DNA from: Arthrobacter sp. Marseille-P9274
GTDB lineage: Bacteria > Actinomycetota > Actinomycetes > Actinomycetales > Micrococcaceae
Assembly (NCBI RefSeq): GCF_946892675.1
Contig: NZ_CAMPOV010000002.1
Location: 310,001 to 374,000, forward strand
Reading direction: 5' to 3'
DNA length: 64,000 nt
In this document: positions 1 to 64,000 of the stretch, piece after piece
Numbering within the stretch: position 1 is the stretch's first letter
Layout of the letters: each line of letters opens with the position of its first letter
Position numbers and translations under genes: made by a program
Notes under the pieces: generated by a model
Databases searched by the model: none
What the model saw: the letters and a program-made list of their open reading frames with translations, nothing else
Told to the model about the DNA's origin: nothing

Positions 1-617
1 TAGAAGGAATCCGCGGGAACGACGGCGTCTACCGTCTTCTGCTCGACGGCGGCCTGCATACCGGAATAGGGCACGGCCACCTCCTTGACATCATCGGGCG
101 ACACGCCTGCCCCCTCCAGAGCCTGCAGAACGGGGATGTCCCCACCGCTCTTGACACCCATGACGCCAATCGTCTTGCCCTTGAGGTCGGCGAGGGACTT
201 GACGTCGGAGTCTGCTGCTACCAGGACACCGGAGTTATCGGTCTTGGAATCCACCACCCCGTTGCCGCCGATGACCGACACGGGAACTCCTTCTGATGCG
301 GACGTCGCCACATTGATCCAGGAGCCGATCGCGATGTCCACCTGTCCGGAGACGGCCATCGCCAGCAGTGCGGCCGGATCCTGCCCGGGAACCAGTTCGA
401 CATCCAGGCCATGGTCCTCGAAGTAGCCCTGGGACTCCGCCAGATGAGCCGGCTCGAAGTGGATGGGCGCTACGGCCACTTTGACCTTGGTCAAGCCTTC
501 CCCGCTGGCAGACGCCGTAGTCTCGGAGCCGCAGCCGGTGAGCGCCGCCGTGACGAGACCGGCGAGGGCGGTGTAACTGGCCAATTGGGTAAAGGCGGAA
601 CGGTTGACAGGACGCAT
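1..617 (-). CDS. ABC transporter solute-binding lipoprotein, NMT1/SsuA type (3' end cut by window)
   Basis: The reading frame starts at ATG 617 after an AGGAG ribosome site and runs off the window edge, so the C-terminus is missing. The N-terminus is a lipoprotein signal with lipobox LTGC. The mature part reads as a periplasmic-type binding protein of the NMT1/THI5/SsuA class (ABC import of sulfonates, nitrate, pyrimidines or aromatic acids). Typical stretches are HFEPAHLAESQGYFEDHGLD, GQVDIAIGSW and LKGKTIGVMG. It is divergent from the aldehyde dehydrogenase and shares its roughly 180 bp promoter region, which suggests that it feeds substrate to the aromatic-degradation cluster. The substrate cannot be told from sequence; permease and ATPase genes would lie beyond the left edge. 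Confidence 0.8.
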   Translation of the reverse strand, partial: MRPVNRSAFTQLASYTALAGLVTAALTGCGSETTASASGEGLTKVKVAVAPIHFEPAHLAESQGYFEDHGLDVELVPGQDPAALLAMAVSGQVDIAIGSWINVATSASEGVPVSVIGGNGVVDSKTDNSGVLVAADSDVKSLADLKGKTIGVMGVKSGGDIPVLQALEGAGVSPDDVKEVAVPYSGMQAAVEQKTVDAVVPADSF

Positions 618-734
618 GAAGTGCTCCTCGTTTGCATAAGCGGTGGGTACACGGATTGAAGGCCGGGAAAGAGGCGACACTCCCGGGAGTAATGAATGTA
701 TTCTCCGTTGAAAAATATAGTCTTAATCGGCTAA

Positions 735-750
735 TGTGGCAACAGTCACA
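735..750. promoter_or_regulatory. CRP/GlxR-like or cluster-specific operator TGTGG-N6-TCACA
   Basis: TGTGGCAACAGTCACA is one mismatch from the CRP/GlxR half-site pattern TGTGA-N6-TCACA. It lies 50 bp before the aldehyde dehydrogenase start in an AT-rich divergent promoter region. Similar 16-mers precede the FAH-family gene (5023-5038) and the dioxygenase (6788-6803). Binding is inferred only. Confidence 0.4.
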
Positions 751-799
751 AAATCTATCTTCCGGATGGCTCGTGCAAGCCCTCCAGTTAGGACCGGAT

Positions 800-2293
800 A
801 TGACCGTCGCCGACGCTGTAATAGCCCCTGAGCCGCCCCTGCTCGAGCGCCCTTTGCGCTTGCTGATCGATGGGGAATGGACGGAAGGCCACGGCCAGCC
901 CCTGGCCATCCTGAATCCTTCTACGGGCGACTCCCTCACGACGTCGGCCTCGGCGGACGGGACTGATGTGGACCGTGCCGTCGCCGCCGCCCGGAGGGCC
1001 TTTGACGACGGGCCCTGGTCCAGGATGGCGCCGGCAGCACGGGCCCTGCTGATCCACCGTTTGGCTGACGCCCTTGAGGAGGCAAAGGAGGAATTTGCCC
1101 GGCTTGAGACACTCAACTGCGGCAAGCCGCTTGCTGTGGCCCGCGATTTCGAAGTCACCGCGGCCGTCAGCACCTTGCGCTACAACGCCGGGTGGGCAAC
1201 GAAACTGAACGGCGAAACGCGCGATGTTTCGCTGCCGGGCCAGTGGCAGGCGTTCACGCTTCGGGAGGCCGTCGGTGTGGCAGGCCTGATCGTGCCATGG
1301 AACGTGCCGCTGGCCATCGCGGTATCGAAGCTGGCCCCCGCCCTGGCAGCGGGCTGCACGGTGGTCCTCAAGCCTGCCGAGCTGACTCCCCTGACGGCGG
1401 TCCGCTTGGGCGAACTGGTCCAGGAAGTCGGGTTCCCCTCCGGCGTCGTCAACATAGTGCAGGGGCTGGGCCACGTCGCCGGGCAGCGCCTCGCCGAGCA
1501 CCCGGACGTGGACAAGATTTCCTTTACCGGCTCCACCGCCGTCGGCAAGCGCCTGCTCGCCTCCTCCGCTGGCAACCTCAAGCGGCTGTCGCTGGAACTG
1601 GGCGGCAAATCGCCCGTGGTGATCTACCCCGATGCCGATCTGGCCAAGGCGATACCTGCCGCGGCGATGAGCATCTTCGCCAACACCGGGCAGGTGTGCG
1701 CCGCCGGCTCCCGGCTGTATGTGCATCGCGATGTGGCGGACGAGGTCATCGGCGGCATCACCCGGATCGCCGAATCGCTGAAGATCGGGCCGGGGCTCGA
1801 TCCTGCCACCCGGTTGGGGCCGATCATCTCCGAGGCACAGCGGGAGCGCGTCCTGGAATACATCCGCAGCGGCATCGAGGAGGGGGCAGCCGTTATAACG
1901 GGCGGCGCTGCCGTCGAAGGGCCGGGGTTCTTCCTGCAGCCGACGGTACTGTGCAACACGGCGCCCGGCATGCGTGTGGTCCGCGAAGAGATCTTCGGTC
2001 CCGTCCTGTCGGTTGCAACGTTCGACGACGCCGACTCCATCACCGACGTCGTGGCGCGGGCCAACGACACCGATTACGGTCTGTCCTCGACCATCTGGAC
2101 CCGGGACATCTCCAAGGCACTCCAATTTGTTCGCCGGATCAAGGCCGGCAACGTCCGGGTCAACGCTTCGGGCGGCATGGATCCCAACATGCCCTTCGGC
2201 GGCTTCAAGCAGTCAGGTTGGGGCCACGAGAACGGCCGGGAAGGCGTGGAGGCCTTCACCGAACTGAAATCCGTGGCCATCAACATCGACTGA
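800..2293 (+). CDS. NAD(P)-dependent aldehyde dehydrogenase
   Basis: A 497-residue aldehyde dehydrogenase, normal for the family. Visible hallmarks are PWN (Asn168, oxyanion hole), FTGS (about 242), ELGGKS with general base Glu266, and catalytic Cys300 in GQVCAAGSR. I chose the ATG at 800 because family homology (LLIDGEWTEG) begins about 20 residues later. The upstream in-frame TTG and ATG codons lie in AT-rich promoter sequence. It oxidises an aldehyde to an acid in the cytoplasm. Beside a ring hydroxylase and an extradiol dioxygenase it could act on a hydroxymuconic-semialdehyde type ring-cleavage product, but betaine or vanillin-type aldehydes are not excluded. A strong terminator follows directly. 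Confidence 0.88.
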   Translation: MTVADAVIAPEPPLLERPLRLLIDGEWTEGHGQPLAILNPSTGDSLTTSASADGTDVDRAVAAARRAFDDGPWSRMAPAARALLIHRLADALEEAKEEFARLETLNCGKPLAVARDFEVTAAVSTLRYNAGWATKLNGETRDVSLPGQWQAFTLREAVGVAGLIVPWNVPLAIAVSKLAPALAAGCTVVLKPAELTPLTAVRLGELVQEVGFPSGVVNIVQGLGHVAGQRLAEHPDVDKISFTGSTAVGKRLLASSAGNLKRLSLELGGKSPVVIYPDADLAKAIPAAAMSIFANTGQVCAAGSRLYVHRDVADEVIGGITRIAESLKIGPGLDPATRLGPIISEAQRERVLEYIRSGIEEGAAVITGGAAVEGPGFFLQPTVLCNTAPGMRVVREEIFGPVLSVATFDDADSITDVVARANDTDYGLSSTIWTRDISKALQFVRRIKAGNVRVNASGGMDPNMPFGGFKQSGWGHENGREGVEAFTELKSVAINID

Positions 2294-2305
2294 CGGCCCA
2301 AGCCG

Positions 2306-2341
2306 AACGGCTCCGGAGCGGGCAACCGCTCCGGAGCCGTT
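2306..2341. terminator. Perfect 16-bp hairpin with GCAA tetraloop
   Basis: Arms AACGGCTCCGGAGCGG and its exact complement flank a GCAA loop, followed by a short T-containing tail. It begins 12 bp after the aldehyde dehydrogenase stop codon, so it most likely ends that transcript. Confidence 0.85.
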
Positions 2342-2394
2342 GTGATTTCGCTGCCGGCACCGCAGGCACATCTGCGGGATGAAGGCCGTGATAC

Positions 2395-2437
2395 GACCTG
2401 GCCCCGGCACCGAGGGTCTCGGCACCGGGGCCAGGTC
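2395..2437. terminator. 20-bp-arm hairpin between convergent genes
   Basis: Twenty-base arms (GACCTGGCCCCGG plus CCGAG, with two central mismatches) enclose a GGT loop. It lies 35 bp beyond the 3' end of the minus-strand flavin monooxygenase, so it probably terminates that gene and backs up the first hairpin against read-through. Confidence 0.75.
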
Positions 2438-2471
2438 TGTGAGGCTCGGTCTGCGGGGTGGGTGATCCGGG

Positions 2472-4058
2472 TCAGTCCCGGGCGGCGACCGCGGCGGAGG
2501 CCGCGGCTCCAGGCTGCACAGCCAGCCCCGGCGCATAGTCCTTTAGCGCCCGCAGCGCCGCTGCTTCTCCTGCAGCCGTTGTCGCCGCCGCGACGTAACG
2601 GTCGGGACGCACGATCAGCACGCTCCGCGTCCCGGCCAAGGCGGCGAAGGCGCCAGAGGTATCCACGACCGAAAGAGGCGAGGCACCGCCGTCGTTGGTA
2701 TCCAACGGCTGGATCTCGATGCTGCCGCCGGGCAGGAACCGCAGGGCCGCCCAGCCGGTGCCGAGCACCGTGTCCAAAGGAACCGTGTCCCCCGTGGCCA
2801 GCAGGACCTGGGGCTGGGACAGCGAGCGTCCGACCAGCGCCGCTGCTGCCTTCTCTACGTCGTCCGCCGCGGAAACCACGCAGCCTTCGGTGAAGTGCGG
2901 CTGCTTGAGGAACTTCATGCCGGTCAGCCAGTTCTTGGCCGCCGGCACCACGCCCAGCCCGGTGATCAGCGCGTCGCGGACCGCCGTCAGCTTCGGATTG
3001 ACGCTCATGACGACCTTGCCGATGCGCTGGGACAGCCGCACCATGTCGACCGCGTGCGGCCGCCGCTCGGTGGCGTAGGTGTTGATCAGGGCGTCGGTGC
3101 CGATGCCCCGCACGTGCGCGGCGACCTTCCAGACCAGGTTCGCCACGTCGCGGATGCCCGCGTTCAGGGCCTGCCCGGCGAAAGGCGGCATCATGTGCGC
3201 GGCGTCCCCGGCCAGCAGCACGTGCCCCATTCGGTAATTCAGCGCCACCCGCTGGTGCGCCACGTAGACCGCGGCGCGGCGGATGTCCTTCGGCACGATC
3301 TTCTGGAACGGAGCGATCAACGCGATGATCTTCTCCGGCTGCGTGACGGTCTTGGCGTCCTCCCCGGGCAGCAGCATGAATTCATAGCGTCGGCGCCCCT
3401 TCACTCCGGGCACGACGACGGCCGGACGGGTCCCGTTGCAATGGAACTCCGCGAAGGGCTCCGGCGTGCCGGGCGTATTCACGATGTCGGCCACGATCCA
3501 CTTCTGCACTTGGGTGGATCCCTCCATCGGGATACCCAGCTGTGCGCGCACAGGGCTTCGTCCGCCGTCGCAGGCGATGATCCATCTGGCGCGGACGGTC
3601 TTCTTGCCCTCGTCGTCGATCAGCACCGTGTCGGCGTGGTCCGGGGCCTCCGTGATGCGGAAAGCCTCGGTATTGAAGCGGATGTCGATCTGCGGGCGCT
3701 GCCGCGCCGCCTCCAGCAGCAAGGCCTCCATGACCGGCTGGTCGAACTGCGATTTGCCAGGCTGACCGAGCCGCGGGCTCGCCGGCCGGACCTCGGCGAG
3801 CAGCTGGCCCTTGCGGCCGTAGTAGCGGGCACCGGTATCCATCAGCATCTCAGGCGCCAGGCGGTCCATGATGCCGATCCGCTGCATGACCCTCAGCGTC
3901 TCGTCCGTGGCGCTGATGGCCCGCGGCTCGTCGCTGGTGCCGGCGTTCTTCTCGACCAGCATGACGCGCACGTCCTGATCGGCCAGCAGGTTGGCTGCGG
4001 CCAGGCCTATGGGCCCGGCACCGATAACGAGCACGTCTGTTTCGAGGAGGTTTTCCAT
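2472..4058 (-). CDS. FAD-dependent aromatic hydroxylase (MhpA/PheA-like, FAD_binding_3)
   Basis: A 528-residue class A flavoprotein hydroxylase. The FAD-binding GAGPIG lies at residues 13-18, the conserved CDGGRSPVR (DG motif) in the middle, and GDAAHMMPP (second FAD motif) further on. A C-terminal thioredoxin-like extension is typical of phenol and 3-(3-hydroxyphenyl)propionate hydroxylases. Such enzymes use NAD(P)H and O2 to place a hydroxyl group ortho to an existing one, giving a catechol. The neighbouring extradiol dioxygenase would then open that ring. The downstream gene order (FAH-family, this gene) and a gap of only 36 bp suggest co-transcription. The exact substrate is unknown. Confidence 0.85.
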   Translation of the reverse strand: MENLLETDVLVIGAGPIGLAAANLLADQDVRVMLVEKNAGTSDEPRAISATDETLRVMQRIGIMDRLAPEMLMDTGARYYGRKGQLLAEVRPASPRLGQPGKSQFDQPVMEALLLEAARQRPQIDIRFNTEAFRITEAPDHADTVLIDDEGKKTVRARWIIACDGGRSPVRAQLGIPMEGSTQVQKWIVADIVNTPGTPEPFAEFHCNGTRPAVVVPGVKGRRRYEFMLLPGEDAKTVTQPEKIIALIAPFQKIVPKDIRRAAVYVAHQRVALNYRMGHVLLAGDAAHMMPPFAGQALNAGIRDVANLVWKVAAHVRGIGTDALINTYATERRPHAVDMVRLSQRIGKVVMSVNPKLTAVRDALITGLGVVPAAKNWLTGMKFLKQPHFTEGCVVSAADDVEKAAAALVGRSLSQPQVLLATGDTVPLDTVLGTGWAALRFLPGGSIEIQPLDTNDGGASPLSVVDTSGAFAALAGTRSVLIVRPDRYVAAATTAAGEAAALRALKDYAPGLAVQPGAAASAAVAARD

Positions 4059-4094
4059 CGCTATTGCCTTTCCGTTGGTCCGCGAGTGGACAGG

Positions 4095-4958
4095 TCAGGC
4101 CTCGAGCCGGACCGTGTTGCGCAGCACGCCCAGACCGGTGATCTCGACCTCCACGACATCGCCGTCGGAGAGCAGGCCTGAGGGGGTCATGAAGCGGCCC
4201 ACTCCTCCCGGGGTGCCGGTGACGACGACATCGCCGGCGGACAGCTTCGTGAAGCCGGTGACGTAGCTGAGGAGCTGAGGGATATCGAAGTACAGGTCAG
4301 CCACGGAGGCCTTCTGCCGAATTTCGCCGTTCACGCGGGTTTCCAGGGTCAGGTCCCTGACGTCGCCCAGATCCGACGCCGGTACGAGGTACGGCCCAAA
4401 GGCGCCGGTGCCGGGGAAGTTCTTTCCCGGCGTCCACTGCGTGGTGGCCAACTGCCAGTCGCGCACGCTGAAATCGTTGTACGCGGCGTAACCGGCCACG
4501 AGTTCCATGGCTTCAGTCTCGGCGACGTGGAAGCCGTCCTTGCCGATGACAAGGGCCATCTCTCCCTCGTAGTCGAATTCGTTCGTGGAGGCGGGCATCA
4601 GAGCCGGCTGCAGGTGGCCCATCTGCGAATCCGCGAAGCGCGTGAAGATGGTCGGAGCCTTCTGCTCATTCTGGTGCGCAGCCCTGCCCGTTTCCTGCTG
4701 ATGGCTGCGGTAGTTCACGCCGATGCAGATGATCTTGCCCGGGTTGGTGATCGAGGGCAGGAACTCGATTTCCGCCTCCGGACGGGAAGGGGCGGTATGG
4801 AACTCTTCGCCGACGGAGCCGAAGATTCCGTTTTCGACGGCGGCGCGCAGGGTGGGTGCCAGTGCCGAACCCGTGGGGCCCAGATCATAAGCGCGGCCCT
4901 CGTCGATGATGCCCCAGGTTTCGGATCCGTCTGCTGCGGTAAACGATGCGTACTTCAA
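4095..4958 (-). CDS. Fumarylacetoacetate hydrolase family protein
   Basis: A 287-residue FAH-fold enzyme with a TTG start. TTG 4958 has an AAAGGAA ribosome site seven bases upstream and begins the family-typical KYASF; the longer frame from 5018 would add an unconserved tail inside the promoter. Metal-binding features are EYEGEMALVIG-like FDYEGEMALVIGKDG, the downstream YNDFSVRDWQ and the C-terminal TGTPGGVG. The family covers acylpyruvate hydrolases, 2-hydroxypentadienoate hydratases and oxalocrotonate decarboxylases. In this neighbourhood it most likely works after ring cleavage on the 2-hydroxydienoate. It is probably the first gene of an operon with the flavin hydroxylase. Confidence 0.85.
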   Translation of the reverse strand: MKYASFTAADGSETWGIIDEGRAYDLGPTGSALAPTLRAAVENGIFGSVGEEFHTAPSRPEAEIEFLPSITNPGKIICIGVNYRSHQQETGRAAHQNEQKAPTIFTRFADSQMGHLQPALMPASTNEFDYEGEMALVIGKDGFHVAETEAMELVAGYAAYNDFSVRDWQLATTQWTPGKNFPGTGAFGPYLVPASDLGDVRDLTLETRVNGEIRQKASVADLYFDIPQLLSYVTGFTKLSAGDVVVTGTPGGVGRFMTPSGLLSDGDVVEVEITGLGVLRNTVRLEA

Positions 4959-5022
4959 TGGGTGTTCCTTTCGCTGTGGCGCCAGGGCCGTCCTGCGGTC
5001 TTGCCGCACTGCCGCCATCCAA

Positions 5023-5038
5023 TGTGGCCAACGCCACC
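5023..5038. promoter_or_regulatory. TGTGG-N6-CCACC operator-like 16-mer
   Basis: TGTGGCCAACGCCACC lies between the predicted promoter and the TTG start of the FAH-family gene. It shares the AATGTGGC lead and CCAC right half with the sites at 735 and 6788. A position downstream of the -35/-10 region would fit a repressor site. Confidence 0.35.
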
Positions 5039-5039
5039 A

Positions 5040-5077
5040 GCTTAGGAATAGTAGAGTCGATTTGTCAACGGATTATA
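5040..5077 (-). promoter_or_regulatory. Promoter region of the FAH/hydroxylase operon
   Basis: Read on the minus strand, this AT-rich stretch has a perfect TATAAT (5077-5072) and, further on, a perfect TTGACA (5068-5063) with a poor -10 about 17-18 bases later. Either could drive the operon; the sequence does not decide which. Confidence 0.45.
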
Positions 5078-5092
5078 TATTCTGAACTCTTT

Positions 5093-5782
5093 TTACTTTT
5101 CTACTGCTGCGAGTTCGGCCGCGGGAACATCGAGGCCGGCTTCAAGCACGATGTGCATCGTCCTCTCGTAGTGCCGCCGCAGCAGCTTGGCGAGCCCCGA
5201 GGCGTCCCGCGCGAGCGCCGCCTCCAGAATGTCGCGGTGCTCCTGTTCGACATCGCGTTCCGCTGCCCCGCGGGACGGCGCAGCCCACCGCCGGTAGAGC
5301 TCCGTGGAATCGGCCAGATTGTCGGCCAGCCGAATCATGGGGGCGCTGGCGCAGGCCTCCAGGAGCTTCGCATGGAAGGACCGGTGTGCAACCGACCACG
5401 GGTCCGCAATATGCTCCGGATCCTCTTGGTCCCGCCGAGGCGTCCTGGACAACTGATGATGCGCGGCGATGAGGTCGGATTCCCATTGCAGGTCCCCGCG
5501 TTCGACCGCGAGGCGCGAGGCCAGCTCCTCGGTGACGCAACGCAACTCCGTGAGGTCACGCAACTCCCGCGGTTCGAGTTCGGGGACGAAGAAGCCGCGA
5601 TTGCGTTCCCATGTCAGCAGCCCATCTCCGGCCAGGCGGGTCAGCGCCTCCCGGACGACGGTTGAACTAGTGCCGAACCGTTCGGCGAGCGCAACCGGGG
5701 CCAGCCTCTCCCCCGGCCGCCACGAACCGCCCAGGACGGCGCGCCGAATCCCGTCAACTGTCTGACCCCCGGCCTCAGCCAT
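5093..5782 (-). CDS. GntR-family regulator, FCD (FadR-like) subfamily
   Basis: A 229-residue regulator. The N-terminal winged helix-turn-helix is recognised from GSWRPGERLAPVALAERFGT and VVREALTRLAGDGLL. The all-helical FCD ligand domain follows, with its conserved spaced histidines and basic residues (HRSFHAKLLEACAS, REHRD-type EQEHRDILEA, RRHYERTMHIV). Such proteins bind small acids or ring-cleavage products and usually repress neighbouring catabolic operons. It sits between the FAH-family gene and the dioxygenase and is the obvious local regulator. The inverted repeat at 6801-6821 is a possible target. Confidence 0.85.
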   Translation of the reverse strand: MAEAGGQTVDGIRRAVLGGSWRPGERLAPVALAERFGTSSTVVREALTRLAGDGLLTWERNRGFFVPELEPRELRDLTELRCVTEELASRLAVERGDLQWESDLIAAHHQLSRTPRRDQEDPEHIADPWSVAHRSFHAKLLEACASAPMIRLADNLADSTELYRRWAAPSRGAAERDVEQEHRDILEAALARDASGLAKLLRRHYERTMHIVLEAGLDVPAAELAAVEK

Positions 5783-5861
5783 GACCCCACCCTCTCACCC
5801 AGCTGGTTTCCCGACGTTCCGCCCGGCGCGCCCGACCGACACTCCCGCCCTGAGCGCAACC

Positions 5862-6749
5862 TTAGCGGACGCCGGACAGCCGGTTGGCAACGGGCGGAAT
5901 CCCGAACTTGCGGAACTCCTCGGGACGGAATGAGCTCCACTTGTTGTACCAGTTCTCCTCCTGGCCCCAGACCACGGGCGGACGGCTGTCGTCATAGATC
6001 TGCTCCAGGTCGGTGTAGAGCTCGACCACCGCGCCGGAGGTTTCCACATAGTAGGCGGCAATGTTGTGGCCCGCGCCGTGGCGGACCGGCCCCCAGATCA
6101 GTTCGCGCCCGACCTGATGCAGCCGGTCACCGAGCTTGCCGAGGTCGACAATGGACTGGGCCTGCCACGCGTGGTGATGGAACGTGCCCTCGCCCTTAAT
6201 GAGGGCGATGCCATGGTGGTCAGCGTTGCAGCGCATGAAGTAGGCGAAGTCATCGCCGATCACGTCGGAAAGCCGGAAATCGAGGACGCGGTGCAGGAAC
6301 TTCATCATTCCGGTCACGTCGCGCGGATGGAAGTTGATGTGCCCATACCTGTCCGGGCCAAAGGACAGCTGCCCCGGCGCATCCGGCTGCATGTCGATGT
6401 AGACCTCGAAGATCCAGCCTTCGGGTCCAACGAAGGTGAAGCCATCCTGGATGCCGGCGCTGACCGCCTTCTCGCTGATAACCGGAAGGTTCTCATCCCG
6501 CACGCGCTGCCGAATGGTCCGCAGCGCGTCTCCGTCCCGGGCCACAAGCCCCAGGCTGTGGATGCCGTTGACGTCCGACTCCACGTAGACAAGCTCGTGG
6601 TGAACCCCGGCGGCCGCAAGGTAGACCTCGTTGTCGGTCTTCTCCGTCACCCGTAGGCCCAGGAGCTGCGTGGCATCGAAGACCGATCCCTGCACATCGG
6701 TGGTTTGGATGGCGACGTGCCCCATCTCGCTGATTAGTCCCCAGGACAT
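5862..6749 (-). CDS. Extradiol ring-cleavage dioxygenase, VOC superfamily (catechol 2,3-dioxygenase-like)
   Basis: A 295-residue type I extradiol dioxygenase built of two vicinal-oxygen-chelate modules. The Fe(II) ligands can be read as His137 (YGHINF), a His in the HHH run at 191-193, and Glu243 (VVELYTD). The start at ATG 6749 follows an AAGGAG site six bases upstream; the longer frame to 6776 has none. It would open a catechol next to the two hydroxyls, giving a yellow semialdehyde or oxo-dienoate that the aldehyde dehydrogenase and FAH-family enzymes could process. It is transcribed alone, before the GntR gene. Confidence 0.88.
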   Translation of the reverse strand: MSWGLISEMGHVAIQTTDVQGSVFDATQLLGLRVTEKTDNEVYLAAAGVHHELVYVESDVNGIHSLGLVARDGDALRTIRQRVRDENLPVISEKAVSAGIQDGFTFVGPEGWIFEVYIDMQPDAPGQLSFGPDRYGHINFHPRDVTGMMKFLHRVLDFRLSDVIGDDFAYFMRCNADHHGIALIKGEGTFHHHAWQAQSIVDLGKLGDRLHQVGRELIWGPVRHGAGHNIAAYYVETSGAVVELYTDLEQIYDDSRPPVVWGQEENWYNKWSSFRPEEFRKFGIPPVANRLSGVR

Positions 6750-6787
6750 ACCCTGCTCCTTCCATACACGGCACACGCCGCAGCCAA

Positions 6788-6803
6788 TGTGACTGCCTCC
6801 ACA
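6788..6803. promoter_or_regulatory. CRP/GlxR-like site TGTGA-N6-CCACA
   Basis: TGTGACTGCCTCCACA is one mismatch from TGTGA-N6-TCACA. It overlaps the edge of the inverted repeat at 6801 and lies about 40 bp before the dioxygenase start. Confidence 0.42.
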
Positions 6804-6821
6804 TTATCTGACCAATAATGT
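6801..6821. promoter_or_regulatory. Perfect 7-7-7 inverted repeat over the dioxygenase -10
   Basis: ACATTAT and ATAATGT are exact complements separated by seven bases. On the minus strand the repeat contains GATAAT, a good -10 element for the dioxygenase gene. A regulator bound here would block the promoter; the adjacent GntR protein is the natural candidate. Confidence 0.5.
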
Positions 6822-7086
6822 ATTTTCCAGCGTTTATGCGTTTTGTTCGAATCCCGGGAGGATCTGGCTTTCCGGCTGCACGGCCCCATCGGGCGTCTTG
6901 CAGCCGGTGGAGCACGGCGAGCCGGAACTCGATATACCCGTCCAAGAGCATTTGCCCTGGTTCCGTCTGGCAGACTGCGAAGTCCGGGTGTGGCTGTCTC
7001 GCACGCTGCTGCTGACTGTCGCCGGGACGACTTCTGGCCACTAGACTCCGGACCAGTCCCCGAGCACCGTCGTCGAAGGAAACCGC

Positions 7087-7581
7087 ATGAAGACCGTTGT
7101 TGTCGCCGGAAACCCCAAGCCAGGCTCCCGCACCCTCGATGCCGGCATCCGGCTGGCCGCGCGCCTCGGTGCGGACCCGCTGGACATCGTCGACGTGGTC
7201 CAGTTGGGGCCGGGGCTGCTCGGCTGGGGTGATCCGGGCGTAAAAGACGCCCTCGAACTCGTGGCGGGAGCCGACTTGGCCGTGATCGCCTCACCCACCT
7301 TCAAGGCCACTTACTCCGGTCTGCTCAAATTATTCCTCGACCAGTTCGCGACCGGCGACGGCCTGCGCGACGTCGTCGCCGTGCCGCTGATGCTCGGCGC
7401 CGGACCGGCCCATGCACTCGCACCGGAACTGCTGCTCAAGCCGGTCCTCGTCGAACTCGGTGCCGTCTGCCCGGCGCCCGGTCTGTACCAACTGGACCGC
7501 ACCTACGCCGAGGATTCCAGCGCGGCCGACTATGCGGACCGCTGGCAACCGGCCATCCGCGCTGCGCTCCGCCACCGCTGA
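7087..7581 (+). CDS. NAD(P)H-dependent FMN reductase (SsuE/MsuE type)
   Basis: A 164-residue flavodoxin-like reductase. The N-terminal beta-strand and phosphate loop is VVVAGNPKPGSRT, and ASPTFKATYSGLLKLFLDQF is the flavin/dimer region typical of the NADPH_red family. It starts at ATG 7087 after AAGGA. It would reduce free FMN for two-component monooxygenases. No partner monooxygenase is next to it, but the FMNH2-requiring enzymes at 26-29 kb have no reductase of their own, so it could serve them or unlinked enzymes. Confidence 0.83.
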   Translation: MKTVVVAGNPKPGSRTLDAGIRLAARLGADPLDIVDVVQLGPGLLGWGDPGVKDALELVAGADLAVIASPTFKATYSGLLKLFLDQFATGDGLRDVVAVPLMLGAGPAHALAPELLLKPVLVELGAVCPAPGLYQLDRTYAEDSSAADYADRWQPAIRAALRHR

Positions 7582-7695
7582 CACGCCGCACGTTCACCCT
7601 CGCGCCACCGCCCGGCCCGCTGGCAGTCAACCGCTTGAAACGGTTATCCGAAACAGTAAACCCTGCATCCCAATTTCCCAACAGAAGGATGAACA

Positions 7696-8565
7696 ATGCA
7701 GGGAACTACCCGCATCAAACGTCTGATCCCCACAGGCACCGCGGCCGCCATGGTGGCCCTTTCTGCCCTGGCAGCCGCTCCGGCGCAGGCGGACGCGCCT
7801 GCCGATGAAGTCCGCGTGATGTCCTTCAACATCCACCACGGCGCCGACGGCGCCGACAACCTGGACCTCGAGCGCATCGCCCGCGACATCGAGGCGAGCG
7901 GCTCGGACATCATCGGGCTGCAGGAAGTAGACAACCACTGGTCCACCCGAAGCGATTTCGAGGACCAGGCCGCCTGGCTCGCCGACCGCCTGGACATGCA
8001 TTACGCCTACGCCGCAAACCTGGACCGGGAGCCGGCCGAAGGACAGACCGAGCGCCGCCAGTACGGCACGGCCATCCTGAGCGAGTACCCGATACTGGAC
8101 TCCGAGAACCATCTGCTGACCAACCTCGAATATGCCCAACGGCCCACCGAACAGCGCGGACTGCTGGAGGCGGTCATCAACATCGAGGGCAACCACGTTA
8201 GCTTCTACAACACGCACCTGGACCACCAACGCAGCGAACAGCGCCAGTCGCAGGTGAAGGAGATCCTCGCGGTCGCAGAGGAATCCGAGCTGCCCTCCGT
8301 CCTGGTCGGAGACCTGAATGCCGTGCCGTCGGCCCCGGAGATGCAGGACATCATGACCGGGTTCACCGATGTCTTCGCGGTGCTCGGCCAGGACGACGCC
8401 TACACCTACCCGGTCGAGGAGCCGGACCGGCAGATCGACTACATCCTCACCAGCGACGACATCGAAGCCGAAGCCGCCGAGGTCATCGACACGACCTCCT
8501 CGGACCACCTGCCGATCGTCGCTGACCTGAGCATCGAGCAGAACCCCAACGGCCTGCTCAAGTAG
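7696..8565 (+). CDS. Secreted endonuclease/exonuclease/phosphatase family protein
   Basis: A 289-residue exported enzyme. The signal peptide (about residues 1-33) ends APAQA. The EEP fold is shown by VMSFNIHHG, the metal-ligand Glu in GLQEVD, NTHLDH, GDLNAVP and the terminal SSDHLPIVA. These enzymes are Mg-dependent phosphodiesterases or phosphatases cleaving DNA, sphingomyelin or inositol phosphates. The next gene encodes another secreted phosphodiesterase-type protein 32 bp downstream, so the pair probably recovers phosphate or head groups from extracellular polymers. Confidence 0.85.
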   Translation: MQGTTRIKRLIPTGTAAAMVALSALAAAPAQADAPADEVRVMSFNIHHGADGADNLDLERIARDIEASGSDIIGLQEVDNHWSTRSDFEDQAAWLADRLDMHYAYAANLDREPAEGQTERRQYGTAILSEYPILDSENHLLTNLEYAQRPTEQRGLLEAVINIEGNHVSFYNTHLDHQRSEQRQSQVKEILAVAEESELPSVLVGDLNAVPSAPEMQDIMTGFTDVFAVLGQDDAYTYPVEEPDRQIDYILTSDDIEAEAAEVIDTTSSDHLPIVADLSIEQNPNGLLK

Positions 8566-8597
8566 TCCCCGAACCACTGACCCCGAAGGACAATCCC

Positions 8598-9464
8598 GTG
8601 TTCAAGCACACCGCAGCGGCCCTGCTGGCCACCGCCGCCGCCTTCTCCGGCTCAGCCCTGCCCGCCACCGCCGCCCCGCAGGACGAAACGGCAGCGGCGC
8701 CTGCCGGCGTCGTCCTCGGCGCACCGCAGGACCAGGCGCACGCCCACAACGACTACGAGCACGACCGCCCGCTCTACGACGCGCTGGAGCACGGCTTCAC
8801 TTCGGTGGAGGCCGACGTCTGGCTGGTGGACGGTGAGCTGTTGGTCGCGCACGACCGCGAGGACGTCGAAGCCGGCGTGACGCTGGAAAGCCTCTACCTG
8901 GATCCGCTGACGGAACTGGTGAAGGGCAACGGCCGCAGCGTCTACCCCGGCTGGGACGGCCAGTTCCAGCTGCTGATCGATATCAAGAGCGAGGGCGAAG
9001 CCACCTACGCCGCGATCGAGGAAGAGCTGGCCGAACACCGCTCAATCCTCAGCCGCTACACCCATGGCAAGACCAAGACCGGCCCCGTGGCCGCGGTGAT
9101 CAGCGGAAACCGGCCGCTGGAAACCATGCAGTCGGCCCAGCAGCGCTTCGGCTTCTACGACGGCCGCGCCTCGGACCTCGAATCGGGCACGTCCGCGGAC
9201 CTGATGCCGCTGGTCAGCAACAACTGGACGCAGCTCTTCACCTGGCAGGGCGTCGGTCCGATGCCGGAGGCCGAGCGCGCCCGGCTGCGGGAGTACGTTG
9301 CCACCGCCCACGAGCAGGGCTTCCGGGTCCGATTCTGGGCCACCCCGGACCAGGCGGGAGCGGCGCGCGACGCGGTCTGGACCGAGCTCTACAAGGCCGG
9401 CGTTGACCACATCAATACGGACGACCTCGCCGGGCTGGAAAAGTTCCTCGCGGCGCGCGGCTGA
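8598..9464 (+). CDS. Secreted PI-PLC/glycerophosphodiesterase-like TIM-barrel protein
   Basis: A 288-residue protein with a GTG start after GAAGGA and a signal peptide of about 25 residues. The mature start AHNDYEHDRPLYDALEHGF, EADVWLVDGELLVAHD and LLIDIKSEG match the PLC-like phosphodiesterase superfamily (His/Glu/Asp metal site of the GDPD and AIM6-like group). The barrel ends with RVRFWATPD and a final HINTDDL. Probable substrates are glycerophosphodiesters or phosphoinositides outside the cell. It is likely co-transcribed with the EEP-family gene before it. A hairpin terminator follows. Confidence 0.78.
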   Translation: MFKHTAAALLATAAAFSGSALPATAAPQDETAAAPAGVVLGAPQDQAHAHNDYEHDRPLYDALEHGFTSVEADVWLVDGELLVAHDREDVEAGVTLESLYLDPLTELVKGNGRSVYPGWDGQFQLLIDIKSEGEATYAAIEEELAEHRSILSRYTHGKTKTGPVAAVISGNRPLETMQSAQQRFGFYDGRASDLESGTSADLMPLVSNNWTQLFTWQGVGPMPEAERARLREYVATAHEQGFRVRFWATPDQAGAARDAVWTELYKAGVDHINTDDLAGLEKFLAARG

Positions 9465-9478
9465 TTCCCGTCGTAAAG

Positions 9479-9499
9479 CTGCACCCCCGTGCAGTCTTT
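9479..9499. terminator. Bidirectional hairpin terminator
   Basis: CTGCAC, a CCCC loop and GTGCAG, flanked by AAAG on the left and TCTTT on the right. It sits between the convergent phosphodiesterase and DUF1508 genes and can serve both strands. Confidence 0.7.
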
Positions 9500-9502
9500 G
9501 GC

Positions 9503-9682
9503 TTACCCGACCGGTACAGACTTGTCGGCAATCCGGGCGGTCGCCGCGACTTCGCGCGCATCGCGGATGGCGGCCACCACGCTCGACTTCTCCTCATACC
9601 CCTCGGAGACGGCGATGACGCGGTCCTTCTCCATCATCCGGAACCGGTACTTCTTGTTGGCATCCCGGTAGATTTCGAACAT
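9503..9682 (-). CDS. DUF1508/YegP-like small protein
   Basis: A 59-residue protein, MFEIYRDANKKYRFRM at the start, then a single DUF1508 repeat ending with the usual SVVAAIRDAREVAATA helix. The ATG at 9682 is preceded by a run of G residues (AGGGGGA) eight bases upstream; a much longer upstream frame has no other support. Family members such as YegP form small dimers of unclear function, sometimes linked to stress. It is monocistronic. Confidence 0.85.
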   Translation of the reverse strand: MFEIYRDANKKYRFRMMEKDRVIAVSEGYEEKSSVVAAIRDAREVAATARIADKSVPVG

Positions 9683-9800
9683 GATGCATTCCCCCTGATC
9701 TTTGTGGTGATCCCCCCGCGGCCCCCTTTTGTGCGGCCGGCGTACGGCAGGCTTGTGTGGCCATGGCGCCATTGCCACGGCCGTAACACAAGGGTAGGGC

Positions 9801-9828
9801 GAACCGTGGTTACTCCCGAGTACGGTTC
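9801..9828. other. Inverted repeat in the DUF1508/alcohol dehydrogenase divergent gap
   Basis: GAACCGT and ACGGTTC are exact complements, enclosing a second palindrome TACTC-CC-GAGTA. The 281 bp gap 9683-9963 holds no gene. This repeat is the only clear structure in it and could be an operator for either flanking gene or a transcribed hairpin. Confidence 0.4.
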
Positions 9829-9963
9829 TGTAATGTTTGTCACATCCGGTAAAACGCTGAATTCCAGCTGTTAAATCCCTCTGAATGACGGCGGGAGGCT
9901 TGTCGCCCCGCCCTGAACGAACCGCGCCGCCTACGATCAAAAGGACCGGGAGGAGGTGCAGGA

Positions 9964-11082
9964 GTGGCGGATGAGCAGGACGACACCCAAGACGGCGGCG
10001 GCCGAAACTGCAGCAGGCTAGACGGCGCGCAGGACCAGGGCCCGACGAACCTGGCGTTGGCCCGCACCTCGACGGAACCCGGGGGCGTGGGCCTGGTTGA
10101 TCATCCGGTGCGCCTGCCGGGACCGGAGGAAGTCGAGTTCCAGGTCGCGCTCTGCGGCCTGTGCGGTTCGGACGTAGTCGTTTACGACGCCGATCCCCAC
10201 TTCGCGTGGGTGCCTCCGCGGACCGTGCTGGGCCACGAATCGGTCGGCACGGTGGGCCGCGTCGGCCTGCTGGTGCCGGAGGAAATCGTCCCGGGGATGC
10301 GCGTGGTGCCCGTTTCAAAAGTCCGCTGCGGCCGGTGCAGCGAGTGCGCCGCCGGGCGGGTGGAGCAGTGCCGGCGTCCCGCCACCCTTGGCCTGGGCCG
10401 GCATGGAACGGCGTGCGGACGGACCATCGTTCCGTGGCACTGCCTGGTCCCGGTGCCGGATGGGCTGCCGGACACGACGGCGGTGCTCGTCGAGCCGACG
10501 TCCGTCGCCTGCCGCGCGGTGGCCGAAGTCGCCCAAGTGCAGGCCGGCGAGCGCGTCGCCGTCTCGACCACAAGGGCCATCGGCCTGCTGGCCGCGCTTA
10601 TCGCGAAGGCCCGGGGCGCCGAGGTCACGATGGTCGGCCGCCCGGACCCCGAGCAGGAGGCCAGGCGGGAGCTGGCAGTCCGGCTGGGGCTGAGGAGCAC
10701 CACCGCCCCGGATCCCGGCCGGTTCGACACGTGGGTGGAGGCGTCCGGCTCCGGCAAGCAGTTAACCACCGCCATGGCCTCGCTGCGGTCCGGCGGCAAG
10801 CTGGTACTGGTCGCCATGTATGCCAGCGGCACCGCACAGCCCGTGAGCGCCCGCGCGCGCAAGGACATCTCCATCCTGACCAGCTACTCGTCGGTCCGCT
10901 CCGACTTCGAGCAGGCCATCGGCTTCCTGCTCACCATGCCCCGCGTCGGGGAGCAGCTCATCACGCTCTTCCCAATGGACCGGGCGGTCGAGGCCCTGCG
11001 GCTCACCTCCCAGCCGCACAGCACCGTCGGCGGCAAACCGCTGATCAAAGCCGTCCTGGATCCTCGACATGTGACCATTTAG
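9964..11082 (+). CDS. Zinc-dependent alcohol dehydrogenase-like protein with eroded Rossmann motif
   Basis: A 372-residue medium-chain dehydrogenase with a GTG start after GGAGG. Catalytic zinc ligands are present (Cys67 in CGLCGSD, GHE at 90-92, Glu177), as is the structural zinc set C122-X2-C-X2-C-X7-C136. The nucleotide-binding motif that should read GxGxxG is TTRAIG at 202-207, so two glycines are replaced by Thr and Arg. The acidic coenzyme-selecting position is also not obvious. It may bind NADP(H) unusually or have lost activity. The last codons overlap the promoter of the following ArsR-type gene. Confidence 0.78.
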   Translation: MADEQDDTQDGGGRNCSRLDGAQDQGPTNLALARTSTEPGGVGLVDHPVRLPGPEEVEFQVALCGLCGSDVVVYDADPHFAWVPPRTVLGHESVGTVGRVGLLVPEEIVPGMRVVPVSKVRCGRCSECAAGRVEQCRRPATLGLGRHGTACGRTIVPWHCLVPVPDGLPDTTAVLVEPTSVACRAVAEVAQVQAGERVAVSTTRAIGLLAALIAKARGAEVTMVGRPDPEQEARRELAVRLGLRSTTAPDPGRFDTWVEASGSGKQLTTAMASLRSGGKLVLVAMYASGTAQPVSARARKDISILTSYSSVRSDFEQAIGFLLTMPRVGEQLITLFPMDRAVEALRLTSQPHSTVGGKPLIKAVLDPRHVTI

Positions 11083-11099
11083 TCACCTATTATAAAGAC
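11064..11099 (+). promoter_or_regulatory. Leaderless-type promoter with internal inverted repeat
   Basis: TCGACA (11064-11069), an 18-base spacer and TATTAT (11088-11093) place the transcription start about at the GTG 11100. Within the spacer GTGAC (11071-11075) and GTCAC (11082-11086) form a perfect inverted repeat around CATTTA. The preceding gene's stop codon lies inside this element. The layout suits autorepression by the ArsR-type protein encoded next. Confidence 0.6.
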
Positions 11100-11864
11100 G
11101 TGGACGAGGTGTTCAAGGCGCTGGCCGATCCCACCCGGCGCGAGTTGCTCGACGAGCTGTTCCGCCGGGACGGACAGAGCCTGAGTGAGCTTGAAGAGCG
11201 CTTCGAAATGTCCCGCTTCGGGGTGATGAAGCACCTGAAGCTGCTGGAGGAAGCAGGCCTGGTGGTGACCCGGCGCCGCGGCCGCGAAAAACTGCACTTC
11301 CTGAATCCGGTGCCCATCCGGCTCGTTCACGACCGGTGGGTCAGCAAGTACGCCGAGCCGTGGGCCGCTGGCCTCAGCGACCTCAAATCCCGTTTGGAGA
11401 CTCCCATGGAAAACACCGAAAAGATCTTTGAAATCTACATTCGCACCAGCCCCGAACGCCTCTGGGAAGCCATCACGGACAGCGAAACCCGGAGCAAGTA
11501 CATGTTCGGCAACCGGATCGAGACCGACTGGCAGCCCGGCTCCGCCTACCGCATGACCAATCCTCGGGCCGACGGCCCGCTCGGCGAGGGCGAGGTCCTC
11601 GAGGTGGATCCGCCCCGCCGCCTGGTGCAGACCATGCGCGCGCTCTGGGGCGAGGACGTCAAGGCGCAGGGAACGTCTCGCATCACGTGGGAGATCGAGC
11701 AGGTCGAGGATTCCTGCCGGCTCACCGTCACCCATGACCAGCTGCGCGAGGGCGCCAACGAGCAGCTCTACGGCGGCTGGCCGATGATCCTCTCCGGCCT
11801 GAAGACCTGGCTGGAGACCGGCGAGACCCTGACCACGCCGGGCTCGATCATGTACACCCGCTGA
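11100..11864 (+). CDS. ArsR-type regulator fused to an SRPBCC (AHSA1) domain
   Basis: A 254-residue fusion. Residues 1-95 form an ArsR winged helix (VFKALADPTRRELLDELF, FGVMKHLKLLEEAGLVVTRRRGREK). Residues from about 103 form an AHSA1/START-like ligand-binding domain (IYIRTSPERLWEAITD, LGEGEVLEVDPPRRLVQT, GGWPMILSGLKTWLETGE). GTG 11100 is the first in-frame start after the promoter and leaves essentially no leader. An internal ATG at 11406 (residue 103) with GGAG six bases upstream could produce the SRPBCC domain alone. No metal-binding cysteines of classical ArsR are seen, so the ligand is probably a hydrophobic small molecule. Confidence 0.85.
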   Translation: MDEVFKALADPTRRELLDELFRRDGQSLSELEERFEMSRFGVMKHLKLLEEAGLVVTRRRGREKLHFLNPVPIRLVHDRWVSKYAEPWAAGLSDLKSRLETPMENTEKIFEIYIRTSPERLWEAITDSETRSKYMFGNRIETDWQPGSAYRMTNPRADGPLGEGEVLEVDPPRRLVQTMRALWGEDVKAQGTSRITWEIEQVEDSCRLTVTHDQLREGANEQLYGGWPMILSGLKTWLETGETLTTPGSIMYTR

Positions 11865-11907
11865 CCCGGGCCACGGAACGGGTACGGTCCGCGGATGGAC
11901 ATCAGGG

Positions 11908-11943
11908 AGGACGACGGCGGAACCGCGCTTTCGCCGTCGTCCT
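11908..11943. terminator. GGACGACGGCG-type hairpin terminator
   Basis: AGGACGACGGCG pairs with CGCCGTCGTCCT, extended by three more pairs to leave a six-base loop, followed by AACTTTT on the right. It lies between convergent genes and overlaps the glycosylase-like stop codon by two bases. Two close relatives occur at 17551 and 18564. Confidence 0.8.
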
Positions 11944-12634
11944 AACTTTTGGCTTCCGTGCCAGAGTGCGACCCGGCAGGGGTTTCGTCGATACCCGCGG
12001 CGAGAAGTTCCCGCAGGCCCTCGCGGAACTTGACCTTGCCGCCGTGGGCCGGATGCCGGACCTTCGGGGCGCTGCGGCCGCTGGCGAGGACGCTGCGGTG
12101 GCCGATGTTGCCGACGGCGATGACGTTCCCGATCCCGAAGATCCGGGCCAGTTCCTGCCACAGCGGCAGCCCGGTCCGGATCTCGGCGGTCGACGGCGTG
12201 CGGTTGGAGAGCGGCCGGCCCGGCTGGTGCGGATGCAGCGGGTAGGCGCTCCAGAGCAGCGGCAGGAAATCGAGTTCCGCCAGCACGTCCCACATCACCG
12301 TGGCCGTGGGTTCGGCGGCGACCGTGCCGGCGTCCGGCGGCAGGACGTAACCCTTCTCGGGGCCGAACAGGCCGAACGGGTCCGCTCGGCCCTCGATGAT
12401 GGCGGGGTTGCTGAACGGCACGCCGGTCATGCGCATGCCGCGGTAGCCGGGAGCCTCCCCGACCAGCAGGACCGAGGGCCGGCGTTCCAGCATCTCCAGC
12501 AGGTACAGCTCGAGGTTCCGGCGCCGCAGGGCATTGCCGGCGTCGCTGTAGTCGAAGAAGTTGGTGCTGGCGGGGCCGGTTTCCGTGCGGGCCAGCAGTT
12601 CGACGAACGCCCGGACCGGCTTTTTCGCTGACAT
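11942..12634 (-). CDS. Uracil-DNA glycosylase-like protein
   Basis: A 230-residue member of the UDG superfamily. Motif A is VLLVGEAPGYRGMRMTGVPFSN (GEAPG at 59-63, where family 4/5 enzymes have GEAPG), followed by a shared central NVIAVGNIGH and a late VRHPAHGGKVKF, equivalent to the HPS/HPA DNA-reading loop. It therefore resembles DNA-uracil repair enzymes of the family 4-like type, but it lacks obvious iron-sulfur cysteines. Its physiological role is uncertain. It overlaps a terminator at its 3' end and lies 9 bp before the MFS gene's end, with no operon partner. Confidence 0.72.
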   Translation of the reverse strand: MSAKKPVRAFVELLARTETGPASTNFFDYSDAGNALRRRNLELYLLEMLERRPSVLLVGEAPGYRGMRMTGVPFSNPAIIEGRADPFGLFGPEKGYVLPPDAGTVAAEPTATVMWDVLAELDFLPLLWSAYPLHPHQPGRPLSNRTPSTAEIRTGLPLWQELARIFGIGNVIAVGNIGHRSVLASGRSAPKVRHPAHGGKVKFREGLRELLAAGIDETPAGSHSGTEAKS

Positions 12635-12643
12635 GCTCCGACG

Positions 12644-14098
12644 TTATCGCTTCCCGCGCCGCAGCCCCGGGGAATCGACGCCCGGACCGGTGTCGGACGG
12701 GCCGGCGGCAGGCGGGTTGCGGATCCCCCAGGCCGAGATGAGCCCTCCGGCGATCGCCAGGACAGCCACGACGACCATCACCCGGCGAAACCCTCCGCCG
12801 TCGAGCGCTCCGCCGAGGATCACGCCGGCAAACGCCACGGCGATCAGCCCGGCAATGCGCGAGACGGCATTGTTGATGGCGGAACCGATCCCGCTCTCCC
12901 CCGGTCCCACGGCCGCGAGGATGCCGGCGGTCAGCGGCGCGACGGTGATGGCGAGGCCCAGCCCGCACACCAGCAGGCCGGGCAGCATCCGGGCCGGGAA
13001 ATCCAGGGGCATGCCTGCCCCCGTCATCAGCAGATAGCCGGCGCCGAGCACCATCGGGCCCGCCGCCATGAAGATCCGCGGGCCGTACTTCCCGGCCAGT
13101 CCGCCGAAGGTGCCGGAGAGCAGCAGCATCAGCACGGCGACGGGAATCGTGGCCAAGCCGGCCTGCGTCGCCGAGAATCCCCCGACCTGCTGCAGGAACA
13201 GCACAATCATCAGCATGCCCAGCGACAGCGCGGCGTAGATGAACGCCGTCGCGATGTTTCCTACACCGAAGTTGCGGACTTTGAACAGCCGCAGCGGCAT
13301 CATCGGATGGGCGGTGCGGCCCTCCCACCACAGGAAGGCGGCGAAGGACGCCAGCCCCAGGACCAGGGAACCCGCGATGCCCGGATGGGTCCAGCCCAAC
13401 CGCTGATGCTCGATCAGCGCGAAGACCACCCCGGCCAAGCCGAACGCGGCCAGCAGGGCGCCCGCCAGGTCTACCGGGGGACGGTTCCGGACAGAAGGCC
13501 CGGCCTTGAGACGCCCGAGAATCGCGAGCGTGACCGCGATCGGAAGCACGTTGATGGCGAAGATCCAGCGCCAACTGGACAGATCGACCAAGAGCCCGCC
13601 GAGCAGCGGGCCGGCGATGGCCGAGGTTCCGGTCCACCCGGTCCAGATCCCGATGGCGCGGGCCTGGGCCGCTCCCTGGTATGACGACATGATGAGCGCC
13701 AGCGAACTGGGGACCAGCAAGGCGCCGCCGGCCCCCTGCACCGCCCGCGACGCAATCAGCGCCGCCCCGGTCGGCGCCAGCGCGCAGGCCAGCGACGCCG
13801 CCCCGAACAGCACCAGGCCCAGCCGGAGAATCCGGATGCGGCCGAAGCTGTCGGACAGGGACCCGGCGATCAGGATGAGGGCGGCGAGGGTCAGGAGGTA
13901 GGCATCCACGACCCACTGCTGCAGGGCCAGGCCGCCGCCCAGATCCTCGCCGATCGCAGGCAGCGCGACGTTGACGATCGCCCCGTCCAGGAAGGCGATG
14001 AACGAGGCCAGGATCGCCGCCCAGAGCACCGGCCGGAGGGCAGGATCGAGGCGGTCGTTTGCAGCTGACCGATGGTTCCCGCGGACCCGTCTGCTCAT
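12644..14098 (-). CDS. MFS transporter, DHA2 (14-TM) drug/multidrug family
   Basis: A 484-residue permease with the DHA2/EmrB layout. The first helix contains FIAFLDGAIVNVALPAIGEDL (motif D1 region), then GSLSDSFGRIRIL (motif A), SRAVQGAGGALLVPSS (motif B/C region) and about 14 hydrophobic segments, ending in a charged tail. I place the start at ATG 14098 with GAGG five bases upstream, because the longer frame would run into the GntR gene. It lies 25 bp downstream of that GntR gene and is probably co-transcribed. It likely exports a toxic compound related to the ketone/ester pathway opposite. Confidence 0.85.
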   Translation of the reverse strand: MSRRVRGNHRSAANDRLDPALRPVLWAAILASFIAFLDGAIVNVALPAIGEDLGGGLALQQWVVDAYLLTLAALILIAGSLSDSFGRIRILRLGLVLFGAASLACALAPTGAALIASRAVQGAGGALLVPSSLALIMSSYQGAAQARAIGIWTGWTGTSAIAGPLLGGLLVDLSSWRWIFAINVLPIAVTLAILGRLKAGPSVRNRPPVDLAGALLAAFGLAGVVFALIEHQRLGWTHPGIAGSLVLGLASFAAFLWWEGRTAHPMMPLRLFKVRNFGVGNIATAFIYAALSLGMLMIVLFLQQVGGFSATQAGLATIPVAVLMLLLSGTFGGLAGKYGPRIFMAAGPMVLGAGYLLMTGAGMPLDFPARMLPGLLVCGLGLAITVAPLTAGILAAVGPGESGIGSAINNAVSRIAGLIAVAFAGVILGGALDGGGFRRVMVVVAVLAIAGGLISAWGIRNPPAAGPSDTGPGVDSPGLRRGKR

Positions 14099-14123
14099 CA
14101 GCGCCTCGTCGTCGGCCCCGGTC

Positions 14124-14798
14124 CTAGTGCGGCCGCGGGGCGACGACGGCATCGTCAGAGCGGTCGCGGTGCATGGCCGCAATCAAGTCGCTGAAGAAGG
14201 AGCGCAACCGCTGAACGGCGGCAGCGTGGTCGCCGCCGGCCAGCAGCCCGGCGGTGTCGCCGAATGCCTCCCCCCAGAGCGACAGCAGGTGGTTGGAGGG
14301 ATAGAGCTGGATGCGGTTCAGCGAGCGGAGCAGCACATGGTCCGTCACCGCCCGCAGTTCGTCGTTGTCCGCGGCGTCGCAGATCAGCTCCGCGATCCGG
14401 CGGAAAGCCTTCCCCGAGCGGTCCAGCTGGTCGGGCCTGAGCTCGGCCTGGAATCCACGCACGGCGGCGGCGAACTCGTCCAGCCACTCCTGGTCCAGCC
14501 GCCCCTCGGCCCGCTCCAGTCCGGCTACCAGCACGGCGCCCAGCACGTCCATCAGGTCGATGGCCTGCTTCTGCGTCAGCATGGCCACCCGGCGGCGCTT
14601 GTTCGGCAGCGCCTCGATGAAGCCCTCGCTGATCAGCTGCGTGATGGCTTCGCGCACCGGCGTCACGCTGAGCCCCAGCCGGGCTGCGAGCTCGGCATCC
14701 TTCACGGGCGCGCCGGGGGCCAGCTCGCCGGAGAGCATTTCGCCGCGCAGGCGCTGCACCACGGCGTCCTTGCGGGACAGGGGTAGCTCGAAGGCCAT
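14124..14798 (-). CDS. GntR-family regulator, FCD subfamily
   Basis: A 224-residue FadR-like regulator. The wHTH is MLSGELAPGAPVKDAELAARLGLSVTPVREAITQLISEGFIE and the helical FCD domain contains FRRIAELICDAADNDELRAV. It is divergent from the esterase/Baeyer-Villiger operon and upstream of the MFS gene, so it probably controls both. The 175 bp divergent region holds an exact AGTGATG/CATCACT repeat at 14913-14933 and two TTCGTAAAA elements that could be targets. Confidence 0.85.
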   Translation of the reverse strand: MAFELPLSRKDAVVQRLRGEMLSGELAPGAPVKDAELAARLGLSVTPVREAITQLISEGFIEALPNKRRRVAMLTQKQAIDLMDVLGAVLVAGLERAEGRLDQEWLDEFAAAVRGFQAELRPDQLDRSGKAFRRIAELICDAADNDELRAVTDHVLLRSLNRIQLYPSNHLLSLWGEAFGDTAGLLAGGDHAAAVQRLRSFFSDLIAAMHRDRSDDAVVAPRPH

Positions 14799-14909
14799 GC
14801 CGCTCCCCTTTCCCCTCGGATCTTCCTCGCCGCGAGGGCATATCCAACTCTACCGAGGGTTCGTAAAATAGGGGCCTCCGACCTCTTCCTTTCGTAAAAC
14901 AATGCATTC

Positions 14910-14933
14910 TATAGTGATGTGACCTGCATCACT
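14910..14933 (+). promoter_or_regulatory. Promoter -10 and CRP/GlxR-like operator before the esterase/BVMO operon
   Basis: TATAGT (14910-14915) is a plausible -10. Just downstream AGTGATG and CATCACT (14913-14933) form a perfect 7-7-7 inverted repeat that includes TGTGACCTGCATCACT (14918-14933), one mismatch from TGTGA-N6-TCACA. The site would cover the transcription start, suggesting repression. A related GATGTGACCT stretch precedes the aminotransferase at 39755. Confidence 0.45.
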
Positions 14934-14973
14934 GGTGCGGGTTCGACAATCCGCTCAACGAAGAGAGATTGAC

Positions 14974-15930
14974 ATGGCGCTTGATGAAGCCACCATCCAG
15001 TTCCTGGCCGCCGCAGCAGAAGCAGCGGGCCCCGATGCCAAGCCGATGTGGGAGATGGAGCCCGCACAGGCCCGGGCCACCTCGGCCGCGATGAATGAAA
15101 TGTTCGGCAAGGGCCCGGACATGCAGCGCACCGAAGACCACACCCTGACCGGCTACGACGGCGGCACCTTCGCCATCCGCGTCCACGTGCCGACGGACCG
15201 GCCCACGGGCGTCTTCCTCTACCTCCACGGCGGCGGCTGGGTCGTCGGCGACATCGACGGCTACGACACCCTCGGCCGCCAATTGGCGGAAAAGACGGGC
15301 AACGCCGTCGTCCTGGTCAACTACCGCAAGGCGCCGGAGAAGCGGTTCCCCGCCGCCGTCGAGGACTCCTGGACTGCCCTGCAGTGGGCGGCCGAGCACC
15401 TCGAGGACATCGCCGGCTCCCGGGTGCCGCTGTTCGTCGGCGGCGACAGCGCGGGCGGCAACCTCTCCGCCGTGATGGCCCTGCGTGCCCGCGACGAGGG
15501 CGGCCCGCAGCTGGCCGGCCAGATGCTCATCTACCCCGTCACCGACGCTGACTTCACCCGGATTTCCTACGACGAGCCGGAGAACCAGACCCTGCTGACC
15601 AAGGAATTCATGATCTGGTTCTGGGACCACTACGCGCCGACCCCGGAGGACCGCGACCATCCGCACGCCTCGCCGCTGCGGGCCGAAAGCCTGCAGAACC
15701 TGCCGCCGGCCCTGGTCGTCACTGCGGCGCACGACGTGCTCCGCGATGAGGGCGAATCCTACGCGCAGCGGCTTGAGGAGGCCGGAGTCGACGTCGAGTT
15801 CCACCGCTGGCCCGGCCAGATGCACGGCTTCTTCTCGATGGTCAATGTGCTGCCGGCGAGCGCCGAGGTGATGGACCTCGTGGCCCGCCGCGTGCGGGCC
15901 CTCTCCGCCGAGCCGGCCTTGGAGGCATGA
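14974..15930 (+). CDS. Alpha/beta hydrolase, hormone-sensitive-lipase type esterase
   Basis: A 318-residue esterase. The oxyanion-hole motif HGGGW is at 85-89, the nucleophile Ser159 is in GDSAG, an acidic residue follows in AHDVLRDEG, and the catalytic His is in GQMHGFF near the C-terminus. The start at ATG 14974 follows AGAGAG; the in-frame GTG/ATG further up lacks one. The stop codon overlaps the next gene's ATG (ATGA). It would hydrolyse the ester or lactone made by the coupled Baeyer-Villiger enzyme, giving an alcohol plus acid or a hydroxy acid. Confidence 0.9.
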   Translation: MALDEATIQFLAAAAEAAGPDAKPMWEMEPAQARATSAAMNEMFGKGPDMQRTEDHTLTGYDGGTFAIRVHVPTDRPTGVFLYLHGGGWVVGDIDGYDTLGRQLAEKTGNAVVLVNYRKAPEKRFPAAVEDSWTALQWAAEHLEDIAGSRVPLFVGGDSAGGNLSAVMALRARDEGGPQLAGQMLIYPVTDADFTRISYDEPENQTLLTKEFMIWFWDHYAPTPEDRDHPHASPLRAESLQNLPPALVVTAAHDVLRDEGESYAQRLEEAGVDVEFHRWPGQMHGFFSMVNVLPASAEVMDLVARRVRALSAEPALEA

Positions 15931-17537
15931 TGGAGCGCGTGCGCGAGGTGGACGCGGTCATCGTCGGTGCAGGCTTCTCCGGCCTGTACATGCTGCACAA
16001 GCTGCGTGACCAGGGGCTTTCCGCCGTGGTGTTCGAAAAGGGCGACGGCGTCGGCGGCACCTGGTACTGGAACCGTTACCCGGGAGCCCGCTGCGACGTG
16101 GAGAGCCCGTACTATTCCTACTCGTTCGACCCTGAGCTGGAGCAGGAGTGGGAGTGGACGGAGCGCTACCCGGCCCAGCCTGAGCTGATGCGCTACCTGA
16201 ACTTCGTGGCCGACCGCTACGACCTGCGCCGGGACCTGGAACTCGAGACCACCGTGACGGCAGCGGAGTACGACGGCGGAACGAACCGGTGGCGGGTGTC
16301 GACCAGTTCCGCCCGGGGCGACGAGGTGACGCAGGCCCAGTTCTGCATCATGGCAACGGGCTGCCTGTCGACCAGCCGCATCCCGGACTTCCGGGGGCTC
16401 GAGTCCTTCAGCGGCGAGGTCTACCATACCGGCGCCTGGCCGCACGAGGACGTAGACTTCACCGGCAAGCGCGTCGGCGTGGTCGGAACGGGTTCCTCCG
16501 GCATCCAGTCCATCCCTGTCATCGCGGCGCAGGCCGAGCAGCTGACCGTGTTCCAGCGGACGCCGAACTTCAGCGTCCCGGCCAAGAACGGACCACTGGA
16601 CCAGGAGTTCTGGCAGGACGTGAAGGCCAACTACCGCCGGATCCGGGAGGACGCCAAGCACACCCCCACCGGCCTGCCGTTCCCGCCCGGTGCCGACGCA
16701 GCGCTGGAGGCGGCTCCGGAGGAACGCCAGCGGGTCTTCGACGAACACTGGACGCTCGGCGGATTCCGGCTGGCCCAGTGCTTCTCGGATCTGGCCGTGA
16801 GCAACGAGGCCAACGAGACCGTCGCCGAATACATCCGGACCAAGATCGACGAGATCGTGGAGGACCCGGAGACGGCGCGGCTGCTCAAGCCGTACGACCA
16901 TCCCGTGGGCACCAAGCGCATCTGCGTCGACACCGAGTACTACGCCACCTACAACCGGCCGAACGTGCAGCTGGTCGACGTGCGCAAGGCGCCGATCGAG
17001 GAGATCACCCCCGCCGGCCTGCGCACCGCCGAGCAGGAGTACGAGTTCGACGCGATCGTGTTCGCCACCGGCTTCGATGCCATGACCGGAGCTCTGCTGG
17101 CCATCGACATCCGCGGTCGCGACGGCGTCGCCCTGCGGGACAAGTGGGAGGCCGGCCCGCGAGCCTACCTGGGCGTCTCCATGGCCGGGTTCCCCAACCT
17201 GTTCACGGTCACCGGCCCGGGCAGCCCGTCCGTGCTGAGCAACATGGTCACCTCCATCGAGCAGCACGTGGACTGGATCGCCCGGCACATCGAGTACCTG
17301 GACGCCAACGGGCTGCAGTCCTCGGAACCGCTGGCGGAGGCCGAGGACGCCTGGGTCGAGCACGTCAACGCCCTGGCGGACATGACGCTCTTCCCGCAGG
17401 CCAACTCCTGGTACCTCGGCGCCAACGTGCCCGGCAAGCCGCGGGTCTTCATGCCGTACGTCGGCGGCGTGGGCGCCTACCGCGCCAAGTGCGACGAGGT
17501 TGCAGCGAAGGCCTACGAAGGGTTCGCGCTCGCCTAG
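15927..17537 (+). CDS. Flavin-containing Baeyer-Villiger monooxygenase
   Basis: A 536-residue type I Baeyer-Villiger monooxygenase of the cyclohexanone/phenylacetone class. The FAD motif GAGFSG is at 14-19, the diagnostic fingerprint FSGEVYHTGAWP at 161-172 fits FxGxxxHxxxWP exactly, and the NADPH motif GTGSSG is at 187-192. The conserved WYWNRYPGARCDVES segment is also present. It inserts oxygen next to a ketone using NADPH and O2. Translational coupling to the upstream esterase (4-base overlap) indicates a two-step ketone-to-ester-to-alcohol/acid route. The terminator at 17551 closes the operon. Confidence 0.93.
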   Translation: MMERVREVDAVIVGAGFSGLYMLHKLRDQGLSAVVFEKGDGVGGTWYWNRYPGARCDVESPYYSYSFDPELEQEWEWTERYPAQPELMRYLNFVADRYDLRRDLELETTVTAAEYDGGTNRWRVSTSSARGDEVTQAQFCIMATGCLSTSRIPDFRGLESFSGEVYHTGAWPHEDVDFTGKRVGVVGTGSSGIQSIPVIAAQAEQLTVFQRTPNFSVPAKNGPLDQEFWQDVKANYRRIREDAKHTPTGLPFPPGADAALEAAPEERQRVFDEHWTLGGFRLAQCFSDLAVSNEANETVAEYIRTKIDEIVEDPETARLLKPYDHPVGTKRICVDTEYYATYNRPNVQLVDVRKAPIEEITPAGLRTAEQEYEFDAIVFATGFDAMTGALLAIDIRGRDGVALRDKWEAGPRAYLGVSMAGFPNLFTVTGPGSPSVLSNMVTSIEQHVDWIARHIEYLDANGLQSSEPLAEAEDAWVEHVNALADMTLFPQANSWYLGANVPGKPRVFMPYVGGVGAYRAKCDEVAAKAYEGFALA

Positions 17538-17550
17538 CACCGGCATGGGG

Positions 17551-17586
17551 AGGACGACGGCGGGAGGCAGCTTCCGCCGTCGTCCT
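17551..17586. terminator. GGACGACGGCGG-type hairpin terminator
   Basis: Exact 13-base arms AGGACGACGGCGG and CCGCCGTCGTCCT around a ten-base loop, 14 bp after the Baeyer-Villiger stop codon, followed by TTGCC. It is nearly identical in stem to the terminators at 11908 and 18564. Confidence 0.82.
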
Positions 17587-17664
17587 TGCCCGTGTGCCGG
17601 GCCGGAAAAGCCAACAGCCCAAACCCATGCTCGTTCCAAGTCCAGCCTGATAGACCCGGGACCT

Positions 17665-18033
17665 ATGAAGAAGATGCCGGCACGCCTCGCCACTCCCGCG
17701 CTCATCCTCGCGGCCGCCTTGACCGGTTGTTCGAGTCCCGGAGCGGGCACTTCCGCCGCCTCCCCGCCGGCTGCCGCCCCGCCGGCTGCTTCGACCGACA
17801 CCGCCAGTCCGTCCGTGCAAACCGTCGATCCGAACACTGCGACGACCGAGGAGCTGACCGCGGCACTGGCGTCGGCCGGCGTCGACAACCCCGACCGGTG
17901 GGCCGAGGAGGTCCAGGAGTACGGCCCCTACACGGCCGAGAACCTCGAGCCCACACTGACCGAAGAGCTCGGGAAGTACGGCATCTCCCAGGACCAGCTG
18001 AGCAAGGTGCTCAGCGCCCTCAAGGTGGAGTGA
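17665..18033 (+). CDS. Small lipoprotein with helix-hairpin-helix-like segment
   Basis: A 122-residue protein with a lipoprotein signal (lipobox LTGC at about 22-25), an Ala/Pro/Ser-rich linker and a C-terminal 65-residue helical domain. That domain begins VDPNTATTEELTAALASAGV, which resembles the ComEA-type helix-hairpin-helix opening (V-N-T-A-x-x-E-E-L). No clear ribosome site precedes ATG 17665, but the signal sequence fixes the start. The stop overlaps the following membrane-protein start. I do not recognise a named family; a surface-anchored binding role is only a guess. Confidence 0.7.
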   Translation: MKKMPARLATPALILAAALTGCSSPGAGTSAASPPAAAPPAASTDTASPSVQTVDPNTATTEELTAALASAGVDNPDRWAEEVQEYGPYTAENLEPTLTEELGKYGISQDQLSKVLSALKVE

Positions 18034-18521
18034 GCACCGTGGCCAACACCGTGGAGACAGGGACCGACTCTGTTGCCCTGGTCGCCGTCTATCGCCGCAT
18101 CCTGACCTGGCTCGGCATTGGCACCGCCCTCGGCGCCTGCGTCGAGCTCGCGATGCTCCGCCACTGGCACGACGCGGGCCAGCTCGTGCCGTGGGCGGTC
18201 CTGGCGGTGCTCCTTGCTGCCGCGGCGGCCTGGCTGGTGCGGCGCTCCGTGGCGACGGCGCGGATCATGCAGGGGACCGCGATTGTGGCGGTTCTTGGCA
18301 GTGCCTTCGGCGTCTACGAACATATCGGCGCGAACCTGGCCGCCGGACCGCTGAGCGGCCGGTACTCCGCCGTCTGGGATTCGATGTCCGCGGTGTCGCA
18401 ACTGTGGGCCGCCGCCACCGGCTCGGTCGGCGCGTCCCCGGTCCTCGCTCCCGGCATGGTCGGGCTGGCGGGGGTGCTGCTGTGGCTCGCCGCGTTCCGC
18501 TGGGTTCCGGCCCGCGATTGA
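18030..18521 (+). CDS. Small membrane protein, four predicted helices
   Basis: A 163-residue hydrophobic protein with a GTG start overlapping the preceding stop (GTGA). A second GTG at 18039 is an alternative. Helices are seen around ILTWLGIGTALGACVELAML, LVPWAVLAVLLAAAAAWLV, IMQGTAIVAVLGSAFGVYEH and VLAPGMVGLAGVLLWLAAF. No enzyme motif is visible and the family is not recognised. The overlap implies translational coupling with the lipoprotein, so the two may form a membrane-anchored pair. Confidence 0.68.
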   Translation: MSTVANTVETGTDSVALVAVYRRILTWLGIGTALGACVELAMLRHWHDAGQLVPWAVLAVLLAAAAAWLVRRSVATARIMQGTAIVAVLGSAFGVYEHIGANLAAGPLSGRYSAVWDSMSAVSQLWAAATGSVGASPVLAPGMVGLAGVLLWLAAFRWVPARD

Positions 18522-18563
18522 TGCGGCTTTGCTCTGGCCTCGGGCCTGCACACGCCATAGTCT

Positions 18564-18600
18564 GGCGACGGCGGGGCGCTGAGTTCCGCCGTCGCCCTTT
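18564..18600. terminator. GGCGACGGCGG-type hairpin terminator
   Basis: Eleven-base exact arms GGCGACGGCGG and CCGCCGTCGCC with an eleven-base loop, followed by CTTT. It follows the membrane-protein gene by 42 bp and is a variant of the 11908 and 17551 stems. Confidence 0.8.
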
Positions 18601-18654
18601 GGCGAGGGCTTCGAGCGTGTCACGGACCTGTACATTCCTGCGGGAGGAAGCATC

Positions 18655-19293
18655 ATGACGGACATCACCATCATCGGCACCGGAAACATGGGCAGAGCCA
18701 TCGCCACGCGCGCCGCGGCCGCCGGCCGCTCCCTCCAGATCCTGAACCGCACCCCGGAGAAGGCCGCCCAACTGGCCGGCGAACTGGGATCGGGGATTAT
18801 CACCGGCGGGCTCGCCGAGCCCGCGCTGGGAGACATCGTCGTGCTCGCCTTGTACTACGGGCCCGCCCAGGAGGTCGTCACGAGGCTCCGCGGCTCCCTG
18901 ACCGGCAAGACCGTGGTGGATATCAGCAATCCGATCGACGTGGAAACCTTCGATTCCCTCGTGGTCGGACCGGACACCTCGGCCACCGAAGAGCTGGCAA
19001 AGCTGGCGCCGGAGGCCCGCTTCGTCAAGGCCTTCAATACGACCTTCGCCGGACCGCTGTCAGAGGGCTCGGTCGACGGCAAGCCGCTGGACGTCTTCAT
19101 TGCCTCGGATTCGGAGGAAGCGCGGAAGCAGGTCGCGGACTTCGTGAGCGCCGCAGGCCTGCGGCCTCTTGAGGTCGGCGCCCTCCGCCATGCCCGGGAG
19201 CTTGAGGGCTTCCAGCTGCTGCTCATGGCCCTGCAGGCCAACCCCGCCTACGAGTCCTTCAATTGGGGCACGGGGCTGAAGATCCTCGACTGA
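18655..19293 (+). CDS. NAD(P)-binding F420-reductase-like oxidoreductase
   Basis: A 212-residue protein of the NADPH:F420 reductase/NAD_binding (F420_oxidored) family. The Rossmann motif is TIIGTGNMGRAIATR at the N-terminus, then VVDISNPIDVETFDSLV, a conserved VKAFNTTFAGPL, VFIASDSEEARKQV and a C-terminal helix with GALRHARELEGFQLLLM. The start at ATG 18655 follows GGAGGAA. Members reduce NADP with F420H2 or act as general nucleotide-binding proteins. The organism's F420 status cannot be judged here, so the coenzyme is uncertain. It appears to be monocistronic. Confidence 0.8.
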   Translation: MTDITIIGTGNMGRAIATRAAAAGRSLQILNRTPEKAAQLAGELGSGIITGGLAEPALGDIVVLALYYGPAQEVVTRLRGSLTGKTVVDISNPIDVETFDSLVVGPDTSATEELAKLAPEARFVKAFNTTFAGPLSEGSVDGKPLDVFIASDSEEARKQVADFVSAAGLRPLEVGALRHARELEGFQLLLMALQANPAYESFNWGTGLKILD

Positions 19294-19328
19294 CACTCTT
19301 CGCGGCAGCGCGGTCCGATGTTGGACGT

Positions 19329-19601
19329 TCACCGCGTCCGGCGTTGGAACAGGCGCAGCGCCCAGTACACGGAGGCGCCCATCAGCAGGAAGCCGACGAT
19401 CCCCACGATGACCAGCTGAGCGGCGATCCCGCCGATCAGCAGCACAAGGCCCGCAATCCAGGCCAGGGCGGCCAGCAGCCCGCGGGATTGCCGGGGCCAC
19501 AGAGAACCGGACTCCAATTCCCGAGCGAGTCTGGGATCCTCCGCGGCCAGCTCTTCCTCCAGCTCCCGTAGCTGTTTCCGTTCTTCATCCGACAGTGGCA
19601 T
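19329..19601 (-). CDS. DUF3040 membrane protein
   Basis: A 90-residue protein with the DUF3040 hallmark MPLSDEERKQLRELEEELAAEDP, followed by two adjacent transmembrane helices (GLLAALAWIAGLVLLIGGIAA and VIVGIVGFLLMGASVYWAL) and a basic tail. The family is actinobacterial, of unknown function, often near cell-division genes; here the neighbours give no clue. Confidence 0.88.
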   Translation of the reverse strand: MPLSDEERKQLRELEEELAAEDPRLARELESGSLWPRQSRGLLAALAWIAGLVLLIGGIAAQLVIVGIVGFLLMGASVYWALRLFQRRTR

Positions 19602-19818
19602 CGCACGGTCCCTTCCGCCAGCCGAGCAGCGCTCTAAGAGGTCTGCCGCCCGGGCCAGTTCCTGGAAGAGCAGGCCCCGGTAGAGCCATGATGCTCCTCT
19701 AACGCAAGAGACGCCAGCGTTGGAAAGCGGGCATCGGTGTCAGTGGTCCGGCTCCCATGCCCGCCCGGCCCCGCCGTCCGACCCCGGCGTATGATCGACG
19801 TCAAAGCGAGGAGCAGCG

Positions 19819-20607
19819 ATGCCGATCGATAACGAGCTGTACGACCGTCTGGGCGGATCCTGGTGGCACGAGGACAACCCGCTCAACCTGCTGCACGGCA
19901 GCCTCACCCCGGCCCGGATGGAGTATTTCCGGGGCGCGCTGCGGGACCGGCTCGGCGGCCGGGTGGCCGGGCTGAAGGCACTGGATATCGGCTGCGGCGC
20001 CGGCCTGCTGGCCGAGGAGTTCGCGCGGCTCGGCTGCGAGGTGACCGGCGTCGACCCATCGGAACCCGCGTTGGCGGCCGCCCGGCGGCACGCCGCGGAC
20101 GGCGGCCCGGCGATCCGCTACCTGGCCGGCAGCGGCGAGGAACTGCCGCTCGCGGACGCAAGCTTCGACGTCGTTCTCTGCTGTGATGTGCTGGAACACG
20201 TCACCGATCTGCCGCGGGTCATCGCGGAGACCGCACGGGTCATGAAGCCGGGCAGCCTGTACCTCTTCGACACGATAAACCGGACGGCCGCCAGCTGGCT
20301 GCTGGCCATCAAAATCCTGCAGGACTGGCCGCCCACCAGGATCATCGACGCGCAGCTGCACAGCTGGGACATGTTCATCAAGCCGCGCGAGCTCGCGCGC
20401 CTGCTGCAGCGCAACGGGCTGGAGCCGGGCGGATTGGCCGGCCTGGCCCCGCGGGCGAACCCGCTGGCCGCCCTCTCGGCCCTCCGCGCTGCCCGCCGCG
20501 GCCGGATCAGCTACGGGGAACTCGGCCGCCGGCTGGACTTCGGCCAGGTCCGCTCGACTGCGCTGTCCTACATGGGCTACGCCATCAAGGCCGCCGAGCT
20601 GGGCTGA
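19819..20607 (+). CDS. UbiG-like SAM-dependent methyltransferase
   Basis: A 262-residue class I methyltransferase. Motif I is ALDIGCGAGLLAEEFAR, the acidic end of strand 2 is VTGVDPSE, and CCDVLEHV follows. The N-terminal YDRLGGSWWHEDNPLNLLH and the later INRTAASW and RIIDAQLHSWDMFIKP are characteristic of UbiG-type 3-demethylubiquinol O-methyltransferases. Actinobacteria make menaquinone rather than ubiquinone, so the real acceptor is probably another phenolic or polyprenyl compound. The start follows GAGGAG. It has no operon partner. Confidence 0.82.
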   Translation: MPIDNELYDRLGGSWWHEDNPLNLLHGSLTPARMEYFRGALRDRLGGRVAGLKALDIGCGAGLLAEEFARLGCEVTGVDPSEPALAAARRHAADGGPAIRYLAGSGEELPLADASFDVVLCCDVLEHVTDLPRVIAETARVMKPGSLYLFDTINRTAASWLLAIKILQDWPPTRIIDAQLHSWDMFIKPRELARLLQRNGLEPGGLAGLAPRANPLAALSALRAARRGRISYGELGRRLDFGQVRSTALSYMGYAIKAAELG

Positions 20608-20774
20608 ACCGAAAGAACCGGCTGAGCGGGCCTTTCGTTGCGTAACGTCCGGTCACAAGCCGTCATTGCGACGTCATGTCCGGCCGCGGAAAAGTCATAT
20701 GAATTCACCGCGCTCCACAAAGATTCCGGCCTCCGCCACGGGTGCGTAGATTCTTCCGTACCTCCTGCGGGACG

Positions 20775-20875
20775 AGTGTTAGAACCACTGTTCCCGCCGG
20801 AATTGAACTGCCGCGAGGCGTGAGAAGCCTCGTTGAACACTAGCCGGTGATTGCAGTGCCCGAGTCTTCGGGCGC
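20775..20875 (+). promoter_or_regulatory. Candidate structured mRNA leader of the ABC/monooxygenase operon
   Basis: The 309 bp gap 20608-20916 has no gene. AGTGTT (20775-20780) pairs exactly with AACACT (20836-20841), enclosing CGAGGC/GCCTCG (20814-20832, seven-base loop) and a weak GTTC/GAAC pair. A further hairpin GCCCGA/TCGGGC (20858-20873) follows, 40 bp before the lipoprotein ATG. This could be a structured leader; it does not match SAM-box consensus pieces I know. Confidence 0.35.
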
Positions 20876-20916
20876 GTCCGGTGCCGTGTGCAACGGGCCG
20901 AACGGAAGACCGGAAC

Positions 20917-22548
20917 ATGAACCATCGCAACGCCCCTTGGGCGCCCACGGCCGCAGCCGCCGTCGTGCTTCTGGCGCTGACCGGATGCGGCGGCAGCGCC
21001 AGTGCGCAGCCGGCAGACGACACCTTCGTTTTCGCGACGGGCAAGGACATTTCCTGCCTGGACCCGCACGTGAACGGCGACATGCCGCAGGCCTCGATCG
21101 CCGCCAACTACCTCGACTCGCTGGTCTCGCAGGACAAAGACGGCAAGATCCACCCGTGGCTGGCCGAGTCGTGGGAAGTCTCGGAGGACGGGCTGACCTA
21201 CACCTTCAAGGTCCGCGACGATGTCACCTTCACGGACGGCACCAGGTTCACCGCCGAGGCGGTCAAGGCGAACCTGGACCACATGGTGGATCCGGACACG
21301 CAGTCCGGCACGGCCGGCGGCTACCTCAAGCCGTACAAGAGCACCGAGGTGGTTGATGACACCACGGCCGTGGTCACGCTGAACCGCCCGTACGCGGCGT
21401 TCCTTGAGGTGCTGGCCCAGCCGTTCCTCGGCATCGAATCGCCGACGGCGCTGAAGCGGCCGCAGGCGGAGAACTGCAACTCGCCGGTTGGGACGGGTCC
21501 CTACAAAATCGTGGACTACGTTCCGCAGTCCAAGGTCTCGCTGGTGCGCAACGACGACTACAACTCGGCGCCGCCGTTCGCGCAGCACCAGGGGCCGGCG
21601 CACATCAAGAACCTCGAATGGCAGATCGTGCCGGAGGATTCCACCCGCTACGGGCTGCTCCGCGCCGGCCAGGTGGACGCGCTGGACCTGATGCCGTCGG
21701 TCCACTTCGCCGAGGCGGAGGCGGACAAGAACGTCGCGCTGGTGCTGCAGGACCGGCCGGGCAACCCGACCAACCTGATGCTCAACACCACGCGGGCACC
21801 GTTCGACGACCTCCGCGTGCGCCAGGCGTTCCTGCGCAGCGTGTACGTGGAGGCCGGAATCAACAGCGTCTACTTCGGCACGGTGACCCAGGCCGGCGGC
21901 CCGCTGGCCAGCACCACCAAGTTCTATTCACCGGACTTCGAGGACGCGTACCAGCCGGATCCCGCGAACGCGGCCAAGCTCCTCGACGAAGCGGGCTGGA
22001 CGGGGCGTGACAAGGACGGCTACCGCACCAAGGACGGCAAGCGGTTGGTGGTGCACTTCCCGTATACGCCGGCCGTCTGGCCGACCGCCCACCAGGCCCT
22101 AGTGACCCAGCTGCAGGCCAGCGCGAAGCAGGCCGGGTTCGACGTGCGGATCGAGACGGGCGACTCCGCCTCCGTGAGCGAGCAGGGCAACAACTTCGAC
22201 TACGACCTGCGCTCCGACTACTGGAACACCAACACTGCGGACGTGCTGCGGATCGTCTTCTCCTCCGAGTACACCGAGTCCGCCGGCTTCGTGCCGAACG
22301 GGTCCGGCTTCCGGAACAAGGAATTCGACAAGATCGTCAACGACGCTTTGGCCACCGACGATCCGGCAGTGCGCGAAAAGCTCTACTACGAGGCGCAGCA
22401 AATCGTCAGCCGCAATGCGCTGCAGCTGCCCCTCTACAACCAGGCCAGCCAGCTGGCTGTCCGGACGGACCGCTTCGCCAACCTCACGCTGGAGCCCAGC
22501 CTGTCCCTGCCTTATATCTACGACGTCTCGGCGGTGAAGCAATCATGA
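20917..22548 (+). CDS. ABC transporter solute-binding lipoprotein, family 5 (DppA/OppA-like)
   Basis: A 543-residue extracytoplasmic binding lipoprotein. The signal has lipobox LTGC, and the family 5 signatures are ATGKDISCLDPH, LAESWEVSEDGLTYTFKVRDDVTFTDGT, SPVGTGPYKIVDY and a late QLPLYNQASQLAVR. ATG 20917 follows GGAAG; upstream in-frame codons lie in the leader. Such proteins bind peptides, nickel, or other substrates. As the first gene of an operon ending with two organosulfur-type monooxygenases, it probably imports a sulfur-bearing compound. Confidence 0.88.
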   Translation: MNHRNAPWAPTAAAAVVLLALTGCGGSASAQPADDTFVFATGKDISCLDPHVNGDMPQASIAANYLDSLVSQDKDGKIHPWLAESWEVSEDGLTYTFKVRDDVTFTDGTRFTAEAVKANLDHMVDPDTQSGTAGGYLKPYKSTEVVDDTTAVVTLNRPYAAFLEVLAQPFLGIESPTALKRPQAENCNSPVGTGPYKIVDYVPQSKVSLVRNDDYNSAPPFAQHQGPAHIKNLEWQIVPEDSTRYGLLRAGQVDALDLMPSVHFAEAEADKNVALVLQDRPGNPTNLMLNTTRAPFDDLRVRQAFLRSVYVEAGINSVYFGTVTQAGGPLASTTKFYSPDFEDAYQPDPANAAKLLDEAGWTGRDKDGYRTKDGKRLVVHFPYTPAVWPTAHQALVTQLQASAKQAGFDVRIETGDSASVSEQGNNFDYDLRSDYWNTNTADVLRIVFSSEYTESAGFVPNGSGFRNKEFDKIVNDALATDDPAVREKLYYEAQQIVSRNALQLPLYNQASQLAVRTDRFANLTLEPSLSLPYIYDVSAVKQS

Positions 22549-23546
22549 GTGCTGCAGCAACAACCTCCCACACGGGACTTCCAAGAACGACGGCGACCGC
22601 CGGGTCCGCCGGGCGGGTCATCCTTAAGCGCGCGGCCGGCAGCGTCTTCGTGCTCTGGGCCGCCGTGACCCTCACGTTCTTCGTGCTCCGCCTGACCCCG
22701 GGAGATCCCGTGACCGCCATTCTCGGCGGGGCCGGCTCCTCGCCCTCGCCGGAGACGGTGGCCGCGGTCAAGGCACAGTACGGGCTGGACCAGCCCGTCT
22801 TCGTCCAGTACCTGGACTACCTGGCCGGCCTGGCCACCGGGAACTTCGGCACCTCGTACATCTTCAAGGTGCCGGTGCTGGACATCCTTGGGCCGCAGAT
22901 CCTGCCCACGTTCCAGCTGGCGGGGCTGGCGCTGGTCTTCGCGTGGGCAATCGCGCTCGCCTTCACCCTGCTGACCGTCGGCCGCGGCCGCCTACGGGAC
23001 GGCATCGGCCGCGGCATCGAGGTCTTCTTCGCCGCGCTGCCACCGTTCTGGGTCGGCATCATGCTCGCCGTGGTCTTTGCGGTCATCCTGGGCTGGTTCC
23101 CGGTAGCGGGCGACGACGGCTTCAGGTCGCTGGTGCTCCCGGCGCTGGCCCTGGCCATCCCGCTGGCCGGCTTCATCGCGCAGGTCACCCGGTCCTCCTT
23201 CGAAGAGGCGCTGGCGCAGCCGTTTGTACTCTCCGCCCGGGCCCGCGGGCTGTCCGACCTGGCCGTCAGGCTGGGCCACGCCCTGCGGCACGCGATCCTG
23301 CCCGGCCTGACGCTCTCCGCGTGGGCCGTCGGCTCGCTGGTCAGCTCCGCGGTGGTCGCCGAGATCATCTTCGCCCGCCCCGGCCTGGGCCGCTCCCTCG
23401 TGGACGCGATCATCAACCGGGACCTGCCCATCACCCTGGCCGTGGTGGTCATCATCGCCGCCGTCTACATCGTCGTGAACCTGCTGGTCGATGTGCTCTA
23501 CCGCGTCATCGACCCGCGCATCACCGAGAAGGGAGCCATCGCATGA
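22545..23546 (+). CDS. ABC transporter permease, DppB/OppB-like
   Basis: A 333-residue inner-membrane permease. The N-terminal helix (FVLWAAVTLTFFVLRLTPGDPV) is typical of DppB proteins, with PGDP conserved. The cytoplasmic EAA loop reads RARGLSDLAVRLGHALRHAILPGL. Five or six membrane helices are apparent, ending ITLAVVVIIAAVYIVVNLLVDVLYRVIDPRI. Its start overlaps the binding-protein stop (ATGA), and its own stop overlaps the next permease start, so the operon is translationally coupled. Confidence 0.92.
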   Translation: MSAAATTSHTGLPRTTATAGSAGRVILKRAAGSVFVLWAAVTLTFFVLRLTPGDPVTAILGGAGSSPSPETVAAVKAQYGLDQPVFVQYLDYLAGLATGNFGTSYIFKVPVLDILGPQILPTFQLAGLALVFAWAIALAFTLLTVGRGRLRDGIGRGIEVFFAALPPFWVGIMLAVVFAVILGWFPVAGDDGFRSLVLPALALAIPLAGFIAQVTRSSFEEALAQPFVLSARARGLSDLAVRLGHALRHAILPGLTLSAWAVGSLVSSAVVAEIIFARPGLGRSLVDAIINRDLPITLAVVVIIAAVYIVVNLLVDVLYRVIDPRITEKGAIA

Positions 23547-24457
23547 GCGTGGCACTTGAACCCACCACCGCCCGCGGAAGCCTGCCGGGCAGCCCCCGGC
23601 CCGGAAAACCCGCACCTTCCCCGCGCGGCACGGCGAAAGCCGCGGCAGCGCTGCGGAAGACGCCGATCGGCCTGTGGATCGCGGCGGCGCTGCTCGCCTT
23701 CCTGGTGATTGCCGCCGTCGTACCTTCCCTGCTGATCCGGCAGGACCCGTACGTCATCGACCCGGCCACCGCCTTCACAGCGCCCAACGCGGAGCACTGG
23801 TTCGGCACGGACCAGAACGGCCGCGACGTGTTCTCGCGGGTGGTCGCCGGCACCGGCCAGTCGCTGCTGCTCGGGCTGGCCGCCACGGCCATCGGCCTGG
23901 TGCTCGGCGGCCTGCTGGGCATCACCGCCGGCGTCTCGGGCAAGTGGCTGGACTCGGCGATCTGCCGCTTCGTCGAGATCCTGTTCGCCTTCCCGGGCCT
24001 GCTGCTGGCGCTGATCGTCATCGCGGTCTCCGGCACCGGCATCGTCACCGCGGCCATCGCCGTCGGCGTCGGCACCGCACCCGGCTACGCACGGATGCTG
24101 CGGACCCAGACGCTGCAGGTCATCGCCTCGCCGTACGTCGAAACCGCGCTGTCGCTGGGCCGCTCGCGCTCGCACATCCTGTGGCACACCATCGTGCCGA
24201 ACGTCGTCCGGCCGCTGTTCGTGCTAGCCACGCTCGGCGTCGGGCAGGCGATCGTCTGGGCTTCCTCGCTCAGCTTCCTCGGCCTGGGCGCGCAGCCGCC
24301 GGCCGCCGAGTGGGGCGCCATGCTCGCCGACGGCCGCAACTACATCCAGCTGGCCTGGTGGATCGCGGCCTTCCCCGGCATCTTCATCACCCTCGCCGCC
24401 CTGACCACCACCGTGGTGGGTCGACACCTGCAGCAGCGTCTCGAAGCGGAGGTCTAG
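23543..24457 (+). CDS. ABC transporter permease, DppC/OppC-like
   Basis: A 304-residue permease paired with the preceding DppB-like protein. After a Pro/Ala-rich N-terminus comes the first helix (IAAALLAFLVIAAVVPSLLI) and the DppC signature HWFGTDQNGRDVFSRVVAGT. The EAA loop is in SPYVETALSLGRSRSHILWHTIVPN and the C-terminus reads FPGIFITLAALTTTVVGRHL. The start overlaps the upstream stop as ATGA. Together with the fused ATPase it completes the importer. Confidence 0.92.
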   Translation: MSVALEPTTARGSLPGSPRPGKPAPSPRGTAKAAAALRKTPIGLWIAAALLAFLVIAAVVPSLLIRQDPYVIDPATAFTAPNAEHWFGTDQNGRDVFSRVVAGTGQSLLLGLAATAIGLVLGGLLGITAGVSGKWLDSAICRFVEILFAFPGLLLALIVIAVSGTGIVTAAIAVGVGTAPGYARMLRTQTLQVIASPYVETALSLGRSRSHILWHTIVPNVVRPLFVLATLGVGQAIVWASSLSFLGLGAQPPAAEWGAMLADGRNYIQLAWWIAAFPGIFITLAALTTTVVGRHLQQRLEAEV

Positions 24458-24460
24458 GAC

Positions 24461-26167
24461 ATGACTGTCACCAAGAACGACGGCGGAACTTCCGTTCCAC
24501 AGCAGGGTCCGGCATCGCTGCTGGGCATCGAGGGGCTCAATGTCTCCTTCGCGACGCCGCGCGGGCGGGTGGACGTGGTCAAGGACGTCTCGCTGGCGCT
24601 GGCACCGGGCAAGGCGCTGGCGCTGGTCGGCGAATCCGGCTCCGGCAAGACGGTCACGGCGCGGACCCTCGTGGGGCTGAACGCGGCCAACGCGAAGGTC
24701 ACCGCCGACCGGCTCGAGGTGCTGGGACGGGACGCGCTGGCGCTGTCCGAGCGGCAGTGGCGCGGCGTGCGTGGCAAGGAGATCGGCTACGTCCTGCAGG
24801 ACGCGCTGGTCTCGCTCGACCCGCTGCGCACCGTGGGCCAGGAGATCGACGAGGCGCTGCGGGCGCACGGCGTGCGGGGCAAGGCGGAGCGCCTGGAGCG
24901 CGTGCACCAGGCGCTCCGCGACGCCGGCATCCCCGACCCGGAGCTGCGGGCTCGCCAGCGGTCCGGCGAGCTCTCCGGCGGCCTGCGCCAGCGGGCCCTG
25001 ATCGCGCAGGCGACGGTGCTGAATCCGCAGCTGGTGATCGCCGACGAGCCGACCACAGCGCTGGACGCGACGGTCCAGGCCCAGATCCTGGAACTGCTCG
25101 AGGGCCTGAAGGAACAGGGCCGGGGACTGATCTTCATCTCCCACGACCTGGCCGTGGTGGGGCACTTGGCCGACGAGATCGCCGTCATGCAGGGCGGGCG
25201 GATCGTCGAGTCCGGCCGCGCCGCTGAGGTCCTAGCGAACCCGCGGCACGAGTACACGAAGGCGCTTATCGACGCGATCCCGTCCGGCGCGGCCAAGGGC
25301 ACCCGGCTCTCCACCGGCCCGCGGGTCCAGGTCGCCGCCGAGCCCGACCGCGCCACCGAGTTCTCGGAAACGGCCCCCGCCCTGGAGGCCCGCGGCCTGG
25401 CCAAGTCCTACCCCGGCCCCGGCGGCACCACCCGCCGGACCGTGGTGGACGACGTGTCCTTCACCCTCGAACGCGGGAAGACCCTGGGCATCGTGGGCGA
25501 ATCCGGCTCGGGCAAGTCCACCACCGCCCGGATCGCCCTAGGCCTGACCCGCCCGGACGCCGGCACCGTCACCCTCGGCGGCTTCGCCTGGTCCGGCGCC
25601 GGAGCGGACGAGGTGAGCGAAGAGCAGCGGCGCCGGCACCGCCCGGACATCCAGCTGGTCAACCAGGACCCGCTGAGCTCCTTCGACCCGCGGTTCAGCG
25701 TCGGCAGGGTCATCCTCGATGCCCTCGATGCCGGCTCGATCGGCACACCGCGCGACCGGACCACCCGCGCACTGGACCTGCTCGACCAGGTCGGCCTGCC
25801 GGCGTCGTTGTTTGACCGCCGCCCTCTTACGCTCTCCGGCGGACAGCGGCAGCGCGTCGCGATCGCGCGGGCCCTGGCCCTGCAGCCCCGGGTGCTGCTG
25901 CTGGACGAACCGGTGTCCGCCCTCGACGTGTCCATCCAGGCCCAGGTCCTCGACCTGCTCGCCGACCTGCAGGAACAGCTCGGCCTGAGCTACCTCTTCA
26001 TCAGCCACGACCTCGGCGTCATCCACCACGTGAGCGACGACGTGCTGGTGATGAAGGACGGCCGCGTGGTGGAAAGCGGCACCGCGGCGGAGCTGTTCGC
26101 CAACCCGCAGACCGACTACACCCGGCAGCTGCTCGCCGCCGTGCCCGAACTCCCCGCCCGCGCCTGA
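24461..26167 (+). CDS. ABC transporter ATPase, fused DppD-DppF type with two nucleotide-binding domains
   Basis: A 568-residue protein holding both ATPase halves of an oligopeptide-type importer. The first Walker A is GESGSGKTVTA near residue 54 with LSGGLRQRALIAQA-like signature and Walker B LVIADEPTTALD. The second Walker A is GESGSGKSTTA, with signature LSGGQRQRVAIARAL and Walker B LLLDEPVSALD. The first signature motif has G-L in place of G-Q (LSGGLRQR). Each half ends with HDLAVV or HDLGVI switch histidines. Fusion of DppD and DppF is known in actinobacteria. It lies 3 bp behind the permease gene. Confidence 0.93.
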   Translation: MTVTKNDGGTSVPQQGPASLLGIEGLNVSFATPRGRVDVVKDVSLALAPGKALALVGESGSGKTVTARTLVGLNAANAKVTADRLEVLGRDALALSERQWRGVRGKEIGYVLQDALVSLDPLRTVGQEIDEALRAHGVRGKAERLERVHQALRDAGIPDPELRARQRSGELSGGLRQRALIAQATVLNPQLVIADEPTTALDATVQAQILELLEGLKEQGRGLIFISHDLAVVGHLADEIAVMQGGRIVESGRAAEVLANPRHEYTKALIDAIPSGAAKGTRLSTGPRVQVAAEPDRATEFSETAPALEARGLAKSYPGPGGTTRRTVVDDVSFTLERGKTLGIVGESGSGKSTTARIALGLTRPDAGTVTLGGFAWSGAGADEVSEEQRRRHRPDIQLVNQDPLSSFDPRFSVGRVILDALDAGSIGTPRDRTTRALDLLDQVGLPASLFDRRPLTLSGGQRQRVAIARALALQPRVLLLDEPVSALDVSIQAQVLDLLADLQEQLGLSYLFISHDLGVIHHVSDDVLVMKDGRVVESGTAAELFANPQTDYTRQLLAAVPELPARA

Positions 26168-26199
26168 CCCGGCGCCGCCCCACCCCTCCAGGAGGAACC

Positions 26200-27468
26200 G
26201 TGACCATCACCGCAGACTCAACCGACGCCACCGCATCCACCCCTTCAGCAGCAGCCACCGCTCCGGCCACCACAGCTTCGGCCCCGAGCTACGCCGAGCT
26301 CGCGGCGAAGTACCGGCCGCTGTTCGACGAGATTGCCGCCGGCGCGGCGGAACGGGAAACCAACCGCGAGCTGCTGCACCGGCAGATCGGCGAACTGGCG
26401 GCCGCGGGCTTCGGCGCCGTCCGGGTCCCGAGCGAGTTCGGGGGCGACGGCGCCACGGCGCCGCAGTTCTTCCGCCTGCTGGTCGAGCTGGCGGCGGCGG
26501 AGTCCAACATCGCGCAGGCGCTGCGCTCGCACGTCGCGTTCGTGGAGGGTCGGCTGTACGCCAACGACGCCGAGTGGCTGCGGAAGGTGGGCGAGGGCCG
26601 GATCCTGGGCAACGCGTGGACCGAGACGGGGCCGGTCGCCGTCGGCGGTGTCGGCACCACGATCGAGCGGGACGGCGAGGACTTCCGCATCAACGGCACG
26701 AAGTACTACACCACCGGCAGCCTCTATGCGGACTGGATCCAGACGGGCGCGCGCACCGCGGAGGGCCAGGACATCATCGCGCTGGTCAAGGCGGACGCCC
26801 CGGGCGTCCGGATCGACGACGACTGGGACGGATTCGGGCAGAGGCTGACCGCGTCGGGCACCACGGTGTTCGACAATGTGCTGGTTCCCGCCTCCGACGT
26901 CCTGGTGGAAACCGACCAGGCGCCGTACACCACCGGCGTCTACCAGCTGATCCACGTGGCGACGCTGGCCGGCATCACCCGGCGGGTGGTCCGGGACGCC
27001 GCAGCCGCGGTGCGCGGACGCTCCCGCGTGTTCAGCCACGGCAACGGGGTTCCGCCGCGCGAGGACATCCAGGTCCAGCAGATCGTCGGCGAACTCTCGG
27101 CCAAGGCCTTCACCGCCGAGGCCGCCGTGGAGCGCGTTGCCAACCTGCTGCAGGAAGCCATCGGGCTGCGCGCGGCCGGGGCCGATCCGGCGGCGTTCGA
27201 AGAAGCTGTGCATCTGGTGGAGTTCGGCTCGTCCCAGGCGCAGATCGTGGTGACGGACCTGGCCCAGCGGGCCTCGACGTCGCTGTTCGACGCTTTGGGA
27301 GCGTCCGCGGCGAAGACCGAACTGCAGCTGGACCGGCACTGGCGCAACGCCCGCGTCATCTCCTCGCACAACCCCGTGGTGTACAAGTCGCGGATCGTCG
27401 GCGCTTGGGAAATCAACGGCACCGTGCCCGAGTTTGTCTGGCGCTCCGGCACCGCCGCCGGCTCCTAA
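26200..27468 (+). CDS. SfnB/DszC-like flavin-dependent monooxygenase (acyl-CoA dehydrogenase fold)
   Basis: A 422-residue protein with GTG start after AGGAGG and a 25-residue Thr/Ala-rich N-terminal tail. The acyl-CoA dehydrogenase fold shows in GFGAVRVPSEFGG, LGNAWTETGPVAVGG, INGTKYYTTGSLYADW and the C-terminal helical bundle. The lack of a catalytic Glu context and the FxINGxKYYTTGS style group it with DszC/SfnB enzymes. These use reduced FMN and O2 to oxidise organosulfur compounds. Its position between a binding-protein importer and a DszA-like gene supports sulfur scavenging; nitrogen heterocycle hydroxylation is an alternative. Confidence 0.83.
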   Translation: MTITADSTDATASTPSAAATAPATTASAPSYAELAAKYRPLFDEIAAGAAERETNRELLHRQIGELAAAGFGAVRVPSEFGGDGATAPQFFRLLVELAAAESNIAQALRSHVAFVEGRLYANDAEWLRKVGEGRILGNAWTETGPVAVGGVGTTIERDGEDFRINGTKYYTTGSLYADWIQTGARTAEGQDIIALVKADAPGVRIDDDWDGFGQRLTASGTTVFDNVLVPASDVLVETDQAPYTTGVYQLIHVATLAGITRRVVRDAAAAVRGRSRVFSHGNGVPPREDIQVQQIVGELSAKAFTAEAAVERVANLLQEAIGLRAAGADPAAFEEAVHLVEFGSSQAQIVVTDLAQRASTSLFDALGASAAKTELQLDRHWRNARVISSHNPVVYKSRIVGAWEINGTVPEFVWRSGTAAGS

Positions 27469-27558
27469 CCCGGACCCCGCAGGCACTCCAGCCTCCATCC
27501 ACCGCCCGCAACCCCCGGCGTCGTTAATTCCAGCCCATCCCCAAACAGGAGCATCCCC

Positions 27559-28965
27559 ATGGCAAAGCCGCTGCACTTCAACGCGTTCGTCATGAACACC
27601 ACCTCGCACATCCACCACGGCCAGTGGCGCCGGCCGGACGCCGGGCAGACCGAGTTCAACGACGTGGACACCTGGATCGACCTCGCGCAGAAGCTGGAGG
27701 CGGCCAAGTTCGATGCCATATTCTTCGCGGACGTGACCGGGCTCTACGGGGACGCGGACGCCGACTTCGACGTCTATGCGCGCGAGGGGCTCCAGATTCC
27801 TTCGAACGATCCGACGGTGCTGCTGGGCGCGCTGGCGGTCAAGACCGAGCACATCGGGCTCGCCCTGACGTCCAACGTGGTGCAGAACCACCCGTTCAAC
27901 TTCGCCCGGCAGGTGTCGACGCTGGACCACATCTCCCGCGGACGGATCGCCTGGAACATTGTGACCGGCATGCAGGACAACGGGGCGCGGAACTTCGGGC
28001 TGGAACAGCTGACCGACCACGCCGAGCGCTACCGCTGGGCCGAGGAGTACGTCGACGTGGCCTACAAGCTGTGGGAGGGTTCCTGGGACGAGGGCGCGCT
28101 GCTGAAGGACAAGGAGCACGGCATCTTCTCGGACCCGGCGAAGATCCACAAGATCTACCACCAAGGGCCCCGGTACCGCGTGGAAGGCCCGCACCTCCCG
28201 TCCCCGTCCCCGCAACGCACCCCGCTGCTCTACCAGGCCGGGTCCTCCGCGTCCGGCCGTACCTTCGCCGCGCGCAACGCCGAGGCCGTGTTCATCATTG
28301 CGCCGACACCTGAAGTGGCCGCTCTGCAGATCGCGGACACCCGGCGGCTGGCGGTGGAAGCCGGACGGCGCCCCGAGGACATCAAGTTCTTCCAGGGCCT
28401 GTCCTTCATCATCGGCGATACCGAGGCAGAAGCGCATGCCAAGGCGAAGGAGTACGACAAATACGTCAGCGTCGACGGCTACCTGGCGCATGCCGCGCTC
28501 GTGGACAAGACCGGACGGGTCTATCCGGCGGACACCCCGCTGTCCGAGGTGGATACAAACACCCGGAAAGGCTTCCAGGAGTGGGTAGCCAAAGCCATCA
28601 CGGACCGCGAGCCGGTGGTGGGCGACATCGCGCACCTGCAGGCGCGGAACACCCGGGTGGTCGGCACACCGGAGCAGATCGCGGACCGGCTGGATCAGTG
28701 GCAGGCGGCCGGTGTGGACGGCATCAACGTCATCAACTGGGTCATCCCGGGCTCCTTCGAGGAGTTCGCCGACCGCGTGCTGCCGGTGCTGCGCGACCGC
28801 GGCCTCGCGCAGACCGAATACGCCGAGGGCCCGCTGCGGCAGAAGCTCTTCGGCGCTCCCCTGCTCAACGAGCGCCATCCTGCCGCCCGGTACCGCGGCG
28901 CCTTCGCCAACGGCCCGGCCAGCTGGGAGGAGGCCGAAGCCGGAGTGCCCGCGGCGCGGCTCTAA
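27559..28965 (+). CDS. LLM-class FMNH2-dependent monooxygenase, NtaA/SnaA/DszA family
   Basis: A 468-residue TIM-barrel monooxygenase. The opening HFNAFVMNTTSHIHHGQWRRPD and the stretches FDAIFFADVTGLYG, NVVQNHPFNFARQVSTLDHISRGRIAWNIVTG and RYRWAEEYVDVAYKLWEGSWD are typical of NtaA/DszA/SnaA proteins. These enzymes need FMNH2 from a separate reductase. With the DszC-like enzyme upstream it could cleave a C-S (or C-N) bond. The start at ATG 27559 follows AGGAG. The gene ends 2 bp from the convergent SGNH hydrolase, with no terminator seen. Confidence 0.9.
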   Translation: MAKPLHFNAFVMNTTSHIHHGQWRRPDAGQTEFNDVDTWIDLAQKLEAAKFDAIFFADVTGLYGDADADFDVYAREGLQIPSNDPTVLLGALAVKTEHIGLALTSNVVQNHPFNFARQVSTLDHISRGRIAWNIVTGMQDNGARNFGLEQLTDHAERYRWAEEYVDVAYKLWEGSWDEGALLKDKEHGIFSDPAKIHKIYHQGPRYRVEGPHLPSPSPQRTPLLYQAGSSASGRTFAARNAEAVFIIAPTPEVAALQIADTRRLAVEAGRRPEDIKFFQGLSFIIGDTEAEAHAKAKEYDKYVSVDGYLAHAALVDKTGRVYPADTPLSEVDTNTRKGFQEWVAKAITDREPVVGDIAHLQARNTRVVGTPEQIADRLDQWQAAGVDGINVINWVIPGSFEEFADRVLPVLRDRGLAQTEYAEGPLRQKLFGAPLLNERHPAARYRGAFANGPASWEEAEAGVPAARL

Positions 28966-28967
28966 CG

Positions 28968-30149
28968 TCAGGCGCTTGTCGGGAAGAACCCCTCGGGCCC
29001 GAAGGCCAGGCGGGCGAACCGTTTCCCCATCAGCTGGTGGGTAACGGCATCCGGGTGCAGCGCGTCAGGCAGCGGAAGGTCGGCGGCGTCCTGCTCGCCG
29101 TACAACTGCAGGCCGTCCAGCCAATACAGATTCGGGTCGTCGACGGCCCGCTGGCGGACGACGCGGTCCAGCTCTTCGCGGATCACCCCGAGGGTGAGCT
29201 TGCCAGCGGCGCGCTCCGCCGGATCGCCGGTCGCCCGGAACCGGAGCTGTCCAGCCGCAATGGCTTCGAGGTCGAATGCTCCGGGGCCCGGGGTGTCCTC
29301 GTGGATGCCGCAGTAGATCGGCGAGACAACGAGGAGGGGCGTGTCCGGGTGTCCATCGCGGATGGTGTCGAGGTACCCGTGGACGGCAGAGCCGAATGCG
29401 CGGCGACGCATCAGGTCCGCGTTGACCAGGTTGATGCCGATCTTCACGCTGATCAGGTCCGCCGGCGCGTCCCGCATGGCCCGGGCCGTGAACTGATCGA
29501 GCAGGGCGCTCCCGCCGAATCCCCGGTTGACCAATTCGACGCCGCCCAGGCGCGCCGCAATTGCCGCCCAGATTCCAGTAGGCCGGGTGGCGTTGGACCC
29601 CTGGCTGATCGAGCTTCCGTGGTGCAGCCACACCGGCCGCCCGGAGGCGGGGGCCGGTTCAATCGGCGCGTTGGTGCGCAGTTCGAGGAGTTCCGTCGTC
29701 TCATTGTGCGGCAGCCACAACTCGATGGTCTTAACGCCCTCCGGGAGGTCCGCGAACCTTGTTGTGCACACCGGGCCCTGCACTTGCTCGGCGGCGCCCG
29801 TCGCCATGTCGATCGTGACAGTGTTCCCGCCGCTCGTCGCGGCGCTTCCTGCGATCCGGCCATCCACCATCAGGTCGATCACGCCGTCGGGCCGCGGCGG
29901 GAGGCCGGAATAGGTAGTCCTTGTGCGCAGCGTGTCGAGCTCGATCTCGGTGGCGGAGGTCCGGACGGCAATCCGCACACCCGAAGGCTGCGTCTCGACC
30001 ATCTGCAACTGCGGATCGTTGGACTGAGCCCGGGCGCTCGCGGGAAGCCGGTGCGGCAGTACGCCCTGCTCGGTGCGCTCCAGCTCCTGAGCGCCCCGGA
30101 CGAGGGACATGTCGATGGGCGCGGTGATCGTCCGGTTTTCGATAGTCAT
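28968..30149 (-). CDS. SGNH/GDSL-family hydrolase
   Basis: A 393-residue protein. The N-terminal ~180 residues form a beta-rich domain, followed by an SGNH hydrolase domain with nucleophile block HHGSSISQGS (Ser in GSSIS), block II near NRGFGGSALL, block III KIGINLVNAD (GxN) and the final catalytic D-x-x-H in DALHPDAV. It is probably an esterase or acetyl-xylan/carbohydrate esterase. No signal peptide is visible. ATG 30149 is chosen over an upstream in-frame ATG in an Arg-rich stretch. It lies 165 bp downstream of the IclR gene, same strand, and may be in its regulon. Confidence 0.82.
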   Translation of the reverse strand: MTIENRTITAPIDMSLVRGAQELERTEQGVLPHRLPASARAQSNDPQLQMVETQPSGVRIAVRTSATEIELDTLRTRTTYSGLPPRPDGVIDLMVDGRIAGSAATSGGNTVTIDMATGAAEQVQGPVCTTRFADLPEGVKTIELWLPHNETTELLELRTNAPIEPAPASGRPVWLHHGSSISQGSNATRPTGIWAAIAARLGGVELVNRGFGGSALLDQFTARAMRDAPADLISVKIGINLVNADLMRRRAFGSAVHGYLDTIRDGHPDTPLLVVSPIYCGIHEDTPGPGAFDLEAIAAGQLRFRATGDPAERAAGKLTLGVIREELDRVVRQRAVDDPNLYWLDGLQLYGEQDAADLPLPDALHPDAVTHQLMGKRFARLAFGPEGFFPTSA

Positions 30150-30314
30150 GTTCGGTGTTTTCCCATTCCTCGCTGGCTCGGCCCGTCTCCGCCGGCCCCG
30201 GCCACGCATTCATCGCGTTCGTCGCGACATCCAACCTACATCTGGCGGACTCTTCCCCGGATGCTCTTCGGCGAAAATATGCGCTGCTGTGGAACCGTCG
30301 CGGAGCAGGTTTCC

Positions 30315-31100
30315 TTAGTAGACGGTGCTGGCCAGCTGGTCGGCCAGGCGCCTTGCTGCGTGGCGCAGTTCCGGAACGCGGGCGACGAGGTCCTCGCGGG
30401 ATGAGGCATGGACCGGTGCGGTGAGGGCGATCGATTCCGTCGCTGCGCCGGTCCGGGCAGGGACGGCGACGGCGATGCTCACGACGCCGGTCGCGCGTTC
30501 ATCCTCCGAGTAGGCGTAGTCCTCGCCGGGCGCCGGCAGCCGGCGCCGTAGGTTCTCGAGGGTTGATTCTTCAGGTTCGTACTTGAGCTCGACGGCGGCT
30601 GCGAGCACATCAGCGAGCTGGTCCTCGTCCAGGGCTGCGATGAGGATTTTTCCTGCCGCACCGACGGTGAGGGGCAACCGGCGGCCCTGGGGCAGTTCGT
30701 ATCCCAGGGACGCGGCTCCGACGACGCGTTCGACCAGCACGCGTTCGAAACCGAGACGGGAGTACAGCGACGCGGTCAGGCCGGTATTCCCGGCCAGTTG
30801 CTGCAGGATGGGCCTGGCGGATCGCGGCATCGGGTCGGCTTCGAGGAAGACGCGCGCGGCGGGCAGGACCGCCGGACCGATGCGGTAGTTCTTGTCGGTT
30901 TGGCTGACCAGGCCGGCGTCCTGAAGCACGCGCAGGATTCGCAGCGTCGTAGGTGAACTCATGCCGCAGTCCTTGGCGATCCGGTTCAGCCGCTGGGGGT
31001 GGTCGTAGCGCTGGAGCTGCTCGAACACTCCGATCGCACGCGACAGCGACCGCATGGTGCTGGCACCGCGGGTATCCGATGCCTTGGGTTCGGCCGTCAT
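30315..31100 (-). CDS. IclR-family transcriptional regulator
   Basis: A 261-residue regulator. The helix-turn-helix is SRAIGVFEQLQRY to SSPTTLRILRVLQDAGLV. The C-terminal IclR ligand domain holds GYELPQGRRLPLTVGAAGKILIAAL and the late DERATGVVSIAVAVPARTGAATESIALTAP. IclR proteins sense small organic acids. It is divergent from the TctBAC/TRAP-like operon, sharing a 139 bp intergenic region, and is thus its probable regulator. Confidence 0.9.
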   Translation of the reverse strand: MTAEPKASDTRGASTMRSLSRAIGVFEQLQRYDHPQRLNRIAKDCGMSSPTTLRILRVLQDAGLVSQTDKNYRIGPAVLPAARVFLEADPMPRSARPILQQLAGNTGLTASLYSRLGFERVLVERVVGAASLGYELPQGRRLPLTVGAAGKILIAALDEDQLADVLAAAVELKYEPEESTLENLRRRLPAPGEDYAYSEDERATGVVSIAVAVPARTGAATESIALTAPVHASSREDLVARVPELRHAARRLADQLASTVY

Positions 31101-31239
31101 TCTTTCATCCTACGCAATCTCTTGGTGATTGGCCGCACTTGACCCTGTGATGTGGACCATGCCATCATTTCAATGCACGTTACAAGATTTTATCTAATGA
31201 AATTTTAGAACGCTCTACGAAACAGCATCAAGGATTCCC
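31101..31239. promoter_or_regulatory. Divergent promoter region of the IclR gene and the Tct operon
   Basis: Much of this 139 bp stretch is AT-rich, unlike the flanks. It contains two direct ATTTTA repeats 15 bp apart (around 31187 and 31202) and a half CRP-like element TGTGATGTGGACCATG at 31146-31161, the same TGTGA-N6-CCATG layout as at 39756. An IclR operator is expected here, but I cannot identify it with certainty. Confidence 0.4.
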
Positions 31240-31740
31240 ATGACTTCAGTCACAGAAAAAAGGCCGGTGGAGAAAGTGCGCCGCTCCGTCCTCGCGGGCC
31301 AGACCGCTCTGGTAGCCGTCGGCGCCTACGTGCTGGCCGAGTCGTTCCGGCTCGGGCTGTGGAACGAGCTCGGGCCAGGCCCAGGTTTCTTCCCCTTCGT
31401 GCTGGGCGGCGGCCTCGTGCTGCTCTCGCTGGTCTGGTTCCTGCAGGAGCGCGCCGGCGTCCAGGCTGCCCCGGCGCCTGAGGCCTCTGACACGTCCCAG
31501 GTCCGCGCGGTGGTGCTCAGCCTGCTGGTGCTGGCCGCGGCCCTGCCGTTCATCGGTTTTCAGCTGGGCGTGTTTGTGTTCCTGCTGTATCACCTGCGGC
31601 TGCGCGCCCGGACCTCCTGGGTCAAGTCGCTGGTGATCTCCCTGCTCGGCAGTGTCGGCGTCTACTACCTCTTTACGCTAGCGCTGCGGGTCTCGCTGCC
31701 CGAAGCGGGCCTTGTCCCCCTGAACCTGATCGGACTCTGA
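31240..31740 (+). CDS. tctB: Tripartite tricarboxylate transporter small membrane subunit (TctB)
   Basis: A 166-residue protein with four transmembrane helices in the TctB arrangement; LGPGPGFFPFVLGGGLVLLSLVW is the family signature (GPGFFP). It precedes tctA by one base pair. TctB works with TctA as the membrane part of a secondary, binding-protein-dependent importer of carboxylates. Confidence 0.9.
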   Translation: MTSVTEKRPVEKVRRSVLAGQTALVAVGAYVLAESFRLGLWNELGPGPGFFPFVLGGGLVLLSLVWFLQERAGVQAAPAPEASDTSQVRAVVLSLLVLAAALPFIGFQLGVFVFLLYHLRLRARTSWVKSLVISLLGSVGVYYLFTLALRVSLPEAGLVPLNLIGL

Positions 31741-31741
31741 C

Positions 31742-33247
31742 GTGGATGTACTGAACGAACTGCTGGGCGGGTTCGCCTCGGCGCTGACGTGGCAGAACCT
31801 TCTGTTCGCCTTCATCGGCTGCCTGCTGGGAACCGTGATCGGCGTGCTGCCCGGCATCGGGCCGGTCGCCGGCGTCGCGCTGCTGATCCCGCTGACCCTC
31901 AACCTGGACCCCGCCGGGTCGATCATCATGCTCTGTGCGATCTTCTACGGCACCACGTACGGCGGGACGATCACCAGCGTCCTGCTCAACACCCCTGGTG
32001 AGGCCGCTTCGGCGATTACCGCCTTGGACGGGTACGCGATGACGAAAATCGGGCGGGCAGGGGTGGCGCTGACCATCGCCGCCGCCGGTTCCTTCATCGG
32101 CGGCTCGCTGGCCACGGCCGGCCTGGTCGTCGCGGCGAAGCCGCTGGGCGGACTGGGCCTGATGATCGGCCCGCCGGAATTCTTTGCGCTGGTCGTCGTC
32201 GGCATTTCGCTGCTCGTGGCCTTGGCCGGACGGTCCATGGTCCGGGCGTTGATCTCCGGTGCCTTGGGCCTGCTGATCTCCATGGTCGGCATCGACCCCG
32301 TCGCCGGGGCCCCGCGCTTCACCTTCGGAATGGAGCGTCTGCTCGACGGAGTCTCTTTTGTCGCCGTCATCGTCGGACTGTTCGGTCTCTCCGAGGTCCT
32401 GTCCTACCGTCCCGGACGGAACAAGGTCACGGTTCAGTCCCCGGGCATGCGTTCCCTGCTGCCGACCCGCGCCGACTGGCGGCGCAGCGCCCCGGCTATT
32501 GCCCGCGGCACCGGCGTCGGCTTCGGACTGGGCCTGATCCCCGGCATGACCGGTTCGGTCTCTTCCCTGCTCTCCTACGGTGCCGAGAAGAAGTTCTCCA
32601 AGCACCGCCACGAACTCGGCCAAGGCGCGATCGAGGGCGTTGCCGGCCCCGAAACGGCGAACAACGCCCACGCCAACGGCGCCCTGATCCCGCTGTTCAC
32701 CCTGGGTATCCCGGCCTCCCCGACGATCGCGGTGCTCATGGGAGCATTCCTGCAGCAGGGCCTGACCCCCGGCCCGACACTCTTCGCCGAACACGCCGAT
32801 ATTGCCTGGACGATCATCGCCAGCCTGTTCATCGGCAACATCCTGCTGCTGGTGCTCAACGTACCGCTCGTGGGGCTGTGGACCTCCATCCTCAAAGTGC
32901 CCTACCCGATCCTGTCCAGCCTGATCCTGATGTTCATGGTCGTCGGCGCCTACACCATCAACTTCTCCGTCTTCGACGTCTTCGTGATGATCCTCTTCGG
33001 CGTCGTCGGTCTGGTCCTGCGCAACCTGGACATCCCGCTCGCGCCCATGGTACTGACCCTGGTCCTTGGCCCGCTGATGGAACGCTCCCTGCGCGAGTCC
33101 CTCGACATCTCCCGGGGCGACCTGTCGATCTTCCTCGACCGCCCGGTGACCGTGGTCCTGCTCCTGGTCGCCCTCGCGATCGTCGCCAGCCCGCTGCTCA
33201 AGCTCCGCAAACCTGCCGCCCTCGCCGCCGAGGACCCCGAAACCTAA
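31742..33247 (+). CDS. tctA: Tripartite tricarboxylate transporter large permease (TctA)
   Basis: A 501-residue permease with GTG start. TctA motifs are LLGTVIGVLPGIGPVAGVALLIPLT near residue 30, the YGTTYGGTITSVLLNTPGEAASAITALDGYAM segment and the mirrored GLIPGMTGSVSSLLSYGAEKKFSKH and EGVAGPETANNAHANGALIPLFTLGIP. This is the ion-coupled translocation subunit. The substrate (citrate, tricarballylate, aromatic acids and others are known for the family) cannot be read from it. Confidence 0.94.
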   Translation: MDVLNELLGGFASALTWQNLLFAFIGCLLGTVIGVLPGIGPVAGVALLIPLTLNLDPAGSIIMLCAIFYGTTYGGTITSVLLNTPGEAASAITALDGYAMTKIGRAGVALTIAAAGSFIGGSLATAGLVVAAKPLGGLGLMIGPPEFFALVVVGISLLVALAGRSMVRALISGALGLLISMVGIDPVAGAPRFTFGMERLLDGVSFVAVIVGLFGLSEVLSYRPGRNKVTVQSPGMRSLLPTRADWRRSAPAIARGTGVGFGLGLIPGMTGSVSSLLSYGAEKKFSKHRHELGQGAIEGVAGPETANNAHANGALIPLFTLGIPASPTIAVLMGAFLQQGLTPGPTLFAEHADIAWTIIASLFIGNILLLVLNVPLVGLWTSILKVPYPILSSLILMFMVVGAYTINFSVFDVFVMILFGVVGLVLRNLDIPLAPMVLTLVLGPLMERSLRESLDISRGDLSIFLDRPVTVVLLLVALAIVASPLLKLRKPAALAAEDPET

Positions 33248-33291
33248 ACCGCTCTAACACCAACCGTTAAGCACCTAGCAAAGGACAACCA

Positions 33292-34284
33292 ATGAAGCGC
33301 ATCCTTGCCGCCACCTCAGTAGCAGCCCTCACCCTCATGGCTTCCACTGCCTGCGGCGCTCAAACCTCCTCCTCCGCGGGCGAGGACTTCCCCCGCCAGG
33401 GTAAGTCCATCGAGATGATTGTTGCGTTCGCCCCGGGCGGCGCCGTCGATACCGCCGCCCGCCTGGTCCAGCCCGTGCTTGAGAAGGAGCTGGGCACGAA
33501 CGTCGAAGTTGTGAACAAGCCCGGCGCCGGAGGCCAGATCGGCTACACGGCCCTGACCAGCGCCGAGGCCGACGGCTACACGATCGGTGCCACCGGCTCG
33601 CCGTCGGTCGTCGTCACCCCGCTCGACCCGGCCCGCGGCGCGAGTTTCACGCGGGAGGACTTCCAGCCGCTCGGACGCCAGGTCATCGACCCCGCCGTCG
33701 TCGCCGTCCAGCCGGACAGCCCCTACCAGAACCTCGACGACCTGCTGAAGGCAGCGAAGGACAAGCCGGACACCATCACCGCGACGACCACCGGCCAGCA
33801 GGGCGGCGAGCACTTCGCGATCGCCCAGGTCAAGGATGCCACCGGTGCCGCGCTCAGCCCGGTCCACTTCTCCGAGGGCGCCTCGCAGGCTACCACTGCA
33901 TTCCTCGGCAAGCACGTCGAAGTCCTCGTGGCCAACGTCAGCGATGTCACCGACCTGGTCAAGCAGGGCAAAGCCAAGGTCCTGGGCGTGATGGACAGCG
34001 AACGGGCCGAGGCCCTGCCCGACGTTCCCACCTTCAAGGAGTCCGGACATGACGTCGTCGCCGCCACCGCCCGCGGCTACTCCGCCCCGGCCGGCCTGCC
34101 CGAACCCGTCGCGCAGAAGCTCGAAGCAGCCCTGAAAACCGCCATCGAGGATCCGGCCGTTGTCGCGAAGATGGAGGACCTGGGCCTGGCCACCAGCTAC
34201 CAGTCCGCCGGCGACTACGAGACGTTCTGGGGCCAGCAGGAGACCGACTACAAGACCGTCCTGCCCCTCGTCCAAGCCAAGTAA
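33292..34284 (+). CDS. tctC: Tripartite tricarboxylate transporter binding protein (TctC/Bug)
   Basis: A 330-residue exported lipoprotein with lipobox TACG after about 20 residues. The Bug family pattern is clear: IEMIVAFAPGGAVDTAARLV, VVNKPGAGGQIGYTAL, DGYTIGATGS and the C-terminal YSAPAGLPEPVAQKLEAALK. It captures a carboxylate outside the membrane and delivers it to TctAB. The start follows AAAGGA. Confidence 0.93.
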   Translation: MKRILAATSVAALTLMASTACGAQTSSSAGEDFPRQGKSIEMIVAFAPGGAVDTAARLVQPVLEKELGTNVEVVNKPGAGGQIGYTALTSAEADGYTIGATGSPSVVVTPLDPARGASFTREDFQPLGRQVIDPAVVAVQPDSPYQNLDDLLKAAKDKPDTITATTTGQQGGEHFAIAQVKDATGAALSPVHFSEGASQATTAFLGKHVEVLVANVSDVTDLVKQGKAKVLGVMDSERAEALPDVPTFKESGHDVVAATARGYSAPAGLPEPVAQKLEAALKTAIEDPAVVAKMEDLGLATSYQSAGDYETFWGQQETDYKTVLPLVQAK

Positions 34285-34307
34285 TACCCGAACGAAGGAA
34301 CAGCATC

Positions 34308-34946
34308 ATGTCCTCCACCGCTGACACCACGACCGTCGTCGATTTCGAGCGGCCCGCCCCGGAACTCATCGCCCGCCTCGCGGCCCTGCCCGCGGCCAAC
34401 ATCGGCGATGCGATGGAGCGCCTCGGCGTCGCCGATTCGGCCATCCAGGCGATCTGGCCCGGAGCCAGACTGGCTGGCCCCGCCTTTACCGTCTGGGTCG
34501 CCGCCGGCGACAACCAAGGCATCCACGCAAGCCTCGCCGCGGCCAGCCCCGGCGACGTCGTGGTGGTCAGCGGCGGGGGCGACACCTCCCGCGCGCTGCT
34601 CGGAGAACTCATCGGTGAACGGGCGATCTCAGCCGGACTAGCCGGCTTCGCGCTGGACGGGGCCGCGCGGGACGCCGAAGTCCTCGGCGAGATCGGATTG
34701 CCGGTCTTCGCCAAGGCCACCAGCCCGGCCGGCCCCTATAAAAACGGCCCGTTCCGGATCGCGGTGCCCATCGCTTTCGGCGGGGTTCCGGTCCTGCCAG
34801 GCGACATCATCGTCGGTGACTCCGACGGCGTCGTCGTCGTTCCCCGCGGCCGGGCGGACGAAATCGCGGCAGCGGCCGAAGCGGTCTTCGCGGACGAAGC
34901 CGAACGCCGCGCCCGCATCATCGGCGACCGCGCCGCCAACTCCTGA
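34308..34946 (+). CDS. RraA-family protein, 4-carboxy-4-hydroxy-2-oxoadipate aldolase-like
   Basis: A 212-residue RraA/CHMI-aldolase fold protein. It shows NIGDAMERLGV, GARLAGPAFTVWVAAGDN, PGDVVVVSGGGDTSRALLGELIGERA and the metal/substrate motif GFALDGAARDAEVL (D-G-x-x-R-D), then PGDIIVGDSDGVVVVP. Family members are class II pyruvate aldolases acting on 4-hydroxy-2-oxoacids, or oxaloacetate decarboxylases. Next to carboxylate importers it probably splits an imported or derived hydroxy-oxo-acid into pyruvate and another acid. Confidence 0.86.
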   Translation: MSSTADTTTVVDFERPAPELIARLAALPAANIGDAMERLGVADSAIQAIWPGARLAGPAFTVWVAAGDNQGIHASLAAASPGDVVVVSGGGDTSRALLGELIGERAISAGLAGFALDGAARDAEVLGEIGLPVFAKATSPAGPYKNGPFRIAVPIAFGGVPVLPGDIIVGDSDGVVVVPRGRADEIAAAAEAVFADEAERRARIIGDRAANS

Positions 34947-34980
34947 CACGCACCACGCTCCACCCGAAGGAAACAGCACC

Positions 34981-35763
34981 ATGAATTGCACCGTTATCGG
35001 CCTCGGCGAAGCCGGCGCCATCTACGCCTCCGCCCTGCTGCGCGCCGGCCACCAGGTCACCGGCTACGATCCGGTCGTGACTTCTGCCCCGGCCGGAGTC
35101 GGCCTCGCACCTAGCGCAGCAGCCGCCTGCGCCGAAGCCGACGTAGTCCTGGTCCTCACCGGCGCCGGGGCGGCCCGCCCCGTCGCCGCCGAGTGCCTGC
35201 CGGCCATGCCTGCAGGGGCCTGCTACGCGGATCTGACCTCCTCTTCCCCTGGCACCATGGAAGAGCTCGGCCGCGGCGCCGGGGACGTACTGTTCGCCGA
35301 CGTCGCGATCCTCGGACCGGTCATCGCACAGCGCGAAGCCACCCCGCTGATGGCCAGCGGTCCCGGCGCCGCAGCCTTCGCCGACGTCGTGCGCGGCATT
35401 GGTGCACCCGTTGAGGTTGTCCCCGGACCTCCAGGGGCCGCGATGGCGCATAAACTGCTGCGCAGCGTCTTCATGAAGGGGCTCGCCTCCGTCGTCGTAG
35501 AAGCCGTCAACGCAGGTCGGGCGGCGGGCCTGGAAGATTTCGTCCGCGCCCAGATCACGGGGATGCTCGCCGGGGACGGGCAGGCCGTCATAGAGCGGTT
35601 CCTCACGGGCACGCAGAAGCACGCGGCCCGCCGCTCCTTCGAGATGCGCTCCACCAGCGGCTACCTAGCCGAACTCGGTGTCCCTGCGGAAATGACCGAA
35701 GCCTCGGCCACCGCGATGGAACGCATGGCCGCGGCCGAAGAAACCGAAAGCGTGGCATCCTGA
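34981..35763 (+). CDS. NAD-binding dehydrogenase of the 3-hydroxyisobutyrate/DUF1932 type
   Basis: A 260-residue protein. The Rossmann motif is CTVIGLGEAGAIYASALLRAGHQVTGYDP. The middle holds LTSSSPGTMEELG, and the C-terminal half LLRSVFMKGLASVVVEAVNAGRAAGLED is the DUF1932 helical domain of phosphogluconate-dehydrogenase-like proteins. The lysine in KLLRSVFMKG region is the likely catalytic base. ATG 34981 follows GAAGGAA. It should oxidise a beta-hydroxy acid with NAD(P). Its position between an aldolase and a permease indicates one shared pathway. Confidence 0.83.
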   Translation: MNCTVIGLGEAGAIYASALLRAGHQVTGYDPVVTSAPAGVGLAPSAAAACAEADVVLVLTGAGAARPVAAECLPAMPAGACYADLTSSSPGTMEELGRGAGDVLFADVAILGPVIAQREATPLMASGPGAAAFADVVRGIGAPVEVVPGPPGAAMAHKLLRSVFMKGLASVVVEAVNAGRAAGLEDFVRAQITGMLAGDGQAVIERFLTGTQKHAARRSFEMRSTSGYLAELGVPAEMTEASATAMERMAAAEETESVAS

Positions 35764-35797
35764 AAGTGGCCGGCAAGAGACACGGGAAGGACCACTC

Positions 35798-37135
35798 ATG
35801 ATCGGCGTCTGGGCACTCGGCGCCTACCTGGCCGTGATCATCTTGTGGACGACCCTGCTTAAGCGCAACGTCGGGGAAGCCATGATGATCGGCTTCCTCG
35901 TTGCAGCCGGGTTCAACGGGGCGGCCGCGCTGAACGCCGGCTGGACCGCGCTCTACGACGCGCTCACCGACGAGATCGTCTACGCCACGGTCATCTTCGT
36001 GTTCATGGGCTACCTGCTGGAAAGGGCCGGAGTCATGGAACGGATGATCAACCTGCTGGACGCGCTCATCGGCGGCCGCAAGGGCGGCTCCGCCTACGTG
36101 TCCACCGTCGCCTCCGCAGGTTTGGGCAGCATCGTGCACAACCAGGCCGCCATCGCCGCGACGGTCGGCTCGGTGACCATCCCTTGGATGGAACGCGCCA
36201 AGGTCGAGCGGACCACGGCGGCCACCATCGTCGCCGGCAACGCAGGCATGGGCATCACCTTCCCCTTCAGCGCGTCCATGTTCGTCCTCGTCGGTTCCTC
36301 CACCGTCGGCCCCCTGCTCGACATCGACACGCTCATCCTTCCCCTGATCGCCGGAGGCCTCTGGTGCGTCCTGCACCGCCTCATCGTCACGGCCATCCTT
36401 GTGCACCGCAGCGGCGCCCGCGCCACAGCCAAGGAAAACCGCCCCCTGCTGCTCGAGGCCCTGCGCCGCGGCTGGACCACCCTGCTGCTCTTCGTCGGGG
36501 TCGCCCTGCCCATGCTCCTGACAACCGGAGCCCTCGCCAAGATCCTCTCCGGCCACGCAGGGACGGACGTCTCCGACGCCATCAGCCCGATCTTCTGGAT
36601 CCCCGTTGTCCTGATCGTTCTCGGCCTGGCCCTGGGACGCAGACAGCTGCCCCGCAGCCCCAAGGCATGGGCCCAGCTCATCGGCGACTCCGCACCCAGG
36701 TTCGGCGTCGTCGGCATCACCGTTCTCTTCGCCTTCGCCGGCGCGAACGCCCTGGCCACCACCGGCCTGCCCGAACAACTGTCGGGCCTGCTGGACGGCC
36801 TCGACCTGCCCGTGTGGCTGCTCGCGGTCGTCATCGGCCTCATCGTCGTCGCCGTCGCAGCCCCCCTGTCCTCCACGGCTACCATGGCCGCCGTGGGCAC
36901 CATCGGCGTCGCCGCGCTCATCGCCGCCGGTGTCCCGGCCCCGACAGCCGCGGTCGCCGTGCTGATCTTCTCCTCCTGCGAGGCCGCCGTGCCCCCGGGC
37001 GGTGCGCCCCTGTACGTCGCGTGCGGCATTGCCGGCGTCGATCCCCTCCACACCTTCCGGCGCATGCTGCTCTACTATGCCCTGCCGCTGCTGGGCATCG
37101 GGGTGCTGGTCGCCGCAGGCGTCCTGCCCGTCTAG
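35798..37135 (+). CDS. TRAP-like large permease (DctM-type)
   Basis: A 445-residue membrane protein with about 11-12 helices. It resembles the TRAP DctM large subunit: FVFMGYLLERAGVMERMINLLDALIGGRKGGSAY near the first third, GNAGMGITFPFSASMFVLVG, and the C-terminal PPGGAPLYVACGIAGVDPLHTFRRMLLYYALPLLG, which matches the DctM ending. No DctP binding protein lies in the operon. It is thus an orphan or works with another binding protein. Alternative: a related IT-superfamily carrier. It follows AAGGA at 35798. Confidence 0.72.
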   Translation: MIGVWALGAYLAVIILWTTLLKRNVGEAMMIGFLVAAGFNGAAALNAGWTALYDALTDEIVYATVIFVFMGYLLERAGVMERMINLLDALIGGRKGGSAYVSTVASAGLGSIVHNQAAIAATVGSVTIPWMERAKVERTTAATIVAGNAGMGITFPFSASMFVLVGSSTVGPLLDIDTLILPLIAGGLWCVLHRLIVTAILVHRSGARATAKENRPLLLEALRRGWTTLLLFVGVALPMLLTTGALAKILSGHAGTDVSDAISPIFWIPVVLIVLGLALGRRQLPRSPKAWAQLIGDSAPRFGVVGITVLFAFAGANALATTGLPEQLSGLLDGLDLPVWLLAVVIGLIVVAVAAPLSSTATMAAVGTIGVAALIAAGVPAPTAAVAVLIFSSCEAAVPPGGAPLYVACGIAGVDPLHTFRRMLLYYALPLLGIGVLVAAGVLPV

Positions 37136-37147
37136 CAAGGAACCACC

Positions 37148-37396
37148 ATGCTCCACCGCATCGCCCGGACCGTGTTCATCGCCTCACTCTCCACCGCCCT
37201 GGCCGGCGGCGTGCTGCTCATCGTGTGGCAGGTCCTCGGCCTGGCCGCCGGCGACGCCGAAATCCTCACCGCCCCGAACGGCATCTTCAAGACCGTCCTG
37301 TGCATCGCGGCCTCCGCTTCCGCGATCGCCGCGTACGTCCTCGTCCATGTCAAAGCAGCAAGCCCTACCGCTCAATCGAAAGCCGGGACCCGATGA
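37148..37396 (+). CDS. Small two-helix membrane protein after the TRAP-like permease
   Basis: An 82-residue protein with helices around VFIASLSTALAGGVLLIVWQVLGLAAG and TVLCIAASASAIAAYVLVHV. Start ATG 37148 follows AAGGAA and its stop overlaps the cyclase-family start (ATGA). It is half the length of a normal DctQ (four helices). It may be a minimal small subunit of the permease, or unrelated. I know no family name. Confidence 0.6.
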   Translation: MLHRIARTVFIASLSTALAGGVLLIVWQVLGLAAGDAEILTAPNGIFKTVLCIAASASAIAAYVLVHVKAASPTAQSKAGTR

Positions 37397-38379
37397 CCGC
37401 CGCCGCGCGCGGCGGCCTGCCCGACCGCCGGGAACTCAAAGAACGCCCGGGCGCTCTGGCCGGCACCTCCTGGAACCTGTTCACGGACTCCTCGAGGGGA
37501 ACGCCGTCCTTCGCCGACGCTGCCGCCGTGGTCGGTGCTGCCCGGTCGGTGCAGCACGGAGAAGTCTTCGGGCTCGATTACCCGGTGGATGCCTTCGCCC
37601 CCGGTATGTCCAAAGCCCGCAAGGCTCCCGTCCACACCATCTATGCCAACCATCCGGCCCATCGCGATGACTTCCTCGACGGGTTCTATCTGCAGGGATC
37701 TACCCAAATCGACGGGCTCCGGCACAGGCGCGCAGACGACGTTGGCTTCTATGGCGGCGTCCCGGACGACCTGATCCAGCCAGGCACTGAGGAACTGGGC
37801 ATCCAGGTATGGGCAGACAAACCCATCGTGACCCGCGGCGTGCTGGTCGATGTCGCCGGGTACCTCCAGTCGCAAGGCCGGGAGGTCGATCATTCCGGCG
37901 GCCAGCCGCTTCCGTTCGATCTGATTCCCCGGGCGCTCGAAGCCCAGGGTGCGGAGGTCAGCACGGGCGACGTCGTCATGCTCCATACCGGCTGGGCCGA
38001 GTGGTTCCTTGGGCTCGACGACGCGCGCAAACGTGAACAGCAGGCCAACGGCCGCGCAACCGGCATGGCGCAAAGCGAAGAACTCCTCAACTGGTCCTGG
38101 AACAGCGGGGTGACACTGCTCGCGGCCGACAACTTCGCCGTCGAGTGCCTGCCTCCGGTCCCGGATTCTCCCTTCAGGCAGACGGCGCCGAACGACCGCG
38201 GCATGATGCACCAGGAATTCCTCGCCAAGCTCGGGCTGCCCCTCGGAGAACTCTGGCGCCTCGGACCGCTCGCCCGCCGGATGCGGGAGCTAGGACAGTG
38301 GCACGCCCTGCTCGTCGTCAAGCCGCTCAATGTCACAGGCGCCACCGGTTCGCCGGCCAATGCCACCGCCATTCTCTGA
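37393..38379 (+). CDS. Cyclase-family (kynurenine formamidase-like) hydrolase
   Basis: A 328-residue protein of the metal-dependent Cyclase family (PF04199). Recognisable parts are the N-terminal NLFTDSSRGTPSFADAA, the substrate loop GSTQIDGLRHRRADD where the usual metal motif HxGTHxDxxxH is reduced to G-S-T-Q-I-D-x-x-x-H, RGVLVDVAGYL, GDVVMLHTGWAEW and LLAADNFAVECLP. The first His of the motif is not obvious. Members hydrolyse N-formylkynurenine, isatin or lactams. It is translationally coupled to the small membrane protein. A 14-bp tandem duplication covers its stop codon. Confidence 0.8.
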   Translation: MTAAARGGLPDRRELKERPGALAGTSWNLFTDSSRGTPSFADAAAVVGAARSVQHGEVFGLDYPVDAFAPGMSKARKAPVHTIYANHPAHRDDFLDGFYLQGSTQIDGLRHRRADDVGFYGGVPDDLIQPGTEELGIQVWADKPIVTRGVLVDVAGYLQSQGREVDHSGGQPLPFDLIPRALEAQGAEVSTGDVVMLHTGWAEWFLGLDDARKREQQANGRATGMAQSEELLNWSWNSGVTLLAADNFAVECLPPVPDSPFRQTAPNDRGMMHQEFLAKLGLPLGELWRLGPLARRMRELGQWHALLVVKPLNVTGATGSPANATAIL

Positions 38380-38397
38380 TGCGCATTCTCTGATGCG
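38370..38397. repeat. 14-bp perfect tandem duplication across the cyclase stop codon
   Basis: CATTCTCTGATGCG occurs twice in direct succession. The cyclase-family stop TGA is in the first copy; the second lies wholly in the 26 bp gap before the convergent dehydrogenase. It looks like a recent slippage event. Confidence 0.9.
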
Positions 38398-38405
38398 GCC
38401 GCGGT

Positions 38406-39398
38406 TTACCCCCGCGAGCTGACGTAGCCGCGTTCCTTGTCCACCTGGTTGGCGAGCGGTTCGCCGGCGAGCCAGCGGTCCAGGTTGGCGAGGAACTGGT
38501 CCGCGAGGGCGTCGCGCCAGCCGACGACGTCGCCGCTCATGTGCGCCGAGATGTGCACGTTCTCCATGGCCCAGAAAGGGTGGTCGGCCGGAAGCGGCTC
38601 CTGATCGAAGACGTCCAGCGAGGCGGCGGCGATCCGGCCGGCCTGCAGCGCCTCGATGAGCGCGGGCTCGTCCACGAGCGCGCCGCGGCCGACGTTGACC
38701 AGGTGCGCCGTCGGCTTCATGGAGGCGAGCACCTCGGCGTTGAGCATCTGCCGGGTCTGGTCCGTCAGCGGAGCGATCAGCACGACGTGGTCCGCCCACC
38801 CGGCCTGTTCGGCGAGCTCGGCGCTGGGCACCACGGAGCCGAAATCGTCGTCGCACTCCCTCGCCGTCCGTCCGGCGCCCCGGACCTCCAGCCCGACCGC
38901 GCGCAGCAGCCGGGCCGTGGCACGGCCGATCCCGCCGGTCCCCACAACGAGCACTCGGGAGCCTGCGGTCGGCGTGAGTTCGCGGTGCATCCACGTGGCC
39001 TCCCGCTGCAGGGCCTTGCTGTGGTGCAACTGTTTGTCATGCGCCAGGATGGACGCCAGCACGAACTCGGCGATCGGCCTGTCGAAGGTGCCGTGCGCGT
39101 TGGTCAGCTCTACCTCGGAGTCGCGCAGCCCGTCGAACAGCATCGTGTCCACGCCAGCGGCCGCCACGTGCACCCACTTCAGCGCGTCCGCCTGCGGCCA
39201 CGCATCGCGCAGCGCCGAGGAAAAGAAGTCCCACAGGAACAGGGCGTCCGCGCCGGCGATCGCCTGCGGCAGCTCGGCGGCGGGGGCAACAACGACGTCG
39301 GCGCGCGCCTTAATCGCACCCAGATTGTAGGGGCGGGGCTGGCCGTCCTCGGCCAGAATCACCACGCGGGGGCGGGACCCCGAAGCTCGATTAGTCAC
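38406..39398 (-). CDS. D-isomer-specific 2-hydroxyacid dehydrogenase
   Basis: A 330-residue NAD(P)-dependent dehydrogenase with GTG start. The Rossmann motif is VLVVGTGGIGRATARLL, the catalytic Arg is in NVGRGALVD, the Glu in DVFDQEPLP and the His in VHISAHMSG. It reduces 2-oxoacids to D-2-hydroxyacids or the reverse. An ATTGTTGACAAT box lies 25 bp upstream, shared with the aminotransferase operon on the other strand, so it is probably part of the same regulon. A possible role is producing or removing a D-hydroxyacid used by the FAD/iron-sulfur dehydrogenase at 41067. Confidence 0.87.
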   Translation of the reverse strand: MTNRASGSRPRVVILAEDGQPRPYNLGAIKARADVVVAPAAELPQAIAGADALFLWDFFSSALRDAWPQADALKWVHVAAAGVDTMLFDGLRDSEVELTNAHGTFDRPIAEFVLASILAHDKQLHHSKALQREATWMHRELTPTAGSRVLVVGTGGIGRATARLLRAVGLEVRGAGRTARECDDDFGSVVPSAELAEQAGWADHVVLIAPLTDQTRQMLNAEVLASMKPTAHLVNVGRGALVDEPALIEALQAGRIAAASLDVFDQEPLPADHPFWAMENVHISAHMSGDVVGWRDALADQFLANLDRWLAGEPLANQVDKERGYVSSRG

Positions 39399-39422
39399 GG
39401 CTCCACGCTACGCGAGCGCAAG

Positions 39423-39434
39423 ATTGTTGACAAT
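39423..39434. promoter_or_regulatory. Operator box ATTGTTGACAAT (copy 1)
   Basis: Near-palindrome ATTGT-TG-ACAAT. With flanks, it matches the copy at 39737 at 18 of 19 positions. It sits just before the D-hydroxyacid dehydrogenase. Boxes of this TTGT-N2-ACAA form are typical targets of FCD-type GntR repressors. Confidence 0.6.
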
Positions 39435-39444
39435 AGACAGCTAG

Positions 39445-39474
39445 GCGGACCCCGACGTGAATAACGGGGTCCGC
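39445..39474. terminator. Hairpin between the operator box and the EthD remnant
   Basis: GCGGACCCCG and CGGGGTCCGC are exact ten-base complements around a ten-base loop. It lies 14 bp beyond the 3' end of the minus-strand EthD remnant and is probably its old terminator. No T-run follows. Confidence 0.55.
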
Positions 39475-39487
39475 GGCCGCGCGCCGT

Positions 39488-39640
39488 TCAGCCGGCCAGG
39501 GACCCCACGGGGTAGTTGACAATGACGACGCCCGGCGGCGCGTAGTTAGGCACATCCGCGGCGAGGGCCTGCCCTTCGGGGGAGGACATGGCCGCGACAT
39601 AGGCCGCCTTGTCGTCGAAGTCCCCCTCGAAGTGGCGAAG
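39488..39640 (-). pseudogene. EthD-family protein remnant (C-terminal part only)
   Basis: About 48 codons ending in a stop read HFEGDFDDKAAYVAAMSSPEG and DVPNYAPPGVVIVN, the C-terminal third of small EthD-family proteins (normally about 100 residues). Upstream of 39640 the frame continues without any family resemblance and runs into the aminotransferase promoter. The N-terminal half is missing, so this is a truncated gene. It could mark a deletion or rearrangement at this operon boundary. Confidence 0.6.
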
Positions 39641-39736
39641 AGGGCTCGGCGGGCAGAGTGCAGCACTCGAGCCCAGCGTAGTGATTCGAGCGGCGGCAGG
39701 GCACCCTTGATGCCAAACAGCCGGGGGTGTCGACGG

Positions 39737-39748
39737 ATTGTTGACAAT
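39737..39748. promoter_or_regulatory. Operator box ATTGTTGACAAT (copy 2) with overlapping -35
   Basis: The box contains TTGACA (39741-39746), a perfect -35 for the aminotransferase operon. A weak -10 (TACACC, 39763) lies 16 bases later, close to ATG 39777, so the transcript may be nearly leaderless. A bound repressor would hide the -35. Confidence 0.6.
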
Positions 39749-39776
39749 AAACAGATGTGACCTACACCATGGGTGC

Positions 39777-41057
39777 ATGACTTCACTTAGCCCCGCGCTC
39801 AAGCAGGCCACCCCCGTCGTCGTCGACCACGCCCTCGGCAGCTGGATCTACGGCACGGACGGCAAGGACTACCTGGATTTCACCACCGGCATCGGCGTCA
39901 CCAGCACCGGCCACTGCCACCCGAAGGTGGTCGCCGCGGCGCGGGATCAGGTCGGCAAGATCATCCACGCGCAGTACACCACGGTGATGCACCAGCCGCT
40001 GCTGCAGCTGACGGAAAAGCTGGGTGAGGTGCTGCCGGCCGGGCTGGACTCCGTCTTCTACGCCAACTCCGGCTCGGAGGCGGTCGAGGCCGCGATCCGA
40101 CTGGCCCGGATGGCCACCGGGCGCCCGAACATCGTGGTCTTCCAGGGCGGCTTCCACGGCCGCACCGTCGCGGCGGCGTCGCTGACCACGGCGGGCACCA
40201 AGTTCTCCGCCGGCTTCGCACCGCTGATGGCCGGCGTGCATATGTCCGCCTTCCCCTACGCCTACCGCTACGGCTGGGACGAGGCCACCGCCGTCGAATT
40301 CGCCCTGAAGGAACTGGACTACCTGCTGCAGACCCGCACCGCGCCGAACGACACGGCGGCGTTCCTGATCGAGCCGGCCTTGGGCGACGGCGGCTACCTG
40401 CCCACCCCTCCGGCGTTCATGGAAGGGCTGCGCGAGCGCGCGGACCGGCACGGCATCAAGCTGATTTTCGACGAGGTGCAGGCCGGCGTCGGGCGCACCG
40501 GCAGGTTCTGGGGCCATCAGCACTCGGCGGCGACGCCGGACATCCTGATCACCGCCAAGGGCATCGCCTCCGGCTTCCCGATCTCCGCGATCGCCGCCTC
40601 GACCGAGACCATGTCGAAGGCGTGGCCAGGTTCGCAGGGCGGCACCTACGGCGGCAACGCCGTCTCCGCGGCGGCCGGCGTCGCCACGCTGGAAGTGGTC
40701 CAGGAGGAGGGGCTGGTGGAGAACTCGCGGCTGCGCGGCGAGCAACTGCAGGCCGGGCTGCTCGAGATCCAGGGCAGGTTCCCGCAGATCGGTAACGTCC
40801 GCGGCCTGGGCCTGATGCAGGGCATCGAGTTCACCGGAGCGGACGGCAACCCGGACGCGGCCACGGCCACCGCGGTCCAGCAGGCCACCACCGAGCAGGG
40901 CCTGCTGACGCTGACCTGCGGTCCGGCGGGCAACGTGGTCCGGCTGATCCCGGCCCTCGTGGTCACGCCCGAAGAAATCACCACCGGCCTGGAGCGCTTC
41001 GAGGCGGCCGTCGCCGTCGCCACCGGAGCCGTCCCCGCGGCAGCGACGGGAGCCTGA
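39777..41057 (+). CDS. Class III aminotransferase (4-aminobutyrate/diaminobutyrate type)
   Basis: A 426-residue PLP enzyme. Marker segments are GKDYLDFTTGIGVTSTGHCHP, YANSGSEAVEAAIRLAR, FQGGFHGRT, IFDEVQAGVGRTGRFWG (Asp binding pyridine N) and the Schiff-base lysine in ITAKGIASGFPISA. ATG 39777 has no good ribosome site but is near the predicted transcription start. It moves an omega-amino group to 2-oxoglutarate or pyruvate. With the ectoine-hydrolase-like gene downstream it is a good candidate for 2,4-diaminobutyrate transaminase (DoeD role); GABA is the main alternative. Confidence 0.88.
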   Translation: MTSLSPALKQATPVVVDHALGSWIYGTDGKDYLDFTTGIGVTSTGHCHPKVVAAARDQVGKIIHAQYTTVMHQPLLQLTEKLGEVLPAGLDSVFYANSGSEAVEAAIRLARMATGRPNIVVFQGGFHGRTVAAASLTTAGTKFSAGFAPLMAGVHMSAFPYAYRYGWDEATAVEFALKELDYLLQTRTAPNDTAAFLIEPALGDGGYLPTPPAFMEGLRERADRHGIKLIFDEVQAGVGRTGRFWGHQHSAATPDILITAKGIASGFPISAIAASTETMSKAWPGSQGGTYGGNAVSAAAGVATLEVVQEEGLVENSRLRGEQLQAGLLEIQGRFPQIGNVRGLGLMQGIEFTGADGNPDAATATAVQQATTEQGLLTLTCGPAGNVVRLIPALVVTPEEITTGLERFEAAVAVATGAVPAAATGA

Positions 41058-41066
41058 GCACACCAC

Positions 41067-44000
41067 ATGAGCGAAGCCGTCCTCCCCGACACCACCCGTA
41101 CCCCGGACCGCCGAGCCGGCAACACCGGCGTCGACCGGCCCGCCGTGCTCGCCGCGCTGGCCGCGGCGGGCATCACCGCCGACGCCTCGCCGCGCCGGCG
41201 GGCCGAGTACTCCTTCGACGCGTCCAACTACCGCGTCCCGCCGCTCGCCGTGGTCTTCCCGCGCAGCATCGAGGACGTCGTCGCCGCCGTGAAAGCCTGC
41301 CGCGCCACGGGCACGCCGCTGATCGGCCGCGGCGGCGGTACCTCGATGGCCGGCAACGCGATCGGTCCCGGGGTCGTGCTGGATTTCTCCCGCTACCTGA
41401 ACCGGATCCACCGCGTCGACGAGGCGGCCGGGACGGTTTCGGTGGAGCCCGGAGTGGTGCTGGCCGCGCTCTCCGCCGAGGTGGAGCGCGCGACGGAGGG
41501 ACGCTTCACCTTCGCGCCGGATCCGTCCTCGAAGAACCGCGCCACGGTCGGCGGCGCGCTGGGCAACGATGCGTGCGGCAACCACTCGGTCCGCTACGGC
41601 CGGACGTCTGACCACGTGGCGGAGATCGACGTCGTGACGTCCGACGGCGTTCGGCTCACCGCGGGCGCGGAGGGGCTGCGGGCCACGGATCCCGAGGACA
41701 CCGCCGCCGCGCTGCGCGCCGCGCAGCTCACTGCCGAGCTGAAGGAGCTGGCGCGCGCCAACCTCGCCGGGTTCCGCACCGAGCTCGGCCGGATCCAGCG
41801 GCAGGTTTCCGGCTACCACCTGGCCAACCTGCTGCCGGAGAAGGGCTTCAACGTGGCCCGCGCGCTGGTGGGGTCCGAGGGCACCTGCGCGGTCATCGTC
41901 GGGGCGCGGATGAAGCTGGTGCCGAAGCCCGCGAGCGCGCTGCTGGTCTGCGTCGGCTACCGGGACGTGGTCGAGGCCTCGCGGGATATCGGCACCATCC
42001 TCGAGTTCTCCCCCTCCGCGGTGGAGGGGATCGACGAGGCGATCGTGGACACCATGCGCTTCCGCCGCGGTGACGGCTCCGTGCAGGGCCTGCCGGAGGG
42101 CAAGGCCTGGCTGTACGTCGACCTGGACGGCGACGACCCGGACGAGGTCGCCGCAGAGGCCGAGCGGCTGCTGGCCCGGCTGAGGGAGAACGGCCGGATG
42201 ATGGACGGCCGCCCGGTCCCCGATCCGGTGGAGCGCGCCTCGCTCTGGCGCGTCCGCGAGGTCGGCGCCGGCCTGTCCTCCCGGCTGTCCACCGGCGGCG
42301 AGTCCTGGCCCGGCTGGGAGGATTCCGCCGTTGCGCCCGAAAAGCTGCCGGAGTACCTGGCGGACTTCCGCGACCTGCTGGCCAAGCACGGCCTGACCGG
42401 CGTGATGTACGGACACCTCGGCGCCGGCTGCATGCACATCCGGATCACCTACGACCTGCGCAGCGACGCCGGCCGCGCCGTGTTCCGGGCCTTCTCCCGC
42501 GAGGCCGCGGAGCTGGTGGTCCGGCATGGCGGCTCGCTCTCCGGCGAACACGGGGACGGCCGCGCCCGCTCCGAGCTGCTGCCGATCATGTACTCCGCCG
42601 CGATGCTGAGGGCCTTCGCCGACTACCGCCGGATCTGGGACCCCGCCGGCATCCTCAACCCCGGTTCGCTCACCGATCCGGACCCGCTGGACGCGCACCT
42701 GTCGCTGGACGGCGTGCCGGAGCGGCAGTGGCGCACCAGCTTCGACCTGCGCCCGATCGGCGCGGGCGGCAGCGCCAGCGCCGAGACCGACAACCCGGCG
42801 GACGAGTCCGGGGCCGGCGCCGACCCGTGGGTGCACGCCGTCCAGGGCTGCATCGGCGTGGGCAAGTGCCGCTCGGACACCGCCGGCGTCATGTGCCCCA
42901 GCTACCGCGCCACCCGGGACGAGAAGGACTCCACCCGCGGCCGCGCCCGCGTGCTGCAGGACATGGTCCGCGGCGCCCGCAGCATCGAGGAAGGCTGGCG
43001 CTCCGAGGAGGTCCGCGAGGTGCTGGACCTGTGCCTGTCCTGCAAGGCCTGCTCGAGCGACTGCCCCACCGGCACCGACATGGCGACCTACAAGTCCGAG
43101 TTCTTCGACCACTACTACCGCGGCCGGCGGCGTCCGCTCTCGCACTATTCGCTCGGCTGGCTGCCGCGCTGGCTCAAGCTCACCGGCCGCATCGCGCCGC
43201 TGGTCAACGCCGCGCTGGACACGCCGCTGGGCAAGCTGGCGGCGGCCGCGGGCGGCATGACCACGAAGCGCGCGCTGCCGAAGTTCGCCGGTGCCGGCGA
43301 ATGGTGGAGGCAGGTGGCCGCGGCCGGGCTGCAGCGCGGAAAGCACGACGGCGGTGTCCGGCCGGTCGCGGGCGGCACCTTGGAAGGCGAGTACGACGGC
43401 GGTGCACGCCACCGCGCGGACCGCACCTCCGGCGTCGTCCTCTTTGTGGACACCTTCACGCGCGGCTTCCGCCCGGAGGTCGCCGGTGCCGCCGCGCGGG
43501 TGCTCGCGGGCGCCGGACAGCCGGCCGAATGCTCGGCCGACGCGTGCTGCGGGCTGACCTGGATCTCCACCGGCCAGCTGGACACCGCGAAGAAGCTGCT
43601 CCGCGGGGCCGTCGAGGCGCTCGACGACGGGACGGACCGGCCGATCGTCGTCGTGGAACCCAGCTGCGCCGCCGCGCTGCGCAAGGACCTGCCCGAACTC
43701 GTGCATACCGAGCAGGCCCGCCGGGTGGCCGCCCGGGTGCGCAGCTTCGCCGCCTATGTGGGCGAGCTGGCCGCGGGCGGCTGGAAGCCGGCGCCGGCGG
43801 AACCGCTGCCGGAGCAGGTGGTGCTGCAGACGCACTGCCACGAGTACGCCGTCTTCGGCGCCGCAACCCAGCGGCAGGCCCTGGCCGCCGTCGGCATCGA
43901 AGGCGTCACCGATGCGACCGGCTGCTGCGGTGTCGCCGGCAACTTCGGCTTCGAGAAGCAGCACTACGACGTGAGCATGCAGGTGGCCGAGCACGCCCTG

Positions 44001-44168
44001 GCCCCGGCCCTGCGCGGCAGCGGCACGGACGTGCCGGTCCTGACGGACGGCTTCTCCTGCGCCATGCAGGTCAACCAGCTCGCCCCGGACAGACCCGGCC
44101 GGCACCTCGCCCAGCTGCTCGATCCCAAACCTGACCAGACCACTGACAAGAAGGACTCTCCCGCATGA
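41067..44168 (+). CDS. FAD-linked oxidase with iron-sulfur domains (YdiJ/D-2-hydroxyacid dehydrogenase type)
   Basis: A 1033-residue two-part enzyme. Residues ~50-500 form the FAD_binding_4 plus FAD-oxidase C module (GRGGGTSMAGNAIGPGVVLD, NDACGNHSVRYGRTSDHV, HLGAGCMHIRI, SGEHGDGRARSE). Then come two cysteine clusters (CIGVGKCRSDTAGVMCPSY and CLSCKACSSDCPTGTDM) for [4Fe-4S] centres, and two CCG domains (CCGLTW, CCGVAGNFGFEK). Size and order match E. coli YdiJ, a D-2-hydroxyglutarate dehydrogenase. It passes electrons from a D-hydroxyacid to the respiratory chain. A Gly/Asp/Arg-rich linker before the CCG part has no known role. Confidence 0.88.
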   Translation: MSEAVLPDTTRTPDRRAGNTGVDRPAVLAALAAAGITADASPRRRAEYSFDASNYRVPPLAVVFPRSIEDVVAAVKACRATGTPLIGRGGGTSMAGNAIGPGVVLDFSRYLNRIHRVDEAAGTVSVEPGVVLAALSAEVERATEGRFTFAPDPSSKNRATVGGALGNDACGNHSVRYGRTSDHVAEIDVVTSDGVRLTAGAEGLRATDPEDTAAALRAAQLTAELKELARANLAGFRTELGRIQRQVSGYHLANLLPEKGFNVARALVGSEGTCAVIVGARMKLVPKPASALLVCVGYRDVVEASRDIGTILEFSPSAVEGIDEAIVDTMRFRRGDGSVQGLPEGKAWLYVDLDGDDPDEVAAEAERLLARLRENGRMMDGRPVPDPVERASLWRVREVGAGLSSRLSTGGESWPGWEDSAVAPEKLPEYLADFRDLLAKHGLTGVMYGHLGAGCMHIRITYDLRSDAGRAVFRAFSREAAELVVRHGGSLSGEHGDGRARSELLPIMYSAAMLRAFADYRRIWDPAGILNPGSLTDPDPLDAHLSLDGVPERQWRTSFDLRPIGAGGSASAETDNPADESGAGADPWVHAVQGCIGVGKCRSDTAGVMCPSYRATRDEKDSTRGRARVLQDMVRGARSIEEGWRSEEVREVLDLCLSCKACSSDCPTGTDMATYKSEFFDHYYRGRRRPLSHYSLGWLPRWLKLTGRIAPLVNAALDTPLGKLAAAAGGMTTKRALPKFAGAGEWWRQVAAAGLQRGKHDGGVRPVAGGTLEGEYDGGARHRADRTSGVVLFVDTFTRGFRPEVAGAAARVLAGAGQPAECSADACCGLTWISTGQLDTAKKLLRGAVEALDDGTDRPIVVVEPSCAAALRKDLPELVHTEQARRVAARVRSFAAYVGELAAGGWKPAPAEPLPEQVVLQTHCHEYAVFGAATQRQALAAVGIEGVTDATGCCGVAGNFGFEKQHYDVSMQVAEHALAPALRGSGTDVPVLTDGFSCAMQVNQLAPDRPGRHLAQLLDPKPDQTTDKKDSPA

Positions 44169-45664
44169 CAACTGAGACCGCCCCCCGCACCGACGCAGCA
44201 ACCTCGCAGGAGGCGCGCGACGCCGTCGCCAAGGTCAGCACCGGCGTCTTCATCGACGGCGAGTGGAGCGAATCCGCCTCCGGCGCCCGCTTCGACGTCG
44301 TCAATCCCGCCACCGAGGAAGTCGTCGCCACCGTGGCCGACGGCGGCCCGGAGGACGCCCGCCGCGCCATCGAAACCGCCGGCCGGGTGCAGAAGGAGTG
44401 GGCGAAGACCGCGCCGCGCGAGCGCAGCGAGATCCTGCGCCGAGCCTACGACCTGATCATGGCGCGGCAGGACGAGCTGGCGCTGGTGATGACCACGGAG
44501 ATGGGCAAGCCCTTCGCCGAGGCCAAGGGCGAGGTGGCCTACGCCGCCGAGTTCTTCCGCTGGTTCTCCGAGGAGGCGGTGCGGATCGGCGGCGACGTGA
44601 CCACCACGGGCGACGGCAAGAACCGCATCCTGGTTTCCAAGGAGCCCGTCGGCCCCTGCGTGCTGGTCACCCCGTGGAACTTCCCGCTGGCCATGGGCAC
44701 CCGCAAGATCGGCCCGGCCATCGCCGCCGGCTGCACCATCGTGTTCAAGCCGGCCAACCTGACCCCGCTGTCCTCGCTGGCGCTGGCGGACATCCTCATC
44801 GAGGCCGGTCTGCCCAAGGGCGTGCTCAACGTCGTCTGCACGTCGAAGGCCTCCTCCGTGGTGACGCCGTGGATGGAGAGCGGCATCGCCCGCAAGGTCA
44901 GCTTCACCGGCTCCACCGAGGTGGGCGTGAAGCTGCTCGAGCAGGCGGCCAAGCACGTCATGCGCTCCTCGATGGAGCTCGGCGGCAACGCGCCGTTCAT
45001 CGTGTTCGAGGACGCCGACCTGGACCGTGCCGTCGAGGGCGCGGTCGCCGCCAAGATGCGCAACATGGGCGAGGCCTGCACCGCGGCCAACCGTCTGTTC
45101 GTGCAGCGGCCGGTCGCCGAGGAGTTCGCCCGCAGACTGGCCGCGCGGCTCGGCGCACTCACGGTGGGGGACGGCGCGAAGGATGGCACCGACGTCGGAC
45201 CTTTGGTGGAAGAGAAGGCCCTGGTGAAGGTGCAGGAACTGGTGGACGACGCCGTCGCCAAGGGCGCCACCGTGGTCTGCGGCGGCTCCCGTCCGGAACG
45301 CCCCGGCTACTTCTACTCCCCCACGGTGCTTTCCGACGTCGATCCGGCCGCGGACCTGATGAGCGAGGAGATCTTCGGCCCGGTGGCCCCCGTCATCCCC
45401 TTCGACACCGAGGAGGAAGTCACCCGGCTGGCCAACGACACCCCGTGGGGGCTGGTCGGCTACCTGTTCACGCAGGACGTGGACCGAGGCTTCCGGATGG
45501 GCGAGGCGCTGGAGGTCGGCATGGTCGGCCTGAACACCGGCGTCGTGTCCAACCCGGCGGCGCCGTTCGGCGGCATCAAGGCCTCCGGGCTGGGCCGCGA
45601 GGGCGGGCGCGTGGGGATCGAGGAGTTCCTCGAGTACAAGTACATGGCCGTTCCACGCGGCTGA
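44165..45664 (+). CDS. NAD(P)-dependent (succinate/aspartate) semialdehyde dehydrogenase
   Basis: A 499-residue aldehyde dehydrogenase. PWNFPLAM holds the oxyanion Asn, FTGSTEVG the cofactor site, MELGGNAPF the general-base Glu, and GEACTAANR the catalytic Cys. The overall sequence is closest to succinate-semialdehyde dehydrogenases such as GabD (KEPVGPCVLVTPWNFPLAMGTRKIGPA). Its start overlaps the preceding stop (ATGA). In an ectoine pathway this would be the aspartate-semialdehyde dehydrogenase step (DoeC role); in GABA use, succinate semialdehyde oxidation. Confidence 0.9.
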   Translation: MTTETAPRTDAATSQEARDAVAKVSTGVFIDGEWSESASGARFDVVNPATEEVVATVADGGPEDARRAIETAGRVQKEWAKTAPRERSEILRRAYDLIMARQDELALVMTTEMGKPFAEAKGEVAYAAEFFRWFSEEAVRIGGDVTTTGDGKNRILVSKEPVGPCVLVTPWNFPLAMGTRKIGPAIAAGCTIVFKPANLTPLSSLALADILIEAGLPKGVLNVVCTSKASSVVTPWMESGIARKVSFTGSTEVGVKLLEQAAKHVMRSSMELGGNAPFIVFEDADLDRAVEGAVAAKMRNMGEACTAANRLFVQRPVAEEFARRLAARLGALTVGDGAKDGTDVGPLVEEKALVKVQELVDDAVAKGATVVCGGSRPERPGYFYSPTVLSDVDPAADLMSEEIFGPVAPVIPFDTEEEVTRLANDTPWGLVGYLFTQDVDRGFRMGEALEVGMVGLNTGVVSNPAAPFGGIKASGLGREGGRVGIEEFLEYKYMAVPRG

Positions 45665-45696
45665 ACATTTCCCGTCTAGACATCACGGAGGCTTGA

Positions 45697-46902
45697 GTGG
45701 AACCAAACGGCATCGCCCCCATGCTCTTCTCCATCGGGGAGTACGAGGCGCGGCTCGCAGCGGTCCGGCTGCGCATGGAGGACCAGGGCCTAAGCGCCCT
45801 GATCGTCACCGATCCGGCCAATATCTATTACCTGACCGGCTACAACGCCTGGTCCTTCTATACTCCGCAGATGGTGTTCGTGCCGGCCCAGGGCGACATG
45901 ATCCTCTTCACCCGGCAGATGGATGCCAACGGCGCGTTCCGCACGGCCTGGCTGCCGGAAGAGTGCATCGTCGGCTACCCGGAGAGCTACATCCACCGGC
46001 CGCACATCCACCCCTTCGACTGGGTCGCGTTCGCGCTGCGCGAGCGGCACCTGATCGCGCCGGCGGCCAAGGGCTGCGTGGGCCTGGAGATGGACTCGCA
46101 CTTCTTCGCGCCGAAGGCCTACCGTGCACTGGTCAACGCCATCCCGGAGTGGACGCTGGTGGACAGCTTCGAGCTCGTGAACTGGGTGCGGTCCGTGAAG
46201 TCGCCCGCGGAGATCCAGTTGATGCACAAGGCCGCGGTGATCACCAACAATGCGATGGCCGCCGCCGAGGAGGCCATCCGTCCCGGGGCCCGGCAGTGCG
46301 ACATCGCGGCCGCGATCACGGAGGCGCAGATCTCCGGCACCGAGGAATTCGGCGGCGACTACACGGCCATCGTGCCGCTGCTGCCGACGGCGGAATCCGC
46401 CGACACCCCGCACTTGACCTGGAGCGAGCGGCGGCTGCGCGGCGATGAGGCGGTCGTCGTCGAACTCGCCGGCGCCTACAAGCGCTACCACGTCCCGCTG
46501 AACCGGACCTTCCTGCTGGGCCAGCCGTCCGCGGAGCTGAGCCGCGTGGCCGAAGCCACGGACGCCGGCCTCAACGCAATGCTGGACGTGATCGGCGCCG
46601 GCGTGCCCGTCCGGGAGGTCGCCGCCGTGTGGAACCGCACCATCTTCGAGTACGGCTACGAAAAGGACTCGCGGCTGGGCTACTCGATCGGCATCGGCTA
46701 CCCGCCGGACTGGGGCGAGCGCACCATCAGCATCCGCAGCGAGGACGAGCGGGGCCTGGCCGAGAACATGACCTTCCACCTGATCTGCGGGATGTGGATG
46801 GACAACTACGGCTACGGCCTCTCCGAATCCATCCGCGTCACGGCGACCGGCGTCGAAACCTTCACCACCTACAAGCGGGGCCTGCTCCCCATCAACAGCT
46901 AG
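45697..46902 (+). CDS. doeA: Ectoine hydrolase-like M24-fold protein (DoeA/EutD)
   Basis: A 401-residue creatinase/aminopeptidase-fold protein with GTG start after GGAGG. Segments such as DPANIYYLTGYNAWSFY, DANGAFRTAWLPEECIVGYP, VNWVRSVKSPAEI, FGGDYTAIVPLLP, PHLTWSE, YKRYHVPLNRTFLLG, EKDSRLGYSIGIGYPPDWGER and ENMTFHLICGMW closely resemble ectoine hydrolases as I remember them. The two Asp metal ligands of M24 peptidases are absent: VVVELAGA (253-260) and HVPLNRT stand in their place, as in ectoine hydrolases. It would open ectoine to N-acetyl-diaminobutyrate. A creatinase-like or peptidase role is the alternative. Confidence 0.78.
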   Translation: MEPNGIAPMLFSIGEYEARLAAVRLRMEDQGLSALIVTDPANIYYLTGYNAWSFYTPQMVFVPAQGDMILFTRQMDANGAFRTAWLPEECIVGYPESYIHRPHIHPFDWVAFALRERHLIAPAAKGCVGLEMDSHFFAPKAYRALVNAIPEWTLVDSFELVNWVRSVKSPAEIQLMHKAAVITNNAMAAAEEAIRPGARQCDIAAAITEAQISGTEEFGGDYTAIVPLLPTAESADTPHLTWSERRLRGDEAVVVELAGAYKRYHVPLNRTFLLGQPSAELSRVAEATDAGLNAMLDVIGAGVPVREVAAVWNRTIFEYGYEKDSRLGYSIGIGYPPDWGERTISIRSEDERGLAENMTFHLICGMWMDNYGYGLSESIRVTATGVETFTTYKRGLLPINS

Positions 46903-46910
46903 GACTTCCT

Positions 46911-48155
46911 ATGACCCTGCGCAACCTTCCCCTCGGGGCACGGGCCGGCAACCTGGTCGGCTCCGTCATCGACTCCAGCACGTCGCTGCTGGCCAAGCAG
47001 ACCCACGACATCGTGCGCTTCGCGATGGGCGCCCCGGCGGAGGAAGCCGTGCCCGTCGAGCTGTTCAACAGCGTGCCCGCCGCCGTCTACGACGCCTCCT
47101 CCTACACCTACGGCGCCACGGAAGGCGAGCCGCACCTCATCGACGCGCTCACGGACTATTTATCGACGACGGCGGATCCCACCGCGCGTGAACGCATCAC
47201 CATCACTTCGGGCGGCATGCAGGGGCTGGACCTGGCCTTCAAGATCTTCGTCGACCCCGGCGACCTGGTGGTCGTGGAGAGCCCGACGTACACCAACGGC
47301 TCGGCCACCGCGCTCAGCTACGGCGCGGAGCTGCTGGAGGTCCCGGTCGACGAGGACGGCATGGACGTGGACCAGCTGGAGTCCCTCGTGGCCGCGTACG
47401 GCAAGACGCCGAAGGCCATCTACACCATTCCCAACTTCCAGAACCCGTCGGGGACGACGCTCTCGCTGCCGCGCCGCAAGCGGCTGCTGGAGCTGGCGCA
47501 TGAGTGGAACACCGTGATTGTCGACGACGACCCGTACGGCCTGCTGCGCTTCGAGGGCGAGGAGCTGCCCACCTTCAACCAGCTCAGCCCGGACGATCCG
47601 CTGATCTTCTCGGTCCGCACCTTCTCCAAGATCCTCGCCCCCGGCCTGCGCGTGGGCTGGGTGGAGACCGACCCGGAGCTGCAGCGCCTGGTCATCAACG
47701 CCAAGCAGGCCATGGACACCTGCACCAACGTGCCGGCCCAGCACCTGGTGGCCGAGTTCATCCTGCGCGGCGGCCTGGACGACCACCTGGCCTGGCTGCG
47801 CCGCGAGTACCAGGGCCGCAAGCACGCAATGCTGGAGAGCATCGGGCGGCATCTCGGGGACCGCGTGCGCACCACGAACCCCGACGGCGGTTTCTTCCTC
47901 TGGGTGACGCTGCAGGGCGAGGACGCGAAGATCAACACCCAGCGGCTGTTCGACATCGCGCTGGCCGAGGGCGTCGCCTTCATCCCGGGCCCGGCGCTCT
48001 CCCCCGGCGGCCGGTTCACCGACGCCTTCCGGCTCTGCTTCGCCTCCTCGTCGCCGGAGCGCACCGAGACCGGCATCGTCCGCCTCGCCGCGGCCATCGA
48101 CAAGGCCCGCGCCGAGGTCTCCTTCGGCACGGCAGCCTCCTCGGGAGCGCGGTAG
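46911..48155 (+). CDS. PLP-dependent aminotransferase, class I/II (2-aminoadipate/MocR-type catalytic domain)
   Basis: A 414-residue fold-type I aminotransferase. It shows YTYGATEGEPHLIDALTDYL, ITSGGMQGLDLAFKIFVDPGD, ESPTYTNG, YTIPNFQNPSGTTLS, VDDDPYGLLRF and the Schiff-base lysine in VRTFSKILAPGLRVGWV. These are features of the LysN/2-aminoadipate group, which also supplies the catalytic part of MocR regulators; no helix-turn-helix is attached here. It lies 8 bp after the hydrolase gene. It may be a second transaminase of the pathway, for example for diaminobutyrate or aspartate. Confidence 0.86.
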   Translation: MTLRNLPLGARAGNLVGSVIDSSTSLLAKQTHDIVRFAMGAPAEEAVPVELFNSVPAAVYDASSYTYGATEGEPHLIDALTDYLSTTADPTARERITITSGGMQGLDLAFKIFVDPGDLVVVESPTYTNGSATALSYGAELLEVPVDEDGMDVDQLESLVAAYGKTPKAIYTIPNFQNPSGTTLSLPRRKRLLELAHEWNTVIVDDDPYGLLRFEGEELPTFNQLSPDDPLIFSVRTFSKILAPGLRVGWVETDPELQRLVINAKQAMDTCTNVPAQHLVAEFILRGGLDDHLAWLRREYQGRKHAMLESIGRHLGDRVRTTNPDGGFFLWVTLQGEDAKINTQRLFDIALAEGVAFIPGPALSPGGRFTDAFRLCFASSSPERTETGIVRLAAAIDKARAEVSFGTAASSGAR

Positions 48156-49424
48156 GTGGCGCCGGCCCCCCGCGAGGCAGCCCAGCGCGCGCTGACTGCC
48201 ACCGAGCAAGCCGTCCTCGACGCCGTCGACCTGGGCCGGATCGTAAACCTCGCCGCCCGGCTCATCGGGGCCGGCGGCGAGAACCCCGGGGACACCGAGG
48301 CCGCCACCGTCGCCGTGCTGGAGGCCGCGGCCCGCGAGCTGGGCCTCGAAGTCGCCATCCAGCCCGCGGCCCCCGACCGCCCGAACATCCTCGTCACGCT
48401 GCCGCCGCCCGCTCCCGCCGGGACGGCTGCGGAGACCGGCGTCCCGGGCCCGGAATCCGGCGCGGCGCGCGGCCTGATGTTCCTCGGCCACTCCGACGTC
48501 GTCCCGGCGGGGCCCGGCTGGAGCCGCCAGCCCTTCCAGGCCGCCGTGGAAAACGGCCGGCTCTACGGGCGGGGCGCCACGGACATGAAGGGCGGCCTCG
48601 CCGCGGTCCTCGGCGCCATGGCCGCGCTCAAGCAGGCGGGCGCCGAGCTCTCCGGCCCCGTCACGCTGGTCTGCACCGTGGACGAAGAGGACCTCGGCCT
48701 CGGCATCCGGACGCTGGCCGCCTCGGCCCTCCCCCATGACTACCTCGGCTGCGTCGTGGCCGAACCCACGGACCTGGAAACCGTCGTCGGCTGCCGCGGC
48801 GACAGTTACCTGGAACTGGAAATCACCGGCCGCCCCGCGCACTCCGGCCGCCCGGCGGACGGGCGCAACGCCATCGCCGCCGCCGCCCGGATCTGCGAAC
48901 TCATCCGCGCGGACCACGAGCGGCTGCAGCAGGACCAGGACGACCTCCTCGGAGCCGGCAGCTGGAATGTCGGACTGATCGAAGGAGGCCAGGGCACCTC
49001 GGTGGTGGCGCCGTCGTGCTCCCTCTCCCTGGACCGCCGCCTGATGCCGGACGATGACCCGGACCGCATCCTCGCGGACCTGCTGGCCCGGATCCGCGAA
49101 GCCGGCATTGACACGGACGGGATTTCAGTCACCGGCCGCGTCAGCATGCAGATGCCAGGCTTCCGCACCCCCGCGGACCACCCGCTGGTCGCCGCGGCCG
49201 TGGCCAGCGTGGAAGCTGCCGGGGGCAGCACCCGGATCGGCGGCTGGACGGCCGCGTGCGACGGCGGCTTCATCGTCCGCGACTTCGGCGTGCCTGCCAT
49301 TGTGCTCGGCCCGGGCGGCCTCAACGACCAAGCCCACCAGGCGGACGAATCCGTCGGCCTGGACGAACTGTCCATCGCCGCGCGTGCCTACGCCCTGCTC
49401 TGCCTGCGTACCCTGACCAACTAG
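48156..49424 (+). CDS. M20-family deacylase (ArgE/DapE type)
   Basis: A 422-residue zinc amidohydrolase with GTG start directly after the preceding stop. Metal ligands are His in FLGHSDVVPA, Asp in YGRGATDMKGG, Glu-Glu in CTVDEEDLG, the Glu of VVAEPTDLE, and the terminal His in NDQAHQADESV. The dimerisation lid begins RGDSYLELEITGRPAHSG. ArgE/DapE enzymes remove acyl groups from amino acids. In this operon it could remove acetate from N-acetyl-2,4-diaminobutyrate, the job done elsewhere by the unrelated DoeB/EutE. That role is inferred from position only. Confidence 0.88.
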   Translation: MAPAPREAAQRALTATEQAVLDAVDLGRIVNLAARLIGAGGENPGDTEAATVAVLEAAARELGLEVAIQPAAPDRPNILVTLPPPAPAGTAAETGVPGPESGAARGLMFLGHSDVVPAGPGWSRQPFQAAVENGRLYGRGATDMKGGLAAVLGAMAALKQAGAELSGPVTLVCTVDEEDLGLGIRTLAASALPHDYLGCVVAEPTDLETVVGCRGDSYLELEITGRPAHSGRPADGRNAIAAAARICELIRADHERLQQDQDDLLGAGSWNVGLIEGGQGTSVVAPSCSLSLDRRLMPDDDPDRILADLLARIREAGIDTDGISVTGRVSMQMPGFRTPADHPLVAAAVASVEAAGGSTRIGGWTAACDGGFIVRDFGVPAIVLGPGGLNDQAHQADESVGLDELSIAARAYALLCLRTLTN

Positions 49425-49433
49425 GAGCACTCC

Positions 49434-50891
49434 ATGAGCACTTCCGAATCCCTGCGCAACAACCAGCCGGAGCCCAAAACGGCGCCGGGCGCCGAACCGG
49501 GCACGCCCGAGGGCAAGCGCACGCTCAACCGCGCCATCCTCGGCTCGGCCCTGGGCAACGCCGTCGAATGGTTCGACTACGGCGTGTACGGCTACCTGAC
49601 GATCTTCATGGCGGTGAACTTCTTCGGTTCGGAGGAGGGCGACGGCGGCCTCGGCGTCACGCTGACCCTCGCCACCCTCGCGCTGTCCTTCCTGGTCCGT
49701 CCGCTCGGCGGCATCATCCTCGGGCCGCTCGGCGACAAGGTCGGCCGGCAGAAGGTCATGGTGCTGACGGTGATGATGATGACCCTGGCCACCGGTGCCA
49801 TCGGCCTGCTGCCCACGCTGCAGACCGTCGGCGCCCTGGCCCCGGTCCTGCTGCTCCTCTGCCGGCTGGTACAGGGCTTCTCCGCAGGCGGCGAGTACGG
49901 CGGCGCCGCGGTCTACATGGCCGAATCCGCCCCGGACCGACGCCGCGGCTTCCTCGGCTCCTTCCTGGAATTCGGCACCACCGTCGGCTTCATGCTGGCC
50001 GCCGTCGTCTGCACCACGCTGATCACCGTAGCCGGCGAGCAGGCCGTCCAGGACGGACTCTGGCGCATCCCGTTCCTGCTGACCATCCCGCTCGGCCTGA
50101 CCGCGCTGTGGATCCGCACCCGGTTGGGCGAAGCCCCGGTCTTCTCCGAGGCCTCCGCACAGCACGAGACCACCCGTTCCCCGCTGCGCCACGTGATCGT
50201 CCACAACTGGCGCCAGATCCTCGTCCTCGCCGGCTTCGTGGTGCTGCTCAATGTCGCGTTCTACCTGATCCTCGGCTACATGCCGACCTACCTGAGCGGA
50301 CAACTCGGCCACAGCACGGCCCAGGGCAACTGGATGCTGGTGGGCATCATGGCGCTGATGCTGGTGGCGATCCCGCCGATGGGCGCGCTGTCCGACCGCG
50401 TCGGCCGCAAGCCGCTGCTGCTGGCAGCCGCCGCCGGGTATGCGCTGCTCTCGGTCCCCGCCATCATGCTCCTCGGCATCCCCAACCTGCTGCTGCAGTT
50501 CGTCGGCCTGGCCGTCCTCGGCCTGCTGCTGGTGGTCCTGGTCTCCTCGGTCTCCTCCACCCTGCCCGCGCTGTTCCCCACCGCCGTGCGCTACAGCGGC
50601 TTCGCCATCGGCTACAACTTCTCGACGGCGTTCTTCGCCGGCCCGTCCCAGACCGTCGCCAACCAGCTGATCGAAACCACCGGCAACCAGCTCGTGCCCG
50701 GCTGGTACATGGCCATCGCCGGCGTCATCGGCTTCGTCAGCATCCTCTGCATGCGCGAGACCTCGCAGGCCACCCTGCGCGGCGAAGAACTCCCCGGCCT
50801 CCCGGAATCCACCGGGCTGCCCAGCCTGCGGCATGTCGAGTTCAACCGCGAGGACGCCCGCGCCCGCCGCGAGGCCTTCCACAGCGCCTAG
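49434..50891 (+). CDS. MFS transporter, metabolite:H+ symporter (ProP-like)
   Basis: A 485-residue 12-helix MHS-family symporter. The ProP-type opening is LGNAVEWFDYGVYGYLTIFM, then FLVRPLGGIILGPLGDKVGRQKVM, LCRLVQGFSAGGEYGGAAVYMAE, RRRGFLGSFLEFGTTVGF and GALSDRVGRKPLLL. ProP proteins take up proline, betaine and ectoine. As the last gene of the operon, 9 bp after the M20 gene, it likely imports the operon's substrate, which fits the ectoine reading. Terminator at 50899. Confidence 0.9.
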   Translation: MSTSESLRNNQPEPKTAPGAEPGTPEGKRTLNRAILGSALGNAVEWFDYGVYGYLTIFMAVNFFGSEEGDGGLGVTLTLATLALSFLVRPLGGIILGPLGDKVGRQKVMVLTVMMMTLATGAIGLLPTLQTVGALAPVLLLLCRLVQGFSAGGEYGGAAVYMAESAPDRRRGFLGSFLEFGTTVGFMLAAVVCTTLITVAGEQAVQDGLWRIPFLLTIPLGLTALWIRTRLGEAPVFSEASAQHETTRSPLRHVIVHNWRQILVLAGFVVLLNVAFYLILGYMPTYLSGQLGHSTAQGNWMLVGIMALMLVAIPPMGALSDRVGRKPLLLAAAAGYALLSVPAIMLLGIPNLLLQFVGLAVLGLLLVVLVSSVSSTLPALFPTAVRYSGFAIGYNFSTAFFAGPSQTVANQLIETTGNQLVPGWYMAIAGVIGFVSILCMRETSQATLRGEELPGLPESTGLPSLRHVEFNREDARARREAFHSA

Positions 50892-50898
50892 GCCAACC

Positions 50899-50933
50899 GC
50901 CCGCCGCCGGCCCGACAGGGATCGGCGGCGGGC
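50899..50933. terminator. Hairpin terminator after the MFS gene
   Basis: GCCCGCCGCCG and CGGCGGCGGGC are exact eleven-base arms around a 13-base loop, 7 bp after the MFS stop codon, followed by TTCG. It closes the 39.8-50.9 kb operon. Confidence 0.78.
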
Positions 50934-51037
50934 TTCGCCGAGCCTGCCGCACCGCACGTTCCGCCGTCCCCGCCAACCCGCTCACGATGCGGAGCCTGCC
51001 AACCCACCCCGAGGGCACCCGCCCTAAGCTGGGTAGC

Positions 51038-51610
51038 ATGACGGCGACGTTCGCATACCAAGTGGAGATCCTGCATCTGCTGGTCTCCCCGCGCCATGCC
51101 TACTTCGGCCGCGCCCGGGACGGCGCCGCCGACGTCCCCACCTCGGACCTCGACCAGGTCGAGGTGGTCGCAGGGAAAGGCATCGTCGGCGACCGCTTCT
51201 TCGGCAAGGCCGCGCACATGGACGCAGCGGTCACGCTCATGGCCATCGAGGCTCTCGAGTCCATCGCCGCCGAGCTGGAGGCGGTGCCCTTCGACCCGCT
51301 CCTGGCCCGGCGCAACGTGATCCTCAGAGGTGCCCAGCTCGCCCCGCTGGTCGGCCAGGAATTCACCCTGGAATCCGGGGGCGACTCCGTCACCCTGCGC
51401 GGCGGCCGGCAGGCCCACCCCTGCGTCTGGATGGACCGGATGCTGGCTCCCGGAGCCCATGCCGCGATGCGCGGACGAGGCGGCATTCGCTGCCAGCCCC
51501 TGGCCGGCGGTCTCCTCCATCGCGGTCCGGCGACGCTCCTGAGCCCCGTCCCGTTGGAGCCCGAAGAGGCTGGCGCCCAGGCCCTGCCCAGGAAGACACG
51601 GCTGCCCTAA
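51038..51610 (+). CDS. MOSC domain protein
   Basis: A 190-residue MOSC-type protein. Domain features are VEILHLLVSPRHAYFGR, GKGIVGDRFFGK (the G-x-x-GDR segment of MOSC folds), LARRNVILRGAQLAPLVGQEF and HPCVWMDRMLAPG with the conserved Cys in HPC. MOSC domains bind sulfur carrier or molybdenum cofactor. Stand-alone bacterial forms such as YiiM act in reducing N-hydroxylated compounds. It stands alone between a terminator and a repeat-rich gap. Confidence 0.82.
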   Translation: MTATFAYQVEILHLLVSPRHAYFGRARDGAADVPTSDLDQVEVVAGKGIVGDRFFGKAAHMDAAVTLMAIEALESIAAELEAVPFDPLLARRNVILRGAQLAPLVGQEFTLESGGDSVTLRGGRQAHPCVWMDRMLAPGAHAAMRGRGGIRCQPLAGGLLHRGPATLLSPVPLEPEEAGAQALPRKTRLP

Positions 51611-51730
51611 CCAGCGAAAACCAGCCCAGCCAGCCTGCAGCCCGCGAAAACCGGGCCAAAACCAACCGGCGGCCCGCGAAAACCAGCCCCCTAGCCAGCC
51701 AGCAGCCAGCCTGCAGCCAGCCCCAGCTAA
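51611..51730. repeat. Low-complexity direct repeats between convergent genes
   Basis: GCGAAAACC occurs three times at 51614, 51644 and 51676, a period of about 31 bases, and AGCCAGCCTGCAGCC occurs at 51704 and 51718-related position 51690-51718, with an exact copy at 51628-51642. The stretch is rich in CCAGC steps and has no coding potential. It may be a degenerate tandem repeat. Confidence 0.75.
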
Positions 51731-51751
51731 CGCGTCATTATCGGCCGCTAA

Positions 51752-52345
51752 TTACCCGCCGCCCCTGAGCCGCCGCCACCAGGTCCGCTTGGGCTCCGGC
51801 TCGGGTTCCGCCGGGGTCGCCGCGCGCCGGGCCTCGCGGCGCTCCTGCCAGCGCCGGACCTCCCCGTCCACGTCGCGCGTCTTCGTGATGACCGGCGGAC
51901 CGCCCTGGAGCTGGCGCCGGGCGTCGATGACCCGGGCGTTGAAGTCCTCGACGATCTCGCGGACCTGCTTCTCGGTGTACACGCGGTCCAACGTGGCGTC
52001 GAGTTCGGCATCCTCGGTGCGCAGCAGGATCGCCTTCGGCCCCAGCCCGGTCAGGTTCTCGCGCTGGATCAGCCCCTTGACCCACCAGTCCGGATCGTTC
52101 CCCTGCCCCAGCCCGGGGATCGGCTTGCCCGCGTACTTCAGGTTGTCGAACTCGCCGCGGGCCATCGCGTCGCGGATCAGGTAGTCCGCCCTGGCGGCGC
52201 TGCCGAGCTTGCGCCGCTTCTCCTCGAGCTCCTCCTCCGCGGCCGCGGCCTGCGCCTCCGCGGCGCTGCCGCCCGAGGCCCGCACGGAACGCACCTCGGC
52301 CGCCCGTTCCAGCCGCCGCTTGTATTCGTCGGACGCCCTGCCCAT
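51752..52345 (-). CDS. DUF1992 (DnaJC28-like) protein
   Basis: A 197-residue protein. The DUF1992 core is clear: DYLIRDAMARGEFDNLKYAGKPIPG, DPDWWVKGLIQRENLTGLGPKAILL and REIVEDFNARVIDARRQ. N-terminal coiled-coil-like Glu/Arg-rich helices and a Trp/Arg-rich tail (WWRRL) flank it. The family is related to the C-terminal part of DNAJC28; its function in bacteria is unknown. It has no J domain. Confidence 0.87.
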   Translation of the reverse strand: MGRASDEYKRRLERAAEVRSVRASGGSAAEAQAAAAEEELEEKRRKLGSAARADYLIRDAMARGEFDNLKYAGKPIPGLGQGNDPDWWVKGLIQRENLTGLGPKAILLRTEDAELDATLDRVYTEKQVREIVEDFNARVIDARRQLQGGPPVITKTRDVDGEVRRWQERREARRAATPAEPEPEPKRTWWRRLRGGG

Positions 52346-52389
52346 CAGGCCACTCGCCTCCAGCTATCTCGAGGTTGCCGGTTCGCCCG

Positions 52390-53136
52390 TTACGCTACCG
52401 GCTCCGCAGCCGCGCCCGCGGCACCCGGCACCACGCCGCCGTCGTTCTCCGTTGCGTTCTCCAGCGCCCGCATGCTGCTGGAAATCTTCTCCACCGCATC
52501 GTCCATGTGGTGTGCCAGCAGCTTGTGGAACAGCGGCACGTTCGCCGCCCCGATCGCATCGGCGATGGCCTCGTGCTCGGCCAGCCGGTCCTCCGGGGTG
52601 TAGCCGGTGTCCTCGAGCGCCGCCATGCACATCCGGGTCTCCGTCATCAACGTCTGGTGCATGCGCGAGAGCCGGCCGCTCTCGGCCATCCTGACCAGCA
52701 GCTCGTGGAACTCGATGTCCAGATCGCTCAGGACGCTGCCCCGCTCGCCGGCGGCGACGGCCTGCGCCATCTTGTCCGTCACGGTCCGCAGCGCGGCCGC
52801 AACCTTCTCGTGGATGCCGACGACCTCGATAACCTTCAGCCCGGCGGCGCGTTCGACGGCGGTGCGCGCCAGGTACATGTCGGCAATATCGTCCGGGCCC
52901 AGTTCCGTCACGAAAATGCCGCGGTTCCGTATGCTGACCAGCAGGCCTTCCTGGGTCAGCCGCTGCATCGCCTCGCGCAGCGGCCCCCGGCTGACGCCCA
53001 GCTCGCGGGCCAGGTCCGCCTCGCCGAGCTGCTGGCCCGGCTGCAGTTCGCCGTGCCCGATGGCGTAGCGCAGCTTGCGCGCGATGATGGCCGGCGTGGA
53101 CTCCTGGACCAGCGGCTCGATGAATCGGTGTGCCAT
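52390..53136 (-). CDS. GntR-family regulator, FCD subfamily, probable regulator of the 39-51 kb operon
   Basis: A 248-residue FadR-like repressor. The wHTH is IARKLRYAIGHGELQPGQQLGEADLARELGVSRGPLREAMQRLTQEGLLV and the FCD helical domain carries DIEFHELLVRMAESGR and EHEAIADAI metal/ligand-type histidines. ATTGCAGACAAT at 53196-53207, 60 bp before its start, differs by two bases from the boxes at 39423 and 39737. That predicts autoregulation and control of the ectoine-type operon. Known proteobacterial ectoine clusters use MocR-type EnuR instead. Confidence 0.87.
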   Translation of the reverse strand: MAHRFIEPLVQESTPAIIARKLRYAIGHGELQPGQQLGEADLARELGVSRGPLREAMQRLTQEGLLVSIRNRGIFVTELGPDDIADMYLARTAVERAAGLKVIEVVGIHEKVAAALRTVTDKMAQAVAAGERGSVLSDLDIEFHELLVRMAESGRLSRMHQTLMTETRMCMAALEDTGYTPEDRLAEHEAIADAIGAANVPLFHKLLAHHMDDAVEKISSSMRALENATENDGGVVPGAAGAAAEPVA

Positions 53137-53195
53137 GGGCTTCCTTGCTCTCGGCAGTGGCTGCTGAGCAGGCGCCGGAATGCCGCCGCCTGTCC

Positions 53196-53207
53196 ATTGC
53201 AGACAAT
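53196..53207. promoter_or_regulatory. Operator-like box ATTGCAGACAAT before the GntR gene
   Basis: Shares ATTG and ACAAT arms with the two ATTGTTGACAAT boxes. The spacing and palindrome centre are the same. Confidence 0.5.
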
Positions 53208-53255
53208 CTTACAACTGCTTCGGCGAGCCGGGCCAGAAATGCTTAGCCGCAAAAG

Positions 53256-53301
53256 CGCCGCGGGGCGGATGCACCGGATTCAGTGCGCCCGCCCCGCGGC
53301 G
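53256..53301 (-). terminator. Hairpin terminator of the alanine dehydrogenase gene
   Basis: CGCCGCGGGGCGG plus TGCAC pair with GTGCG and CCGCCCCGCGGCG (19-base arms, two central mismatches). On the minus strand the stem is followed by a TTTT run (53254-53251), a good rho-independent terminator for the gene ending at 53384. Confidence 0.8.
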
Positions 53302-53383
53302 TAGTGGATCTATTGAGTTATGGCCCCAACGAAGTGGTGGGCCCGTGAAGGAATTCAGCCCTAGCCTGGCGAGGAGCTAAGCC

Positions 53384-54502
53384 CTAGGCGTTGACCAGCT
53401 CGCCGGCTTCGGCCAGCTCCAGGCCGAAGGCTTCGGCTACCGAGCGGTGGCGGACCTGGCCTGCCGAGACGTTCAGGCCCGCGGCAAGCGCCGGATCCTT
53501 GGCCAGCGCCGCGTCCACGCCCAGGTCGGCAAGCAGCGCGGCGTAGCGCAGCGTGACGTTGGTCAGCGCGTAGGTGGAGGTGTTTGCCACGGCGCCCGGC
53601 ATGTTGGCCACGCAGTAGAAGAGCGAGTTGTGCACGGTGAAAGTCGGATCCTCGTGCGTGGTCGGCCGGCTGTCGGCGAAGCAGCCACCCTGGTCCACCG
53701 CGATGTCCACCAGGACGCTGCCGGGCTTCATCTTCGCGACCAGCTCGTTGCTGACCAGCTTCGGGGCCTTGGCGCCCGGGATCAGGACAGAGCCGATCAC
53801 GAGGTCAGACTCCACCACGGAACGCTCGACCTCGAGGCTGTTGGAGGCCACGGTCTTCAGGCGCCCGGAGTACTGGGCGTCCAGCTCGCGCAGCCGGTTG
53901 ACGTTGATGTCCAGGATGGTCACGTCCGCGCCCAGGCCCAGCGCCATAGCGGCCGCGTTGGTGCCGGCCACGCCCGCACCCAGCACGGTGACCTTGGCCG
54001 GCCGGACGCCCGGCACGCCGCCGAGCAGCACGCCGGGGCCGCCGGCGGGCTTGGTTAGGGCCGTGGCGCCGACCTGCACGGAGAGCCGCCCGGCGACCTC
54101 GCTCATCGGGGCGAGCAGCGGCAGGGCACCGTTGGCGCTCTGCACGGTTTCATAAGCGATGGCGGTGACGCCCGAGTCGAGCAGCGCACGCGTCAGCTCC
54201 GGCTCGGCGGCCAGGTGCAGGTAGGTGAAGAGAACGAGCCCGTCCCGGAAGTGGCGGTACTCGGAGGCGATCGGCTCCTTGACCTTCATGACCATCTCGG
54301 CCCGTGCCCAGACCTCGTCCGCACCGACCACGATCTCGGCACCGGCAGCGACGTACTCGGCGTCCTCGATGCTGGAGCCAACTCCGGCGCCGGCCTCGAT
54401 CAGCACCTGATGCCCGCGGCCACGCAGTTCGTGCACGCCGGAGGCCGTGATGGCCACGCGGAATTCGTTGTTCTTGATTTCCTTGGGAACGCCGATGATC
54501 AT
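53384..54502 (-). CDS. ald: Alanine dehydrogenase
   Basis: A 372-residue alanine dehydrogenase of standard length. The N-terminal MIIGVPKEIKNNEFRVAITASGVHEL, catalytic Lys in MVMKVKEPIASEY, FTYLHLAAEPELT, the NAD motif VTVLGAGVAGTNAAAMALGLGADV and SGRLKTVAS-type region are diagnostic. It converts L-alanine to pyruvate and ammonia (NAD-linked) or the reverse. It is divergent from the PucR-type regulator, with which it shares a 379 bp control region. Alanine made by transaminases of the neighbouring operon could be a source of substrate. Confidence 0.95.
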   Translation of the reverse strand: MIIGVPKEIKNNEFRVAITASGVHELRGRGHQVLIEAGAGVGSSIEDAEYVAAGAEIVVGADEVWARAEMVMKVKEPIASEYRHFRDGLVLFTYLHLAAEPELTRALLDSGVTAIAYETVQSANGALPLLAPMSEVAGRLSVQVGATALTKPAGGPGVLLGGVPGVRPAKVTVLGAGVAGTNAAAMALGLGADVTILDINVNRLRELDAQYSGRLKTVASNSLEVERSVVESDLVIGSVLIPGAKAPKLVSNELVAKMKPGSVLVDIAVDQGGCFADSRPTTHEDPTFTVHNSLFYCVANMPGAVANTSTYALTNVTLRYAALLADLGVDAALAKDPALAAGLNVSAGQVRHRSVAEAFGLELAEAGELVNA

Positions 54503-54727
54503 CGGGGTGCCTCCGTTTTCGTGGGTGGAATTCTGTGCCGGAACCGGCCGTGAATCAACTGTAGAGGCGGAAATTACGACGCCGGCCGCTCCCCTTCGCG
54601 GGCACCGCGGCGCCGGTTGTGGCAGCGTGCGGCGACCCGCCGCCGTCGTCCGTTCCCGAAGCCGCCATGATCCGCGGATCGGCGCGGAAGATCAGGCCTC
54701 AACCGGTCCCGCCAGCCGAACAGGCGC

Positions 54728-54743
54728 TGTGATGGCTACCACA
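54728..54743. promoter_or_regulatory. CRP/GlxR-like site TGTGA-N6-CCACA
   Basis: TGTGATGGCTACCACA, within a longer exact GCTGTG/CACAGC palindrome (54726-54745). The 379 bp gap 54503-54881 between ald and the PucR gene contains no other gene; this and the palindrome at 54763 are its clearest elements. Confidence 0.5.
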
Positions 54744-54762
54744 GCTATGCTGGAAGCTGCAA

Positions 54763-54776
54763 TCGACAAATGTCGA
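54763..54776. promoter_or_regulatory. Palindrome TCGACA-AA-TGTCGA
   Basis: A perfect six-base inverted repeat with a two-base centre, about 105 bp before the PucR-type start and 20 bp after the CRP-like site. It may be the operator of that regulator for ald and for itself. Confidence 0.45.
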
Positions 54777-54881
54777 GTCGCGGCGCAGCAACTGTCGCCC
54801 GTTGTCTACGTGGCCCGGACCATTCCCGGGCCGCCGTCGACCGGGGCATTGCCGCCAGGATCCGTTTCTACAGGAGAGTGC

Positions 54882-56108
54882 GTGCAGAACCTCAGCACGG
54901 AACAGGCCGTCGAGTCGATCGCCCGGACCCTGGACCACGGCGTCTCCGTGGAGGACCTGGACGGCGACCTGATCGCGTACAGCAGCCACCGAGCCTCGGC
55001 GGACCCGGTGCGGGTGAACTTCCTGCTGACCAAGAAAGTGCCGGAGGACGTCAGCGCCTGGCAGCTCAGCCACGGCATCGCCACCGCCGTGCGGCCCGTG
55101 GTGGTCGGCGCCAACGAATCGCTCGGCATGCTCGGCCGCGTCTGCGTGCCGCTGCTGGTGCGCGGGTTCCGCGTCGGCTACCTCTGGGTCCTGCAGGAAC
55201 CTGGCGAAGCACCCGACTCGATTCTGGCCGGGTTGCCGCAGGTCCGGCCGCTGTTGGACGGCCTGGCCGAGGAACTGCTGGACACCAACACCCCGGAGTC
55301 GGAAGCCCGGCGGCGCCGCGAAGCCCAGTTTCTCGCCGCCTGCGCCGGCGACAGCGCGGCCATCGAGGACGTGGCCGGCTGGCCGGAAATAGGCGGGCGG
55401 GAGCCTTGGGCCCTCGGCGTGGTCATGGAGCGCATTGATGACCCGGACGTGGCGATGGCCGAGCTCGCGGACCCGGAGGCGGCCGTGATGCTCCAGCGCG
55501 TCTCCGCCCTGCAGGCCACCGTCGGCATCCGGCCCGCGCTCTTCAGCGCCGGCGCCCCACAGCATGCCGTGCTGCTCTTCCGCGACCTGGCCGGACGCGC
55601 CGACCACCAGGAGGTGCTCCAGCGCTACAGCCACGAAATCTCGCTGCGCGGCGGGCACCCCGAGCGGCCCGACATGCTGGGCCTCAGCGAACCCTTCACC
55701 GACCTGCGCCGACTGCCGACCGCGTACCGGGAAGCGACGACGGCGGCGCAGGCGGCTTCCGTGGATCCGCGCGTTGGGCATCTGGTCGACTACCGCGACA
55801 CCGGCGTGTATCAGTTCCTTGCCGAGGCCCGCGGGCTCCTGCCGGCCGGATCCGTGCATTTCCGCGAACTCGCCGAGCGGGACCGGAACGGCGAACTGCT
55901 GCCCGTCCTCGAGCTGCTCTACGACACCGACGGCTCGGTCGCCGACGTCGCCGCCGGACTGCACCTGCACCGCAGCAGCGTGTACAACCGGCTGGCCAAA
56001 GTCCGCTCCATCATTGGCGCCGACCCACTCAAAGGCCATACCCGGCTGGAGCTGCACCTCGCCCTCAAAGCCGCCCGGTGGTCCCGCCGCCCGCGCCTCA
56101 CGGAATAA
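54882..56108 (+). CDS. PucR/CdaR-type transcriptional regulator
   Basis: A 408-residue regulator. The middle holds the GGDEF-like CdaR segment (SALQATVGIRPALFSAGAP), and the C-terminal helix-turn-helix is LLPVLELLYDTDGSVADVAAGLHLHRSSVYNRLAKVRSIIGADP, the PucR_2 (HTH_30) signature. GTG 54882 has AGGAG six bases upstream; longer in-frame starts lie in the control region. In actinobacteria such genes often stand opposite ald and activate it in response to alanine. That role fits here. Confidence 0.87.
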   Translation: MQNLSTEQAVESIARTLDHGVSVEDLDGDLIAYSSHRASADPVRVNFLLTKKVPEDVSAWQLSHGIATAVRPVVVGANESLGMLGRVCVPLLVRGFRVGYLWVLQEPGEAPDSILAGLPQVRPLLDGLAEELLDTNTPESEARRRREAQFLAACAGDSAAIEDVAGWPEIGGREPWALGVVMERIDDPDVAMAELADPEAAVMLQRVSALQATVGIRPALFSAGAPQHAVLLFRDLAGRADHQEVLQRYSHEISLRGGHPERPDMLGLSEPFTDLRRLPTAYREATTAAQAASVDPRVGHLVDYRDTGVYQFLAEARGLLPAGSVHFRELAERDRNGELLPVLELLYDTDGSVADVAAGLHLHRSSVYNRLAKVRSIIGADPLKGHTRLELHLALKAARWSRRPRLTE

Positions 56109-56352
56109 GCGGCAGGCTCCCGGCTCCCCCACCCGGCGCCAGTACAACGCATCCCAGGCTGAGAACCCGCGGTGGGTCCGCATCCCGGGCTCAGAGGTCT
56201 GTCCCCTCAACCCCGTTAGGCCTCTGTTCGCGCCTGCCGGCTCGGCGTCCGTGTGAGCCTCCCAGCTCGCAACCGGTGCTTTCCTCCCGGCTTTGTCGGC
56301 CCACGTCCCGCTCTTGTTACGCGCGGGTATTCGGATCCAGAACTCGGTGTAT

Positions 56353-58902
56353 CTAGAAGGGCGGCGGCGTGGTGTCGTTGAAGGGGTCCGGTGGCGGGGG
56401 CGGTGGCGGTTTGATGCCGTGGCTGACCCAGGACCCGTCCGGGTAGCTCGTGTAGGTCTGTCCGGTCCTGGTCTGGTGGCGGATCACCCCGTGTGGTTCC
56501 TGGGTGGTGTGCCAGCCGTCATTGTGCTTGGACAGGTGGTCGGGTTTGCAGCGCAGGGCGAGGTTGTCCAATTCGGTTTTGCCGCCGTGTTCCCACGCCA
56601 GCGTATGGTCGAGCTCGCAGTGCTTCCACTGGGTCCGGCAGCCCAGCCCCCGGCAGGTCCCGTCCCGCAGTCGCACGTGGCGTTTGAGCCATTCGGGCGG
56701 GTGCCGCATCTCCCGGGCCACCATGACCGCTTTGTCGTGTTCGTCGGTGATGACCGGCAGCCACGTTTTCGCCAGGCCCGCGATCCTGCGGGCCATTGCG
56801 GGCGGGATCGGCCCGTACCCGGCCAGTTCGCCCGGCTCGTCCCCGCCCGCGGCGGTCGCCAGCGGGATCGTCACCGCCACAAACGATTTCACGTTCCCGC
56901 CGCCCCACACCTCACCGGCACAGGCACCCCCGGCAACGCCGTCACCGGCAGCGGCGGCACCGGCTGCGACGTGACCGGCCTGGGCGGCACCGGGAGTGCC
57001 GTCACCGGCCGCGCCGCCACCGGCCTGGGCGGCACCGGGAGTGCCGTCACCGGCCGCGGCGCCACAGCGGCCGTCCATGACGCCGGTGAGGGTGTCCGTT
57101 CCGGCCCCGTTCCCGCCGGCCGGCGGGAGGACTGTGGCCCCGAAGGCCGTCCCGCTCCCCATCCCGTTCCTGTTGCCGTTTCCGTTGCCGTTCACGGGGG
57201 CGAAGCAGCGGCTGCTGCTGTCGACGGGGCCGTGTTCACCGGTTTCGCCGGCAAGGCCGGTGAAGACGTCGGCGCGCAGCTGGGCCAGGGTGCGGGTTTC
57301 TCCGTCGAGGGTTTTCAGGTGTTGGGCGTGCTCCTGCACCAGGTTGTAGACGGCCATCGCGGTATCCGCGCCGGTATGCACGCTCAGTTCGGCCATCCCG
57401 TCTTCCTGCGGCCGGAACCAGAGCCCGCGGTGCTCCATCGCCCTCGTATGCCGTTCGTCCAGGGTCTGCGGGTGCAGCCGTTGCCGTGCCGTCCGGGCCC
57501 GGTCCTGCACGGTCTCGCGGACCACGTGCTCCGCCCCCGGCAAAACCTGCGCCTCATACTCGGCTAGTACGGCGGCGGGCAGGTCGCGGGAGCCGCGCAC
57601 GATCGCACTCGCCCGCCCCAAATCCACGCGTCCTTCGCCCATCGCCGCCACCGTGCCCGGGAAGTGCCCGCAGAGCTGGACCGCGTCCGCGAGCTGCGGG
57701 GCCAGCGTGTTCCGGGACTGGTGCAGGTGCGCGCTGAGCTCCTTGACCGTGCCCTGCTCGTAGCCCTCCGGGCCCATTAGCGGGGATCCGGGCTCGGTCC
57801 GGCGGCCGGCGAACTCGCCGAGTCCGACCACCCGCAGCGACTGCAACCACGCCGTGGCCTTCTCCACCGCGGCCAGGTACTCCAGCAACACCCCGTCAGA
57901 GAGTCCGGACAGGTCCTGCCGCGCCAGCACCACCACCAGATCCGGCGGTGCGATGTCCCGCCACGCCTGAAACCACTCCACCGGCCCGTGCTCCACCAAC
58001 GCCGGCGGCTTCGGCCGGGCCGCCTCCCTGGCCCGCTCCCGCTCCGCCCGCCGCCTCGGCGACAACGCCCAATCCGGCACCTCCTCCCCATCCCCAGCCT
58101 CATCCGCCGCCGGTACCGGCTCGGACGGCGTTAGGGGAGGTTCGGCTTCGCACGCTGCAGCGGGATCTGCCGCAGCGTCATCCTGCGCAGCCGCCATGTC
58201 TTTCTGTGCGGGGGCGGTAGCGGACCCGGACGCGGCAGGTTCAGTCAGCTCCCCGGGACCAGCCGCGCAATCAGCGGCCACGGCTTCCGCGGGGCCGGAC
58301 TCGGCACGCCCTGGATCCGCGCCGCCAGTGGCAGGGACGGAACCGGACGCGGGGGAAGCGTCCGGGGCCTGCGGGGCGGCAGCGGGCCCTTCCGGTGCGG
58401 ACGCGGCCGCGGGGGTCTCAGACCCCGGAGCGGCGGAAGCGGGGCGCGTGTCGTTGCTGTCCCGGTCGTCGGGATCACCGATCGGTACCGTGACGCCGTC
58501 CTTGTTCCTGCCGGCAGGCGACACCTTGCCCGGCCGGCGAGGCAGCTGGGCGCCGCAAAGGCCATCCGGATCGGAGGAAGACGGGGGCGAGGCAGACGGA
58601 GCAGCGGCAGGCGGATCGGAGCCAGTCGGATCGGAGGAACACAAGCCTTCCGCTCCTGCGCCCTGAACCTCGCCCGGATTATCCAGGCCCGCGATGTGCA
58701 GAGTGCCCAACGTTGGATCTTCTACGACACGCAACTGATCGCCGGCCCCAGGCGCCAGGTCCGGATACATCCGCCGCAGGCACTCATCCAGCAGCGCCCT
58801 ATGCAAGTGGTACTCAAAAAGAGAAGACGGCCCAACCGGCGCAGCAGAGAACGAGGCATTGACCTGCCGCTTCCTCGACCGCTGCTTCCCGAAGTCCTCC
58901 AT
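56353..58902 (-). CDS. DUF222/HNH endonuclease domain protein with long disordered insert
   Basis: An 849-residue protein. After 50 residues of short N-terminus there are about 230 residues of Ala/Pro/Glu/Ser-rich, probably disordered sequence. The DUF222 helical domain (DLVVVLARQDLSGLSDGVLLEYLAAVEKATAWLQS to RQRLHPQTLDERH) follows. Then comes a Gly/Ala insert with a 15-residue tandem repeat, and the HNH nuclease RDGTCRGLGCRTQWKHCELDHTLAWEHGG with KTELDNLALRCKPDHLSKH. Such proteins are abundant paralogues in actinobacteria, sometimes linked to mobile-element remnants. Its size is above the usual 400-550 residues because of the inserts. Confidence 0.9.
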   Translation of the reverse strand: MEDFGKQRSRKRQVNASFSAAPVGPSSLFEYHLHRALLDECLRRMYPDLAPGAGDQLRVVEDPTLGTLHIAGLDNPGEVQGAGAEGLCSSDPTGSDPPAAAPSASPPSSSDPDGLCGAQLPRRPGKVSPAGRNKDGVTVPIGDPDDRDSNDTRPASAAPGSETPAAASAPEGPAAAPQAPDASPASGSVPATGGADPGRAESGPAEAVAADCAAGPGELTEPAASGSATAPAQKDMAAAQDDAAADPAAACEAEPPLTPSEPVPAADEAGDGEEVPDWALSPRRRAERERAREAARPKPPALVEHGPVEWFQAWRDIAPPDLVVVLARQDLSGLSDGVLLEYLAAVEKATAWLQSLRVVGLGEFAGRRTEPGSPLMGPEGYEQGTVKELSAHLHQSRNTLAPQLADAVQLCGHFPGTVAAMGEGRVDLGRASAIVRGSRDLPAAVLAEYEAQVLPGAEHVVRETVQDRARTARQRLHPQTLDERHTRAMEHRGLWFRPQEDGMAELSVHTGADTAMAVYNLVQEHAQHLKTLDGETRTLAQLRADVFTGLAGETGEHGPVDSSSRCFAPVNGNGNGNRNGMGSGTAFGATVLPPAGGNGAGTDTLTGVMDGRCGAAAGDGTPGAAQAGGGAAGDGTPGAAQAGHVAAGAAAAGDGVAGGACAGEVWGGGNVKSFVAVTIPLATAAGGDEPGELAGYGPIPPAMARRIAGLAKTWLPVITDEHDKAVMVAREMRHPPEWLKRHVRLRDGTCRGLGCRTQWKHCELDHTLAWEHGGKTELDNLALRCKPDHLSKHNDGWHTTQEPHGVIRHQTRTGQTYTSYPDGSWVSHGIKPPPPPPPDPFNDTTPPPF
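56974..57058. repeat. 45-bp in-frame tandem repeat inside the DUF222/HNH gene
   Basis: A 40-base stretch at 56974-57013 recurs exactly at 57019-57058, a period of 45 bp. It encodes GDGTPGAAQAGGGAA and GDGTPGAAQAGHVAA in the minus-strand protein. It is likely to vary in copy number between strains. Confidence 0.85.
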
Positions 58903-59361
58903 GCACCAACACTATGAGCTGGCTCCGACATTATTTCGGGACTGCGGCAGAGGCCTTCGGGAAACGAATACCGGGATGCGTGACGATGCATTGTCCTGCC
59001 GGGGCACTCCTGCCTGGACACTTCGCTCTCAACCGAGCAAGGCCGCGGAGGCGCCAACGCCGTCGTTCGCAATCCTTCTGTCGGAGGAGCTCGGCAAGGA
59101 CGGCCGGGACTCATTTGAGAAGATCAACGACCTGTGATGGCCAGATGCGGCGTGGTTGACGTCCTGGTCGACTTGAACAAGATCATCCTCCAACTGCGGC
59201 GGGGACCGGCGGCGGGCCATCGTCGTGCACTATGACCGACGTTGACCACTGGTTCGCCGTCATCTTCTTCCACTGTCAGTGCGCGCTGACATAATCGGAA
59301 CCAGGTGCCCCAGCGCTCCGGCACATGCATGCAGCGACCCTCGGTAGACAAGGCGGACTTG
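58903..59361. other. Gap without supported gene
   Basis: About 460 bp between the DUF222/HNH start and malQ. A 92-codon open frame (58859-59137, plus) and several shorter frames have no recognisable domain, mixed composition and no convincing ribosome site. The stretch around 59130-59230 reads VVDVLVDLNKIILQLRR in one frame, which I cannot place. It probably holds the promoters of both flanking genes. Confidence 0.5.
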
Positions 59362-61554
59362 ATGAGCAACCCCGCGTCCCCCGTCAGCACTTCCGCTGAC
59401 GCCCACCTCGACCCAGACCTCGCCCAGCTGCGCCGGCTGGCCGCGGCGTACGGCGTCGGCACCACCTTCACTGGCTGGAACGGGAAGCCGCAGCAGGTGG
59501 CGCCCGGGACGCTGGTCAAGGTGCTGGCCGCCCTCGGTGTTCCGGCCTCGTCCCCCGAACTGGTGGACGGATCCCTTGCCGACGCGGAACTGGAGCCCTG
59601 GCGCCGCATGCTGCCCCCCGCCGTCGTTGTCACCGCGGGAAAGGAAGCCCTGGTCCCGGTGCACGTGCCGGACGGGACACCGGTGAAGCTGCGGATCGTC
59701 GCCGAGGACGGGCGGGAGCACACCGCCCGGCAGCGCGACGTCAGCGTGGAGCCGCGCGAGGTGGATGGTGTGCTGACCGGCCGCGCCACCTTCGCACTGC
59801 CGCGGGACCTGCCGCTGGGCTGGCACACCCTGCATGCCGAGATCGAGGGCGCCGCGGCCCAGACCGCGCTGATCGTGGTGCCGGACCGGCTGGCCACCAC
59901 CGGGATGCTGGAGCAGCGCCGGGGCTGGGGCCTCGCCGCGCAGCTGTACTCGGTCCGCTCCAGTCGTTCCTGGGGGATCGGGGATTTCGGCGACCTGGCG
60001 GACCTGGCCGCGCTCAGTGCCGAGCGCGGCGCGGACTACGTGCTGGTCAACCCGCTGCACGCGGCCGAGCCCGCCCCGCCGCTGCAACCCTCGCCCTACT
60101 CGCCCTCCACCAGGCGGTTCTTCAACCCGCTCTACCTGCGGATCGAGGCGATCGACGAACTGGCCTACCTGGAGCCGAAGCAGCGGGAACAGGTGGAGAA
60201 GCTCGCGGCCAAGGCGCAGCGGCTGAACCGCAGCGCCGGGCTGCTGGACCGGGACCAGGTCTACGCGCTCAAGCTCGAGGCCCTGGAGCTGCTTCACCAG
60301 GCCGAGCGCTCCCCCGCGCGCGAGCAGGCCTACCGCGCGTTCGTCCGCGACAGCGGCTCCGGGCTGGAGGACTTCGCCCTCTGGTGCGCCCTGCGCGAGG
60401 AGACGCCCGCGGACGATCCGTCGTGGCGCGACCCGGCGGCGGCCCCGGACACGGCGGCAGCGCAGGCGAAGCGGCGCAAGCTGGCCAAAAAGATCGGCTT
60501 CCACATGTGGCTGCAGTGGCTCTGCGACGAGCAGCTCGAGGCGGCGCAGCGTGCGGCGAAGCTGTCCGGGATGCGCCTGGGCGTGGTGCACGACCTGGCG
60601 GTCGGCGCGGATCTGTCCAGCGCGGACGCGTGGATGCTCCGCGGCGTGCTGGCGCCCGGGGTCAGCGTGGGTGCGCCGCCGGACATGTACAACCAGCTGG
60701 GGCAGGACTGGTCGCAGCCGCCGTGGCACCCGAAGCGGCTGGCCGAGGCCGGCTACGTGCCGTTCCGGAACATGCTGCGCACCGTGCTGCGTCACGCCGG
60801 CGGCGTGCGGGTGGATCACATCCTGGGCCTGTTCCGGCTCTGGTGGGTGCCGGAGGGGAACCTGCCCATCGACGGTGCCTACGTCACCTACGACCATGAG
60901 GCGATGATCGGCATCCTGGCGCTGGAGGCGCAGCGCGCCGGCGCCGTGGTGATCGGCGAGGATCTGGGCACCTTCGAGCCGTGGGTGCGCGACTACCTCG
61001 CGGAGCGCGGCATCCTGGGCACCTCCATTCTGTGGTTCGAGAACGACGGCGGCGCTCCCCTGCCGCCCGAAAAGTACCGGATGCAGTGCCTGGCCAGCGT
61101 CAACACGCACGACCTGCCGCCAACCGCCGGCTACCTGTCCGGCGAACATGTGGCCTTGCGGGACGGTCTCGGCCTGCTCCAGCAGAGCGCGGCCGAGGAG
61201 CTGGCCGGGCACCGGAAATCGGTAAGTGCCGTGCTGGAGGTTGCCCGCGAGCGCGGTCTGCTGCCGGACGGCGAGGCGACGGAACAGCAGCAGATCGAGG
61301 CGCTGCACCTGCTGCTGGCCCAGACGCCGTCGGTCCTGCTGGGCGTCGCGCTGGTGGACGGCACCGGCGACCGCCGGGTCCAGAACCAGCCCGGCACCAC
61401 CGCCGAGCAGTACCCCAACTGGCAGGTGCCGCTGGCCGATTCGGCCGGACAGCCGGTCCTGCTGGAGGATCTCGAAGGGGACCCGCGCTTCAATGGCCTG
61501 CTGGCCGCCGTCGAAAACGCCCTCCGGCAATCGGACGCTCCCGGGCGGCGCTAA
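59362..61554 (+). CDS. malQ: 4-alpha-glucanotransferase (amylomaltase, GH77)
   Basis: A 730-residue GH77 enzyme with the N-terminal extension of actinobacterial/E. coli-type MalQ. Catalytic-domain hallmarks are GWGLAAQLYSVRSSRSWGIGDFGDL, YVLVNPLHAAEP, SPYSPSTRRFFNPLYLRIE, VRVDHILGLFRLWW (nucleophile Asp in RVDH), VIGEDLGTFEP (acid/base Glu) and SVNTHDLPPTAGYL. ATG 59362 follows AAGGCGG; longer frames to 59305 add unconserved residues. It transfers glucan chains between maltodextrins in the cytoplasm. It is a single gene. Confidence 0.95.
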   Translation: MSNPASPVSTSADAHLDPDLAQLRRLAAAYGVGTTFTGWNGKPQQVAPGTLVKVLAALGVPASSPELVDGSLADAELEPWRRMLPPAVVVTAGKEALVPVHVPDGTPVKLRIVAEDGREHTARQRDVSVEPREVDGVLTGRATFALPRDLPLGWHTLHAEIEGAAAQTALIVVPDRLATTGMLEQRRGWGLAAQLYSVRSSRSWGIGDFGDLADLAALSAERGADYVLVNPLHAAEPAPPLQPSPYSPSTRRFFNPLYLRIEAIDELAYLEPKQREQVEKLAAKAQRLNRSAGLLDRDQVYALKLEALELLHQAERSPAREQAYRAFVRDSGSGLEDFALWCALREETPADDPSWRDPAAAPDTAAAQAKRRKLAKKIGFHMWLQWLCDEQLEAAQRAAKLSGMRLGVVHDLAVGADLSSADAWMLRGVLAPGVSVGAPPDMYNQLGQDWSQPPWHPKRLAEAGYVPFRNMLRTVLRHAGGVRVDHILGLFRLWWVPEGNLPIDGAYVTYDHEAMIGILALEAQRAGAVVIGEDLGTFEPWVRDYLAERGILGTSILWFENDGGAPLPPEKYRMQCLASVNTHDLPPTAGYLSGEHVALRDGLGLLQQSAAEELAGHRKSVSAVLEVARERGLLPDGEATEQQQIEALHLLLAQTPSVLLGVALVDGTGDRRVQNQPGTTAEQYPNWQVPLADSAGQPVLLEDLEGDPRFNGLLAAVENALRQSDAPGRR

Positions 61555-61696
61555 CGCGGGGCACATGGCCCTCCGGCATCGAGGCTCACAGGTGGAACTG
61601 GATACCCCCGCCCGGTATCATTGTCAGAGGGCGGGGAACGGCGACCAGGCCGTTGGCTGCTCGAAGAAGGCGGCTCCGGCTAGCAGGAAGGCAGGC

Positions 61697-62254
61697 ATGG
61701 CGGACCACATGTTCGTGATTCCGCGCTGCCCCGCGCCTTTCCGGCACAGCTCGATGCTACTGGTCGGCCTGCTGGCGGTAATCGCCGGCATCCTCGGGAT
61801 GCATACGATGGGCATTTCCCACCAAGCCGCGCCCGGACACGCCGCCGTGGCCTCGGGCCAGCCCGCTTCACCTGACGCCGGCAGTTTCCACGGCTCCCAC
61901 ACGGACCACGGCACTCCGCACGCGGACGACAGCTTCCACACCGCCCGGAGCGCCTCGCGCGACGCGGGCAGCATCCACACGTCCCAAGGCGTTACTAATT
62001 CCGCCGCCACCCTCACAACCGCCGATCCGGACCTGCATTCCGCAACCTGCGCCGGTCCCTGCGGAGGGGAGCACACGATGGAAGCCGCGTGTGTCTTCCT
62101 GGTGGTGCCGACCGGCTTGCTCCTGGCCTTCCTGCTGCAGCGGCATCACGTGAGCGGCGCCCATGGACTGCGCGCACCCCCGCCTTCGCCCTCGTGGATC
62201 CGGGCCATTCCCAGATCACCTTCGTTGCTGGAACTTTCCGTCAGCCGCACGTAG
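61697..62254 (+). CDS. DUF6153-family membrane protein, His-rich
   Basis: A 185-residue protein with an N-terminal helix (MLLVGLLAVIAGILGMHTMGI), a long His/Ser-rich external loop (HGSHTDHGTPHADDSFH among others), then CAGPCGGEHTMEAACVFLVVPTGLLLAFLL as the second helix. The GMHTM and final helix-after-Cys layout match DUF6153 proteins. His, Met and Cys residues suggest metal (copper) binding, but this is inference. ATG 61697 follows AGGAAGG. It lies 97 bp upstream of the DUF305 gene, in the same direction. Confidence 0.75.
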   Translation: MADHMFVIPRCPAPFRHSSMLLVGLLAVIAGILGMHTMGISHQAAPGHAAVASGQPASPDAGSFHGSHTDHGTPHADDSFHTARSASRDAGSIHTSQGVTNSAATLTTADPDLHSATCAGPCGGEHTMEAACVFLVVPTGLLLAFLLQRHHVSGAHGLRAPPPSPSWIRAIPRSPSLLELSVSRT

Positions 62255-62351
62255 GCCGCCTGTTTGATCCCGTTACGGGAACGGCCTATTTCCGCATGCC
62301 CTGCGCGTGCGGCCTCGACAGACACCCAAGACTTACGAAGGACCGATCGCT

Positions 62352-62966
62352 ATGAAGCGTTATGCAGTCATCGCCTCTTCCGCCGTCGCCGCTGCCCTGC
62401 TCCTCTCCGGCTGCGGCTCGGACACCGGCTCCGATTCCTCCGCCCCGAACGCTGGCCAGCAGGGAGCGGCCCCGTCCGCTGCGGCATCCGGATCCGAGGC
62501 GGCACAGGCGGGCGCCGCGTTCGCCCAGGCGATGATCCCCCACCACGAACAAGCCGTGGATATGAGCGAGATGATGCTCGTCAAGGACGGCGTGGATCCA
62601 GAGGTGAAGCAGCTGGCCGAAGACATCAAGGCGGCTCAGGGCCCCGAAATCGAGAAGATGCACAGCTGGCTCGAGGCCCGGGGACAGCCGACCACGATGG
62701 CGGGCGGCAGCGACCACAGCAGCCACTCGAGCATGAGCGGAATGATGAGCGACGCCGACCTCGACAAGCTCAGAGGGGCCGAAGGAACCGACGCCTCGCG
62801 GATGTTCCTGGAGCAGATGATCGAGCACCACGAGGGCGCCATCACCATGGCCGAGCAGGAAGCGGCCAATGGATCGGATGCCCAGGCCGTGGTGCTGGCC
62901 AAAAAGATCGTGGCAGACCAGCAGGCTGAAATCGACAAGATGAAGGGCCTGCTCGCCGGGCTCTGA
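62352..62966 (+). CDS. DUF305 lipoprotein
   Basis: A 204-residue exported lipoprotein (lipobox LSGC). DUF305 is shown by the paired motifs FAQAMIPHHEQAVDMSEMML and FLEQMIEHHEGAITMAEQEA, plus the Met/Asp/Gln helices between. These are four-helix ferritin-like proteins with His and Met that may bind copper. A His/Ser-rich loop (GGSDHSSHSSMSGMM) sits between the halves. It is commonly found next to DUF6153 and BNR-repeat proteins in actinobacteria, and that is the case here. Confidence 0.9.
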   Translation: MKRYAVIASSAVAAALLLSGCGSDTGSDSSAPNAGQQGAAPSAAASGSEAAQAGAAFAQAMIPHHEQAVDMSEMMLVKDGVDPEVKQLAEDIKAAQGPEIEKMHSWLEARGQPTTMAGGSDHSSHSSMSGMMSDADLDKLRGAEGTDASRMFLEQMIEHHEGAITMAEQEAANGSDAQAVVLAKKIVADQQAEIDKMKGLLAGL

Positions 62967-62981
62967 GTCCTCCCGCCGGCG

Positions 62982-63021
62982 CGGCTGCCCAGGCGCGCAA
63001 CCACGCGTGCCCGGGCAGCCG
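62982..63021. terminator. Imperfect hairpin after the DUF305 gene
   Basis: CGGCTGCCC pairs exactly with GGGCAGCCG, with further GC pairs towards a loop around 63000, 15 bp after the DUF305 stop. There is no clean T-run; it may weaken rather than stop transcription into the BNR-repeat gene. Confidence 0.5.
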
Positions 63022-63074
63022 CCCCACGACCCCTTCTGCTTCAACCTCCACGGATTCAACTTCTACGGAGAAAC

Positions 63075-63974
63075 ATGAAAGCCCCATTTTCCAGGCTGCC
63101 CGCAGGCGCGCGCCTGGTCCTGCCCGCTGCGGCCGCAGCGGCGGGCCTGCTGCTCAGCGGCTGCGGCGGCACGGCCGCCCCGCCCTCGAACGCGGCAGCC
63201 GAGTCCTCCGGCGCGACAAAGGCCGCGGCAGCGGCCGCCGAACTCTACGGCCATGTGCATGGCATCAGCGCCGACCCGCAATCCGGACGCGTGCTGCTGG
63301 CAACACACAACGGCCTCTTCGAAGCCGGTTCCGGATCGGCGGCGCCGCTCAGCCCGGTCATCGACCTGATGGGCTTCGCCGCGGGCGACGGCCAGTTCTT
63401 CGCCTCCGGGCACCCCGGCCCCGGGTCGGACCTGCCCGAACCTGTCGGGTTGATCCGCTCCTCTGACGGCGGCCGCACCTGGGAGCAGCTGTCCAGGCAG
63501 GGCGAGTCGGATTTCCACGCGCTGACCGCCACGGGCTCCGGTGTCATCGGCTTCGACGGGCAGCTGCGCATCACCGAGGACCTCGAAACCTGGCAAACCG
63601 TGGACGCCGGCTTCCACCCGTACAGCCTCGCCGGAACGCCTACCAGTCCGGTGGTGCTCGCGACCACCGAGCAGGGCATCCACCGGTCCGATGACGGCGG
63701 CAAGACCTGGTCCTCCCCCGAGGACGGGCCGGTCCTCCTGCTGACCGCGTTCGCGGACGATGCCACGGTGGCCGGCATCGCGCCCGACGGATTGGTGTAC
63801 ACCAGCTCCGACGCCGGCCGCTCCTGGCAGAAGGCCGGGAACGCCTCCGCCCCGCCCGAGGCCATGACCGCCGGAATCGGAGAGGGAGGCAAGCTGCTCG
63901 TCTGGGTCTACACAGCCAACGGGCTGGAGTACTCCGACGACGGCGGGAAAACGTTCGCGCCGCAGGGCACCTGA
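63075..63974 (+). CDS. Secreted BNR-repeat lipoprotein (F510_1955 glycosylhydrolase-like)
   Basis: A 299-residue lipoprotein (lipobox LSGC). It has four Asp-box/BNR repeats: IRSSDGGRTWEQL, HRSDDGGKTWSSP, YTSSDAGRSWQKA and LEYSDDGGKTFAPQ. The opening GHVHGISADPQSGRVLLATHNGLFE is typical of the F510_1955 family of six-bladed propellers. Although often called sialidase-like, there is no catalytic Arg triad apparent, so it is probably a propeller binding protein. It is the third member of the DUF6153/DUF305 set. Confidence 0.85.
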   Translation: MKAPFSRLPAGARLVLPAAAAAAGLLLSGCGGTAAPPSNAAAESSGATKAAAAAAELYGHVHGISADPQSGRVLLATHNGLFEAGSGSAAPLSPVIDLMGFAAGDGQFFASGHPGPGSDLPEPVGLIRSSDGGRTWEQLSRQGESDFHALTATGSGVIGFDGQLRITEDLETWQTVDAGFHPYSLAGTPTSPVVLATTEQGIHRSDDGGKTWSSPEDGPVLLLTAFADDATVAGIAPDGLVYTSSDAGRSWQKAGNASAPPEAMTAGIGEGGKLLVWVYTANGLEYSDDGGKTFAPQGT

Positions 63975-64000
63975 GTAGGCGCTAGGTCCGGGTGTTAACG

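Follow-up and report, generated by a model that had tools for sequence, protein, structure and literature searches.

A candidate ectoine-breakdown operon of Arthrobacter with an M20-type enzyme at the predicted deacetylase step

Results

The window analysed here, a 64,000-nucleotide stretch of the Arthrobacter sp. Marseille-P9274 genome, contains seven close-packed genes on the + strand at 39777-50891, and a check of open reading frames and protein families bore out every gene, as well as the order, strand and coordinates, of the one-direction set described in the original prediction. The first gene encodes a class III aminotransferase (AT3; 39777..41057; PF00202, Aminotran_3) that resembles the GabT/PuuE omega-transaminases. 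It is followed by genes for a YdiJ-like FAD/Fe-S D-2-hydroxyacid dehydrogenase (YdiJ; 41067..44168; PF01565 [FAD_binding_4], PF02913 [FAD-oxidase_C], Fer4 and CCG), a semialdehyde dehydrogenase of the SSADH family (44165..45664; Aldedh; 589 bits against TIGR01780, cut-off 646), an M24-fold protein resembling the ectoine hydrolases DoeA/EutD (45697..46902; Creatinase_N and Peptidase_M24), a fold-type I alpha-aminotransferase similar to LysN/2-aminoadipate transaminase (AT2; 46911..48155; PF00155 [Aminotran_1_2], MocR/LysN-like, its Pfam matches including no DNA-binding domain), an M20 deacylase of the ArgE/DapE type (48156..49424; PF01546 [Peptidase_M20] and PF07687 [M20_dimer]) and a ProP-like MFS importer (49434..50891; MFS; 403 bits against NF007927 ProP, cut-off 544). 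As adjacent genes are at most 32 bases apart, with overlaps of no more than 4 bases, the seven genes likely form one transcription unit. Divergent from it, on the - strand, is a gene for a D-isomer-specific 2-hydroxyacid dehydrogenase (2HADH; 38406..39398; PF02826/PF00389; best NCBIfam model Dhydh_Halo with 205 bits, under the 400 cut-off), which was absent from the original prediction and has an upstream palindrome in common with the operon.

The grouping of these genes is more than chance. Neighbourhoods were scored from stop-to-stop open reading frames or genome searches at named loci (L numbers), the best 80 of 264 relatives; of these, 66 are flanked on each side by 8 kb or more, and 43 of the 66 lie outside Brevibacterium. 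Among these 43, the order M24-AT2-M20 on one strand and within 4 kb is kept at 39 loci, and AT2, M20, AT3, YdiJ, SSADH and 2HADH were all found at 28.

Four comparisons (profile, PDB sequence, tree and predicted fold) place the M24 protein closest to ectoine hydrolase DoeA/EutD. Its best NCBIfam model is ectoine_eutD (TIGR02993, 395.6 bits) while peptidase models reach 67.3 bits at most, and a PDB sequence search returned Halomonas elongata DoeA (6twj/6twk, 329 bits) as the nearest chains, with prolidases at 75.4 bits or less. The M24 tree contains a 44-row group (96/99) that joins the protein and the H. elongata DoeA clade, with unresolved inner order, and that stands apart from the PepQ and Xaa-Pro types. 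In Foldseek searches, the predicted fold matched 6twk (first), 6yo9 and 6twj with query-normalised TM scores of 0.86-0.88, versus 0.77 or less for creatinases and prolidases. A peptidase or creatinase identity is ruled out by profile scores, PDB sequences and fold, and for peptidases also by the tree; no grouping with peptidases (tree) or with creatinases (fold search, the tree having no creatinase row) was seen. The predicted DoeA/EutD kinship thus held, although the protein lies below both curated cut-offs, with 395.6 versus 613 bits for DoeA and 213.7 versus 575 for DoeA2 (NF038259). It also keeps 33 of 61 DoeA-diagnostic positions, compared to 3-9 in distant M24 proteins, a test that does not decide function because one of these distant proteins (G316) is a curated DoeA2; G316 also falls outside the 44-row group. 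The activity that we predict for the window enzyme is opening of the ectoine ring to N-alpha-acetyl-2,4-diaminobutyrate (alpha-ADABA).

The M20 protein has residues H112, D114, D143, E177, E178, E203 and H394, which are invariant in nine orthologues and which we take to be the M20 catalytic residues. Its predicted fold matches DapE/ArgE (Foldseek), and it scores 205.4 bits against the ArgE/DapE model TIGR01910 (cut-off 217.6), with 234.1 bits for the orthologue at L121. In a survey of 395 family genomes (presence cut-offs E <= 1e-60 for M24 and E <= 1e-80 for M20, four M20 candidates scored per genome), 59 encode both proteins, 3 only M24, none only M20 and 333 neither, as raw tallies irrespective of the kinship of the genomes, and the M20 gene is directly downstream of M24 in 58 of the 59. 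Since the 333 genomes without M24 yielded no M20 match at E <= 1e-80, a housekeeping ArgE/DapE function was rejected as the main role. A search of the window M20 against plasmids gave no match at 1e-40. Counter-evidence to the pairing comes from Brevibacterium, where most loci with this M24 have no M20 nearby: the gene is near M24 at 4 of 23 full-flank loci, and two Brevibacterium genomes searched contained no such M20 at 1e-40. Another counter-example is L057, where M24 is beside EhuB with no nearby M20, and the M20 gene of that genome adjoins a second M24 copy.

We also searched the Arthrobacter genome for an AstE/AspA-type DoeB elsewhere and found none over cut-off. Model TIGR02994 had 0 matches at E <= 0.1 (617.7 bits for the Rhizobium DoeB control), and PF24827 gave one match of 18.6 bits, under the 25-bit cut-off that the E. 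coli and Haloferax controls surpassed, in a protein that we read as an M14-type carboxypeptidase. As a point against the replacement, an AstE-like protein with 239-250 bits versus a cut-off of 402.7 is present in 5 of the 7 same-genus genomes searched (own included). The proposal that an M20 enzyme is a non-orthologous replacement of DoeB is therefore well supported by the co-occurrence and the lack of an AstE-type DoeB over cut-off, but such an enzyme is not new in itself, because an M20-type deacetylase, DoeB2, is already curated in NCBIfam. The window M20 appears to belong to another M20 lineage, that of the ArgE/DapE type, and the DoeB2 model (NF038260, cut-off 550) is missing from its top 25 models, a list that ends at 71.6 bits. 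In an M20 tree built with DoeB2 rows left out, the M20 proteins found with EutD-like genes form at least three supported clades, comprising the window type, an uncultured-actinobacterial type and a Priestia-Halopiger-Mesorhizobium-rhizobial type; Priestia and Mesorhizobium members score 215-227 of 550 against the DoeB2 model.

The conserved pairing bears on the order of the reactions. AT3 could act directly on alpha-ADABA in the manner of an acetylornithine aminotransferase, SSADH could then yield N-acetylaspartate, and M20 could deacetylate the latter to aspartate. AT3 scores 398 bits (cut-off 552) against NF004426, a family model for acetylornithine aminotransferase, and, together with an ArgE/DapE-like M20, fits the chemistry of N-alpha-acetyl diamino acids. 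Nonetheless, we consider this scheme quite improbable: it leaves 2HADH and YdiJ with no role, and AT3 is often located away from M24 and M20, whereas these two stay together, which argues that M20 performs the step directly after M24.

Several relatives link these genes to ectoine transport. EhuB over its cut-off (190.9 bits) is encoded near M24 genes of the window clade in the three relatives tested (L121 and L063, 258.4 bits each; L057, 200.1), whereas the window operon has the ProP-like carrier instead of the Ehu ectoine importer. At the uncultured actinobacterial locus L074, a DoeA over cut-off (632 over 613) is found together with EhuB (222 over 191), and an M20 gene of the acetylornithine-deacetylase type (356 over 297.7) adjoins doeA. 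An M20 match adjoins DoeA at five of six such loci (L073-L077, not L090). Mesorhizobium AR02 has the gene order EhuB-A-C-D-M24-M20 as well as an M24-M20-EutA-like-2HADH arrangement, and three haloarchaeal records carry 2HADH, an M20 gene (identified by Pfam in one record and by 74-82% identity in the others) and IlvA no more than ~10 kb from M24, with YdiJ also present in two of the records. EutB and EutC were both absent from the named loci (the best 80 of 264 relatives). The host genome itself encodes ectoine synthase, beside which we read ectB- and ectD-like genes.

To explain how these genes are controlled, we propose a common operator. The palindrome ATTGTTGACAAT occurs in only three copies in the 4.78-Mb genome, as a putative operator 25 bp upstream of the 2HADH gene (39423..39434), as another 28 bp upstream of the operon's first gene (39737..39748), and ahead of a distant unit that carries amidase-like, EutA-like and DUF3830 genes. 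A one-mismatch version, ATTGCAGACAAT, is located at 53196..53207 upstream of a GntR/FCD regulator gene (52390..53136, - strand; PF00392, PF07729), whose product is the candidate reader of the palindrome; at 36 of the 43 full-flank non-Brevibacterium named loci a relative of this protein (>=38% identity) is encoded. Genome tests covered 40 of the 62 genomes with M24 and 40 of the 333 without, and revealed 2HADH at >=60% identity in 32 and 4 of them, respectively, again as raw tallies. The palindrome precedes 31 of the 32 orthologues at this identity in genomes with M24 and 2 of the 11 best matches in genomes without; four of the latter genomes (G432, G530, G423 and G419) have close 2HADH orthologues with no palindrome. 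It is also present at the start of EhuB in loci L121 and L145. The GntR/FCD regulator probably acts through ATTGTTGACAAT on the operon, the divergent 2HADH gene and the distant EutA-like unit. The EutA-like protein of this unit scores far under its cut-off (101 of 318), and the amidase-like and DUF3830 genes beside it have no obvious need in ectoine breakdown.

The distant unit, the scores of M24 under both DoeA cut-offs and the M24+M20 clusters of Rhizobium etli and Bradyrhizobium that lack an Ehu annotation would fit a different substrate, with the M24 clade hydrolysing a related cyclic amidine or amide and the operon serving that compound. We regard this as rather unlikely, as relatives with the window-type M24 cluster encode an EhuB that exceeds its cut-off, as EhuB lies behind the same palindrome, and as the sequence and overall fold of M24 are closest to DoeA.

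The downstream enzymes were then compared to those of known ectoine clusters. AT3 is ~29% identical to Atf/DoeD of a Leisingera ectoine cluster, scores 250 of 401.6 against the diaminobutyrate transaminase model TIGR00709 (dat) and has GABA aminotransferases (GabT/PuuE) as nearest PDB chains, so the DoeD label is not safe. SSADH, on the other hand, is 47% identical to Ssd of a Leisingera ectoine cluster, a resemblance that agrees with a DoeC/Ssd role. We do not favour a plain GABA-degradation operon with unrelated neighbours, given the joint occurrence of M24, M20 and 2HADH and the palindrome that 2HADH and AT3 have in common. The nearest PDB chains of AT2 are 1x0m, 3aov, 1wst and 2egy. The YdiJ-like protein (419 bits against the YdiJ model, cut-off 1350) is nearest to D-lactate dehydrogenases, with a D-2-hydroxyglutarate dehydrogenase among its six PDB matches. 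Among the matches listed, which extend down to ~627 bits and several of which, mostly from genomes without M24, are limited to roughly the first 740 residues, YdiJ at >=60% identity is present in at least 48 of 62 genomes with M24 versus at least 14 of 333 without. Where YdiJ and M24 are on one contig, they lie within 20 kb of each other in 43 of 44 genomes. The YdiJ-like gene and the divergent 2HADH gene point to a step that is absent from the known ectoine pathway.

Two schemes for this part of the route have to be weighed. In the first, which follows the textbook, AT3 would be DoeD and convert 2,4-diaminobutyrate (DABA) to aspartate semialdehyde, SSADH would be DoeC and form aspartate, AT2 would be an aspartate aminotransferase, and 2HADH and YdiJ would be accessory, for example as a 2-oxoacid/2-hydroxyacid redox pair. 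These are the reactions required by the known pathway (PMC3187862), and the similarity of SSADH to Ssd agrees with them, as do the clade members at ~50% identity (L068-L072), which have an aminotransferase, SSADH and alanine dehydrogenase nearby with no 2HADH or YdiJ seen. However, AT3 is nearer GabT than Atf, and the palindrome before 2HADH in nearly all M24-encoding genomes that have this gene is left unexplained. We judge this scheme a serious contender at somewhat less than even odds.

In the second scheme, AT2 would remove the alpha-amino group of DABA to give 4-amino-2-oxobutyrate, 2HADH, as the proposed 4-amino-2-oxobutyrate reductase, would form D-4-amino-2-hydroxybutyrate, AT3 and SSADH would produce D-malate, and YdiJ would oxidise it to oxaloacetate, such that ectoine carbon leaves as D-malate and not as aspartate. 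The early reduction would protect a reactive keto acid, and clusters with EutB/IlvA would join, by way of hydroxy-DABA, at 4-amino-2-oxobutyrate. This scheme gives a role to all enzymes of the unit: AT2 is nearest to alpha-aminotransferases and AT3 to GABA aminotransferases, while 2HADH and YdiJ both come from D-2-hydroxyacid families. The distribution of the palindrome before 2HADH and of YdiJ in genomes with and without M24 favours it too, as does the presence of 2HADH near M24 and M20 in the haloarchaeal records and Mesorhizobium AR02. Moreover, D-malate is a substrate oxidised by the D-2-hydroxyglutarate dehydrogenase of Pseudomonas aeruginosa, according to PMC10034468. Conversely, every step is predicted, and E. 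coli YdiJ was inactive towards D-malate (PMC9504171). YdiJ-2HADH pairs also occur at sites free of ectoine genes in genomes without M24, which indicates that the pair has another use. Furthermore, a 2HADH at >=60% identity is lacking from 8 of the 40 M24-encoding genomes searched, unrelated genes separate M24 from the 2HADH-YdiJ pair in two haloarchaeal records, and some loci have no AT2 in the M24-M20 interval (gaps of 23-41 bp in three cases, and L106 and L146). An ectoine route with alpha-deamination of DABA, a D-4-amino-2-hydroxybutyrate stage, a D-malate exit, and a deacetylase type and GntR/FCD regulon peculiar to it is a tentative proposal that we consider less likely than not; such a route would be spread through actinobacteria (Arthrobacter, Gordonia, Williamsia, Glaciibacter and others) and perhaps haloarchaea.

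Discussion

Kinship, synteny, co-occurrence, the lack of an AstE-type DoeB over cut-off and the common palindrome were all read from the sequence. On these grounds we propose, with a probability of about 0.75, that the operon is a variant uptake-and-breakdown operon for ectoine, possibly also for 5-hydroxyectoine. The ProP-like carrier would take up ectoine, M24 would open the ring, and the M20 enzyme, replacing AstE-type DoeB, would cut acetate from alpha-ADABA to release DABA, from which the two aminotransferases and the semialdehyde dehydrogenase would remove both nitrogens so that the C4 acid could enter the TCA cycle. The substrate, each catalytic step and the binding regulator are predictions. 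The DoeA-like M24, the lack of an AstE-type DoeB over cut-off, the tie of M20 to M24 and EhuB in the clusters of three relatives sustain the original prediction, although the DoeD label is not safe for AT3 and an M20-type DoeB is not new in itself.

Like the doeABXCD/eutABCDE systems of H. elongata and Ruegeria pomeroyi, the operon encodes a DoeA/EutD-like M24, an SSADH-like enzyme and a class III aminotransferase, and some of its relatives encode an ectoine importer protein. It differs from them in that an M20 ArgE/DapE-type enzyme is found in place of an AstE-type DoeB/EutE over cut-off, in that its aminotransferase is GabT-like and a LysN-like aminotransferase, 2HADH and YdiJ are additional, and in that a GntR/FCD regulator and a palindrome accompany it versus EnuR and AsnC. 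The doeBDAC cluster with DoeA2/DoeB2 (NF038259/NF038260; Methylomicrobium alcaliphilum type, PMC7192451) also has an M20-family deacetylase, but DoeB2 matches an M20-family amidohydrolase model whereas the window M20 is ArgE/DapE-like, and the window M24 is far below the DoeA2 cut-off. The gene order and an identity of 22% to H. elongata DoeB lead us to infer that M. alcaliphilum DoeB is of the DoeB2 type. The putative Bacillales clusters pucR-eutBCD-atf and abgB-thrA-adh (Boas Lichty et al. 2026, PMC13188858) likewise have a EutD homologue, no EutE and abgB close by, the role of which was left open in that study. In Priestia clusters an M20 gene occupies the place of abgB, yet this M20 is of another lineage than that of the window and has other partner genes.

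Ectoine consumption has not been shown for Gram-positive bacteria and archaea, according to PMC13188858, which regards its own Gram-positive clusters as tentative until tested and names neither Arthrobacter nor Micrococc- in its main text. Earlier cluster surveys relied on direct eutD-eutE juxtaposition (363 genomes, PMC8739950), and a cluster with M20 in place of EutE would therefore have escaped them. The window operon is a concrete and widespread candidate for ectoine consumption in cultured soil actinobacteria, with Arthrobacter mangrovi NBRC 112813 and Gordonia polyisoprenivorans NBRC 16320 among the cultured carriers, and it predicts which enzyme, M20, fills the empty deacetylase step. 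The 12-bp palindrome would mark a small putative regulon, and exit of ectoine carbon as D-malate is a proposed route. This soil actinobacterium very probably breaks down ectoine with a deacetylase other than that of the well-studied bacteria, and perhaps also by a different downstream route.

A seven-gene operon encodes a DoeA-like M24 protein

Seven + strand genes, spaced from a 4-base overlap up to 32 bases, occupy 39777-50891, and family profiles confirmed the families and order of the original prediction of an ectoine-degradation operon: a class III aminotransferase (AT3), a YdiJ-like FAD/Fe-S dehydrogenase, a semialdehyde dehydrogenase-family protein (SSADH), an M24 protein, a fold-type I LysN-like aminotransferase (AT2), an M20 deacylase and a ProP-like carrier. 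A D-2-hydroxyacid dehydrogenase gene (2HADH; 38406-39398, - strand) diverges from AT3, and 1.5 kb past the operon end lies a GntR/FCD regulator gene (52390-53136, - strand), followed by an alanine dehydrogenase gene (53384-54502, - strand; product above the curated cut-off) and, divergent from it, a PucR-type regulator gene (54585-56108, + strand). The latter pair also adjoins the operon in close relatives (e.g. loci L051-L054). The window spans G000:C2:310001-374000 of a 4.78 Mb host genome; its M24 protein and the one from Arthrobacter mangrovi NBRC 112813 share 98% identity.

The top NCBIfam model for M24 is the ectoine hydrolase DoeA (395.6 bits, under the cut-off of 613), followed by the curated second type DoeA2 (213.7 bits, under 575), with peptidase models at 67.3 bits or less. 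Likewise, a PDB sequence search put H. elongata DoeA first (329 bits; prolidases at most 75.4), and a predicted model (pLDDT 79, weak at 325-347) aligned with 6twk, 6yo9 and 6twj, all DoeA structures, with a query-normalised TM of 0.86-0.88 and 38-40% identity, versus at most 0.77 and about 20% for creatinases and prolidases. In a 53-row tree, built without a creatinase row, the window M24 fell inside a 27-row actinobacterial clade (100/99). This clade is nested in a 44-row group (96/99), whose clade order is without support and whose other members are the DoeA clade (11 rows, 100/99), rows from Priestia and haloarchaea and two from rhizobia; outside the group lie PepQ, further M24s and the curated DoeA2 of genome G316. 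Finally, the protein keeps 33 of 61 residues that 12 DoeA-type rows all share and distant M24s seldom have; distant rows keep 3-9, the G316 DoeA2 among them, so this comparison carries no verdict on function. By sequence and predicted fold, the M24 protein is thus DoeA-like, short of a certified DoeA, and sides with the characterised enzymes as predicted.

A putative M20 deacetylase accompanies M24

The AstE-type DoeB model gave no match in the own genome, and the AstE/AspA fold gave one sub-cut-off match (18.6 bits) within a protein resembling an M14-type carboxypeptidase. Positive controls worked: Rhizobium DoeB scored 617.7 bits, and E. coli and Haloferax matched the AstE/AspA fold. At 1e-5 the DoeB model matched 13 of 38 genomes or records, the cut-off being passed by the Rhizobium control only; of seven genomes from the same genus, the own one counted, five gave sub-cut-off matches of 239-250 bits. 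Across 395 family genomes, M24 (E <= 1e-60) occurs in 62 and the window-type M20 (E <= 1e-80) in 59, all within the 62. In 58 of the 59, M20 directly follows M24, at a distance of 1.2-1.9 kb in 55 cases and 23-41 bp in three. The M20 protein retains the catalytic residues of its family, and its predicted model (pLDDT 88) is nearest to DapE and ArgE; ArgE removes acetate from N-alpha-acetylornithine, which is longer by one carbon than N-alpha-acetyl-2,4-diaminobutyrate (alpha-ADABA). We consider it probable, at about 0.75, that M24 would convert ectoine to alpha-ADABA and that M20 would convert alpha-ADABA to 2,4-diaminobutyrate (DABA).

The inferred non-orthologous replacement of DoeB by an M20 enzyme is well supported in its core, with no AstE-type DoeB above cut-off and M20 tied to M24, and needs three corrections, among them that an M20-family deacetylase for this step is not new in principle: NCBIfam already has DoeB2. 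G316 carries a gene above the DoeB2 cut-off (575.5 versus 550) adjoining a diaminobutyrate transaminase and DoeA2 (733, cut-off 575), then a dehydrogenase-like frame. In M. alcaliphilum the genes run in the matching order doeBDAC, and a doeB mutant there accumulates N-alpha-acetyl-DABA (PMC7192451). The window M20 appears to be of another lineage than DoeB2. A tree of 22 M20 proteins accompanying EutD-like genes, with flagged long branches and inner order partly without support, separated the window type (11 rows, 97/99), an uncultured-actinobacterial type (4 rows, 100/100), a Priestia-Halopiger-Mesorhizobium-rhizobial type (5 rows, 100/100) and two rows apart.

Relatives carry ectoine genes nearby

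The ectoine binding protein EhuB exceeded its curated cut-off (190.9) near this clade's M24 in three of three loci tested (Glaciibacter L121, 258.4; L063, 258.4; L057, 200.1), L057 having no M20 beside its M24. The own genome encodes ectoine synthase, with adjoining genes resembling ectB and ectD. In Priestia, eutB and a cyclodeaminase gene accompany M24 and M20. On a Mesorhizobium AR02 plasmid the order is EhuB-A-C-D-M24-M20-EutA-like-2HADH-LysR-amidase, and this M24 groups with the DoeA clade (608.4 bits, cut-off 613); genes for FMN- and Ldh-type 2-hydroxyacid oxidoreductases lie upstream.

Uncultured actinobacteria (loci L073-L077 and L090) encode DoeA 58-65% identical to Rhizobium DoeA, with an adjoining M20 in L073-L077; upstream, L073-L075 and L090 also carry Ehu genes. 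Curated-model scores, taken for L074 among these, were 632 for DoeA (cut-off 613), 222 for EhuB (191) and, for the M20 adjoining doeA, 356 with the acetylornithine deacetylase model (297.7). Brevibacterium M24 genes of the same clade (28 loci, L133-L174) are mostly without AT2 or M20; in L160, the neighbours of M24 encode a regulator of Lrp type and an aminotransferase of PRK06541 type.

A palindrome marks a putative regulon

A genome-wide search for the pattern ATTGTNNACAAT, palindromic and so reported on both strands, gave three copies, every one reading ATTGTTGACAAT (reversed-pattern control, 0). Two copies precede 2HADH (39423-39434) and AT3 (39737-39748). The third (G000:C2:445761; locus L227, 6268-9851) lies between a DUF3830 gene and a gene of the arylmalonate decarboxylase/Asp-Glu racemase family (EutA-like), beyond which come another EutA-like gene and an amidase-like one, both named by resemblance only; the DUF3830, EutA-like and amidase-like genes would be distant regulon members. 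A copy with one mismatch precedes the GntR gene.

Among the best 80 of 264 M24 relatives, 47 of the 52 non-Brevibacterium loci contain the palindrome (100 copies versus 0.2 expected from five dinucleotide shuffles), and the 28 Brevibacterium loci contain none; Glaciibacter and Homoserinimonas carry a copy at the EhuB start. When 40 genomes with M24 and 40 without were compared, the exact 12-mer occurred in 34 and 10, respectively (108 sites versus 3 for the reversed pattern). Because the site precedes 31 of 32 2HADH genes (at least 60% identity) in M24-containing genomes, at 25-155 bp, versus 2 of 11 best 2HADH matches in the others, 2HADH seems to belong to the core of the operon's regulon. 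As the GntR/FCD regulator gene is kept in 36 of the 43 named non-Brevibacterium loci with full flanks, and as its family habitually reads such sites, we regard its product as the putative reader.

Candidate routes downstream of DABA

On the textbook route, AT3 would give aspartate semialdehyde, SSADH aspartate and AT2 oxaloacetate; we rate this a real possibility, short of even odds, and it leaves 2HADH and YdiJ without explanation. More doubtfully, AT2 would form 4-amino-2-oxobutyrate, 2HADH D-4-amino-2-hydroxybutyrate, AT3 and SSADH D-malate, and YdiJ oxaloacetate. The closest solved relatives of AT2 are alpha-aminotransferases and AT3 is closest to GABA aminotransferases, consistent with such a D-malate route, and hydroxy-DABA would reach the same keto acid via EutB/IlvA. 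In three haloarchaeal records M24 has M20, 2HADH and IlvA no more than about 10 kb away, and in two it also has YdiJ. However, E. coli YdiJ is reported to show no activity on D-malate (PMC9504171), 8 of the 40 M24-containing genomes are without 2HADH at 60% identity or above, YdiJ-2HADH pairs also occur at non-ectoine sites of M24-lacking genomes, and no 2HADH or YdiJ was seen near clade members of about 50% identity (L068-L072).

These last loci have M24-AT2-M20-ProP with another aminotransferase (25-28% to AT3), SSADH (47-50%) and alanine dehydrogenase nearby. In L207, L208 and L209, from genomes lacking M24, the YdiJ-2HADH neighbours are 64-79% identical, no ectoine genes were seen and the palindrome is absent before 2HADH. 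The haloarchaeal records are plasmids (L092, L093, L205) whose M20-type gene is labelled 'amidohydrolase', with YdiJ-like genes in L092 and L093 and BCCT in L205; these sets may represent a hydroxyectoine route.

Putative Gram-positive and archaeal ectoine clusters have been defined by EutD homology, the Bacillaceae examined being without eutE and abgB, thrA and adh left unproven (PMC13188858, whose main text has none of the terms M20, Micrococc- and Arthrobacter). Our literature search, with subscription literature mostly outside its scope, found no paper joining any two of ectoine, 4-amino-2-oxobut- and 4-amino-2-hydroxybut-, and none describing the operon by title or abstract start among the matches listed. 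The operon offers a testable, possibly new downstream route of ectoine breakdown.
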